Of a DNA stretch of 64,000 nt, positions 1-64,000 are shown piece by piece. Within the stretch, counting starts at the first letter, position 1. Each line of letters starts with the position of its first letter. The position numbers and the translations under genes are program-made. This DNA is from Cinnamomum chago (Eukaryota > Streptophyta > Magnoliopsida > Laurales > Lauraceae): positions 22,644,501 through 22,708,500 of the forward strand of contig CP142457.1 in the NCBI GenBank assembly GCA_038049695.1, written 5' to 3'. The notes below the pieces were generated by a model that did not search any database, was not told where the DNA came from, and worked only from the letters and a program-made list of their open reading frames with translations.

Positions 1-113
1 ACCCAGAATCCCTTCAAATGGATTTGGAGCCGTAAGGAAAGATAGAGACACCCGAAACCCCATTTAGAGTAAAACGCAATCCCGGATTTTTCCAAACGGA
101 GTCTTTGGACCAA
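1..113 (+). repeat. Partial monomer C at the left edge
   Basis: This is the 3' third of a C monomer, cut by the window start. It matches the end of the C monomer at 5774-5886, including the GGATTTTTCC variant just before the next A monomer. It shows that the array continues to the left. Confidence 0.93.
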
Positions 114-438
114 GAGTCGCATGAAACACAGTGTTGAGTCAACAACGTTCTAGAGCCGCACAGATTATGTTTTCGTTCAAAAGTACAGTACGACCCTCGC
201 ACGAAGTTCCGGTTCTCGCCCTCGCAAACACTGAACTCCCCGAAAGTGATTTCCACACCCAAGACTCGCCCGAAACCCGTAGTAAACCGAAGTGTAGCTC
301 GGAACATCCTAAAAATCGCATCTCATCCCAAAATCCCTTCATATGGATTTAGAGGCGTACGACAAGATAGGGACATCCGAAACCCCTTTTAGTTTAAAAC
401 TTGATCCCGGATATTTCTAGAGGTTGACTTTGTACACA
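114..438 (+). repeat. Satellite monomer A (325 bp, representative copy)
   Basis: First monomer of the trimer. It opens with GAGTCGCATGAAACAC and is told from B and C by TTTTCGTTCAAAAG near offset 60, TGATTTCCACACCC near offset 135, CCCGTAGTAAACCGAAG near offset 165, and a CATATGGATTT (NdeI site) near offset 230. It ends with the GGATATTTCTAGAGGTTG stretch that leads into B. In most later units TAAACC in the middle has become TAAGCC. No promoter or coding signal was found in it. Confidence 0.92.
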
Positions 439-761
439 GAGTCGCAACAAACAAGGTGTGGAGTCAACAATTTCCTAGTGCCGCATAGATTCTGCTTTAC
501 TACATAAGTATCGTACGTCCCGCGCGAAGTTCGGGTTTTCTCCTTTACAACCAGAGAACTCCCCGAAAGTGTTTACCATACCCAAGGTTCGCCCGAAACC
601 CGTTTTAAACCGAGAAGTAGCTCGAAATATCCTAAAATGTGCATCTCAACCCAGAATACCTTCAAATGGATTTCGAGGCGTGAGACAAGAGAAGGACACC
701 CGAAACCCCTTCTAGAGTAAAACGTGATCCTGGAATTCTCTAGAGGGAGTCTTTGGACCAA
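439..761 (+). repeat. Satellite monomer B (323 bp, representative copy)
   Basis: Second monomer of the trimer. It opens with GAGTCGCAACAAACAAGG. Diagnostic stretches are TTCTGCTTTACTACATAAG, CGTCCCGCGCGAAG, and GGCGTGAGACAAGAGAAG. Its last 45 bp carry the single EcoRI site of the 972 bp unit, next to an 8-bp CTCTAGAG palindrome. It is 2 bp shorter than A, so the trimer total returns to a multiple of three. Confidence 0.92.
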
Positions 762-1085
762 GAGTCGCATTAAAACACAGTGTAGAGTCAACCATATGCT
801 CGAGCCGCATAGTTTGTGTTTTCGTACTAAAGGACCGTACGACCAGCACGAAGTTCGGGTTTCCGCCTTTACAAACACTGAACTCCCCGAATGTGTCTTC
901 CCTACCCAAGATTCGCCCGAAACCCGTTTTAAACCGAAAAGTAGCTCGAAATATCTTAAAGAGCGCATCTCAACCCAGAATCCCTTCAAATGGATTTGGA
1001 GCCGTAAGGAAAGATAGAGACGCCCGAAACCCCATTTAGAGTAAAACGCAATCCCGGATTATTCCAAACGGAGTCTTTGGACCAA
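762..1085 (+). repeat. Satellite monomer C (324 bp, representative copy)
   Basis: Third monomer of the trimer. It opens with GAGTCGCATTAAAACACAG. Diagnostic stretches are an XhoI site (ATGCTCGAGCCG), TTCGTACTAAAGGACCG, CCCGAATGTGTCTTCC and GGAGCCGTAAGGAAAG. It contains CCCGTTTTAAACCGAA at 923-938, discussed as a CENP-B-box-like motif. Two main C haplotypes exist in the array. One has GTGATCC at the B/C border with CCATATG inside C; the other has GTCATCC with CCTTATG. Confidence 0.92.
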
Positions 1086-1998
1086 GAGTCGCATGAAACA
1101 CAGTGTTGAGTCAACAACTTTCTAGAGCCGCACAGATTATGTTTTCGTTAAAAAGTACCGTACGACCCTCGCACGAAGTTCCGGTTCTCGCCCTGGCAAA
1201 CACTGAACTCCCCGAAAGTGATTTCCACACCCAAGACTCGCTCGAAACCCGTAGTAAACCGAAGTGTAGCTCGGAACATCCTAAAAATCGCATCTCATCC
1301 CAAAATCCCTTCATATGGATTTAGAGGCGTACGAAAAGACTGGGACACCCGAAACCCCTTTTAGTTTAAAACTTGATCCCGGATATTTCTAGAGGTTGAC
1401 TTTGTACACAGAGTCGCAAGAAACACGGTGTGGAGTGAACAATTTCCTAGTGCCGCAAAGATTCTGCTTTACTACAAAAGTATCGTACGTCCCGCGCGAA
1501 GTTCGGGTTTTCTCCTTTACAACCAGAGAACTCCCCGAAAGTGTTTACCATACCCAAGGTTCGCCCGAAACCCGTTTTAAACCGAGAAGTAGCTCGAAAT
1601 ATCCTAAAAGGTGCATCTTAACACAGAATACCTTCAAATGGATTTCGAGGCGTGAGACAAGAGAAGGACACCCGAAACCCCCTTCTAGAGTAAAACGTGA
1701 TCCTGGAATTCTCTAGAGGGAGTCTTTGGACCAAGAGTCGCATTAAAACACAGTGTAGAGTCCACCATATGCTCGAGCCGCATAGATCGTGTTTTCGTAC
1801 TAAAGGACCGTACGACCCGCACGAAGTTCGGGTTTCCGCTTTTACAAACACTGAACTCCCCGAATGTGTCTTCCGTACCCAAGATTCGCAGAATCCCTTC
1901 AAATGGATTTGGAGCCGTAAGGAAAGATAGAGACACCCGAAACCCCATTTAGAGTAAAACGCAATCCCGGATTATTCCAAACGGAGTCTTTGGACCAA
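1086..1998 (+). repeat. HOR unit 2 (913 bp) with a 60-bp deletion in monomer C
   Basis: The unit lacks 60 bp of monomer C; the breakpoint lies at 1889/1890, where ATTCGC joins directly to AGAATCCC. A 1-bp insertion (five C at 1678-1682 instead of four) makes the net loss 59 bp. The deleted stretch includes the CCCGTTTTAAACCGAA motif. The unit also has private changes in B, such as GGTGTGGAGTGAAC and GCATCTTAACACAG. The same deletion, extra C and private changes recur at 28386-29151, so the two are copies of one event. Confidence 0.92.
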
Positions 1999-2970
1999 GA
2001 GTCGCATGAAACACAGTGTTGAGTCAACAACTTTCTAGAGCCGCACAGATTATGTTTTCATTCAAAAGTACCGTACGACCCTCGCACGAAGTTCCGGTTC
2101 TCGCCCTGGCAAACACTGAACTCCCCGAAAGTGATTTCCACACCCAAGATTCGCCCGAAACCCGTGGTAAACCGAAGTGTAGCTCGGATCATCGTAAAAA
2201 TCGCATCTCATCGCAAAATCCCTTCATATGGATTTAGAGGCGTACGACATGACAGGGACACCCGAAACCCCTTTTAGTTTAAAACTTTATCCCGGATATT
2301 TCTAGAGGTTGCCTTTGTACACAGAGTCGCAAGAAACACGGTGTGGAGTCAACAATTTCCTAGAGCCGCAAAGATTCTGCTTTACAACAAAAGTATCGTA
2401 CGTCCCGCGCGAAGTTCGGGTTTTCTCCTTTACAACCAGAGAACTCCCCGAAAGTGTTTACCATACCCAAGGTTCGCCCGAAACCCGTTTTAAACCGAGA
2501 AGTAGCTCGAAATATCCTAAAAGGTGCATCTCAACCCAGAATACCTTCAAATGGATTTCGAGGCGTGAGAGAAGAGAAGGACACCCGAAACCCCTTCTAG
2601 AGTAAAACGTGATCCTGGAATTCTCTAGAGGGAGTCTTTGGACCAAGAGTTGCATTAAAACACAGTGTAGAGTCCACCATATGTTCGAGCCGCATAGATT
2701 GTGTTTTCGTACTAAAGGACCGTACGACCCGCACGAAGTTCGGGTTTCCGCCTTTACAAACACTGAACTCCCCGAATGTGTCTTCCTTACCCAAGATTCG
2801 CCCGAAACCCGTTTTAAACCGAAAAATAGCTCGAAATATCTTAAAGAGCGCATCTCAACCCAGAATCCCTTCAAATGGATTTGGAGCCGTAAGTAAAGAT
2901 AGAGACACCCGAAACCCCATTTAGAGTAAAACGTAATCCCGGATTTTTCCAAAGGGAGTCTTTGGACCAA
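1999..2970 (+). repeat. HOR unit 3, gamma-like type
   Basis: A 972 bp unit carrying the gamma markers: CCCGTGGTAAACCG, GGATCATC, CATCGCAAAATCC and GACATGACAGGG in A; GTTGCCTTTG and GAGAGAAGAGAAGG in B; GAGTTGCATT, CCATATGTTCG, CTTCCTTACC and CGTAAGTAAAG in C. It differs from the gamma units of the regular array in having TTCAAAAG rather than TTAAAAAG in A and GATTCGCCC rather than GACTCGCCC. These differences are shared with the unit at 29152. Confidence 0.88.
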
Positions 2971-3942
2971 GAGTCGCATGAAACACAGTGTTGAGTCAAC
3001 AACTTTCTAGAGCCGAACAGATTATGTTTTCGTTAAAAAGTACCGTACGACCCTCGCACGAAGATCCGGTTCTCGCCCTGGCAAACACTGAACTCCCCGA
3101 AAGTGATTTCCACACCCAAGACTCGCCCGAAACCCGTAGTAAACCGAAGTGTAGCTCGGTACATCCTAAAAATCGCATCTCATCCCAAAATCCCTTCATA
3201 TGGATTTAGAGGCGTACGACAAGACAGGGACACCCGAAACCCCTTTTAGTTTAAAACTTGATCCCGGATATTTCTAGAGGTTGACTTTGTACACAGAGTC
3301 GAAAGAAACACGGTGTGGAGTCAACAATTTCCTAGTGCCGCAAAGATTCTGCTTTACAACAAAAGTATCGTACGTCCCGCGCGAAGTTCGAGTTTTCTCC
3401 TTTACAACCAGATAACTCCCCGAAAGTGTTTACCATACCCAAGGTTCGCCCAAAACCCGTTTTAAACCGAGAAGTAGCTCGAAATATCCTAAAATGTGCA
3501 TCTCAACCCAGAATACCTTCAAATGGATTTCGAGGCGTGAGACAAGAGAAGGACACCCGAAACCCCTTCTAGAGTAAAACGTCATCCTGGAATTCTCTAG
3601 AGGGAGTCTTTGGACCAAGAGTCGCATTAAAACACAGTGTAGAGTCAACCTTATGCTCGAGCCGCATAGATTGTGTTTTCGTACTAAAGGACCGTACGAC
3701 CCGCACGAAGTTCGGGTTTCCGCCTTTACAAACACTGAACTCCCCGAATGTGTCTTCCCTACCCAAGATTCGCCCGAAACCCGTTTTAAACCGAAAAGTA
3801 GCTCGAAATATCTTAAAGAGCGCATCTCAACCCAGAATCCCTTCAAATGGATTTGGAGCCGTAAGGAAAGATAGAGACACCCGAAACCCCATTTAGAGTA
3901 AAACGCAATCCCGGAGTATTCCAAACGGAGTCTTTGGACCAA
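2971..3942 (+). repeat. HOR unit 4, delta type with an intact C end
   Basis: Carries the delta markers GCCGAACAG, GAAGATCCGG and GGTACATCC in A, and GTCGAAAGAAACACGG, GTTCGAGTTTT, CAGATAACTCC and GCCCAAAACCCG in B. Unlike the delta units of the 3887 bp array, its C monomer has GCGCATCTC rather than the 1-bp deleted form, so it is either ancestral or recombinant with an alpha-type end. Confidence 0.86.
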
Positions 3943-5886
3943 GAGTCGCATGAAACATAGTGTTGGGTCAACAACTTTCTAGAGCCGCACAGATTATGTT
4001 TTCGTTCAAAAGTACCGTACGACCCTCGCACGAAGTTCCGGTTCTCGCCCTGGCAAACACTGAACTCCCCGAAAGTGATTTCCACACCCAAGACTCGCCC
4101 GAAACCCGTAGTAAGCCGAAGTGTAGCTCGGAACATCCTAAAAATCGCATCTCATCCCAAAATCCCTTCATATGGATTTAGAGGCGTACGACAAGACAGG
4201 GACATCCGAAACCCCTTTTAGTTTAAAACTTGATCCCGGATATTTCTAGAGGTTGACTTTGTACACAGAGTCGCAACAAACAAGGTGTGGAGTCAACAAT
4301 TTCCTAGTGCCGCATAGATTCTGCTTTACTACATAAGTATCGTACGTCCCTCGCGAAGTTCGGGTTTTCTCCTTTACAACCAGAGAACTCCCCGAAAGTG
4401 TTTACCATACCCAATGTTCGCCCGAAACCCGTTTTAAACCGAGAAGTAGCTCGAAATATCCTAAAATGTGCATCTCAACCCAGAATACCTTCAAATGGAT
4501 TTCGAGGCGTGAGACAAGAGAAGGACACCCGAAACCCCTTCTAGAGTAAAACGTGATCCTGGAATTCTCTAGAGGGACTCTTTGGACCAAGAGTCGCATT
4601 AAAACACAGTGTAGAGTCAACCATATGCTCGAGCCGCATAGATTGTGTTTTCGTACTAAAGGACCGTACGACCCGCACGAAGTTCGGGTTTCCGCCTTTA
4701 AAAACACTGAACTCCCCGAATGTGTCTTCCCTACCCAAGATTCGCCCGAAACCCGTTTTAAACCGAAAAGTAGCTCGAAATATCTTAAAGAGCGCATCTC
4801 AACCCAGAATCCCTTCAAATGGATTTGGAGCCGTAAGGAAAGATAGAGACACCCGAAACCCCATTTAGAGTAAAACGCAATCCCGGATTATTCCAAACGG
4901 AGTCTTTGGACCAAGAGTCGCATGAAACACAGTGTTGAGTCAACAACTTTCTAGAGCCGCACAGATTATGTTTTCGTTAAAAAGTACCGTACGACCCTCG
5001 CACGAAGTTCCGGTTCTCGCGCTGGCAAACACTGAACTCCCCGAAAGTGATTTCCACACCCAAGACTCGCCCGAAACCCGTAGTAAGCCGAAGTGTAGCT
5101 CGGAACATCCTAAAAATCGCATCTCATCCCAAAATCCCTTCATATGGATTTAGAGGCGTACGACAAGACAGGGACATCCGAAACCCCTTTTAGTTTAAAA
5201 CTTGATCCCGGATATTTCTAGAGGTTGACTTTGTACACAGAGTCGCAACAAACAAGGTGTGGAGTCAACAATTTCCTAGTGCCGCATAGATTCTGCTTTA
5301 CTACATAAGTATCGTACGTCCCTCGCGAAGTTCGGGTTTTCTCCTTTACAACCAGAGAACTCCCCGAAAGTGTTTACCATACCCAATGTTCGCCCGAAAC
5401 CCGTTTTAAACCGAGAAGTAGCTCGAAATATCCTAAAATGTGCATCTCAACCCAGAATACCTTCAAATGGATTTCGAGGCGTGAGACAAGAGAAGGACAC
5501 CCGAAACCCCTTCTAGAGTAAAACGTGATCCTGGAATTCTCTAGAGGGACTCTTTGGACCAAGAGTCGCATTAAAACACAGTGTAGAGTCAACCATATGC
5601 TCGAGCCGCATAGATTGTGTTTTCGTACTAAAGGACCGTACGACCCGCACGAAGTTCGGGTTTCCGCCTTTAAAAACACTGAACTCCCCGAATGTGTCTT
5701 CCCTACCCAAGATTCGCCCGAAACCCGTTTTAAACCGAAAAGTAGCTCGAAATATCTTAAAGAGCGCATCTCAACCCAGAATCCCTTCAAATGGATTTGG
5801 AGCCGTAAGGAAAGATAGAGACACCCGAAACCCCATTTAGAGTAAAACGCAATCCCGGATTTTTCCAAACGGAGTCTTTGGACCAA
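3943..5886 (+). repeat. HOR units 5 and 6, a recent one-unit tandem duplication
   Basis: Two 972 bp units that share variants seen nowhere else in the window: CGTCCCTCGCG (T at 4351 and 5323), CCCAATGTTCG (4415 and 5387), and CTTTAAAAACAC (4701 and 5673), each pair exactly 972 bp apart. They also share GGGACTC at the start of C with the beta type. Their A monomers differ at the start: unit 5 has AACATAGTGTTGGGTC as in beta units, while unit 6 has TTAAAAAG as in gamma units. The duplicated tract therefore spans mainly the later part of A through B and C. Confidence 0.87.
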
Positions 5887-6857
5887 GAGTCGCATGAAAC
5901 ACAGTGTTGAGTCAACAACGTTCTAGAGCCGCACAGATTATGTTTTCGTTCAAAAGTACAGTACGACCCTCGCACGAAGTTCCGGTTCTCGCCCTCGCAA
6001 ACACTGAACTCCCCGAAAGTGATTTCCACACCCAAGACTCGCCCGAAACCCGTAGTAAACCGAAGTGTAGCTCGGAACATCCTAAAAATCGCATCTCATC
6101 CCAAAATCCCTTCATATGGATTTAGAGGCGTACGACAAGATAGGGACATCCGAAACCCCTTTTAGTTTAAAACTTGATCCCGGATATTTCTAGAGGTTGA
6201 CTTTGTACACAGAGTCGCAACAAACAAGGTGTGGAGTCAACAATTTCCTAGTGCCGCATAGATTCTGCTTTACTACATAAGTATCGTACGTCCCGCGCGA
6301 AGTTCGGGTTTTCTCCTTTACAACCAGAGAACTCCCCGAAAGTGTTTACCATACCCAAGGTTCGCCCGAAACCCGTTTTAAACCGAGAAGTAGCTCGAAA
6401 TATCCTAAAATGTGCATCTCAACCCAGAATACCTTCAAATGGATTTCGAGGCGTGAGACAAGAGAAGGACACCCGAAACCCCTTCTAGAGTAAAACGTGA
6501 TCCTGGAATTCTCTAGAGGGAGTCTTTGGACCAAGAGTCGCATTAAAACACAGTGTAGAGTCAACCATATGCTCGAGCCGCATAGTTTGTGTTTTCGTAC
6601 TAAAGGACCGTACGACCAGCACGAAGTTCGGGTTTCCGCCTTTACAAACACTGAACTCCCCGAATGTGTCTTCCCTACCCAAGATTCGCCCGAAACCCGT
6701 TTTAAACCGAAAAGTAGCTCGAAATATCTTAAAGAGCGCTCTCAACCCAGAATCCCTTCAAATGGATTTGGAGCCGTAAGGAAAGATAGAGACACCCGAA
6801 ACCCCATTTAGAGTAAAACGCAATCCCGGAGTATTCCAAACGGAGTCTTTGGACCAA
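5887..6857 (+). repeat. HOR unit 7 (971 bp), recombinant of the unit-1 type
   Basis: From A through most of C this copies unit 1 (114-1085). Its last part carries the 1-bp deletion after GCGC at 6739 and the GGAGTATTCC end typical of the delta units that precede every 3887 bp super-unit. It therefore looks like a crossover between a unit-1 type and a delta type inside monomer C, and it abuts the left edge of the regular super-array. Confidence 0.85.
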
Positions 6858-9800
6858 GAGTCGCATGAAACACAGTGTTGAGTCAACAACTTTCTAGAGC
6901 CGCACAGATTATGTTTTCGTTCAAAAGTACCGTACGACCCTCGCACGAAGTTCCGGTTCTCGCCCTGGCAAACACTGAACTCCCCGAAAGTGATTTCCAC
7001 ACCCAAGACTCGCCCGAAACCCGTAGTAAGCCGAAGTGTAGCTCGGAACATCCTAAAAATCGCATCTCATCCCAAAATCCCTTCATATGGATTTAGAGGC
7101 GTACGACAAGACAGGGACATCCGAAACCCCTTTTAGTTTAAAACTTGATCCCGGATATTTCTAGAGGTTGACTTTGTACACAGAGTCGCAACAAACAAGG
7201 TGTGGAGTCAACAATTTCCTAGTGCCGCATAGATTCTGCTTTACTACATAAGTATCGTACGTCCCGCGCGAAGTTCGGGTTTTCTCCTTTACAACCAGAG
7301 AACTCCCCGAAAGTGTTTACCATACCCAAGGTTCGCCCGAAACCCGTTTTAAACCGAGAAGTAGCTCGAAATATCCTAAAATGTGCATCTCAACCCAGAA
7401 TACCTTCAAATGGATTTCGAGGCGTGAGACAAGAGAAGGACACCCGAAACCCCTTCTAGAGTAAAACGTCATCCTGGAATTCTCTAGAGGGAGTCTTTGG
7501 ACCAAGAGTCGCATTAAAACACAGTGTAGAGTCAACCTTATGCTCGAGCCGCATAGATTGTGTTTTCGTACTAAAGGACCGTACGACCCGCACGAAGTTC
7601 GGGTTTCCGCCTTTACAAACACTGAACTCCCCGAATGTGTCTTCCCTACCCAAGATTCGCCCGAAACCCGTTTTAAACCGAAAAGTAGCTCGAAATATCT
7701 TAAAGAGCGCATCTCAACCCAGAATCCCTTCAAATGGATTTGGAGCCGTAAGGAAAGATAGAGACACCCGAAACCCCATTTAGAGTAAAACGCAATCCCG
7801 GAGTATTCCAAACGGAGTCTTTGGACCAAGAGTCGCATGAAACATAGTGTTGGGTCAACAACTTTCTAGAACCGCACAGATGATGTTTTCGTTCAAAAGT
7901 ACCGTACGACCCTCGCACGAAGTTCCGGTTCTCGCCCTGGCAAACACTGAACTCCCCGAAAGTGATTTCCACACCCAGGACTCGCCCGAAACCCGTAGTA
8001 AGCCGAAGTGTAGCTCGGAACATCCTAAAAATCGCATCTCATCCCAAAATCCCTTCATATGGATTTAGAGGCGTACGACAAGACAGGGACATCCGAAACC
8101 CCTTTTAGTTTAAAACTTGATCCCGGATATTTCTAGAGGTTGACTTTGTACACAGAGTCGCAACAAACAAGGTGTGGAGTCAACAATTTCCTAGTGCCGC
8201 ATAGATTCTGCTTTACAACATAAGTATCGTACGTCCCGCGCGAAGTTCGGGTTTTCTCCTTTACAACCAGAGAACTCCCCGAAAGTGTTTACCATACCCA
8301 AGGTTCGCCCGAAACCCGTTTTAAACCGAGAAGTAGCTCGAAATATCCTAAAATGTGCATCTCAACCCAGAATACCTTCAAATGGATTTCGAGGCGTGAG
8401 ACAAGAGAAGGACACCCGAAACCCCTTCTAGAGTAAAACGTGATCCTGGAATTCTCTAGAGGGACTCTTTGGACCAAGAGTCGCATTAAAACACAGTGTA
8501 GAGTCAACCATATGCTCGAGCCGCATAGATTGTGTTTTCGTACTAAAGGACCGTACGACCCGCACGAAGTTCGGGTTTCCGCCTTTACAAACACTGAACT
8601 CCCCGAATGTGTCTTCCCTACCCAAGATTCGCCCGAAACCCGTTTTAAACCGAAAAGTAGCTCGAAATATCTTAAAGAGCGCATCTCAACCCAGAATCCC
8701 TTCAAATGGATTTGGAGCCGTAAGGAAAGATAGAGACACCCGAAACCCCATTTAGAGTAAAACGCAATCCCGGATTATTCCAAACGGAGTCTTTGGACCA
8801 AGAGTCGCATGAAACACAGTGTTGAGTCAACAACTTTCTAGAGCCGCACAGATTATGTTTTCGTTAAAAAGTACCGTACGACCCTCGCACGAAGTTCCGG
8901 TTCTCGCCCTGGCAAACACTGAACTCCCCGAAAGTGATTTCCACACCCAAGACTCGCCCGAAACCCGTGGTAAACCGAAGTGTAGCTCGGATCATCTTAA
9001 AAATCGCATCTCATCGCAAAATCCCTTCATATGGATTTAGAGGCGTACGACATGACAGGGACACCCGAAACCCCTTTTAGTTTAAAACTTTATCCCGGAT
9101 ATTTCTAGAGGTTGCCTTTGTACACAGAGTCGCAAGAAACACGGTGTGGAGTCAACAATTTCCTAGAGCCGCAAAGATTCTGCTTTACAACAAAAGTATC
9201 GTACGTCCCGCGCGAAGTTCGGGTTTTCTCCTTTACAACCAGAGAACTCCCCGAAAGTGTTTACCATACCCAAGGTTCGCCCGAAACCCGTTTTAAACCG
9301 AGAAGTAGCTCGAAATATCCTAAAAGGTGCATCTCAACCCAGAATACCTTCAAATGGATTTCGAGGCGTGAGAGAAGAGAAGGACACCCGAAACCCCTTC
9401 TAGAGTAAAACGTGATCCTGGAATTCTCTAGAGGGAGTCTTTGGACCAAGAGTTGCATTAAAACACAGTGTAGAGTCCACCATATGTTCGAGCCGCATAG
9501 ATTGTGTTTTCGTACTAAAGGACCGTACGACCCGCACGAAGTTCGGGTTTCCGCCTTTACAAACACTGAACTCCCCGAATGTGTCTTCCTTACCCAAGAT
9601 TCGCCCGAAACCCGTTTTAAACCGAAAAATAGCTCGAAATATCTTAAAGAGCGCATCTCAACCCAGAATCCCTTCAAATGGATTTGGAGCCGTAAGTAAA
9701 GATAGAGACACCCGAAACCCCATTTAGAGTAAAACGTAATCCCGGATTTTTCCAAAGGGAGTCTTTGGACCAAGAGTCGCATGAAACACAGTGTTGAGTC

Positions 9801-10744
9801 AACAACTTTCTAGAGCCGAACAGATTATGTTTTCGTTAAAAAGTACCGTACGACCCTCGCACGAAGATCCGGTTCTCGCCCTGGCAAACACTGAACTCTC
9901 CGAAAGTGATTTCCACACCCAAGACTCGCCCGAAACCCGTAGTAAACCGAAGTGTAGCTCGGTACATCCTAAAAATCGCATCTCATCCCAAAATCCCTTC
10001 ATATGGATTTAGAGGCGTACGACAAGACAGGGACACCCGAAACCCCTTTTAGTTTAAAACTTGATCCCGGATATTTCTAGAGGTTGACTTTGTACACAGA
10101 GTCGAAAGAAACACGGTGTGGAGTCAACAATTTCCTAGTGCCGCAAAGATTCTGCTTTACAACAAAAGTATCGTACGTCCCGCGCGAAGTTCGAGTTTTC
10201 TCCTTTACAACCAGATAACTCCCCGAAAGTGTTTACCATACCCAAGGTTCGCCCAAAACCCGTTTTAAACCGAGAAGTAGCTCGAAATATCCTAAAATGT
10301 GCATCTCAACCCAGAATACCTTCAAATGGATTTCGAGGTGTGAGACAAGAGAAGGACACCCGAAACCCCTTCTAGAGTAAAACGTCATCCTGGAATTCTC
10401 TAGAGGGAGTCTTTGGACCAAGAGTCGCATTAAAACACAGTGTAGAGTCAACCTTATGCTCGAGCCGCATAGATTGTGTTTTCGTACTAAAGGACCGTAC
10501 GACCCGCACGAAGTTCGGGTTTCCGCCTTTACAAACACTGAACTCCCCGAATGTGTCTTCCCTACCCAAGATTCGCCCGAAACCCGTTTTAAACCGAAAA
10601 GTAGCTCGAAATATCTTAAAGAGCGCTCTCAACCCAGAATCCCTTCAAATGGATTTGGAGCCGTAAGGAAAGATAGAGACACCCGAAACCCCATTTAGAG
10701 TAAAACGCAATCCCGGAGTATTCCAAACGGAGTCTTTGGACCAA
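6858..10744 (+). repeat. Second-level HOR, 12 monomers, 3887 bp, copy 1
   Basis: Four distinguishable units in order: alpha (6858), beta (7830), gamma (8802), delta (9774). Alpha has CAACAAACAAGG in B, the GTCATCC/CCTTATG C haplotype and a GGAGTATTCC end. Beta has AACATAGTGTTGGGTC, GAACCGCAC and GGGACTC. Gamma has CCCGTGGTAAACCG, GTTGCCTTTG, GAGTTGCATT and CGTAAGTAAAG. Delta has GCCGAACAG, GAAGATCCGG, GTCGAAAG, CAGATAACTCC and the 1-bp deletion at 10626, which accounts for 3887 instead of 3888. Changes private to this copy include CACAGATGATG near 7880, ACCCAGGACTCG near 7977, AACTCTCCG near 9897 and GAGGTGTGAG near 10337. Confidence 0.93.
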
Positions 10745-13700
10745 GAGTCGCATGAAACACAGTGTTGAGTCAACAACTTTCTAGAGCCGCACAGATTATG
10801 TTTTCGTTCAAAAGTACCGTACGACCCTCGCACGAAGTTCCGGTTCTCGCCCTGGCAAACACTGAACTCCCCGAAAGTGATTTCCACACCCAAGACTCGC
10901 CCGAAACCCGTAGTAAGCCGAAGTGTAGCTCGGAACATCCTAAAAATCGCATCTCATCCCAAAATCCCTTCATATGGATTTAGAGGCGTACGACAAGACA
11001 GGGACATCCGAAACCCCTTTTAGTTTAAAACTTGATCCCGGATATTTCTAGAGGTTGACTTTGTACACAGAGTCGCAACAAACAAGGTGTGGAGTCAACA
11101 ATTTCCTAGTGCCGCATAGATTCTGCTTTACTACATAAGTATCGTACGTCCCGCGCGAAGTTCGGGTTTTCTCCTTTACAACCAGAGAACTCCCCGAAAG
11201 TGTTTACCATACCCAAGGTTCGCCCGAAACCCGTTTTAAACCGAGAAGTAGCTCGAAATATCCTAAAATGTGCATCTCAACCCAGAATACCTTCAAATGG
11301 ATTTCGAGGCGTGAGACAAGAGAAGGACACCCGAAACCCCTTCTAGAGTAAAACGTCATCCTGGAATTCTCTAGAGGGAGTCTTTGGACCAAGAGTCGCA
11401 TTAAAACACAGTGTAGAGTCAACCTTATGCTCGAGCCGCATAGATTGTGTTTTCGTACTAAAGGACCGTACGACCCGCACGAAGTTCGGGTTTCCGCCTT
11501 TACAAACACTGAACTCCCCGAATGTGTCTTCCCTACCCAAGATTCGCCCGAAACCCGTTTTAAACCGAAAAGTAGCTCGAAATATCTTAAAGAGCGCATC
11601 TCAACCCAGAATCCCTTCAAATGGATTTGGAGCCGTAAGGAAAGATAGAGACACCCGAAACCCCATTTAGAGTAAAACGCAATCCCGGAGTATTCCAAAC
11701 GGAGTCTTTGGACCAAGAGTCGCATGAAACATAGTGTTGGGTCAACAACTTTCTAGAACCGCACAGATTATGTTTTCGTTCAAAAGTACCGTACGACCCT
11801 CGCACGAAGTTCCGGTTCTCGCCCTGGCAAACACTGAACTCCCCGAAAGTGATTTCCACACCCAAGACTCGCCCGAAACCCGTAGTAAGCCGAAGTGTAG
11901 CTCGGAACATCGTAAAAATCGCATCTCATCCCAAAATCCCTTCATATGGATTTAGAGGCGTACGACAAGACAGGGACATCCGAAACCCCTTTTAGTTTAA
12001 AACTTGATCCCGGATATTTCTAGAGGTTGACTTTGTACACAGAGTCGCAACAAACAAGGTGTGGAGTCAACAATTTCCTAGTGCCGCATAGATTCTGCTT
12101 TACTACATAAGTATCGTACGTCCCGCGCGAAGTTCGGGTTTTCTCCTTTACAACCAGAGAACTCCCCGAAAGTGTTTACCATACCCAAGGTTCGCCCGAA
12201 ACCCGTTTTAAACCGAGAAGTAGCTCGAAATATCCTAAAATGTGCATCTCAACCCAGAATACCTTCAAATGGATTTCGAGGCGTGAGACAAGAGAAGGAC
12301 ACCCGAAACCCCTTCTAGAGTAAAACGTGATCCTGGAATTCTCTAGAGGGACTCTTTGGACCAAGAGTCGCATTAAAACACAGTGTAGAGTCAACCATAT
12401 GCTCGAGCCGCATAGATTGTGTTTTCGTACTAAAGGACCGTACGACCCGCACGAAGTTCGGGTTTCCGCCTTTACAAACACTGAACTCCCCGAATGTGTC
12501 TTCCCTACCCAAGATTCGCCCGAAACCCGTTTTAAACCGAAAAGTAGCTCGAAATATCTTAAAGAGCGCATCTCAACCCAGAATCCCTTCAAATGGATTT
12601 GGAGCCGTAAGGAAAGATAGAGACACCCGAAACCCCATTTAGAGTAAAACGCAATCCCGGATTATTCCAAACGGAGTCTTTGGACCAAGAGTCGCATGAA
12701 ACACAGTGTTGAGTCAACAACTTTCTAGAGCCGCACAGATTATGTTTTCGTTAAAAAGTACCGTACGACCCTCGCACGAAGTTCCGGTTCTCGCCCTGGC
12801 AAACACTGAACTCCCCGAAAGTGATTTCCACACCCAAGACTCGCCCGAAACCCGTGGTAAACCGAAGTGTAGCTCGGATCATCTTAAAAATCGCATCTCA
12901 TCGCAAAATCCCTTCATATGGATTTAGAGGCGTACGACATGACAGGGACACCCGAAACCCCTTTTAGTTTAAAACTTTATCCCGGATATTTCTAGAGGTT
13001 GCCTTTGTACACAGAGTCGCAAGAAACACGGTGTGGAGTCAACAATTTCCTAGAGCCGCAAAGATTCTGCTTTACAACAAAAGTATCGTACGTCCCGCGC
13101 GAAGTTCGGGTTTTCTCCTTTACAACCAGAGAACTCCCCGAAAGTGTTTACCATACCCAAGGTTCGCCCGAAACCCGTTTTAAACCGAGAAGTAGCTCGA
13201 AATATCCTAAAAGGTGCATCTCAACCCAGAATACCTTCAAATGGATTTCGAGGCGTGAGAGAAGAGAAGGACACCCGAAACCCCTTCTAGAGTAAAACGT
13301 GATCCTGGAATTCTCTAGAGGGAGTCTTTGGACCAAGAGTTGCATTAAAACACAGTGTAGAGTCCACCATATGTTCGAGCCGCATAGATTGTGTTTTCGT
13401 ACTAAAGGACCGTACGACCCGCACGAAGTTCGGGTTTCCGCCTTTACAAACACTGAACTCCCCGAATGTGTCTTCCTTACCCAAGATTCGCCCGAAACCC
13501 GTTTTAAACCGAAAAATAGCTCGAAATATCTTAAAGAGCGCATCTCAACCCAGAATCCCTTCAAATGGATTTGGAGCCGTAAGTAAAGATAGAGACACCC
13601 GAAACCCCATTTAGAGTAAAACGTAATCCCGGATTTTTCCAAAGGGAGTCTTTGGACCAAGAGTCGCATGAAACACAGTGTTGAGTCAACAACTTTCTAG

Positions 13701-14631
13701 AGCCGAACAGATTATGTTTTCGTTAAAAAGTACCGTACGACCCTCGCACGAAGATCCGGTTCTCGCCCTGGCAAACACTGAACTCCCCGAAAGTGATTTC
13801 CACACCCAAGACTCGCCCGAAACCCGTAGTAAACCGAAGTGTAGCTCGGTACATCCTAAAAATCGCATCTCATCCCAAAATCCCTTCATATGGATTTAGA
13901 GGCGTACGACAAGACAGGGACACCCGAAACCCCTTTTAGTTTAAAACTTGATCCCGGATATTTCTAGAGGTTGACTTTGTACACAGAGTCGAAAGAAACA
14001 CGGTGTGGAGTCAACAATTTCCTAGTGCCGCAAAGATTCTGCTTTACAACAAAAGTATCGTACGTCCCGCGCGAAGTTCGAGTTTTCTCCTTTACAACCA
14101 GATAACTCCCCGAAAGTGTTTACCATACCCAAGGTTCGCCCAAAACCCGTTTTAAACCGAGAAGTAGCTCGAAATATCCTAAAATGTGCATCTCAACCCA
14201 GAATACCTTCAAATGGATTTCGAGGCGTGAGACAAGAGAAGGACACCCGAAACCCCTTCTAGAGTAAAACGTCATCCTGGAATTCTCTAGAGGGAGTCTT
14301 TGGACCAAGAGTCGCATTAAAACACAGTGTAGAGTCAACCTTATGCTCGAGCCGCATAGATTGTGTTTTCGTACTAAAGGACCGTACGACCCGCACGAAG
14401 TTCGGGTTTCCGCCTTTACAAACACTGAACTCCCCGAATGTGTCTTCCCTACCCAAGATTCGCCCGAAACCCGTTTTAAACCGAAAAGTAGCTCGAAATA
14501 TCTTAAAGAGCGCTCTCAACCCAGAATCCCTTCAAATGGATTTGGAGCCGTAAGGAAAGATAGAGACACCCGAAACCCCATTTAGAGTAAAACGCAATCC
14601 CGGAGTATTCCAAACGGAGTCTTTGGACCAA
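10745..14631 (+). repeat. Second-level HOR, 3887 bp, copy 2
   Basis: Same alpha-beta-gamma-delta order, starting at 10745, 11717, 12689 and 13661. Its beta unit keeps AACATAGTGTTGGGTC and GAACCGCAC as in copy 1, which sets copies 1 and 2 apart from copies 3 to 6. It has a private ACATCGTAAAAATCG change near 11911 and the recurring 1-bp deletion at 14513. Confidence 0.93.
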
Positions 14632-17600
14632 GAGTCGCATGAAACACAGTGTTGAGTCAACAACTTTCTAGAGCCGCACAGATTATGTTTTCGTTCAAAA
14701 GTACCGTACGACCCTCGCACGAAGTTCCGGTTCTCGCCCTGGCAAACACTGAACTCCCCGAAAGTGATTTCCACACCCAAGACTCGCCCGAAACCCGTAG
14801 TAAGCCGAAGTGTAGCTCGGAACATCCTAAAAATCGCATCTCATCCCAAAATCCCTTCATATGGATTTAGAGGCGTACGACAAGACAGGGACATCCGAAA
14901 CCCCTTTTAGTTTAAAACTTGATCCCGGATATTTCTAGAGGTTGACTTTGTACACAGAGTCGCAACAAACAAGGTGTGGAGTCAACAATTTCCTAGTGCC
15001 GCATAGATTCTGCTTTACTACATAAGTATCGTACGTCCCGCGCGAAGTTCGGGTTTTCTCCTTTACAACCAGAGAACTCCCCGAAAGTGTTTACCATACC
15101 CAAGGTTCGCCCGAAACCCGTTTTAAACCGAGAAGTAGCTCGAAATATCCTAAAATGTGCATCTCAACCCAGAATACCTTCAAATGGATTTCGAGGCGTG
15201 AGACAAGAGAAGGACACCCGAAACCCCTTCTAGAGTAAAACGTCATCCTGGAATTCTCTAGAGGGAGTCTTTGGACCAAGAGTCGCATTAAAACACAGTG
15301 TAGAGTCAACCTTATGCTCGAGCCGCATAGATTGTGTTTTCGTACTAAAGGACCGTACGACCCGCACGAAGTTCGGGTTTCCGCCTTTACAAACACTGAA
15401 CTCCCCGAATGTGTCTTCCCTACCCAAGATTCGCCCGAAACCCGTTTTAAACCGAAAAGTAGCTCGAAATATCTTAAAGAGCGCATCTCAACCCAGAATC
15501 CCTTCAAATGGATTTGGAGCCGTAAGGAAAGATAGAGACACCCGAAACCCCATTTAGAGTAAAACGCAATCCCGGAGTATTCCAAACGGAGTCTTTGGAC
15601 CAAGAGTCGCATCAAACACAGTGTTGAGTCAACAACTTTCTAGAGCCGCACAGATTATGTTTTCGTTCAAAAGTACCGTACGACCCTCGCACGAAGTTCC
15701 GGTTCTCGCCCTGGCAAACACTGAACTCCCCGAAAGTGATTTCCACACCCAAGACTCGCCCGAAACCCGTAGTAAGCCGAAGTGTAGCTCGGAACATCCT
15801 AAAAATCGCATCTCATCCCAAAATCCCTTCATATGGATTTAGAGGCGTACGACAAGACAGGGACATCCGAAACCCCTTTTAGTTTAAAACTTGATCCCGG
15901 ATATTTCTAGAGGTTGACTTTGTACACAGAGTCGCAACAAACAAGGTGTGGAGTCAACAATTTCCTAGTGCCGCATAGATTCTGCTTTACTACATAAGTA
16001 TCGTACGTCCCGCGCGAAGTTCGGGTTTTCTCCTTTACAACCAGAGAACTCCCCGAAAGTGTTTACCATACCCAAGGTTCGCCCGAAACCCGTTTTAAAC
16101 CGAGAAGTAGCTCGAAATATCCTAAAATGTGCATCTCAACCCAGAATACCTTCAAATGGATTTCGAGGCGTGAGACAAGAGAAGGACACCCGAAACCCCT
16201 TCTAGAGTAAAACGTGATCCTGGAATTCTCTAGAGGGACTCTTTGGACCAAGAGTCGCATTAAAACACAGTGTAGAGTCAACCATATGCTCGAGCCGCAT
16301 AGATTGTGTTTTCGTACTAAAGGACCGTACGACCCGCACGAAGTTCGGGTTTCCGCCTTTACAAACACTGAACTCCCCGAATGTGTCTTCCCTACCCAAG
16401 ATTCGCCCGAAACCCGTTTTAAACCGAAAAGTAGCTCGAAATATCTTAAAGAGCGCATCTCAACCCAGAATCCCTTCAAATGGATTTGGAGCCGTAAGGA
16501 AAGATAGAGACACCCGAAACCCCATTTAGAGTAAAACGCAATCCCGGATTATTCCAAACGGAGTCTTTGGACCAAGAGTCGCATGAAACACAGTGTTGAG
16601 TCAACAACTTTCTAGAGCCGCACAGATTATGTTTTCGTTAAAAAGTACCGTACGACCCTCGCACGAAGTTCCGGTTCTCGCCCTGGCAAACACTGAACTC
16701 CCCGAAAGTGATTTCCACACCCAAGACTCGCCCGAAACCCGTGGTAAACCGAAGTGTAGCTCGGATCATCTTAAAAATCGCATCTCATCGCAAAATCCCT
16801 TCATATGGATTTAGAGGCGTACGACATGACAGGGACACCCGAAACCCCTTTTAGTTTAAAACTTTATCCCGGATATTTCTAGAGGTTGCCTTTGTACACA
16901 GAGTCGCAAGAAACACGGTGTGGAGTCAACAATTTCCTAGAGCCGCAAAGATTCTGCTTTACAACAAAAGTATCGTACGTCCCGCGCGAAGTTCGGGTTT
17001 TCTCCTTTACAACCAGAGAACTCCCCGAAAGTGTTTACCATACCCAAGGTTCGCCCGAAACCCGTTTTAAACCGAGAAGTAGCTCGAAATATCCTAAAAG
17101 GTGCATCTCAACCCAGAATACCTTCAAATGGATTTCGAGGCGTGAGAGAAGAGAAGGACACCCGAAACCCCTTCTAGAGTAAAACGTGATCCTGGAATTC
17201 TCTAGAGGGAGTCTTTGGACCAAGAGTTGCATTAAAACACAGTGTAGAGTCCACCATATGTTCGAGCCGCATAGATTGTGTTTTCGTACTAAAGGACCGT
17301 ACGACCCGCACGAAGTTCGGGTTTCCGCCTTTACAAACACTGAACTCCCCGAATGTGTCTTCCTTACCCAAGATTCGCCCGAAACCCGTTTTAAACCGAA
17401 AAATAGCTCGAAATATCTTAAAGAGCGCATCTCAACCCAGAATCCCTTCAAATGGATTTGGAGCCGTAAGTAAAGATAGAGACACCCGAAACCCCATTTA
17501 GAGTAAAACGTAATCCCGGATTTTTCCAAAGGGAGTCTTTGGACCAAGAGTCGCATGAAACACAGTGTTGAGTCAACAACTTTCTAGAGCCGAACAGATT

Positions 17601-18518
17601 ATGTTTTCGTTAAAAAGTACCGTACGACCCTCGCACGAAGATCCGGTTCTCGCCCTGGCAAACACTGAACTCCCCGAAAGTGATTTCCACACCCAAGACT
17701 CGCCCGAAACCCGTAGTAAACCGAAGTGTAGCTCGGTACATCCTAAAAATCGCATCTCATCCCAAAATCCCTTCATATGGATTTAGAGGCGTACGACAAG
17801 ACAGGGACACCCGAAACCCCTTTTAGTTTAAAACTTGATCCCGGATATTTCTAGAGGTTGACTTTGTACACAGAGTCGAAAGAAACACGGTGTGGAGTCA
17901 ACAATTTCCTAGTGCCGCAAAGATTCTGCTTTACAACAAAAGTATCGTACGTCCCGCGCGAAGTTCGAGTTTTCTCCTTTACAACCAGATAACTCCCCGA
18001 AAGTGTTTACCATACCCAAGGTTCGCCCAAAACCCGTTTTAAACCGAGAAGTAGCTAGAAATATCCTAAAATGTGCATCTCAACCCAGAATACCTTCAAA
18101 TGGATTTCGAGGCGTGAGACAAGAGAAGGACACCCGAAACCCCTTCTAGAGTAAAACGTCATCCTGGAATTCTCTAGAGGGAGTCTTTGGACCAAGAGTC
18201 GCATTAAAACACAGTGTAGAGTCAACCTTATGCTCGAGCCGCATAGATTGTGTTTTCGTACTAAAGGACCGTACGACCCGCACGAAGTTCGGGTTTCCGC
18301 CTTTACAAACACTGAACTCCCCGAATGTGTCTTCCCTACCCAAGATTCGCCCGAAACCCGTTTTAAACCGAAAAGTAGCTCGAAATATCTTAAAGAGCGC
18401 TCTCAACCCAGAATCCCTTCAAATGGATTTGGAGCCGTAAGGAAAGATAGAGACACCCGAAACCCCATTTAGAGTAAAACGCAATCCCGGAGTATTCCAA
18501 ACGGAGTCTTTGGACCAA
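14632..18518 (+). repeat. Second-level HOR, 3887 bp, copy 3
   Basis: Units start at 14632, 15604, 16576 and 17548. The beta unit has GCATCAAACAC (G to C at 15613) and GTTGAGTC, replacing the AACATAGTGTTGGG seen in copies 1 and 2, and is otherwise beta-like (GGGACTC in C). There is a private GTAGCTAGAAAT change near 18057 in the delta B monomer, and the 1-bp deletion at 18400. Confidence 0.93.
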
Positions 18519-21500
18519 GAGTCGCATGAAACACAGTGTTGAGTCAACAACTTTCTAGAGCCGCACAGATTATGTTTTCGTTCAAAAGTACCGTACGACC
18601 CTCGCACGAAGTTCCGGTTCTCGCCCTGGCAAACACTGAACTCCCCGAAAGTGATTTCCACACCCAAGACTCGCCCGAAACCCGTAGTAAGCCGAAGTGT
18701 AGCTCGGAACATCCTAAAAATCGCATCTCATCCCAAAATCCCTTCATATGGATTTAGAGGCGTACGACAAGACAGGGACATCCGAAACCCCTTTTAGTTT
18801 AAAACTTGATCCCGGATATTTCTAGAGGTTGACTTTGTACACAGAGTCGCAACAAACAAGGTGTGGAGTCAACAATTTCCTAGTGCCGCATAGATTCTGC
18901 TTTACTACATAAGTATCGTACGTCCCGCGCGAAGTTCGGGTTTTCTCCTTTACAACCAGAGAACTCCCCGAAAGTGTTTACCATACCCAAGGTTCGCCCG
19001 AAACCCGTTTTAAACCGAGAAGTAGCTCGAAATATCCTAAAATGTGCATCTCAACCCAGAATACCTTCAAATGGATTTCGAGGCGTGAGACAAGAGAAGG
19101 ACACCCGAAACCCCTTCTAGAGTAAAACGTCATCCTGGAATTCTCTAGAGGGAGTCTTTGGACCAAGAGTCGCATTAAAACACAGTGTAGAGTCAACCTT
19201 ATGCTCGAGCCGCATAGATTGTGTTTTCGTACTAAAGGACCGTACGACCCGCACGAAGTTCGGGTTTCCGCCTTTACAAACACTGAACTCCCCGAATGTG
19301 TCTTCCCTACCCAAGATTCGCCCGAAACCCGTTTTAAACCGAAAAGTAGCTCGAAATATCTTAAAGAGCGCATCTCAACCCAGAATCCCTTCAAATGGAT
19401 TTGGAGCCGTAAGGAAAGATAGAGACACCCGAAACCCCATTTAGAGTAAAACGCAATCCCGGAGTATTCCAAACGGAGTCTTTGGACCAAGAGTCGCATC
19501 AAACACAGTGTTGAGTCAACAACTTTCTAGAGCCGCACAGATTATGTTTTCGTTCAAAAGTACCGTACGACCCTCGCACGAAGTTCCGGTTCTCGCCCTG
19601 GCAAACACTGAACTCCCCGAAAGTGATTTCCACACCCAAGACTCGCCCGAAACCCGTAGTAAGCCGAAGTGTAGCTCGGAACATCCTAAAAATCGCATCT
19701 CATCCCAAAATCCCTTCATATGGATTTAGAGGCGTACGACAAGACAGGGACATCCGAAACCCCTTTTAGTTTAAAACTTGATCCCGGATATTTCTAGAGG
19801 TTGACTTTGTACACAGAGTCGCAACAAACAAGGTGTGGAGTCAACAATTTCCTAGTGCCGCATAGATTCTGCTTTACTACATAAGTATCGTTCGTCCCGC
19901 GCGAAGTTCGGGTTTTCTCCTTTACAACCAGAGAACTCCCCGAAAGTGTTTACCATACCCAAGGTTCGCCCGAAACCCGTTTTAAACCGAGAAGTAGCTC
20001 GAAATATCCTAAAATGTGCATCTCAACCCAGAATACCTTCAAATGGATTTCGAGGCGTGAGACAAGAGAAGGACACCCGAAACCCCTTCTAGAGTAAAAC
20101 GTGATCCTGGAATTCTCTAGAGGGACTCTTTGGACCAAGAGTCGCATTAAAACACAGTGTAGAGTCAACCATATGCTCGAGCCGCATAGATTGTGTTTTC
20201 GTACTAAAGGACCGTACGACCCGCACGAAGTTCGGGTTTCCGCCTTTACAAACACTGAACTCCCCGAATGTGTCTTCCCTACCCAAGATTCGCCCGAAAC
20301 CCGTTTTAAACCGAAAAGTAGCTCGAAATATCTTAAAGAGCGCATCTCAACCCAGAATCCCTTCAAATGGATTTGGAGCCGTAAGGAAAGATAGAGACAC
20401 CCGAAACCCCATTTAGAGTAAAACGCAATCCCGGATTATTCCAAACGGAGTCTTTGGACCAAGAGTCGCATGAAACACAGTGTTGAGTCAACAACTTTCT
20501 AGAGCCGCACAGATTATGTTTTCGTTAAAAAGTACCGTACGACCCTCGCACGAAGTTCCGGTTCTCGCCCTGGCAAACACTGAACTCCCCGAAAGTGATT
20601 TCCACACCCAAGACTCGCCCGAAACCCGTGGTAAACCGAAGTGTAGCTCGGATCATCTTAAAAATCGCATCTCATCGCAAAATCCCTTCATATGGATTTA
20701 GAGGCGTACGACATGACAGGGACACCCGAAACCCCTTTTAGTTTAAAACTTTATCCCGGATATTTCTAGAGGTTGCCTTTGTACACAGAGTCGCAAGAAA
20801 CACGGTGTGGAGTCAACAATTTCCTAGAGCCGCAAAGATTCTGCTTTACAACAAAAGTATCGTACGTCCCGCGCGAAGTTCGGGTTTTCTCCTTTACAAC
20901 CAGAGAACTCCCCGAAAGTGTTTACCATACCCAAGGTTCGCCCGAAACCCGTTTTAAACCGAGAAGTAGCTCGAAATATCCTAAAAGGTGCATCTCAACC
21001 CAGAATACCTTCAAATGGATTTCGAGGCGTGAGAGAAGAGAAGGACACCCGAAACCCCTTCTAGAGTAAAACGTGATCCTGGAATTCTCTAGAGGGAGTC
21101 TTTGGACCAAGAGTTGCATTAAAACGCAGTGTAGAGTCCACCATATGTTCGAGCCGCATAGATTGTGTTTTCGTACTAAAGGACCGTACGACCCGCACGA
21201 AGTTCGGGTTTCCGCCTTTACAAACACTGAACTCCCCGAATGTGTCTTCCTTACCCAAGATTCGCCCGAAACCCGTTTTAAACCGAAAAATAGCTCGAAA
21301 TATCTTAAAGAGCGCATCTCAACCCAGAATCCCTTCAAATGGATTTGGAGCCGTAAGTAAAGATAGAGACACCCGAAACCCCATTTAGAGTAAAACGTAA
21401 TCCCGGATTTTTCCAAAGGGAGTCTTTGGACCAAGAGTCGCATGAAACACTGTGTTGAGTCAACAACTTTCTAGAGCCGAACAGATTATGTTTTCGTTAA

Positions 21501-22405
21501 AAAGTACCGTACGACCCTCGCACGAAGATCCGGTTCTCGCCCTGGCAAACACTGAACTCCCCGAAAGTGATTTCCACACCCAAGACTCGCCCGAAACCCG
21601 TAGTAAACCGAAGTGTAGCTCGGTACATCCTAAAAATCGCATCTCATCCCAAAATCCCTTCATATGGATTTAGAGGCGTACGACAAGACAGGGACACCCG
21701 AAACCCCTTTTAGTTTAAAACTTGATCCCGGATATTTCTAGAGGTTGACTTTGTACACAGAGTCGAAAGAAACACGGTGTGGAGTCAACAATTTCCTAGT
21801 GCCGCAAAGATTCTGCTTTACAACAAAAGTATCGTACGTCCCGCGCGAAGTTCGAGTTTTCTCCTTTACAACCAGATAACTCCCCGAAAGTGTTTACCAT
21901 ACCCAAGGTTCGCCCAAAACCCGTTTTAAACCGAGAAGTAGCTCGAAATATCCTAAAATGTGCATCTCAACCCAGAATACCTTCAAATGGATTTCGAGGC
22001 GTGAGACAAGAGAAGGACACCCGAAACCCCTTCTAGAGTAAAACGTCATCCTGGAATTCTCTAGAGGGAGTCTTTGGACCAAGAGTCGCATTAAAACACA
22101 GTGTAGAGTCAACCTTATGCTCGAGCCGCATAGATTGTGTTTTCGTACTAAAGGACCGTACGACCCGCACGAAGTTCGGGTTTCCGCCTTTACAAACACT
22201 GAACTCCCCGAATGTGTCTTCCCTACCCAAGATTCGCCCGAAACCCGTTTTAAACCGAAAAGTAGCTCGAAATATCTTAAAGAGCGCTCTCAACCCAGAA
22301 TCCCTTCAAATGGATTTGGAGCCGTAAGGAAAGATAGAGACACCCGAAACCCCATTTAGAGTAAAACGCAATCCCGGAGTATTCCAAACGGAGTCTTTGG
22401 ACCAA
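18519..22405 (+). repeat. Second-level HOR, 3887 bp, copy 4
   Basis: Units start at 18519, 19491, 20463 and 21435. The beta unit matches copy 3 (GCATCAAACAC, GTTGAGTC). Gamma carries AAAACGCAG at 21126, shared only with copy 5. A private ATCGTTCGTCCC change lies near 19891 and AACACTGTG near 21450. The 1-bp deletion is at 22287. Confidence 0.93.
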
Positions 22406-25400
22406 GAGTCGCATGAAACACAGTGTTGAGTCAACAACTTTCTAGAGCCGCACAGATTATGTTTTCGTTCAAAAGTACCGTACGACCCTCGCACGAAGTT
22501 CCGGTTCTCGCCCTGGCAAACACTGAACTCCCCGAAAGTGATTTCCACACCCAAGACTCGCCCGAAACCCGTAGTAAGCCGAAGTGTAGCTCGGAACATC
22601 CTAAAAATCGCATCTCATCCCAAAATCCCTTCATATGGATTTAGAGGCGTACGACAAGACAGGGACATCCGAAACCCCTTTTAGTTTAAAACTTGATCCC
22701 GGATATTTCTAGAGGTTGACTTTGTACACAGAGTCGCAACAAACAAGGTGTGGAGTCAACAATTTCCTAGTGCCGCATAGATTCTGCTTTACTACATAAG
22801 TATCGTACGTCCCGCGCGAAGTTCGGGTTTTCTCCTTTACAACCAGAGAACTCCCCGAAAGTGTTTACCATACCCAAGGTTCGCCCGAAACCCGTTTTAA
22901 ACCGAGAAGTAGCTCGAAATATCCTAAAATGTGCATCTCAACCCAGAATACCTTCAAATGGATTTCGAGGCGTGAGACAAGAGAAGGACACCCGAAACCC
23001 CTTCTAGAGTAAAACGTCATCCTGGAATTCTCTAGAGGGAGTCTTTGGACCAAGAGTCGCATTAAAACACAGTGTAGAGTCAACCTTATGCTCGAGCCGC
23101 ATAGATTGTGTTTTCGTACTAAAGGACCGTACGACCCGCACGAAGTTCGGGTTTCCGCCTTTACAAACACTGAACTCCCCGAATGTGTCTTCCCTACCCA
23201 AGATTCGCCCGAAACCCGTTTTAAACCGAAAAGTAGCTCGAAATATCTTAAAGAGCGCATCTCAACCCAGAATCCCTTCAAATGGATTTGGAGCCGTAAG
23301 GAAAGATAGAGACACCCGAAACCCCATTTAGAGTAAAACGCAATCCCGGAGTATTCCAAACGGAGTCTTTGGACCAAGAGTCGCATCAAACACAGTGTTG
23401 GGTCAACAACTTTCTAGAGCCGCACAGATTATGTTTTCGTTCAAAAGTACCGTACGACCCTCGCACGAAGTTCCGGTTCTCGCCCTGGCAAACACTGAAC
23501 TCCCCGAAAGTGATTTCCACACCCAAGACTCACCCGAAACCCGTAGTAAGCCGAAGTGTAGCTCGGAACATCCTAAAAATCGCATCTCATCCCAAAATCC
23601 CTTCATATGGATTTAGAGGCGTACGACAAGACAGGGACATCCGAAACCCCTTTTAGTTTAAAACTTCATCCCGGATATTTCTAGAGGTTGACTTTGTACA
23701 CAGAGTCGCAACAAACAAGGTGTGGAGTCAACAATTTCCTAGTGCCGCATAGATTCTGCTTTACTACATAAGTATCGTACGTCCCGCGCGAAGTTCGGGT
23801 TTTCTCCTTTACAACCAGAGAACTCCCCGAAAGTGTTTACCATACCCAAGGTTCGCCCGAAACCCGTTTTAAACCGAGAAGTAGCTCGAAATATCCTAAA
23901 ATGTGCATCTCAACCCAGAATACCTTCAAATGGATTTCGAGGCGTGAGACAAGAGAAGGACACCCGAAACCCCTTCTAGAGTAAAACGTGATCCTGGAAT
24001 TCTCTAGAGGGACTCTTTGGACCAAGAGTCGCATTAAAACACAGTGTAGAGTCAACCATATGCTCGAGCCGCATAGATTGTGTTTTCGTACTAAAGGACC
24101 GTACGACCCGCACGAAGTTCGGGTTTCCGCCTTTACAAACACTGAACTCCCCGAATGTGTCTTCCCTACCCAAGATTCGCCCGAAACCCGTTTTAAACCG
24201 AAAAGTAGCTCGAAATATCTTAAAGAGCGCATCTCAACCCAGAATCCCTTCAAATGGATTTGGAGCCGTAAGGAAAGATAGAGACACCCGAAACCCCATT
24301 TAGAGTAAAACGCAATCCCGGATTATTCCAAACGGAGTCTTTGGACCAAGAGTCGCATGAAACACAGTGTTGAGTCAACAACTTTCTAGAGCCGCACAGA
24401 TTATGTTTTCGTTAAAAAGTACCGTACGACCCTCGCACGAAGTTCCGGTTCTCGCCCTGGCAAACACTGAACTCCCCGAAAGTGATTTCCACACCCAAGA
24501 CTCGCCCGAAACCCGTGGTAAACCGAAGTGTAGCTCGGATCATCTTAAAAATCGCATCTCATCGCAAAATCCCTTCATATGGATTTAGAGGCGTACGACA
24601 TGACAGGGACACCCGAAACCCCTTTTAGTTTAAAACTTTATCCCGGATATTTCTAGAGGTTGCCTTTGTACACAGAGTCGCAAGAAACACGGTGTGGAGT
24701 CAACAATTTCCTAGAGCCGCAAAGATTCTGCTTTACAACAAAAGTATCGTACGTCCCGCGCGAAGTTCGGGTTTTCTCCTTTACAACCAGAGAACTCCCC
24801 GAAAGTGTTTACCATACCCAAGGTTCGCCCGAAACCCGTTTTAAACCGAGAAGTAGCTCGAAATATCCTAAAAGGTGCATCTCAACCCAGAATACCTTCA
24901 AATGGATTTCGAGGCGTGAGAGAAGAGAAGGACACCCGAAACCCCTTCTAGAGTAAAACGTGATCCTGGAATTCTCTAGAGGGAGTCTTTGGACCAAGAG
25001 TTGCATTAAAACGCAGTGTAGAGTCCACCATATGTTCGAGCCGCATAGATTGTGTTTTCGTACTAAAGGACCGTACGACCCGCACGAAGTTCGGGTTTCC
25101 GCCTTTACAAACACTGAACTCCCCGAATGTGTCTTCCTTACCCAAGATTCGCCCGAAACCCGTTTTAAACCGAAAAATAGCTCGAAATATCTTAAAGAGC
25201 GCATCTCAACCCAGAATCCCTTCAAATGGATTTGGAGCCGTAAGTAAAGATAGAGACACCCGAAACCCCATTTAGAGTAAAACGTAATCCCGGATTTTTC
25301 CAAAGGGAGTCTTTGGACCAAGAGTCGCATGAAACACAGTGTTGAGTCAACAACTTTCTAGAGCCGAACAGATTATGTTTTCGTTAAAAAGTACCGTACG

Positions 25401-26292
25401 ACCCTCGTACGAAGATCCGGTTCTCGCCCTGGCAAACACTGAACTCCCCGAAAGTGATTTCCACACCCAAGACTCGCCCGAAACCCGTAGTAAACCGAAG
25501 TGTAGCTCGGTACATCCTAAAAATCGCATCTCATCCCAAAATCCCTTCATATGGATTTAGAGGCGTACGACAAGACAGGGACACCCGAAACCCCTTTTAG
25601 TTTAAAACTTGATCCCGGATATTTCTAGAGGTTGACTTTGTACACAGAGTCGAAAGAAACACGGTGTGGAGTCAACAATTTCCTAGTGCCGCAAAGATTC
25701 TGCTTTACAACAAAAGTATCGTACGTCCCGCGCGAAGTTCGAGTTTTCTCCTTTACAACCAGATAACTCCCCGAAAGTGTTTACCATACCCAAGGTTCGC
25801 CCAAAACCCGTTTTAAACCGAGAAGTAGCTCGAAATATCCTAAAATGTGCATCTCAACCCAGAATACCTTCAAATGGATTTCGAGGCGTGAGACAAGAGA
25901 AGGACACCCGAAACCCCTTCTAGAGTAAAACGTCATCCTTGAATTCTCTAGAGGGAGTCTTTGGACCAAGAGTCGCATTAAAACACAGTGTAGAGTCAAC
26001 CTTATGCTCGAGCCGCATAGATTGTGTTTTCGTACTAAAGGACCGTACGACCCGCACGAAGTTCGGGTTTCCGCCTTTACAAACACTGAACTCCCCGAAT
26101 GTGTCTTCCCTACCCAAGATTCGCCCGAAACCCGTTTTAAACCGAAAAGTAGCTCGAAATATCTTAAAGAGCGCTCTCAACCCAGAATCCCTTCAAATGG
26201 ATTTGGAGCCGTAAGGAAAGATAGAGACACCCGAAACCCCATTTAGAGTAAAACGCAATCCCGGAGTATTCCAAACGGAGTCTTTGGACCAA
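22406..26292 (+). repeat. Second-level HOR, 3887 bp, copy 5
   Basis: Units start at 22406, 23378, 24350 and 25322. The beta unit combines GCATCAAACAC with GTTGGGTC, as in copy 6. Gamma carries AAAACGCAG at 25013, exactly 3887 bp from the same variant in copy 4. Private changes include GACTCACCC near 23530, AACTTCATCCC near 23666, CCCTCGTACG near 25406 and CATCCTTGAATTC near 25934. The 1-bp deletion is at 26174. Confidence 0.93.
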
Positions 26293-28385
26293 GAGTCGCA
26301 TGAAACACAGTGTTGAGTCAACAACTTTCTAGAGCCGCACAGATTATGTTTTCGTTCAAAAGTACCGTACGACCCTCGCACGAAGTTCCGGTTCTCGCCC
26401 TGGCAAACACTGAACTCCCCGAAAGTGATTTCCACACCCAAGACTCGCCCGAAACCCGTAGTAAGCCGAAGTGTAGCTCGGAACATCCTAAAAATCGCAT
26501 CTCATCCCAAAATCCCTTCATATGGATTTAGAGGCGTACGACAAGACAGGGACATCCGAAACCCCTTTTAGTTTAAAACTTGATCCCGGATATTTCTAGA
26601 GGTTGACTTTGTACACAGAGTCGCAACAAACAAGGTGTGGAGTCAACAATTTCCTAGTGCCGCATAGATTCTGCTTTACTACATAAGTATCGTACGTCCC
26701 GCGCGAAGTTCGGGTTTTCTCCTTTACAACCAGAGAACTCCCCGAAAGTGTTTACCATACCCAAGGTTCGCCCGAAACCCGTTTTAAACCGAGAAGTAGC
26801 TCGAAATATCCTAAAATGTGCATCTCAACCCAGAATACCTTCAAATGGATTTCGAGGCGTGAGACAAGAGAAGGACACCCGAAACCCCTTCTAGAGTAAA
26901 ACGTCATCCTGGAATTCTCTAGAGGGAGTCTTTGGACCAAGAGTCGCATTAAAACACAGTGTAGAGTCAACCTTATGCTCGAGCCGCATATATTGTGTTT
27001 TCGTACTAAAGGACCGTACGACCCGCACGAAGTTCGGGTTTCCGCCTTTACAAACACTGAACTCCCCGAATGTGTCTTCCCTACCCAAGATTCGCCCGAA
27101 ACCCGTTTTAAACCGAAAAGTAGCTCGAAATATCTTAAAGAGCGCATCTCAACCCAGAATCCCTTCAAATGGATTTGGAGCCGTAAGGAAAGATAGAGAC
27201 ACCCGAAACCCCATTTAGAGTAAAACGCAATCCCGGAGTATTCCAAACGGAGTCTTTGGACCAAGAGTCGCATCAAACACAGTGTTGGGTCAACAACTTT
27301 CTAGAGCCGCACAGATTATGTTTTCGTTCAAAAGTACCGTACGACCCTCGCACGAAGTTCCGGTTCTCGCCCTGGCAAACACTGAACTCCCCGAAAGTGA
27401 TTTCCACACCCAAGACTCGCCCGAAACCCGTAGTAAGCCGAAGTGTAGCTCGGAACATCCTAAAAATCGCATCTCATCCCAAAATCCCTTCATATGGATT
27501 TAGAGGCGTACGACAAGACAGGGACATCCGAAACCCCTTTTAGTTTAAAACTTGATCCCGGATATTTCTAGAGGTTGACTTTGTACACAGAGTCGCAACA
27601 AACAAGGTGTGGAGTCAACAATTTCCTAGTGCCGCATAGATTCTGCTTTACTACATAAGTATCGTACGTCCCGCGCGAAGTTCGGGTTTTCTCCTTTACA
27701 ACCAGAGAACTCCCCGAAAGTGTTTACCATACCCAAGGTTCGCCCGAAACCCGTTTTAAACCGAGAAGTAGCTCGAAATATCCTAAAATGTGCATCTCAA
27801 CCCAGAATACCTTCAAATGGATTTCGAGGCGTGAGACAAGAGAAGGACACCCGAAACCCCTTCTAGAGTAAAACGTGATCCTGGAATTCTCTAGAGGGAC
27901 TCTTTGGACCAAGAGTCGCATTAAAACACAGTGTAGAGTCAACCATATGCTCGAGCCGCATAGATTGTGTTTTCGTACTAAAGGACCGTACGACCCGCAC
28001 GAAGTTCGGGTTTCCGCCTTTACAAACACTGAACTCCCCGAATGTGTCTTCCCTACCCAAGATTCGCCCGAAACCCGTTTTAAACCGAAAAGTAGCTCGA
28101 AATATCTTAAAGAGCGCATCTCAACCCAGAATCCCTTCAAATGGATTTGGAGCCGTAAGGAAAGATAGAGACACCCGAAACCCCATTTAGAGTAAAACGC
28201 AATCCCGGATTATTCCAAACGGAGTCTTTGGACCAAGAGTCGCATGAAACACAGTGTTGAGTCAACAACTTTCTAGAGCCGCACAGATTATGTTTTCGTT
28301 AAAAAGTACCGTACGACCCTCGCACGAAGTTCCGGTTCTCGCCCTGGCAAACACTGAACTCCCCGAAAGTGATTTCCACACCCAA
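26293..28385 (+). repeat. Second-level HOR, copy 6, truncated inside its gamma unit
   Basis: Alpha (26293) and beta (27265) are complete; the third unit starts at 28237 with the TTAAAAAG variant and follows the gamma pattern only to the CACCCAA at 28385. There the sequence switches to a different unit type. A private CATATATTGTG change lies near 26990. The beta unit has GCATCAAACAC and GTTGGGTC, as in copy 5. Confidence 0.9.
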
Positions 28386-29151
28386 TACACTCGCTCGAAA
28401 CCCGTAGTAAACCGAAGTGTAGCTCGGAACATCCTAAAAATCGCATCTCATCCCAAAATCCCTTCATATGGATTTAGAGGCGTACGAAAAGACTGGGACA
28501 CCCGAAACCCCTTTTAGTTTAAAACTTGATCCCGGATATTTCTAGAGGTTGACTTTGTACACAGAGTCGCAAGAAACACGGTGTGGAGTGAACAATTTCC
28601 TAGTGCCGCAAAGATTCTGCTTTACTACAAAAGTATCGTACGTCCCGCGCGAAGTTCGGGTTTTCTCCTTTACAACCAGAGAACTCCCCGAAAGTGTTTA
28701 CCATACCCAAGGTTCGCCCGAAACCCGTTTTAAACCGAGAAGTAGCTCGAAATATCCTAAAAGGTGCATCTTAACACAGAATACCTTCAAATGGATTTCG
28801 AGGCGTGAGACAAGAGAAGGACACCCGAAACCCCCTTCTAGAGTAAAACGTGATCCTGGAATTCTCTAGAGGGAGTCTTTGGACCAAGAGTCGCATTAAA
28901 ACACAGTGTAGAGTCCACCATATGCTCGAGCCGCATAGATCGTGTTTTCGTACTAAAGGACCGTACGACCCGCACGAAGTTCGGGTTTCCGCTTTTACAA
29001 ACACTGAACTCCCCGAATGTGTCTTCCGTACCCAAGATTCGCAGAATCCCTTCAAATGGATTTGGAGCCGTAAGGAAAGATAGAGACACCCGAAACCCCA
29101 TTTAGAGTAAAACGCAATCCCGGATTATTCCAAACGGAGTCTTTGGACCAA
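28237..29151 (+). repeat. Junction HOR unit (915 bp) ending the 3887 bp super-array
   Basis: A hybrid unit. Up to 28385 it continues copy 6 of the super-array. From about 28391 it matches unit 2 (from about 1237): TCGCTCGAAACC, GTACGAAAAGACTGGG, GTGGAGTGAAC, GCATCTTAACACAG, five C at 28831-28835, and the 60-bp C deletion at 29042/29043. At the join, CCCAAGACTCG is replaced by CCCAATACACTCG, a 2-bp net gain, so the exchange was not base-perfect. Confidence 0.9.
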
Positions 29152-31094
29152 GAGTCGCATGAAACACAGTGTTGAGTCAACAACTTTCTAGAGCCGCACA
29201 GATTATGTTTTCGTTCAAAAGTACCGTACGACCCTCGCACGAAGTTCCGGTTCTCGCCCTGGCAAACACTGAACTCCCCGAAAGTGATTTCCACACCCAA
29301 GATTCGCCCGAAACCCGTGGTAAACCGAAGTGTAGCTCGGATCATCTTAAAAATCGCATCTCATCGCAAAATCCCTTCATATGGATTTAGAGGCGTACGA
29401 CATGACAGGGACACCCGAAACCCCTTTTAGTTTAAAACTTTATCCCGGATATTTCTAGAGGTTGCCTTTGTACACAGAGTCGCAAGAAACACGGTGTGGA
29501 GTCAACAATTTCCTAGAGCCGCAAAGATTCTGCTTTACAACAAAAGTATCGTACGTCCCGCGCGAAGTTCGGGTTTTCTCCTTTACAACCAGAGAACTCC
29601 CCGAAAGTGTTTACCATACCCAAGGTTCGCCCGAAACCCGTTTTAAACCGAGAAGTAGCTCGAAATATCCTAAAAGGTGCATCTCAACCCAGAATACCTT
29701 CAAATGGATTTCGAGGCGTGAGAGAAGAGAAGGACACCCGAAACCCCTTCTAGAGTAAAACGTGATCCTGGAATTCTCTAGAGAGAGTCTTTGGACCAAG
29801 AGTTGCATTAAAACACAGTGTAGAGTCCACCATATGTTCGAGCCGCATAGATTGTGTTTTCGTACTAAAGGACCGTACGACCCGCACGAAGTTCGGGTTT
29901 CCGCCTTTACAAACACTGAACTCCCCGAATGTGTCTTCCTTACCCAAGATTCGCCCGAAACCCGTTTTAAACCGAAAAATAGCTCGAAATATCTTAAAGA
30001 GCGCATCTCAACCCAGAATCCCTTCAAATGGATTTGGAGCCGTAAGTAAAGATAGAGACACCCGAAACCCCATTTAGAGTAAAACGTAATCCCGGATTTT
30101 TCCAAAGGGAGTCTTTGGACCAAGAGTCGCATGAAACACAGTGTTGAGTCAACAACTTTCTAGAGCCGAACAGATTATGTTTTCGTTAAAAAGTACCGTA
30201 CGACCCTCGCACGAAGATCCGGTTCTCGCCCTGGCAAACACTGAACTCCCCGAAAGTGATTTCCACACCCAAGACTCGCCCGAAACCCGTAGTAAACCGA
30301 AGTGTAGCTCGGTACATCCTAAAAATCGCATCTCATCCCAAAATCCCTTCATATGGATTTAGAGGCGTACGACAAGACAGGGACACCCGAAACCCCTTTT
30401 AGTTTAAAACTTGATCCCGGATATTTCTAGAGGTTGACTTTGTACACAGAGTCGAAAGAAACACGGTGTGGAGTCAACAATTTCCTAGTGCCGCAAAGAT
30501 TCTGCGTTACAACAAAAGTATCGTACGTCCCGCGCGAAGTTCGAGTTTTCTCCTTTACAACCAGATAACTCCCCGAAAGTGTTTACCATACCCAAGGTTC
30601 GCCCAAAACCCGTTTTAAACCGAGAAGTAGCTCGAAATATCCTAAAATGTGCATCTCAACCCAGAATACCTTCAAATGGATTTCGAGGCGTGAGACAAGA
30701 GAAGGACACCCGAAACCCCTTCTAGAGTAAAACGTCATCCTGGAATTCTCTAGAGGGAGTCTTTGGACCAAGAGTCGCATTAAAACACAGTGTAGAGTCA
30801 ACCTTATGCTCGAGCCGCATAGATTGTGTTTTCGTACTAAAGGACCGTACGACCCGCACGAAGTTCGGGTTTCCGCCTTTACAAACACTGAACTCCCCGA
30901 ATGTGTCTTCCCTACCCAAGATTCGCCCGAAACCCGTTTTAAACCGAAAAGTAGCTCGAAATATCTTAAAGAGCGCTCTCAACCCAGAATCCCTTCAAAT
31001 GGATTTGGAGCCGTAAGGAAAGATAGAGACACCCGAAACCCCATTTAGAGTAAAACGCAATCCCGGAGTATTCCAAACGGAGTCTTTGGACCAA
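29152..31094 (+). repeat. Gamma-like and delta units, copy of 1999-3942
   Basis: Unit 31 (29152, 972 bp) is the gamma-like type with TTCAAAAG and GATTCGCCC, matching unit 3 at an offset of 27,153 bp. Unit 32 (30124, 971 bp) is delta and carries the 1-bp deletion at 30976, which unit 4 lacks. Differences from the left copy include GAGAGAGTC near 29782, GATTCTGCGTTAC near 30503, and CATCTTAAA in place of CATCGTAAA in unit 31. Confidence 0.88.
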
Positions 31095-33036
31095 GAGTCG
31101 CATGAAACACAGTGTTGAGTCAACAACTTTCTAGAGCCGCACAGATTATGTTTTCGTTCAAAAGTACCGTACGACCCTCGCACGAAGTTCCGGTTCTCGC
31201 CCTGGCAAACACTGAACTCCCCGAAAGTGATTTCCACACCCAAGACTCGCCCGAAACCCGTAGTAAGCCGAAGTGTAGCTCGGAACATCCTAAAAATCGC
31301 ATCTCATCCCAAAATCCCTTCATATGGATTTAGAGGCGTACGACAAAACAGGGACATCCGAAACCCCTTTTAGTTTAAAACTTGATCCCGGATATTTCTA
31401 GAGGTTGACTTTGTACACAGAGTCGCAACAAACAAGGTGTGGAGTCAACAATTTCCTAGTGCCGCATAGATTCTGCTTTACTACATAAGTATCGTACGTC
31501 CCGCGCGAAGTTCGGGTTTTCTCCTTTACAACCAGAGAACTCCCCGAAAGTGTTTACCATACCCAAGGTTCGCCCGAAACCCGTTTTAAACCGAGAAGTA
31601 GCTCGAAATATCCTAAAATGTGCATCTCAACCCAGAATACCTTCTAATGGATTTCGAGGCGTGAGACAAGAGAAGGACACCCGAAACCCCTTCTAGAGTA
31701 AAACGTGATCCTGGAATTCTCTAGAGGGAGTCTTTGGACCAAAAGTCGCATTAAAACACAGTGTAGAGTCAACCATATGCTCGAGCCGCATAGATTGTGT
31801 TTTCGTACTAAAGGACCGTACGACCAGCACGAAGTTCGGGTTTCCGCCTTTACAAACACTGAACTCCCCGAATGTGTCTTCCCTACCCAAGATTCGCCCG
31901 AAACCCGTTTTAAACCGAAAAGTAGCTCGAAATATCTTAAAGAGCGCATCTCAACCCAGAATCCCTTCAAATGGATTTGGAGCCGTAAGGAAAGATAGAG
32001 ACGCCCGAAACCCCATTTAGAGTAAAACGCAATCCCGGATTATTCCAAACGGAGTCTTTGGACCAAGAGTCGCATGAAACACAGTGTTGAGTCAACAACT
32101 TTCTAGAGCCGCACAGATTATGTTTTCGTTCAAAAGTACCGTACGACCCTCGCACGAAGTTCCGGTTCTCGCCCTGGCAAACACTGAACTCCCCGAAAGT
32201 GATTTCCACACCCAAGACTCGCCCGTAACCCGTAGTAAGCCGAAGTGTAGCTCGGAACATCCTAAAAATCGCATCTCATCCCAAAATCCCTTCATATGGA
32301 TTTAGAGGCGTACGACAAGACAGGGACATCCGAAACCCCTTTTAGTTTAAAACTTGATCCCGGATATTTCTAGAGGTTGACTTTGTACACAGAGTCGCAA
32401 CAAACAAGGTGTGGAGTCAACAATTTCCTAGTGCCGCAAAGATTCTGCTTTACTACATAAGTATCGTACGTCCCGCGTGAAGTTCGGGTTTTCTCCTTTA
32501 CAACCAGAGAACTCCCCGAAAGTGTTTACCATACCCAAGGTTCGCCCGAAACCCGTTTTAAACCGAGAAGTAGCTCGAAATATCCTAAAATGTGCATCTC
32601 AACCCAGAATACCTTCAAATGGATTTCGAGGCGTGAGACAAGAGAAGGACACCCGAAACCCCTTCTAGAGTAAAACGTCATCCTGGATTCTCTAGAGGGA
32701 GTCTTTGGACCAAGAGTCGCATTAAAACACAGTGTAGAGTCAACCTTATGCTCGAGCCGCATAGATTGTGTTTTCGTACTAAAGGACCGTACGACCCGCA
32801 CGAAGTTCGGGTTTCCGCCTTTACAAACACTGAACTCCCCGAATGTGTCTTCCCTACCCAAGATTCGCCCGAAACCCGTTTTAAACCGAAAAGTAGCTCG
32901 AAATATCTTAAAGAGCGCTCTCAACCCAGAATCCCTTCAAATGGATTTGGAGCCGTAAGGAAAGATAGAGACACCCGAAACCCCATTTAGAGTAAAACGC
33001 AATCCCGGAGTATTCCAAACGGAGTCTTTGGACCAA
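31095..33036 (+). repeat. HOR units 33 and 34, transition to the right-hand array
   Basis: Unit 33 (972 bp) has GACCAGCACG and GACGCCCG in C, as in unit 1. Private changes are ACAAAACAGGG near 31344, ACCTTCTAATGG near 31643 and GACCAAAAGTCG near 31742. Unit 34 (970 bp) has two single-base deletions: one turns GGAATTCTC into GGATTCTC near 32686 and destroys the EcoRI site, the other is the recurring deletion at 32918. It also has GCCCGTAACCC near 32223 and CCCGCGTGAAG near 32475. From here rightward B monomers mostly read CCGCAAAGATTC with TACATAAG. Confidence 0.87.
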
Positions 33037-34008
33037 GAGTCGCATGAAACACAGTGTTGAGTCAACAACTTTCTAGAGCCGCACAGATTATGTTTTCGTT
33101 CAAAAGTACCGTACGACCCTCGCACGAAGTTCCGGTTCTCGCCCTGGCAAACACTGAACTCCCCGAAAGTGATTTCCACACCCAAGACTCGCCCGAAACC
33201 CGTAGTAAGCCGAAGTGTAGCTCGGAACATCCTAAAAATCGCATCTCATCCCAAAATCCCTTCATATGGATTTAGAGGCGTACGACAAGACAGGGACATC
33301 CGAAACCCCTTTTAGTTTAAAACTTGATCCCGGATATTTCTAGAGGTTGACTTTGTACACAGAGTCGCAACAAACAAGGTGTGGAGTCAACAATTTCCTA
33401 GTGCCGCAAAGATTCTGCTTTACTACATAAGTATCGTACGTCCCGCGCGAAGTTCGGGTTTTCTCCTTTACAACCAGAGAACTCCCCGAAAGTGTTTACC
33501 ATACCCAAGGTTCGCCCGAAACCCGTTTTAAACCGAGAAGTAGCTCGAAATATCCTAAAATGTGCATCTCAACCCAGAATACCTTCAAATGGATTTCGAG
33601 GCGTGAGACAAGAGAAGGACACCCGAAACCCCTTCTAGAGTAAAACGTGATCCTGGAATTCTCTAGAGGGAGTCTTTGGACCAAGAGTCGCATTAAAACA
33701 CAGTGTAGAGTCAACCATATGCTCGAGCCGCATAGATTGTGTTTTCGTACTAAAGGACCGTACGACCCGCACGAAGTTCGGGTTTCCGCCTTTACAAGCA
33801 CTGAACTCCCCGAATGTGTCTTCCCTACCCAAGATTCGCCCGAAACCCGTTTTAAACCGAAAAGTAGCTCGAAATATCTTAAAGAGCGCATCTCAACCCA
33901 GAATCCCTTCAAATGGATTTGGAGCCGTAAGGAAAGATAGAGACACCCGAAACCCCATTTAGAGTAAAACGCAATCCCGGAGTATTCCAAACGGAGTCTT
34001 TGGACCAA
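33037..34008 (+). repeat. HOR unit 35, normal trimer, first with the CAAGCACTG variant
   Basis: A standard 972 bp A-B-C unit with the GTGATCC/CCATATG haplotype and TTACAAGCACTG (A to G) in C near 33797. This variant is absent to the left and common to the right, so it marks the start of the family that was amplified in the right half. Confidence 0.88.
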
Positions 34009-34330
34009 GAGTCGCATGAAACACAGTGTTGAGTCAACAACTTTCTAGAGCCGCACAGATTATGTTTTCGTACTAAAGGACCGTACGACCCGCACGAAGT
34101 TCGGGTTTCCGCCTTTACAAACACTGAACTCCCCGAATGTGTCTTCCCTACCCAAGATTCGCCCGAAACCCGTTTTAAACCGAAAAGTAGCTCGAAATAT
34201 CTTAAAGAGCGCTCTCAACCCAGAATCCCTTCAAATGGATTTGGAGCCGTAAGGAAAGATAGAGACACCCGAAACCCCATTTAGAGTAAAACGCAATCCC
34301 GGAGTATTCCAAACGGAGTCTTTGGACCAA
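34009..34330 (+). repeat. Chimeric A/C monomer (322 bp), extra fourth monomer
   Basis: It starts as monomer A (GAGTCGCATGAAACAC to ATTATGTTTTCGT) and continues as monomer C (ACTAAAGGACCG onward). The switch falls within the 8-bp GTTTTCGT at 34064-34071, which A and C share. The C part has the 1-bp deletion at 34212. As a result the local order is A-B-C-(A/C)-A, and the distance between neighbouring A starts is 1294 bp instead of 972. This is the expected product of an out-of-register crossover between an A and a C monomer. Confidence 0.92.
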
Positions 34331-35302
34331 GAGTCGCATGAAACACAGTGTTGAGTCAACAACTTTCTAGAGCCGCACAGATTATGTTTTCGTTCAAAAG
34401 TACCGTACGACCTTCGCACGAAGTTCCGGTTCTCGCCCTGGCAAACACTGAACTCCCCGAAAGTGATTTCCACACCCAAGACTCGCCCGAAACCCGTAGT
34501 AAGCCGAAGTGTAGCTCGGAACATCCTAAAAATCGCATCTCATCCCAAAATCCCTTCATATGGATTTAGAGGCGTACGACAAGACAGGGACATCCGAAAC
34601 CCCTTTTAGTTTAAAACTTGATCCCGGATATTTCTAGAGGTTGACTTTGTACACAGAGTCGCAACAAACAAGGTGTGGAGTCAACAATTTCCTAGTGCCG
34701 CAAAGATTCTGCTTTACTACATAAGTATCGTACGTCCCGCGCGAAGTTCGGGTTTTCTCCTTTACAACCAGAGAACTCCCCGAAAGTGTTTACCATACCC
34801 AAGGTTCGCCCGAAACCCGTTTTAAACCGAGAAGTAGCTCGAAATATCCTAAAATGTGCATCTCAACCCAGAATACCATCAAATGGATTTCGAGGCGTGA
34901 GACAAGAGAAGGACACCCGAAACCCCTTCTAGAGTAAAACGTGATCCTGGAATTCTCTAGAGGGAGTCTTTGGACCAAGAGTCGCATTAAAACACAGTGT
35001 AGAGTCAACCATATGCTCGAGCCGCATAGATTGTGTTTTCGTACTAAAGGACCGTACGACCCGCACGAAGTTCGGGTTTCCGCCTTTACGAACACTGAAC
35101 TCCCCGAATGTGTCTTCCCTACCCAAGATTCGCCCGAAACCCGTTTTAAACCGAAAAGTAGCTCGAAATATCTTAAAGAGCGCATCTCAACCCAGAATCC
35201 CTTCAAATGGATTTGGAGCCGTAAGGAAAGATAGAGACGCCCGAAACCCCATTTAGAGTAAAACGCGATCCCGGATTATTCCAAACGGAGTCTTTGGACC
35301 AA
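34331..35302 (+). repeat. HOR unit 36
   Basis: A 972 bp unit following the chimeric monomer. Private changes include GACCTTCGCACG near 34412, ATACCATCAAATGG near 34875 and TTTACGAACACTG near 35088. Its C end carries GACGCCCG with ACGCGATCCC and GGATTATTCC, a combination that recurs at the ends of units 37, 39, 40, 42 and 45. Confidence 0.86.
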
Positions 35303-38218
35303 GAGTCGCATGAAACACAGTGTTGAGTCAACAACTTTCTAGAGCCGCACAGATTATGTTTTCGTTCAAAAGTACCGTACGACCCTCGCACGAAGTTCCG
35401 GTTCTCGCCCTGGCAAACACTGAACTCCCCGAAAGTGATTTCCACACCCAAGACTCGCCCGAAACCCGTAGTAAGCCGAAGTGTAGCTCGGAACATCCTA
35501 AAAATCGCATCTCATCCCAAAATCCCTTCATATGGATTTAGAGGCGTACGACAAGACATGGACATCCGAAACCCCTTTTAGTTTAAAACTTGATCCCGGA
35601 TATTTCTAGAGGTTGACTGTGTACACAGAGTCGCAAGAAACAAGGTGTGGAGTCAACAATTTCCTAGTGCCGCAAAGATTCTGCTTTACTACATAAGTAT
35701 CGTACGTCCCGCGCGAAGTTCGGGTTTTCTCCTTTACAACCAGAGAACTCCCCGAAAGTGTTTACCATACCCAAGGTTCGCCCGAAACCCGTTTTAAACC
35801 GAGAAGTAGCTCGAAATATCCTAAAATGTGCATCTCAACCCAGAATACCTTCAAATGGATTTCGAGGCGTGAGACAAGAGAAGGACACCCGAAACCCCTT
35901 CTAGAGTAAAACGTCATCCTGGAATTCTCTAGAGGGAGTCTTTGGACCAAGAGTCGCATTAAAACACAGTGTAGAGTCAACCTTATGCTCGAGCCGCATA
36001 GATTGTGTTTTCGTACTAAAGGACCGTACGACCCGCACGAAGTTCGGGTTTCCGCCTTTACAAACACTGAACTCCCCGAATGTGTCTTCCCTACCCAAGA
36101 TTCGCCCGAAACCCGTTTTAAACCGAAAAGTAGCTCGAAATATCTTAAAGAGCGCATCTCAACCCAGAATCCCTTCAAATGGATTTGGAGCCGTAAGGAA
36201 AGATAGAGACGCCCGAAACCCCATTTAGAGTAAAACGCGATCCCGGATTATTCCAAACGGAGTCTTTGGACCAAGAGTCGCATGAAACACAGTGTTGAGT
36301 CAACAACTTTCTAGAGCCGCACAGATTATGTTTTCGTTCAAAAGTACCGTACGACCCTCGCACGAAGTTCCGGTTCTCGCCCTGGCAAACACTGAACTCC
36401 CCGAAAGTGATTTCCACACCCAAGACTCGCCCGAAACCCGTAGTAAGCCGAAGTGTAGCTCGGAACATCCTAAAAATCGCATCTCATCCCAAAATCCCTT
36501 CATATGGATTTAGAGGCGTACGACAAGACAGGGACATCCGAAACCCCTTTTAGTTTAAAACTTGATCCCGGATATTTCTAGAGGTTGACTTTGTACACAG
36601 AGTCGCAACAGACAAGGTGTGGAGTCAACAATTTCCTAGTGCCGCAAAGATTCTGCTTTACTACATAAGTATCGTACGTCCCGCGCGAAGTTCGGGTTTT
36701 CTCCTTTACAACCAGAGAACTCCCCGAAAGTGTTTACCATACCCAAGGTACGCCCGAAACCCGTTTTAAACCGAGAAGTAGCTCGAAATATCCTAAAATG
36801 TGCATCTCAACCCAGAATACCTTCAAATGGATTTCGAGGCGTGAGACAAGAGAAAGACACCCGAAACCCCTTCTAGAGTAAAACGTGATCCTGGAATTCT
36901 CTAGAGGGAGTCTTTGGACCAAGAGTCGCATTAAAACACAGTGTAGAGTCAACCATATGCTCGAGCCGCATAGATTGTGTTTTCGTACTAAAGGACCGTA
37001 CGACCCGCACGAAGTTCGGGTTTCCGCCTTTACAAGCACTGAACTCCCCGAATGTGTCTTCCCTACCCAAGATTCGCCCGAAACCCGTTTTAAACCGAAA
37101 AGTAGCTCGAAATATCTTAAAGAGCGCATCTCAACCCAGAATCCCTTCAAATGGATTTGGAGCCGTAAGGAAAGATAGAGACACCCGAAACCCCATTTAG
37201 AGTAAAACGCAATCCCGGAGTATTCCAAACGGAGTCTTTGGACCAAGAGTCGCATGAAACACAGTGTTGAGTCAACAACTTTCTAGAGCCGCACAGATTA
37301 TGTTTTCGTTCAAAAGTACCGTACGACCCTCGCACGAAGTTCCGGTTCTCGCCCTGGCAAACACTGAACTCCCCGAAAGTGATTTCCACACCCAAGACTC
37401 GCCCGAAACCCGTAGTAAGCCGAAGTGTAGCTCGGAACATCCTAAAAATCGCATCTCATCCCAAAATCCCTTCATATGGATTTAGAGGCGTACGACAAGA
37501 CAGGGACATCCGAAACCCCTTTTAGTTTAAAACTTGATCCCGGATATTTCTAGAGGTTGACTTTGTACACAGAGTCGCAACAAACAAGGTGTGGAGTCAA
37601 CAATTTCCTAGTGCCGCAAAGATTCTGCTTTACTACATAAGTATCGTACGTCCCGCGCGAAGTTCGGGTTTTCTCCTTTACAACCAGAGAACTCCCCGAA
37701 AGTGTTTACCATACCCAAGGTTCGCCCGAAACCCGTTTTAAACCGAGAAGTAGCTCGAAATATCCTAAAATGTGCATCTCAACCCAGAATACCTTCAAAT
37801 GGATTTCGAGGCGTGAGACAAGAGAAGGACACCCGAAACCCCTTCTAGAGTAAAACGTCATCCTGGAATTCTCTAGAGGGAGTCTTTGGACCAAGAGTCG
37901 CATTAAAACACAGTGTAGAGTCAACCTTATGCTCGAGCCGCATAGATTGTGTTTTCGTACTAAAGGACCGTACGACCCGCACGAAGTTCGGGTTTCCGCC
38001 TTTACAAGCACTGAACTCCCCGAATGTGTCTTCCCTACCCAAGATTCGCCCGAAACCCGTTTTAAACCGAAAAGTAGCTCGAAATATCTTAAAGAGCGCA
38101 TCTCAACCCAGAATCCCTTCAAATGGATTTGGAGCCGTAAGGAAAGATAGAGACGCCCGAAACCCCATTTAGAGTAAAACGCGATCCCGGATTATTCCAA
38201 ACGGAGTCTTTGGACCAA
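35303..38218 (+). repeat. Three-unit block (2916 bp), copy 1
   Basis: Units 37, 38 and 39 (35303, 36275, 37247). Unit 37 has the rare GACATGGACATCC, GACTGTGTAC and GCAAGAAACAAGG. Unit 38 has CAACAGACAAGG, AAGGTACGCCC and GAGAAAGACACC. Unit 39 has the GTCATCC/CCTTATG C haplotype with CAAGCACTG and a GACGCCCG end. All of these recur 2916 bp to the right. Confidence 0.9.
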
Positions 38219-41134
38219 GAGTCGCATGAAACACAGTGTTGAGTCAACAACTTTCTAGAGCCGCACAGATTATGTTTTCGTTCAAAAGTACCGTACGACC
38301 CTCGCACGAAGTTCCGGTTCTCGCCCTGGCAAACACTGAACTCCCCGAAAGTGATTTCCACACCCAAGACTCGCCCGAAACCCGTAGTAAGCCGAAGTGT
38401 AGCTCGGAACATCCTAAAAATCGCATCTCATCCCAAAATCCCTTCATATGGATTTAGAGGCGTACGACAAGACATGGACATCCGAAACCCCTTTTAGTTT
38501 AAAACTTGATCCCGGATATTTCTAGAGGTTGACTGTGTACACAGAGTCGCAAGAAACAAGGTGTGGAGTCAACAATTTCCTAGTGCCGCAAAGATTCTGC
38601 TTTACTACATAAGTATCGTACGTCCCGCGCGAAGTTCGGGTTTTCTCCTTTACAACCAGAGAACTCCCCGAAAGTGTTTACCATACCCAAGGTTCGCCCG
38701 AAACCCGTTTTAAACCGAGAAGTAGCTCGAAATATCCTAAAATGTGCATCTCAACCCAGAATACCTTCAAATGGATTTCGAGGCGTGAGACAAGAGAAGG
38801 ACACCCGAAACCCCTTCTAGAGTAAAACGTCATCCTGGAATTCTCTAGAGGGAGTCTTTGGACCAAGAGTCGCATTAAAACACAGTGTAGAGTCAACCTT
38901 ATGCTCGAGCCGCATAGATTGTGTTTTCGTACTAAAGGACCGTACGACCCGCACGAAGTTCGGGTTTCCGCCTTTACAAACACTGAACTCCCCGAATGTG
39001 TCTTCCCTACCCAAGATTCGCCCGAAACCCGTTTTAAACCGAAAAGTAGCTCGAAATATCTTAAAGAGCGCATCTCAACCCAGAATCCCTTCAAATGGAT
39101 TTGGAGCCGTAAGGAAAGATAGAGACGCCCGAAACCCCATTTAGAGTAAAACGCGATCCCGGATTATTCCAAACGGAGTGTTTGGACCAAGAGTCGCATG
39201 AAACACAGTGTTGAGTCAACAACTTTCTAGAGCCGCACAGATTATGTTTTCGTTCAAAAGTACCGTACGACCCTCGCACGAAGTTCCGGTTCTCGCCCTG
39301 GCAAACACTGAACTCCCCGAAAGTGATTTCCACACCCAAGACTCGCCCGAAACCCGTAGTAAGCCGAAGTGTAGCTCGGAACATCCTAAAAATCGCATCT
39401 CATCCCAAAATCCCTTCATATGGATTTAGAGGCGTACGACAAGACAGGGACATCCGAAACCCCTTTTAGTTTAAAACTTGATCCCGGATATTTCTAGAGG
39501 TTGACTTTGTACACAGAGTCGCAACAGACAAGGTGTGGAGTCAACAATTTCCTAGTGCCGCAAAGATTCTGCTTTACTACATAAGTATCGTACGTCCCGC
39601 GCGAAGTTCGGGTTTTCTCCTTTACAACCAGAGAACTCCCCGAAAGTGTTTACCATACCCAAGGTACGCCCGAAACCCGTTTTAAACCGAGAAGTAGCTC
39701 GAAATATCCTAAAATGTGCATCTCAACCCAGAATACCTTCAAATGGATTTCGAGGCGTGAGACAAGAGAAAGACACCCGAAACCCCTTCTAGAGTAAAAC
39801 GTGATCCTGGAATTCTCTAGAGGGAGTCTTTGGACCAAGAGTCGCATTAAAACACAGTGTAGAGTCAACCATATGCTCGAGCCGCATAGATTGTGTTTTC
39901 GTACTAAAGGACCGTACGACCCGCACGAAGTTCGGGTTTCCGCCTTTACAAGCACTGAACTCCCCGAATGTGTCTTCCCTACCCAAGATTCGCCCGAAAC
40001 CCGTTTTAAACCGAAAAGTAGCTCGAAATATCTTAAAGAGCGCATCTCAACCCAGAATCCCTTCAAATGGATTTGGAGCCGTAAGGAAAGATAGAGACAC
40101 CCGAAACCCCATTTAGAGTAAAACGCAATCCCGGAGTATTCCAAACGGAGTCTTTGGACCAAGAGTCGCATGAAACACAGTGTTGAGTCAACAACTTTCT
40201 AGAGCCGCACAGATTATGTTTTCGTTCAAAAGTACCGTACGACCCTCGCACGAAGTTCCGGTTCTCGCCCTGGCAAACACTGAACTCCCCGAAAGTGATT
40301 TCCACACCCAAGACTCGCCCGAAACCCGTAGTAAGCCGAAGTGTAGCTCGGAACATCCTAAAAATCGCATCTCATCCCAAAATCCCTTCATATGGATTTA
40401 GAGGCGTACGACAAGACAGGGACATCCGAAACCCCTTTTAGTTTAAAACTTGATCCCGGATATTTCTAGAGGTTGACTTTGTACACAGAGTCGCAACAAA
40501 CAAGGTGTGGAGTCAACAATTTCCTAGTGCCGCAAAGATTCTGCTTTACTACATAAGTATCGTACGTCCCGCGCGAAGTTCGGGTTTTCTCCTTTACAAC
40601 CAGAGAACTCCCCGAAAGTGTTTACCATACCCAAGGTTCGCCCGAAACCCGTTTTAAACCGAGAAGTAGCTCGAAATATCCTAAAATGTGCATCTCAACC
40701 CAGAATACCTTCAAATGGATTTCGAGGCGTGAGACAAGAGAAGGACACCCGAAACCCCTTCTAGAGTAAAACGTCATCCTGGAATTCTCTAGAGGGAGTC
40801 TTTGGACCAAGAGTCGCATTAAAACACAGTGTAGAGTCAACCTTATGCTCGAGCCGCATAGATTGTGTTTTCGTACTAAAGGACCGTACGACCCGCACGA
40901 AGTTCGGGTTTCCGCCTTTACAAGCACTGAACTCCCCGAATGTGTCTTCCCTACCCAAGATTCGCCCGAAACCCGTTTTAAACCGAAAAGTAGCTCGAAA
41001 TATCTTAAAGAGCGCATCTCAACCCAGAATCCCTTCAAATGGATTTGGAGCCGTAAGGAAAGATAGAGACGCCCGAAACCCCATTTAGAGTAAAACGCGA
41101 TCCCGGATTATTCCAAACGGAGTCTTTGGACCAA
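38219..41134 (+). repeat. Three-unit block (2916 bp), copy 2
   Basis: Units 40, 41 and 42 (38219, 39191, 40163) repeat the rare variants of units 37, 38 and 39 at a constant offset of 2916 bp. One visible private change is GGAGTGTTTGG near 39179. The near identity over almost 3 kb, set against several differences between neighbouring units, supports a single recent block duplication. Confidence 0.9.
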
Positions 41135-43078
41135 GAGTCGCATGAAACACAGTGTTGAGTCAACAACTTTCTAGAGCCGCACAGATTATGTTTTCGTTCA
41201 AAAGTACCGTACGACCCTCGCACGAAGTTCCGGTTCTCGCCCTGGCAAACACTGAACTCCCCGAAAGTGATTTCCACACCCAAGACTCGCCCGAAACCCG
41301 TAGTAAGCCGAAGTGTAGCTCGGAACATCCTAAAAATCGCATCTCATCCCAAAATCCCTTCATATGGATTTAGAGGCGTACGACAAGACAGGGACATCCG
41401 AAACCCCTTTTAGTTTAAAACTTGATCCCGGATATTTCTAGAGGTTGACTTTGTACACAGAGTCGCAACAAACAAGGTGTGGAGTCAACAACTTCCTAGT
41501 GCCGCAAAGATTCTGCTTTACTACATAAGTATCGTACGTCCCGCGCGAAGTTCGGGTTTTCTCCTTTACAACCAGAGAACTCCCCGAAAGTGTTTACCAT
41601 ACCCAAGGTTCGCCCGAAACCCGTTTTAAACCGAGAAGTAGCTCGAAATATCCTAAAATGTGCATCTCAACCCAGAATACCTTCAAATGGATTTCGAGGC
41701 GTGAGACAAGGGAAAGACACCCGAAACCCCTTCTAGAGTAAAACGTGATCCTGGAATTCTCTAGAGGGAGTCTTTGGACCAAGAGTCGCATTAAAACACA
41801 GTGTAGAGTCAACCATATGCTCGAGCCGCATAGATTGTGTTTTCGTACTAAAGGACCGTACGACCCGCACGAAGTTCGGGTTTCCGCCTTTACAAGCACT
41901 GAACTCCCCGAATGTGTCTTCCCTACCCAAGATTCGCCCGAAACCCGTTTTAAACCGAAAAGTAGCTCGAAATATCTTAAAGAGCGCATCTCAACCCAGA
42001 ATCCCTTCAAATGGATTTGGAGCCGTAAGGAAAGATAGAGACACCCGAAACCCCATTTAGAGTAAAACGCAATCCCGGAGTATTCCAAACGGAGTCTTTG
42101 GACCAAGAGTCGCATGAAACACAGTGTTGAGTCAACAACTTTCTAGAGCCGCACATATTATGTTTTCGTTCAAAAGTACCGTACGACCCTCGCACGAAGT
42201 TCCGGTTCTCGCCCTGGCAAACACTGAACTCCCCGAAAGTGATTTCCACACCCAAGACTCGCCCGAAACCCGTAGTAAGCCGAAGTGTAGCTCGGAACAT
42301 CCTAAAAATCGCATCTCATCCCAAAATCCCTTCATATGGATTTAGAGGCGTACGACAAGACAGGGACATCCGAAACCCCTTTTAGTTTAAAACTTGATCC
42401 CGGATATTTCTAGAGGTTGACTTTGTACACAGAGTCGCAACAAACAAGGTGTGGAGTCAACAATTTCCTAGTGCCGCAAAGATTCTGCTTTACTACATAA
42501 GTATCGTACGTCCCGCGCGAAGTTCGGGTTTTCTCCTTTACAACCAGAGAACTCCCCGAAAGTGTTTACCATACCCAAGGTTCGCCCGAAACCCGTTTTA
42601 AACCGAGAAGTAGCTCGAAATATCCTAAAATGTGCATCTCAACCCAGAATACCTTCAAATGGATTTCGAGGCGTGAGACAAGAGAAGGACACCCGAAACC
42701 CCTTCTAGAGTAAAACGTGATCCTGGAATTCTCTAGAGGGAGTCTTTGGACCAAGAGTCGCATTAAAACACAGTGTAGAGTCAACCTTATGCTCGAGCCG
42801 CATAGATTGTGTTTTCGTACTAAAGGACCGTACGACCCGCACGAAGTTCGGGTTTCCGCCTTTACAAACACTGAACTCCCCGAATGTGTCTTCCCTACCC
42901 AAGATTCGCCCGAAACCCGTTTTAAACCGAAAAGTAGCTCGAAATATCTTAAAGAGCGCATCTCAACCCAGAATCCCTTCAAATGGATTTGGAGCCGTAA
43001 GGAAAGATAGAGACACCCGAAACCCCATTTAGAGTAAAACGCAATCCCGGAGTATTCCAAACGGAGTCTTTGGACCAA
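41135..43078 (+). repeat. HOR units 43 and 44
   Basis: Unit 43 has CAACAACTTCC near 41489 (shared with the unit at 45023) and CAAGGGAAAGAC near 41709. Unit 44 has CACATATTATG near 42155 and a recombinant C haplotype: GTGATCC at 42719 with CCTTATG at 42785. Elsewhere these two sites usually occur as GTGATCC with CCATATG, or GTCATCC with CCTTATG. Confidence 0.86.
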
Positions 43079-46000
43079 GAGTCGCATGAAACACAGTGTT
43101 GAGTCAACAACTTTCTAGAGCCGCACAGATTATGTTTTCGTTCAAAAGTACCGTACGACCCTCGCACGAAGTTCCGGTTCTCGCCCTGGCAAACACTGAA
43201 CTCCCCGAAAGTGATTTCCACACCCAAGACTCGCCCGAAACCCGTAGTAAGCCGAAGTGTAGCTCGGAACATCCTAAAAATCGCATCTCATCCCAAAATC
43301 CCTTCATATGGATTTAGAGGCGTACGACAAGACAGGGACATCCGAAACCCCTTTTAGTTTAAAACTTGATCCCGGATATTTCTAGAGGTTGACTTTGTAC
43401 ACAGAGTCACAACAGACAAGGTGTGGAGTCAACAATTTCCTAGTGCCGCAAAGATTCTGCTTTACTACATAAGTATCGTACGTCCCGCGCGAAGTTCGGG
43501 TTTTCTCCTTTACAACCAGAGAACTCCCCGAAAGTGTTTACCATACCCAAGGTTCGCCCGAAACCCGTTTTAAACCGAGAAGTAGCTCGAAATATCCTAA
43601 AATGTGCATCTCAACCCAGAATACCTTCAAATGGATTTCGAGGCGTGAGACAAGAGAAGGACACCCGAAACCCCTTCTAGAGTAAAACGTCATCCTGGAA
43701 TTCTCTAGAGGGAGTCTTTGGACCAAGAGTCGCATTAAAACACAGTGTAGAGTCAACCTTATGCTCGAGCCGCATAGATTGTGTTTTCGTACTAAAGGAC
43801 CGTACGACCCGCACGAAGTTCGGGTTTCCGCCTTTACAAGCACTGAACTCCCCGAATGTGTCTTCCCTACCCAAGATTCGCCCGAAACCCGTTTTAAACC
43901 GAAAAGTAGCTCGAAATATCTTAAAGAGCGCATCTCAACCCAGAATCCCTTCAAATGGATTTGGAGCCGTAAGGAAAGATAGAGACGCCCGAAACCCCAT
44001 TTAGAGTAAAACGCGATCCCGGATTATTCCAAACGGAGTCTTTGGACCAAGAGTCGCATGAAACACAGTGTTGAGTCAACAACTTTCTAGAGCCGCACAG
44101 ATTATGTTTTCGTTCAAAAGTACCGTACGACCCTCGCACGAAGTTCCGGTTCTCGCCCTGGCAAACACTGAACTCCCCGAAAGTGATTTCCACACCCAAG
44201 ACTCGCCCGAAACCCGTAGTAAGCCGAAGTGTAGCTCGGAACATCCTAAAAATCGCATCTCATCCCAAAATCCCTTCATATGGATTTAGAGGCGTACGAC
44301 AAGACAGGGACATCCGAAACCCCTTTTAGTTTAAAACTTGATCCCGGATATTTCTAGAGGTTGACTTTGTACACAGAGTCGCAACAGACAAGGTGTGGAG
44401 TCAACAATTTCCTAGTGCCGCAAAGATTCTGCTTTACTACATAAGTATCGTACGTCCCGCGCGAAGTTCGGGTTTTCTCCTTTACAACCAGAGAACTCCC
44501 CGAAAGTGTTTACCATACCCAAGGTTCGCCCGAAACCCGTTTTAAACCGAGAAGTAGCTCGAAATATCCTAAAATGTGCATCTCAACCCAGAATACCTTC
44601 AAATGGATTTCGAGGCGTGAGACAAGAGAAGGACACCCGAAACCCCTTCTAGAGTAAAACGTCATCCTGGAATTCTCTAGAGGGAGTCTTTGGACCAAGA
44701 GTCGCATTAAAACACAGTGTAGAGTCAACCTTATGCTCGAGCCGCATAGATTGTGTTTTCGTACTAAAGGACCGTACGACCCGCACGAAGTTCGGGTTTC
44801 CGCCTTTACAAACACTGAACTCCCCGAATGTGTCTTCCCTACCCAAGATTCGCCCGAAACCCGTTTTAAACCGAAAAGTAGCTCGAAATATCTTAAAGAG
44901 CGCATCTCAACCCAGAATCCCTTCAAATGGATTTGGAGCCGTAAGGAAAGATAGAGACACCCGAAACCCCATTTAGAGTAAAACGCAATCCCGGAGTATT
45001 CCAAACGGAGTCTTTGGACCAAGAGTCGCATGAAACACAGTGTTGAGTCAACAACTTTCTAGAGCCGCACAGATTATGTTTTCGTTCAAAAGTACCGTAC
45101 GACCCTCGCACGAAGTTCCGGTTCTCGCCCTGGCAAACACTGAACTCCCCGAAAGTGATTTCCACACCCAAGACTCGCCCGAAACCCGTAGTAAGCCGAA
45201 GTGTAGCTCGGAACATCCTAAAAATCGCATCTCATCCCAAAATCCCTTCATATGGATTTAGAGGCGTACGACAAGACAGGGACATCCGAAACCCCTTTTA
45301 GTTTAAAACTTGATCCCGGATATTTCTAGAGGTTGACTTTGTACACAGAGTCGCAACAAACAAGGTGTGGAGTCAACAACTTCCTAGTGCCGCAAAGATT
45401 CTGCTTTACTACATAAGTATCGTACGTCCCGCGCGAAGTTCGGGTTTTCTCCTTTACAACCAGAGAACTCCCCGAAAGTGTTTACCATACCCAAGGTTCG
45501 CCCGAAACCCGTTTTAAACCGAGAAGTAGCTCGAAATATCCTAAAATGTGCATCTCAACCCAGAATACCTTCAAATGGATTTCGAGGCGTGAGACAAGAG
45601 AAGGACACCCGAAACCCCTTCTAGAGTAAAACGTCATCCTGGAATTCTCTAGAGGGAGTCTTTGGACCAAGAGTCGCATTAAAACACAGTGTAGAGTCAA
45701 CCTTATGCTCGAGCCGCATAGATTGTGTTTTCGTACTAAAGGACCGTACGACCCGCACGAAGTTCGGGTTTCCGCCTTTACAAACACTGAACTCCCCGAA
45801 TGTGTCTTCCCTACCCAAGATTCGCCCGAAACCCGTTTTAAACCGAAAAGTAGCTCGAAATATCTTAAAGAGCGCATCTCAACCCAGAATCCCTTCAAAT
45901 GGATTTGGAGCCGTAAGGAAAGATAGAGACACCCGAAACCCCATTTAGAGTAAAACGCAATCCCGGAGTATTGCAAACGGAGTCTTTGGACCAAGAGTCG

Positions 46001-46966
46001 CATGAAACACAGTGTTGAGTCAATAACTTTCTAGAGCCGCACAGATTATGTTTTCGTTCAAAAGTACCGTACGACCCTCGCACGAAGTTCCGGTTCTCGC
46101 CCTGGCAAACACTGAACTCCCCGAAAGTGATTTCCACACCCAAGACTCGCCCGAAACCCGTAGTAAGCCGAAGTGTAGCTCGGAACATCCTAAAAATCGC
46201 ATCTCATCCCAAAATCCCTTCATATGGATTTAGAGGCGTACGACAAGACAGGGACATCCGAAACCCCTTTTAGTTTAAAACTTGATCCCGGATATTTCTA
46301 GAGGTTGACTTTGTACACAGAGTCGCAACAGACAAGGTGTGGAGTCAACAATTTCCTAGTGCCGCAAAGATTCTGCTTTACTACATAAGTATCGTACGTC
46401 CCGCGCGAAGTTCGGGTTTTCTCCTTTACAACCAGAGAACTCCCCGAAAGTGTTTACCATACCCAAGGTTCGCCCGAAACCCGTTTTAAACCGAGAAGTA
46501 GCTCGAAATATCCTAAAATGTGCATCTCAACCCAGAATACCTTCAAATGGATTTCGAGGCGTGAGACAAGAGAAAGACACCCGAAACCCCTTCTAGAGTA
46601 AAACGTGATCCTGGAATTCTCTAGAGGGAGTCTTTGGACCAAGAGTCGCATTAAAACACAGTGTAGAGTCAACCATATGCTCGAGCCGCATAGATTGTGT
46701 TTTCGTACTAAAGGACCGTACGACCCGCACGAAGTTCGGGTTTCCGCCTTTACAAGCACTGAACTCCCCGAATGTGTCTTCCCTACCCAAGATTCGCCCG
46801 AAACCCGTTTTAAACCGAAAAGTAGCTCGAAATATCTTAAAGAGCGCATCTCAACCCAGAATCCCTTCAAATGGATTTGGAGCCGTAAGGAAAGATAGAG
46901 ACACCCGAAACCCCATTTAGAGTAAAACGCAATCCCGGAGTATTCCAAACGGAGTCTTTGGACCAA
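43079..46966 (+). repeat. Four-unit block (3888 bp), copy 1
   Basis: Units 45 to 48 (43079, 44051, 45023, 45995). The border of units 47 and 48 has the rare ATTGCAAACGG (G at 45973) and GTCAATAAC (T at 46024). Both recur exactly 3888 bp to the right. Unit 45 has a private GAGTCACAACAGAC near 43410 and a GACGCCCG end, so the left end of the shared tract probably lies inside unit 46. Confidence 0.86.
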
Positions 46967-49900
46967 GAGTCGCATGAAACACAGTGTTGAGTCAACAACT
47001 TTCTAGAGCCGCACAGATTATGTTTTCGTTCAAAAGTACCGTACGACCCTCGCACGAAGTTCCGGTTCTCGCCCTGGCAAACACTGAACTCCCCGAAAGT
47101 GATTTCCACACCCAAGACTCGCCCGAAACCCGTAGTAAGCCGAAGTGTAGCTCGGAACATCCTAAAAATCGCATCTCATCCCAAAATCCCTTCATATGGA
47201 TTTAGAGGCGTACGACAAGACAGGGACATCCGAAACCCCTTTTAGTTTAAAACTTGATCCCGGATATTTCTAGAGGTTGACTTTGTACACAGAGTCGCAA
47301 CAAACAAGGTGTGGAGTCAACAATTTCCTAGTGCCGCAAAGATTCTGCTTTACTACATAAGTATCGTACGTCCCGCGCGAAGTTCGGGTTTTCTCCTTTA
47401 CAACCAGAGAACTCCCCGAAAGTGTTTACCATACCCAAGGTTCGCCCGAAACCCGTTTTAAACCGAGAAGTAGCTCGAAATATCCTAAAATGTGCATCTC
47501 AACCCAGAATACCTTCAAATGGATTTCGAGGCGTGAGACAAGAGAAGGACACCCGAAACCCCTTCTAGAGTAAAACGTCATCCTGGAATTCTCTAGAGGG
47601 AGTCTTTGGACCAAGAGTCGCATTAAAACACAGTGTAGAGTCAACCTTATGCTCGAGCCGCATAGATTGTGTTTTCGTACTAAAGGACCGTACGACCCGC
47701 ACGAAGTTCGGGTTTCCGCCTTTACAAGCACTGAACTCCCCGAATGTGTCTTCCCTACCCAAGATTCGCCCGAAACCCGTTTTAAACCGAAAAGTAGCTC
47801 GAAATATCTTAAAGAGCGCATCTCAACCCAGAATCCCTTCAAATGGATTTGGAGCCGTAAGGAAAGATAGAGACACCTGAAACCCCATTTAGAGTAAAAC
47901 GCAATCCCGGAGTATTCCAAACGGAGTCTTTGGACCAAGAGTCGCATGAAACACAGTGTTGAGTCAACAACTTTCTAGAGCCGCACAGATTATGTTTTCG
48001 TTCAAAAGTACCGTACGACCCTCGCACGAAGTTCCGGTTCTCGCCCTGGCAAACACTGAACTCCCCGAAAGTGATTTCCACACCCAAGACTCGCCCGAAA
48101 CCCGTAGTAAGCCGAAGTGTAGCTCGGAACATCCTAAAAATCGCATCTCATCCCAAAATCCCTTCATATGGATTTAGAGGCGTACGACAAGACAGGGACA
48201 TCCGAAACCCCTTTTAGTTTAAAACTTGATCCCGGATATTTCTAGAGGTTGACTTTGTACACAGAGTCGCAACAGACAAGGTGTGGAGTCAACAATTTCC
48301 TAGTGCCGCAAAGATTCTGCTTTACTACATAAGTATCGTACGTCCCGCGCGAAGTTCGGGTTTTCTCCTTTACAACCAGAGAACTCCCCGAAAGTGTTTA
48401 CCATACCCAAGGTTCGCCCGAAACCCGTTTTAAACCGAGAAGTAGCTCGAAATATCCTAAAATGTGCATCTCAACCCAGAATACCTTCAAATGGATTTCG
48501 AGGCGTGAGACAAGAGAAGGACACCCGAAACCCCTTCTAGAGTAAAACGTCATCCTGGAATTCTCTAGAGGGAGTCTTTGGACCAAGAGTCGCATTAAAA
48601 CACAGTGTAGAGTCAACCTTATGCTCGAGCCGCATAGATTGTGTTTTCGTACTAAAGGACCGTACGACCCGCACGAAGTTCGGGTTTCCGCCTTTACAAA
48701 CACTGAACTCCCCGAATGTGTCTTCCCTACCCAAGATTCGCCCGAAACCCGTTTTAAACCGAAAAGTAGCTCGAAATATCTTAAAGAGCGCATCTCAACC
48801 CAGAATCCCTTCAAATGGATTTGGAGCCGTAAGGAAAGATAGAGACACCCGAAACCCCATTTAGAGTAAAACGCAATCCCGGAGTATTCCAAACGGAGTC
48901 TTTGGACCAAGAGTCGCATGAAACACAGTGTTGAGTCAACAACTTTCTAGAGCCGCACAGATTATGTTTTCGTTCAAAAGTACCGTACGACCCTCGCACG
49001 AAGTTCCGGTTCTCGCCCTGGCAAACACTGAACTCCCCGAAAGTGATTTCCACACCCAAGACTCGCCCGAAACCCGTAGTAAGCCGAAGTGTAGCTCGGA
49101 ACATCCTAAAAATCGCATCTCATCCCAAAATCCCTTCATATGGATTTAGAGGCGTACGACAAGACAGGGACATCCGAAACCCCTTTTAGTTTAAAACTTG
49201 ATCCCGGATATTTCTAGAGGTTGACTTTGTACACAGAGTCGCAACAGACAAGGTGTGGAGTCAACAATTTCCTAGTGCCGCAAAGATTCTGCTTTACTAC
49301 ATAAGTATCGTACGTCCCGCGCGAAGTTCGGGTTTTCTCCTTTACAACCAGAGAACTCCCCGAAAGTGTTTACCATACCCAAGGTTCGCCCGAAACCCGT
49401 TTTAAACCGAGAAGTAGCTCGAAATATCCTAAAATGTGCATCTCAACCCAGAATACCTTCAAATGGATTTCGAGGCGTGAGACAAGAGAAGGACACCCGA
49501 AACCCCTTCTAGAGTAAAACGTCATCCTGGAATTCTCTAGAGGGAGTCTTTGGACCAAGAGTCGCATTAAAACACAGTGTAGAGTCAACCTTATGCTCGA
49601 GCCGCATAGATTGTGTTTTCGTACTAAAGGACCGTACGACCCGCACGAAGTTCGGGTTTCCGCCTTTACAAACACTGAACTCCCCGAATGTGTCTTCCCT
49701 ACCCAAGATTCGCCCGAAACCCGTTTTAAACCGAAAAGTAGCTCGAAATATCTTAAAGAGCGCATCTCAACCCAGAATCCCTTCAAATGGATTTGGAGCC
49801 GTAAGGAAAGATAGAGACACCCGAAACCCCATTTAGAGTAAAACGCAATCCCGGAGTATTGCAAACGGAGTCTTTGGACCAAGAGTCGCATGAAACACAG

Positions 49901-50854
49901 TGTTGAGTCAATAACTTTCTAGAGCCGCACAGATTATGTTTTCGTTCAAAAGTACCGTACGACCCTCGCACGAAGTTCCGGTTCTCGCCCTGGCAAACAC
50001 TGAACTCCCCGAAAGTGATTTCCACACCCAAGACTCGCCCGAAACCCGTAGTAAGCCGAAGTGTAGCTCGGAACATCCTAAAAATCGCATCTCATCCCAA
50101 AATCCCTTCATATGGATTTAGAGGCGTACGACAAGACAGGGACATCCGAAACCCCTTTTAGTTTAAAACTTGATCCCGGATATTTCTAGAGGTTGACTTT
50201 GTACACAGAGTCGCAACAGACAAGGTGTGGAGTCAACAATTTCCTAGTGCCGCAAAGATTCTGCTTTACTACATAAGTATCGTACGTCCCGCGCGAAGTT
50301 CGGGTTTTCTCCTTTACAACCAGAGAACTCCCCGAAAGTGTTTACCATACCCAAGGTTCGCCCGAAACCCGTTTTAAACCGAGAAGTAGCTCGAAATATC
50401 CTAAAATGTGCATCTCAACCCAGAATACCTTCAAATGGATTTCGAGGCGTGAGACAAGAGAAAGACACCCGAAACCCCTTCTAGAGTAAAACGTGATCCT
50501 GGAATTCTCTAGAGGGAGTCTTTGGACCAAGAGTCGCATTAAAACACAGTGTAGAGTCAACCATATGCTCGAGCCGCATAGATTGTGTTTTCGTACTAAA
50601 GGACCGTACGACCCGCACGAAGTTCGGGTTTCCGCCTTTACAAGCACTGAACTCCCCGAATGTGTCTTCCCTACCCAAGATTCGCCCGAAACCCGTTTTA
50701 AACCGAAAAGTAGCTCGAAATATCTTAAAGAGCGCATCTCAACCCAGAATCCCTTCAAATGGATTTGGAGCCGTAAGGAAAGATAGAGACACCCGAAACC
50801 CCATTTAGAGTAAAACGCAATCCCGGAGTATTCCAAACGGAGTCTTTGGACCAA
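46967..50854 (+). repeat. Four-unit block (3888 bp), copy 2
   Basis: Units 49 to 52 (46967, 47939, 48911, 49883) follow the same succession of C haplotypes as units 45 to 48 and repeat the ATTGCAAACGG (49861) and GTCAATAAC (49912) variants. Unit 49 has a private GACACCTGAAACC (T at 47878) and a GGAGTATTCC end, unlike unit 45. Unit 47 has CAACAACTTCC in B, which unit 51 lacks. Confidence 0.86.
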
Positions 50855-52798
50855 GAGTCGCATGAAACACAGTGTTGAGTCAACAACTTTCTAGAGCCGC
50901 ACAGATTATGTTTTCGTTCAAAAGTACCGTACGACCCTCGCACGAAGTTCCGGTTCTCGCCCTGGCAAACACTGAACTCCCCGAAAGTGATTTCCACACC
51001 CAAGACTCGCCCGAAACCCGTAGTAAGCCGAAGTGTAGCTCGGAACATCCTAAAAATCGCATCTCATCCCAAAATCCCTTCATATGGATTTAGAGGCGTA
51101 CGACAAGACAGGGACATCCGAAACCCCTTTTAGTTTAAAACTTGATCCCGGATATTTCTAGAGGTTGACTTTGTACACAGAGTCGCAACAAACAAGGTGT
51201 GGAGTCAACAATTTCCTAGTGCCGCAAAGATTCTGCTTTACTACATAAGTATCGTACGTCCCGCGCGAAGTTCGGGTTTTCTCCTTTACAACCAGAGAAC
51301 TCCCCGAAAGTGTTTACCATACCCAAGGTTCGCCCGAAACCCGTTTTAAACCGAGAAGTAGCTCGAAATATCCTAAAATGTGCATCTCAACCCAGAATAC
51401 CTTCAAATGGATTTCGAGGCGTGAGACAAGAGAAGGACACCCGAAACCCCTTCTAGAGTAAAACGTGATCCTGGAATTCTCTAGAGGGAGTCTTTGGACC
51501 AAGAGTCGCATTAAAACACAGTGTAGAGTCAACCTTATGCTCGAGCCGCATAGATTGTGTTTTCGTACTAAAGGACCGTACGACCCGCACGAAGTTCGGG
51601 TTTCCGCCTTTACAAGCACTGAACTCCCCGAATGTGTCTTCCCTACCCAAGATTCGCCCGAAACCCGTTTTAAACCGAAAAGTAGCTCGAAATATCTTAA
51701 AGAGCGCATCTCAACCCAGAATCCCTTCAAATGGATTTGGAGCCGTAAGGAAAGATAGAGACACCCGAAACCCCATTTAGAGTAAAACGCAATCCCGGAG
51801 TATTCCAAACGGAGTCTTTGGACCAAGAGTCGCATGAAACACAGTGTTGAGTCAACAACTTTCTAGAGCCGCACAGATTATGTTTTCGTTCAAAAGTACC
51901 GTACGACCCTCGCACGAAGTTCCGGTTCTCGCCCTGGCAAACACTGAACTCCCCGAAAGTGATTTCCACACCCAAGACTCGCCCGAAACCCGTAGTAAGC
52001 CGAAGTGTAGCTCGGAACATCCTAAAAATCGCATCTCATCCCAAAATCCCTTCATATGGATTTAGAGGCGTACGACAAGACAGGGACATCCGAAACCCCT
52101 TTTAGTTTAAAACTTGATCCCGGATATTTCTAGAGGTTGACTTTGTACACAGAGTCGCAACAAACAAGGTGTGGAGTCAACAATTTCCTAGTGCCGCAAA
52201 GATTCTGCTTTACTACATAAGTATCGTACGTCCCGCGCGAAGTTCGGGTTTTCTCCTTTACAACCAGAGAACTCCCCGAAAGTGTTTACCATACCCAAGG
52301 TTCGCCCGAAACCCGTTTTAAACCGAGAAGTAGCTCGAAATATCCTAAAATGTGCATCTCAACCCAGAATACCTTCAAATGGATTTCGAGGCGTGAGACA
52401 AGAGAAGGACACCCGAAACCCCTTCTAGAGTAAAACGTCATCCTGGAATTCTCTAGAGGGAGTCTTTGGACCAAGAGTCGCATTAAAACACAGTGTAGAG
52501 TCAACCTTATGCTCGAGCCGCATAGATTGTGTTTTCGTACTAAAGGACCGTACGACCCGCACGAAGTTCGGGTTTCCGCCTTTACAAGCACTGAACTCCC
52601 CGAATGTGTCTTCCCTACCCAAGATTCGCCCGAAACCCGTTTTAAACCGAAAAGTAGCTCGAAATATCTTAAAGAGCGCATCTCAACCCAGAATCCCTTC
52701 AAATGGATTTGGAGCCGTAAGGAAAGATAGAGACACCCGAAACCCCATTTAGAGTAAAACGCAATCCCGGAGTATTCCAAACGGAGTCTTTGGACCAA
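50855..52798 (+). repeat. HOR units 53 and 54
   Basis: Unit 53 carries the recombinant C haplotype GTGATCC (about 51467) with CCTTATG (about 51533) and CAAGCACTG. Unit 54 has the ordinary GTCATCC/CCTTATG haplotype with CAAGCACTG. Both are 972 bp long. Confidence 0.85.
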
Positions 52799-55700
52799 GA
52801 GTCGCATGAAACACAGTGTTGAGTCAACAACTTTCTAGAGCCGCACAGATTATGTTTTCGTTCAAAAGTACCGTACGACCCTCGCACGAAGTTCCGGTTC
52901 TCGCCCTGGCAAACACTGAACTCCCCGAAAGTGATTTCCACACCCAAGACTCGCCCGAAACCCGTAGTAAGCCGAAGTGTAGCTCGGAACATCCTAAAAA
53001 TCGCATCTCATCCCAAAATCCCTTCATATGGATTTAGAGGCGTACGACAAGACAGGGACATCCGAAACCCCTTTTAGTTTAAAACTTGATCCCGGATATT
53101 TCTAGAGGTTGACTTTGTACACAGAGTCGCAACAGACAAGGTGTGGAGTCAACAATTTCCTAGTGCCGCAAAGATTCTGCTTTACTACATAAGTATCGTA
53201 CGTCCCGCGCGAAGTTCGGGTTTTCTCCTTTACAACCAGAGAACTCCCCGAAAGTGTTTACCATACCCAAGGTTCGCCCGAAACCCGTTTTAAACCCAGA
53301 AGTAGCTCGAAATATCCTAAAATGTGCATCTCAACCCAGAATACCTTCAAATGGATTTCGAGGCGTGAGACAAGAGAAAGACACCCGAAACCCCTTCTAG
53401 AGTAAAACGTGATCCTGGAATTCTCTAGAGGGAGTCTTTGGACCAAGAGTCGCATTAAAACACAGTGTAGAGTCAACCATATGCTCGAGCCGCATAGATT
53501 GTGTTTTCGTACTAAAGGACCGTACGACCCGCACGAAGTTCGGGTTTCCGCCTTTACAAGCACTGAACTCCCCGAATGTGTCTTCCCTACCCAAGATTCG
53601 CCCGAAACCCGTTTTAAACCGAAAAGTAGCTCGAAATATCTTAAAGAGCGCATCTCAACCCAGAATCCCTTCAAATGGATTTGGAGCCGTAAGGAAAGAT
53701 AGAGACACCCGAAACCCCATTTAGAGTAAAACGCAATCCCGGAGTATTCCAAACGGAGTCTTTGGACCAAGAGTCGCATGAAACACAGTGTTGAGTCAAC
53801 AACTTTCTAGAGCCGCACAGATTATGTTTTCGTTCAAAAGTACCGTACGACCCTCGCACGAAGTTCCGGTTCTCGCCCTGGCAAACACTGAACTCCCCGA
53901 AAGTGATTTCCACACCCAAGACTCGCCCGAAACCCGTAGTAAGCCGAAGTGTAGCTCGGAACATCCTAAAAATCGCATCTCATCCTAAAATCCCTTCATA
54001 TGGATTTAGAGGCGTACGACAAGACAGGGACATCCGAAACCCCTTTTAGTTTAAAACTTGATCCCGGATATTTCTAGAGGTTGACTTTGTACACAGAGTC
54101 GCAACAAACAAGGTGTGGAGTCAACAATTTCCTAGTGCCGCAAAGATTCTGCTTTACTACATAAGTATCGTACGTCCCGCGCGAAGTTCGGGTTTTCTCC
54201 TTTACAACCAGAGAACTCCCCGAAAGTGTTTACCATACCCAAGGTTCGCCCGAAACCCGTTTTAAACCGAGAAGTAGCTCGAAATATCCTAAAATGTGCA
54301 TCTCAACCCAGAATACCTTCAAATGGATTTCGAGGCGTGAGACAAGAGAAGGACACCCGAAACCCCTTCTAGAGTAAAACGTCATCCTGGAATTCTCTAG
54401 AGGGAGTCTTTGGACCAAGAGTCGCATTAAAACACAGTGTAGAGTCAACCTTATGCTCGAGCCGCATAGATTGTGTTTTCGTACTAAAGGACCGTACGAC
54501 CCGCACGAAGTTCGGGTTTCCGCCTTTACAAGCACTGAACTCCCCGAATGTGTCTTCCCTACCCAAGATTCGCCCGAAACCCGTTTTAAACCGAAAAGTA
54601 GCTCGAAATATCTTAAAGAGCGCATCTCAACCCAGAATCCCTTCAAATGGATTTGGAGCCGTGAGGAAAGATAGAGACACCCGAAACCCCATTTAGAGTA
54701 AAACGCAATCCCGGAGTATTCCAAACGGAGTCTTTGGACCAAGAGTCGCATGAAACACAGTGTTGAGTCAACAACTTTCTAGAGCCGCACAGATTATGTT
54801 TTCGTTCAAAAGTACCGTACGACCCTCGCACGAAGTTCCGGTTCTCGCCCTGGCAAACACTGAACTCCCCGAAAGTGATTTCCACACCCAAGACTCGCCC
54901 GAAACCCGTAGTAAGCCGAAGTGTAGCTCGGAACATCCTAAAAATCGCATCTCATCCCAAAATCCCTTCATATGGATTTAGAGGCGTACGACAAGACAGG
55001 GACATCCGAAACCCCTTTTAGTTTAAAACTTGATCCCGGATATTTCTAGAGGTTGACTTTGTACACAGAGTCGCAACAGACAAGGTGTGGAGTCAACAAT
55101 TTCCTAGTGCCGCAAAGATTCTGCTTTACTACATAAGTATCGTACGTCCCGCGCGAAGTTCGGGTTTTCTCCTTTACAACCAGAGAACTCCCCGAAAGTG
55201 TTTACCATACCCAAGGTTCGCCCGAAACCCGTTTTAAACCGAGAAGTAGCTCGAAATATCCTAAAATGTGCATCTCAACCCAGAATACCTTCAAATGGAT
55301 TTCGAGGCGTGAGACAAGAGAAAGACACCCGAAACCCCTTCTAGAGTAAAACGTGATCCTGGAATTCTCTAGAGGGAGTCTTTGGACCAAGAGTCGCATT
55401 AAAACACAGTGTAGAGTCAACCATATGCTCGAGCCGCATAGATTGTGTTTTCGTACTAAAGGACCGTACGACCCGCACGAAGTTCGGGTTTCCGCCTTTA
55501 CAAGCACTGAACTCCCCGAATGTGTCTTCCCTACCCAAGATTCGCCCGAAACCCGTTTTAAACCGAAAAGTAGCTCGAAATATCTTAAAGAGCGCTCTCA
55601 ACCCAGAATCCCTTCAAATGGATTTGGAGCCGTAAGGAAAGATAGAGACACCCGAAACCCCATTTAGAGTAAAACGCAATCCCGGAGTATTCCAAACGGA

Positions 55701-56685
55701 GTCTTTGGACCAAGAGTCGCATGAAACACAGTGTTGAGTCAACAACTTTCTAGAGCCGCACAGATTATGTTTTCGTTCAAAAGTACCGTACGACCCTCGC
55801 ACGAAGTTCCGGTTCTCGCCCTGGCAAACACTGAACTCCCCGAAAGTGATTTCCACACCCAAGACTCGCCCGAAACCCGTAGTAAGCCGAAGTGTAGCTC
55901 GGAACATCCTAAAAATCGCATCTCATCCCAAAATCCCTTCATATGGATTTAGAGGCGTACGACAAGACAGGGACATCCGAAACCCCTTTTAGTTTAAAAC
56001 TTGATCCCGGATATTTCTAGAGGTTGACTTTGTACACAGAGTCGCAACAAACAAGGTGTGGAGTCAACAATTTCCTAGTGCCGCAAAGATTCTGCTTTAC
56101 TACATAAGTATCGTACGTCCCGCGCGAAGTTCGGGTTTTCTCCTTTACAACCAGAGAACTCCCCGAAAGTGTTTACCATACCCAAGGTTCGCCCGAAACC
56201 CGTTTTAAACCGAGAAGTAGCTCGAAATATCCTAAAATGTGCATCTCAACCCAGAATACCTTCAAATGGATTTCGAGGCGTGAGACAAGAGAAGGACACC
56301 CGAAACCCCTTCTAGAGTAAAACGTCATCCTGGAATTCTCTAGAGGGAGTCTTTGGACCAAGAGTCGCATTAAAACACAGTGTAGAGTCAACCTTATGCT
56401 CGAGCCGCATAGATTGTGTTTTCGTACTAAAGGACCGTACGACCCGCACGAAGTTCGGGTTTCCGCCTTTACAAGCACTGAACTCCCCGAATGTGTCTTC
56501 CCTACCCAAGATTCGCCCGAAACCCGTTTTAAACCGAAAAGTAGCTCGAAATATCTTAAAGAGCGCATCTCAACCCAGAATCCCTTCAAATGGATTTGGA
56601 GCCGTAAGGAAAGATAGAGACACCCGAAACCCCATTTAGAGTAAAACGCAATCCCGGAGTATTCCAAACGGAGTCTTTGGACCAA
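52799..56685 (+). repeat. HOR units 55 to 58 (3887 bp block, copy 1)
   Basis: Units start at 52799, 53771, 54743 and 55714. Unit 55 has the rare TAAACCCAGAAG (C at 53297), repeated at 57184, 3887 bp away. Unit 56 has a private CATCCTAAAATCC near 53985 and the rare CCGTGAGGAAAG (G at 54663), repeated at 61464, 6801 bp away. Unit 57 is 971 bp, with the 1-bp deletion at 55595. C haplotypes alternate between CCATATG (55, 57) and CCTTATG (56, 58). Confidence 0.86.
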
Positions 56686-59600
56686 GAGTCGCATGAAACA
56701 CAGTGTTGAGTCAACAACTTTCTAGAGCCGCACAGATTATGTTTTCGTTCAAAAGTACCGTACGACCCTCGCACGAAGTTCCGGTTCTCGCCCTGGCAAA
56801 CACTGAACTCCCCGAAAGTGATTTCCACACCCAAGACTCGCCCGAAACCCGTAGTAAGCCGAAGTGTAGCTCGGAACATCCTAAAAATCGCATCTCATCC
56901 CAAAATCCCTTCATATGGATTTAGAGGCGTACGACAAGACAGGGACATCCGAAACCCCTTTTAGTTTAAAACTTGATCCCGGATATTTCTAGAGGTTGAC
57001 TTTGTACACAGAGTCGCAACAGACAAGGTGTGGAGTCAACAATTTCCTAGTGCCGCAAAGATTCTGCTTTACTACATAAGTATCGTACGTCCCGCGCGAA
57101 GTTCGGGTTTTCTCCTTTACAACCAGAGAACTCCCCGAAAGTGTTTACCATACCCAAGGTTCGCCCGAAACCCGTTTTAAACCCAGAAGTAGCTCGAAAT
57201 ATCCTAAAATGTGCATCTCAACCCAGAATACCTTCAAATGGATTTCGAGGCGTGAGACAAGAGAAAGACACCCGAAACCCCTTCTAGAGTAAAACGTGAT
57301 CCTGGAATTCTCTAGAGGGAGTCTTTGGACCAAGAGTCGCATTAAAACACAGTGTAGAGTCAACCATATGCTCGAGCCGCATAGATTGTGTTTTCGTACT
57401 AAAGGACCGTACGACCCGCACGAAGTTCGGGTTTCCGCCTTTACAAGCACTGAACTCCCCGAATGTGTCTTCCCTACCCAAGATTCGCCCGAAACCCGTT
57501 TTAAACCGAAAAGTAGCTCGAAATATCTTAAAGAGCGCTCTCAACCCAGAATCCCTTCAAATGGATTTGGAGCCGTAAGGAAAGATAGAGACACCCGAAA
57601 CCCCATTTAGAGTAAAACGCAATCCCGGAGTATTCCAAACGGAGTCTTTGGACCAAGAGTCGCATGAAACACAGTGTTGAGTCAACAACTTTCTAGAGCC
57701 GCACAGATTATGTTTTCGTTCAAAAGTACCGTACGACCCTCGCACGAAGTTCCGGTTCTCGCCCTGGCAAACACTGAACTCCCCGAAAGTGATTTCCACA
57801 CCCAAGACTCGCCCGAAACCCGTAGTAAGCCGAAGTGTAGCTCGGAACATCCTAAAAATCGCATCTCATCCCAAAATCCCTTCATATGGATTTAGAGGCG
57901 TACGACAAGACAGGGACATCCGAAACCCCTTTTAGTTTAAAACTTGATCCCGGATATTTCTAGAGGTTGACTTTGTACACAGAGTCGCAACAAACAAGGT
58001 GTGGAGTCAACAATTTCCTAGTGCCGCAAAGATTCTGCTTTACTACATAAGTATCGTACGTCCCGCGCGAAGTTCGGGTTTTCTCCTTTACAACCAGAGA
58101 ACTCCCCGAAAGTGTTTACCATACCCAAGGTTCGCCCGAAACCCGTTTTAAACCGAGAAGTAGCTCGAAATATCCTAAAATGTGCATCTCAACCCAGAAT
58201 ACCTTCAAATGGATTTCGAGGCGTGAGACAAGAGAAGGACACCCGAAACCCCTTCTAGAGTAAAACGTCATCCTGGAATTCTCTAGAGGGAGTCTTTGGA
58301 CCAAGAGTCGCATTAAAACACAGTGTAGAGTCAACCTTATGCTCGAGCCGCATAGATTGTGTTTTCGTACTAAAGGACCGTACGACCCGCACGAAGTTCG
58401 GGTTTCCGCCTTTACAAGCACTGAACTCCCCGAATGTGTCTTCCCTACCCAAGATTCGCCCGAAACCCGTTTTAAACCGAAAAGTAGCTCGAAATATCTT
58501 AAAGAGCGCATCTCAACCCAGAATCCCTTCAAATGGATTTGGAGCCGTAAGGAAAGATAGAGACACCCGAAACCCCATTTAGAGTAAAACGCAATCCCGG
58601 AGTATTCCAAACGGAGTCTTTGGACCAAGAGTCGCATGAAACACAGTGTTGAGTCAACAACTTTCTAGAGCCGCACAGATTATGTTTTCGTTCAAAAGTA
58701 CCGTACGACCCTCGCACGAAGTTCCGGTTCTCGCCCTGGCAAACACTGAACTCCCCGAAAGTGATTTCCACACCCAAGACTCGCCCGAAACCCGTAGTAA
58801 GCCGAAGTGTAGCTCGGAACATCCTAAAAATCGCATCTCATCCCAAAATCCCTTCATATGGATTTAGAGGCGTACGACAAGACAGGGACATCCGAAACCC
58901 CTTTTAGTTTAAAACTTGATCCCGGATATTTCTAGAGGTTGACTTTGTACACAGAGTCGCAACAAACAAGGTGTGGAGTCAACAATTTCCTAGTGCCGCA
59001 AAGATTCTGCTTTACTACATAAGTATCGTACGTCCCGCGCGAAGTTCGGGTTTTCTCCTTTACAACCAGAGAACTCCCCGAAAGTGTTTACCATACCCAA
59101 GGTTCGCCCGAAACCCGTTTTAAACCGAGAAGTAGCTCGAAATATCCTAAAATGTGCATCTCAACCCAGAATACCTTCAAATGGATTTCGAGGCGTGAGA
59201 CAAGAGAAGGACACCCGAAACCCCTTCTAGAGTAAAACGTCATCCTGGAATTCTCTAGAGGGAGTCTTTGGACCAAGAGTCGCATTAAAACACAGTGTAG
59301 AGTCAACCTTATGCTCGAGCCGCATAGATTGTGTTTTCGTACTAAAGGACCGTACGACCCGCACGAAGTTCGGGTTTCCGCCTTTACAAGCACTGAACTC
59401 CCCGAATGTGTCTTCCCTACCCAAGATTCGCCCGAAACCCGTTTTAAACCGAAAAGTAGCTCGAAATATCTTAAAGAGCGCTCTCAACCCAGAATCCCTT
59501 CAAATGGATTTGGAGCCGTAAGGAAAGATAGAGACACCCGAAACCCCATTTAGAGTAAAACGCAATCCCGGAGTATTCCTAACGGAGTCTTTGGACCAAG

Positions 59601-60571
59601 AGTCGCATGAAACACAGTGTTGAGTCAACAACTTTCTAGAGCCGCACAGATTATGTTTTCGTTCAAAAGTACCGTACGACCCTCGCACGAAGTTCCGGTT
59701 CTCGCCCTGGCAAACACTGAACTCCCCGAAAGTGATTTCCACACCCAAGACTCGCCCGAAACCCGTAGTAAGCCGAAGTGTAGCTCGGAACATCCTAAAA
59801 ATCGCATCTCATCCCAAAATCCCTTCATATGGATTTAGAGGCGTACGACAAGACAGGGACATCCGAAACCCCTTTTAGTTTAAAACTTGATCCCGGATAT
59901 TTCTAGAGGTTGACTTTGTACACAGAGTCGCAACAGACAAGGTGTGGAGTCAACAATTTCCTAGTGCCGCAAAGATTCTGCTTTACTACATAAGTATCGT
60001 ACGTCCCGCGCGAAGTTCGGGTTTTCTCCTTTACAACCAGAGAACTCCCCGAAAGTGTTTACCATACCCAAGGTTCGCCCGAAACCCGTTTTAAACCGAG
60101 AAGTAGCTCGAAATATCCTAAAATGTGCATCTCAACCCAGAATACCTTCAAATGGATTTCGAGGCGTGAGACAAGAGAAGGACACCCGAAACCCCTTCTA
60201 GAGTAAAACGTGATCCTGGAATTCTCTAGAGGGAGTCTTTGGACCAAGAGTCGCATTAAAACACAGTGTAGAGTCAACCTTATGCTCGAGCCGCATAGAT
60301 TGTGTTTTCGTACTAAAGGACCGTACGACCCGCACGAAGTTCGGGTTTCCGCCTTTACAAACACTGAACTCCCCGAATGTGTCTTCCCTACCCAAGATTC
60401 GCCCGAAACCCGTTTTAAACCGAAAAGTAGCTCGAAATATCTTAAAGAGCGCATCTCAACCCAGAATCCCTTCAAATGGATTTGGAGCCGTAAGGAAAGA
60501 TAGAGACACCCGAAACCCCATTTAGAGTAAAACGCAATCCCGGAGTATTCCAAACGGAGTCTTTGGACCAA
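56686..60571 (+). repeat. HOR units 59 to 62
   Basis: Units start at 56686, 57657, 58629 and 59600. Unit 59 shares TAAACCCAGAAG with unit 55 but has the 1-bp deletion at 57538, which unit 55 lacks. Unit 61 has the deletion at 59481 on the CCTTATG haplotype and a private ATTCCTAACGG near 59580. Unit 62 has the recombinant haplotype GTGATCC with CCTTATG and the ordinary CAAACACTG. Confidence 0.85.
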
Positions 60572-63486
60572 GAGTCGCATGAAACACAGTGTTGAGTCAA
60601 CAACTTTCTAGAGCCGCACAGATTATGTTTTCGTTCAAAAGTACCGTACGACCCTCGCACGAAGTTCCGGTTCTCGCCCTGGCAAACACTGAACTCCCCG
60701 AAAGTGATTTCCACACCCAAGACTCGCCCGAAACCCGTAGTAAGCCGAAGTGTAGCTCGGAACATCCTAAAAATCGCATCTCATCCCAAAATCCCTTCAT
60801 ATGGATTTAGAGGCGTACGACAAGACAGGGACATCCGAAACCCCTTTTAGTTTAAAACTTGATCCCGGATATTTCTAGAGGTTGACTTTGTACACAGAGT
60901 CGCAACAAACAAGGTGTGGAGTCAACAATTTCCTAGTGCCGCAAAGATTCTGCTTTACTACATAAGTATCGTACGTCCCGCGCGAAGTTCGGGTTTTCTC
61001 CTTTACAACCAGAGAACTCCCCGAAAGTGTTTACCATACCCAAGGTTCGCCCGAAACCCGTTTTAAACCGAGAAGTAGCTCGAAATATCCTAAAATGTGC
61101 ATCTCAACCCAGAATACCTTCAAATGGATTTCGAGGCGTGAGACAAGAGAAGGACACCCGAAACCCCTTCTAGAGTAAAACGTCATCCTGGAATTCTCTA
61201 GAGGGAGTCTTTGGACCAAGAGTCGCATTAAAACACAGTGTAGAGTCAACCTTATGCTCGAGCCGCATAGATTGTGTTTTCGTACTAAAGGACCGTACGA
61301 CCCGCACGAAGTTCGGGTTTCCGCCTTTACAAGCACTGAACTCCCCGAATGTGTCTTCCCTACCCAAGATTCGCCCGAAACCCGTTTTAAACCGAAAAGT
61401 AGCTCGAAATATCTTAAAGAGCGCATCTCAACCCAGAATCCCTTCAAATGGATTTGGAGCCGTGAGGAAAGATAGAGACACCCGAAACCCCATTTAGAGT
61501 AAAACGCAATCCCGGAGTATTCCAAACGGAGTCTTTGGACCAAGAGTCGCATGAAACACAGTGTTGAGTCAACAACTTTCTAGAGCCGCACAGATTATGT
61601 TTTCGTTCAAAAGTACCGTACGACCCTCGCACGAAGTTCCGGTTCTCGCCCTGGCAAACACTGAACTCCCCGAAAGTGATTTCCACACCCAAGACTCGCC
61701 CGAAACCCGTAGTAAGCCGAAGTGTAGCTCGGAACATCCTAAAAATCGCATCTCATCCCAAAATCCCTTCATATGGATTTAGAGGCGTACGACAAGACAG
61801 GGACATCCGAAACCCCTTTTAGTTTAAAACTTGATCCCGGATATTTCTAGAGGTTGACTTTGTACACAGAGTCGCAACAGACAAGGTGTGGAGTCAACAA
61901 TTTCCTAGTGCCGCAAAGATTCTGCTTTACTACATAAGTATCGTACGTCCCGCGCGAAGTTCGGGTTTTCTCCTTTACAACCAGAGAACTCCCCGAAAGT
62001 GTTTACCATACCCAAGGTTCGCCCGAAACCCGTTTTAAACCGAGAAGTAGCTCGAAATATCCTAAAATGTGCATCTCAACCCAGAATACCTTCAAATGGA
62101 TTTCGAGGCGTGAGACAAGAGAAAGACACCCGAAACCCCTTCTAGAGTAAAACGTGATCCTGGAATTCTCTAGAGGGAGTCTTTGGACCAAGAGTCGCAT
62201 TAAAACACAGTGTAGAGTCAACCATATGCTCGAGCCGCATAGATTGTGTTTTCGTACTAAAGGACCGTACGACCCGCACGAAGTTCGGGTTTCCGCCTTT
62301 ACAAGCACTGAACTCCCCGAATGTGTCTTCCCTACCCAAGATTCGCCCGAAACCCGTTTTAAACCGAAAAGTAGCTCGAAATATCTTAAAGAGCGCTCTC
62401 AACCCAGAATCCCTTCAAATGGATTTGGAGCCGTAAGGAAAGATAGAGACACCCGAAACCCCATTTAGAGTAAAACGCAATCCCGGAGTATTCCAAACGG
62501 AGTCTTTGGACCAAGAGTCGCATGAAACACAGTGTTGAGTCAACAACTTTCTAGAGCCGCACAGATTATGTTTTCGTTCAAAAGTACCGTACGACCCTCG
62601 CACGAAGTTCCGGTTCTCGCCCTGCCAAACACTGAACTCCCCGAAAGTGATTTCCACACCCAAGACTCGCCCGAAACCCGTAGTAAGCCGAAGTGTAGCT
62701 CGGAACATCCTAAAAATCGCATCTCATCCCAAAATCCCTTCATATGGATTTAGAGGCGTACGACAAGACAGGGACATCCGAAACCCCTTTTAGTTTAAAA
62801 CTTGATCCCGGATATTTCTAGAGGTTGACTTTGTACACAAAGTCGCAACAAACAAGGTGTGGAGTCAACAATTTCCTAGTGCCGCAAAGATTCTGCTTTA
62901 CTACATAAGTATCGTACGTCCCGCGCGAAGTTCGGGTTTTCTCCTTTACAACCAGAGAACTCCCCGAAAGTGTTTACCATACCCAAGGTTCGCCCGAAAC
63001 CCGTTTTAAACCGAGAAGTAGCTCGAAATATCCTAAAATGTGCATCTCAACCCAGAATACCTTCAAATGGATTTCGAGGCGTGAGACAAGAGAAGGACAC
63101 CCGAAACCCCTTCTAGAGTAAAACGTCATCCTGGAATTCTCTAGAGGGAGTCTTTGGACCAAGAGTCGCATTAAAACACAGTGTAGAGTCAACCTTATGC
63201 TCGAGCCGCATAGATTGTGTTTTCGTACTAAAGGACCGTACGACCCGCACGAAGTTCGGGTTTCCGCCTTTACAAACACTGAACTCCCCGAATGTGTCTT
63301 CCCTACCCAAGATTCGCCCGAAACCCGTTTTAAACCGAAAAGTAGCTCGAAATATCTTAAAGAGCGCATCTCAACCCAGAATCCCTTCAAATGGATTTGG
63401 AGCCGTAAGGAAAGATAGAGACACCCGAAACCCCATTTAGAGTAAAACGCAATCCCGGAGTATTCCAAACGGAGTCTTTGGACCAA
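60572..63486 (+). repeat. HOR units 63 to 65, copy of the 53.8-55.7 kb segment followed by a variant unit
   Basis: Units start at 60572, 61544 and 62515. Units 63 and 64 repeat units 56 and 57, sharing CCGTGAGGAAAG (61464) and the 1-bp deletion on a CCATATG haplotype (62396). Unit 65 has private CCCTGCCAAAC near 62625 and GTACACAAAGTCG near 62840, and an ordinary CAAACACTG in C. Confidence 0.85.
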
Positions 63487-64000
63487 GAGTCGCATGAAAC
63501 ACAGTGTTGAGTCAACAACTTTCTAGAGCCGCACAGATTATGTTTTCGTTCAAAAGTACCGTACGACCCTCGCACGAAGTTCCGGTTCTCGCCCTGGCAA
63601 ACACTGAACTCCCCGAAAGTGATTTCCACACCCAAGACTCGCCCGAAACCCGTAGTAAGCCGAAGTGTAGCTCGGAACATCCTAAAAATCGCATCTCATC
63701 CCAAAATCCCTTCATATGGATTTAGAGGCGTACGACAAGACAGGGACATCCGAAACCCCTTTTAGTTTAAAACTTGATCCCGGATATTTCTAGAGGTTGA
63801 CTTTGTACACAGAGTCGCAACAGACAAGGTGTGGAGTCAACAATTTCCTAGTGCCGCAAAGATTCTGCTTTACTACATAAGTATCGTACGTCCCGCGCGA
63901 AGTTCGGGTTTTCTCCTTTACAACCAGAGAACTCCCCGAAAGTGTTTACCATACCCAAGGTTCGCCCGAAACCCGTTTTAAACCGAGAAGTAGCTCGAAA
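63487..64000 (+). repeat. Partial HOR unit 66 at the right edge
   Basis: A complete A monomer (63487-63811) followed by the first 189 bp of a B monomer carrying CAACAGACAAGG. The window ends inside B with no change of pattern, so the array continues to the right. Confidence 0.93.

What the first reader, a model, noticed from the sequence alone, without database searches (positions are those of the whole stretch)
6858..28385. Two-level higher-order repeat: 3 monomers make 972 bp, and 4 such units make 3887 bp
Five complete and one truncated copy of a 12-monomer super-unit follow each other with a constant period of 3887 bp (starts 6858, 10745, 14632, 18519, 22406, 26293). The four member units are told apart by dozens of fixed differences, while super-units differ only by a few changes. 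The unit of recent amplification was therefore the 12-mer, not the monomer or trimer. Nested HORs of this regularity are well known in primate alpha satellite and have been described less often elsewhere.
Basis: seen in the sequence. Interest (0 to 1): 0.75.

Follow-up and report, generated by a model that had tools for sequence, protein, structure and literature searches.

The report
Nested satellite repeats in plant chromosome
A stretch of plant DNA that looks like part of a centromere is built of repeats inside repeats: three related blocks form a unit, and four such units were copied again as one larger block, which lets one trace how such arrays grow.

Summary
The whole window is a satellite array: 198 monomer starts (mostly 323, 324 or 325 bp apart) in abc order, a 972-bp trimer. 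Between 6619 and 28385, four trimers (972+972+972+971) form a 3887-bp, 12-monomer super-unit, 5.6 copies, with 19 variable positions. Two corrections: member units alpha and beta differ by only 3 fixed substitutions (the other five pairs by 20-28), and the 12-mer was the local, not the general, unit of amplification.

The window lies at 22.64-22.71 Mb of a 64-Mb chromosome (C7) of an unidentified land plant with 12 chromosomes. The array, sampled from 21.9 to 23.7 Mb, is a patchwork of HORs of other periods. Exact markers of the fourth unit (33 copies) and of a 59-bp deletion (51) occur only on C7, in three clusters; the 3887-bp alpha-beta-gamma-delta unit was seen only here. C4 carries the same trimer with its own HORs. 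Best reading: a (peri)centromeric satellite growing by repeated local tandem duplication and conversion, much like human alpha satellite. CENH3 binding was not testable. New member of a known kind; interest moderate.

The parts
1..64000 (+). satellite array: 198 monomer starts of three types, a (325 bp), b (323 bp), c (324 bp), types 78-82% alike, in abc order
6619..28385 (+). 12-monomer (four-trimer) higher-order repeat, period 3887 bp, 5.6 copies
6749..7720 (+). unit alpha of the first copy (972 bp); further alpha units start every 3887 bp, the last at 26184
7721..8692 (+). unit beta (972 bp); 3 fixed substitutions from alpha; holds 11 of the 19 sites that vary among copies, all in 7839-8231
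8693..9664 (+). unit gamma (972 bp); 24-28 fixed substitutions from the other units
9665..10635 (+). unit delta (971 bp, one base shorter); 20-28 fixed substitutions from the other units
977..3833 (+). block B-C-D: trimer whose c monomer lacks 59 bp (913 bp), then gamma-like and delta-like trimers
28128..30985 (+). second copy of block B-C-D (915, 972, 971 bp); its deletion junction lies 27,153 bp from the first
33900..34221 (+). lone extra a-type monomer (322 bp): the one break of abc order in the window
34222..64000 (+). trimer domain without a 3887-bp super-unit throughout; local periods 2916, 1943/1944, 3888 and 6801

Best explanation
This is part of a multi-level satellite array about 2 Mb long, most likely at or beside the centromere of chromosome C7 of a land plant. 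An old monomer of about 324 bp split into three types a, b, c that came to be copied as one trimer (972 bp), before the C4 and C7 arrays went separate ways or with transfer between them. Within C7, blocks of one to seven trimers were then repeatedly multiplied in place, by out-of-register exchange or break repair between near-identical copies, with short conversion tracts. The 12-mer of this window is one such local burst, beside a stretch (22.546-22.632 Mb) where gamma trimers already stand mostly one to four trimers apart. Other bursts elsewhere in the array moved older blocks apart. Shown: the anatomy, the confinement of the markers to C7, the shared trimer on C4, the patchwork of periods. 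Inferred: the exchange mechanism, the order of events, and a role at the kinetochore.
For: Two-level period, cyclic order and shuffle test. Of 20 C7 samples of 10 kb, the 13 between 21.9 and 23.71 Mb are satellite (12 fully, L015 78%); six at 20.0-21.51 and 24.5-25.01 Mb have none, the one at 24.0 Mb 8%. Homogeneity within samples: 0.962-0.978 at 21.9-22.55 Mb; 0.989-0.997 at 22.63-23.0 except 0.982 in the 12-mer itself; 0.981 at 23.2; 0.996-0.997 at 23.4-23.49; 0.976 at 23.7 (only monomers of 300-340 bp used). Best periods change from sample to sample. Delta marker: 33 exact copies genome-wide, all on C7 (7 in the window, 17 at 23.12-23.23, 9 at 23.70-23.80 Mb). 59-bp-deletion junction: 51, all on C7 (2, 19, 30), there at other spacings (5772, 4801, 2857+1885). 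Gamma marker: 109, of the 100 listed 2 on C4 and 98 on C7. In a tree of 109 monomers (at most 9 per sample) types a, b, c each form one clade across C4 and C7 (support 1.0, 1.0, 0.75). Several variants are shared by neighbouring copies, and 11 of 19 variable sites fall in 393 bp of beta, as conversion would leave. Of 6 long ORFs scanned from flank samples at 20.5, 24.0, 24.5 and 25.0 Mb, 5 match transposon domains in Pfam.
Against: No CENH3, methylation, FISH or read data. Passages of PMC12046899 report plant tandem arrays with HORs that show no CENH3 peaks. The layering is not a clean symmetric one: homogeneity falls with distance from 22.95 Mb (Spearman -0.66, p 0.007, 15 samples) but likeness to C4 does not rise with it (0.29, p 0.30), and homogeneity dips at 23.2 Mb. 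The exact delta marker is absent left of the window, so the source of delta is unknown. Samples from C1, C3 and C5 lack the abc trimer, so it is no genome-wide centromere unit. No CENP-B-box core within one mismatch in the one trimer tested (box consensus recalled), which says little for a plant.
Confidence: 0.75

Rival explanations
1. The array is non-centromeric heterochromatin (a knob-like or relic array) with the same mode of growth but no kinetochore.
For: Passages of PMC12046899 report HOR-bearing plant arrays without CENH3 peaks. The satellite motif has further places on some chromosomes: C1 at 76.3-77.1 and 83.0-83.1 Mb, C4 at several spots in 65.5-70.2 Mb, one hit on C7 at 28.73 Mb (lists capped at 100).
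Against: On C7 all 13 samples over about 1.8 Mb are satellite, and samples further out are not and hold transposon ORFs, which is what a satellite centromere looks like.
Confidence: 0.2
2. The 3887-bp regularity is an assembly artefact (repeat units multiplied or collapsed by the assembler).
For: Exact matches of up to 2257 bp between copies exist; 11 of 12 chromosome lengths are multiples of 2500 bases, which hints at binned scaffolding; no reads at hand.
Against: The copies carry 19 distinguishing sites, several shared by neighbours; gamma units spaced 3886-3889 bp recur at 22.546-22.632 Mb outside the window (13 of 29 spacings, counted from the list); the 13 array samples have 0 N. The exact copy number remains open.
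Confidence: 0.07
3. The super-unit was multiplied outside the chromosome (circle excision, rolling-circle copying, reinsertion) and not by in-place exchange.
For: 5.6 near-identical copies with a sharp right edge at 28385; deletion and delta markers occur in three clusters spread over 1.15 Mb.
Against: Differences grow with distance along the array (copy 1 against 2-5: 6, 10, 12, 13), and neighbours share variants, as stepwise tandem duplication predicts; the exact delta and deletion markers were found on C7 only.
Confidence: 0.15
4. One reading: the 12-mer was the unit of recent amplification.
For: True for 6619-28385.
Against: The exact delta marker is missing between 22.675 and 23.124 Mb, and the four samples at 22.71-23.0 Mb show best lags of 1943 and its multiples, 972 multiples or 4857 at 91-99.9% identity.
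Confidence: 0.05

Closest known systems
Human alpha-satellite chromosome-specific HORs built on suprachromosomal-family dimers (J1J2, D1D2); passages of PMC9549924
   Same: A short class period runs through longer HORs; the class period is shared by chromosomes while the HORs are chromosome-specific; homogeneous blocks lie within more divergent ones.
   Different: Plant; monomer 324 and not 171 bp; class period is a trimer, found here on two chromosomes (C4, C7) of the five sampled; many small HOR domains in the samples and no single dominant HOR; no CENP-B box found in the trimer tested.
Cascading HORs and local-nested HORs (passages of PMC11050224 and PMC10053651)
   Same: Monomer types recur within one HOR copy; a subunit is multiplied inside a larger unit.
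   Different: Here the inner period is strict (abc four times), not an irregular row of recurring types.
Plant centromere satellites with HORs: Arabidopsis CEN178, Brachypodium CentBd/CentBs, Papaver PCEN338, switchgrass (passages of PMC10053651, PMC10910784, PMC11406182, PMC4053949)
   Same: Local HORs in tandem arrays; switchgrass HORs also carry truncated monomers, like the 59-bp deletion here.
   Different: The passages on Arabidopsis report single-monomer expansion in all its centromeres; here a trimer is the base unit of most sampled C7 domains (irregular at 22.2 and 22.4 Mb).

Membership tests
Higher-order repeat array | distinct monomer types in fixed order; multimers far more alike than monomers | tested here: met
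   types 78-82% alike, trimers about 95-100%, super-units 99.7-99.9%
Two-level (cascading-type) HOR | a monomer type (members under 5% apart) occurs more than once in one HOR copy | tested here: met
   trimers within the 12-mer region differ by at most 31 of 972 and a, b, c each occur four times per copy; measured per trimer, not per monomer; definition from passages of PMC11050224
Chromosome-specific HOR | HOR markers confined to one chromosome | tested here: met
   exact delta marker 33 of 33 and deletion junction 51 of 51 on C7; gamma 98 of the 100 listed (109 in all) on C7, 2 on C4
Class period shared between chromosomes (suprachromosomal-family-like) | same monomer classes in same order on several chromosomes | tested here: met
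   abc on C4 and C7; not in samples of C1, C3, C5; one rare a-type variant has 9 of 9 hits on C4 and C7
Functional centromere satellite | CENH3-bound | not testable with these tools
   no ChIP data
Functional centromere satellite | one megabase block per chromosome amid transposon-rich flanks | tested here: inconclusive
   seen on C7 by sampling; other chromosomes only spot-sampled
Primate alpha satellite | 171-bp monomer, CENP-B box, primates | tested here: not met
   324-bp monomer, no box core within one mismatch, plant genome; sequence comparison with alpha satellite itself was not made

The most novel reading that the evidence does not exclude
A plant has independently evolved the human-type centromere architecture: a class trimer shared by at least two chromosomes, chromosome-specific HORs nested on it, and layered growth that single mutations (a 59-bp deletion, the delta unit) allow one to follow across 1.15 Mb of one array.
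Probability: 0.45. Interest if true: 0.55.

Novelty: new member of a known kind. Interest (0 to 1): 0.4.

Why it matters
A strict trimer base with second-level HORs gives built-in markers for the amplification steps, so that rates and sizes of exchange in a centromere-like plant array could be measured between individuals. Plant satellite centromeres are, as I recall, mostly described as monomer-based with short-range HORs. The finding itself is an ordinary product of known satellite turnover.

Tried and rejected
Gene content: no Rfam match at gathering score and no tRNA in the window; the 264 stop-to-stop frames of 90 aa or more, longest 182 aa, recur with the repeat and were taken as chance, without a protein search. 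Internal halves of the monomer: only c exceeded all of 100 shuffles; a and b did not (29 and 12 of 100 reached the observed score), so a dimeric origin is not claimed. CENP-B box: no core within one mismatch. IMG/VR scan for one monomer motif: 0. Literature: six sequence strings, 0 papers; repeat lengths, 0, 4 and 9 papers, none on such a satellite as far as title and start of abstract show; organelle and genome sizes, 0. A guess from memory that the plant is one of the Lauraceae was put into one search; no listed paper held that word, and the species was not identified. Symmetric layering was tested and only partly held. Methylation decay: CpG is not depleted (observed/expected 1.17) and rare variants show 28 transitions to 35 transversions, 6 of 63 being CpG transitions (the row of the lone extra monomer was dropped); not explained.
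Full report
The observation. The whole 64-kb window is one satellite array on the + strand. I found 198 monomer starts with spacings of 323 (76), 325 (65), 324 (51), 322 (2), 265 (2) and 327 (1) bp. They fall into three types, a, b and c, which are 78-82% alike and run abcabc through the window with one exception, an extra a at 33900. Three monomers make 972 bp. Ungapped self-comparison of 6858-28385 gives 99.85% identity at 3887 bp. The clean match begins after 6618 and ends at 28385, so 5.6 copies are present. The four trimers of a copy measure 972, 972, 972 and 971 bp.

Strength. Among the 22 trimers of 6749-28127, those four apart differ by 1.44 substitutions on average, those one to three apart by 20.6-26.8; none of 20,000 shuffles comes near. 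All four classes separate in an unrooted tree (gamma 1.00, delta 0.996, beta 0.946, alpha 0.917), but not equally: alpha and beta differ by 3 fixed substitutions, the other pairs by 20-28. Five super-units differ pairwise at 4-13 positions, more with greater distance (copy 1 against 2-5: 6, 10, 12, 13). Of 19 variable sites in the six copies (the last one partial), 11 lie in 393 bp of beta, where a cluster of three sites carries one state in copies 1-2 and another in copies 3-6. A short conversion tract is the simplest cause; this is inference.

Surroundings in the window. To the right, 34-64 kb consists of trimers that differ by 4.1-5.8 substitutions at any offset from 1 to 8, with local periods of 2916, 1943/1944, 3888 and 6801 bp, some at 99.8% or more over 4-8 kb. 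To the left, the block B-C-D at 977-3833 carries a 59-bp deletion in its c monomer; such a block returns at 28128-30985.

The genome. The window is C7:22644501-22708500 of an assembly of 1.061 Gb in 14 contigs: 12 chromosomes of 56-134 Mb, one contig of 707,525 bp and one of 152,753 bp. The last begins with a tRNA-His gene and a 353-aa ORF that I recognise as psbA (recognised from memory), hence a plastid; the far end of C7 is TTTAGGG repeats. It is a land plant; the species was not identified. The 707-kb contig is probably the mitochondrion (not tested).

The array on C7. Of twenty 10-kb samples from 20 to 25 Mb, the 13 from 21.9 to 23.71 Mb are satellite (12 fully, L015 78%), the one at 24.0 Mb 8%, the other six none. 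Single pattern hits extend it to 23.889 Mb. Best lags change by place: 5830 at 21.9, 5832 at 22.2 (with ab-ab-c runs), 972 at 22.4 (only 52%, with an insert), 6803 at 22.55-22.64, 3887 in the window, 1943 and multiples at 22.71 and 22.8, multiples of 972 at 22.9, 4857 at 23.0, 972 at 23.2, 973 multiples at 23.4, 5832 at 23.49 and 972 at 23.7 Mb. Local homogeneity is 0.962-0.978 in the left part, 0.989-0.997 in 22.63-23.0 and 23.4-23.49 Mb, with lower values in the 12-mer sample (0.982), at 23.2 (0.981) and at 23.7 Mb (0.976). The 12-mer is conspicuous because it sits at the edge of the homogeneous part, where divergent trimers survive.

Markers. Exact search of the whole genome found the gamma marker 109 times (100 listed: 2 on C4, 98 on C7), the delta marker 33 times and the deletion junction 51 times, both only on C7. 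Delta: 7 in the window, 17 at 23.12-23.23, 9 at 23.70-23.80 Mb. Deletion: 2, 19 and 30. In the right-hand clusters they lie at other spacings: among them 5772 and 4801 bp at 23.12-23.23, and 2857 and 1885 bp in alternation at about 23.73-23.757 Mb. Left of the window, 13 of 29 gamma spacings are 3886-3889 bp, without the exact delta marker. So the full alpha-beta-gamma-delta unit is known only from this window, while its parts were reused. About 450 kb without exact delta or deletion marker separates the first two clusters, as if a younger block had grown between them; the order in time is inferred.

Other chromosomes. The monomer motif with up to two mismatches occurs 51,673 times forward and 7,041 times reverse, against 13 for the reversed control. 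Two C4 samples carry the abc trimer with 2910-bp (99.9%) and 2916-bp (96%) HORs of nine monomers. In a tree of 109 monomers (at most 9 per sample) a, b and c are each one clade across C4 and C7 (support 1.0, 1.0, 0.75), so the trimer is older than the separate arrays, or was passed between them. L049 on C1 holds c-like monomers in a 3832-bp HOR (95%) on the other strand; samples of C3 and C5, and another of C1, hold diverged copies without such order; relatives occur on C3, C4, C5, C10 and C12 (best candidates only). One rare a-type variant was found 9 times, only on C4 and C7. I did not sample C2, C6, C8, C9 or C11, nor fetch the places on C10 and C12.

Mechanism. The most likely course is repeated tandem duplication of short blocks by out-of-register homologous exchange or break repair, with conversion. 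Shown: local blocks of different length, neighbours most alike, exact markers confined to one chromosome. Inferred: the molecular route and the order. The centromere role is likely from position and form but untested; transposon ORFs in flank samples (5 of 6 scanned) fit it.

Literature. Seen as found passages, not whole papers: PMC10053651 (local-nested HORs in human; HORs in Arabidopsis), PMC11050224 (cascading HORs), PMC9549924 (dimer classes within human HORs; new centromere within the old), PMC4053949 (HORs in 76 of 171 species; switchgrass HORs with truncated monomers), PMC10910784, PMC11406182 and PMC12046899 (plant HORs; arrays without CENH3 peaks). The kind is known; this satellite and its trimer base were not found in print in the searches.

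Noticed in passing
L049 (C1:76396001-76404000): C1 bears another HOR of 3832 bp (two parts of 1957 and 1875 bp) from c-like monomers on the - strand, while L046 (C1:76.311-76.316 Mb) is on the + strand: apparently an inversion within the array.
   Followed up: partly
C10:22.0-22.3, C12:55.47-55.52 and 59.07-59.10, C3:64.8-65.3, C4:37.17 Mb: A related satellite with spacing of about 580 bp, 75-80% like the C5 copy used as query (best candidates only).
   Followed up: no
window 1-64000: CpG is not depleted (observed/expected 1.17) and TpG/CpA are low (0.74, 0.77), with 6 of 63 rare variants being CpG transitions: unexpected for a plant repeat if methylated; it may be hypomethylated or renewed faster than it decays.
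   Followed up: partly
L015 about 1.7-3.9 kb (C7:22.40 Mb): An insert of about 2.2 kb in satellite, starting TG, ending CA and flanked by AAGAC on both sides, as a solo LTR would be; family not determined.
   Followed up: no
L014 (C7:22.20 Mb): Irregular order with ab-ab-c runs in place of strict abc.
   Followed up: no
C1-C12, bases 1-600: All 12 chromosomes read N at their first 600 bases, and 11 of 12 lengths are multiples of 2500; cause unknown.
   Followed up: no
L026 (C7:24.00 Mb): Other short tandem repeats (158- and 148-bp periods) just outside the array.
   Followed up: no
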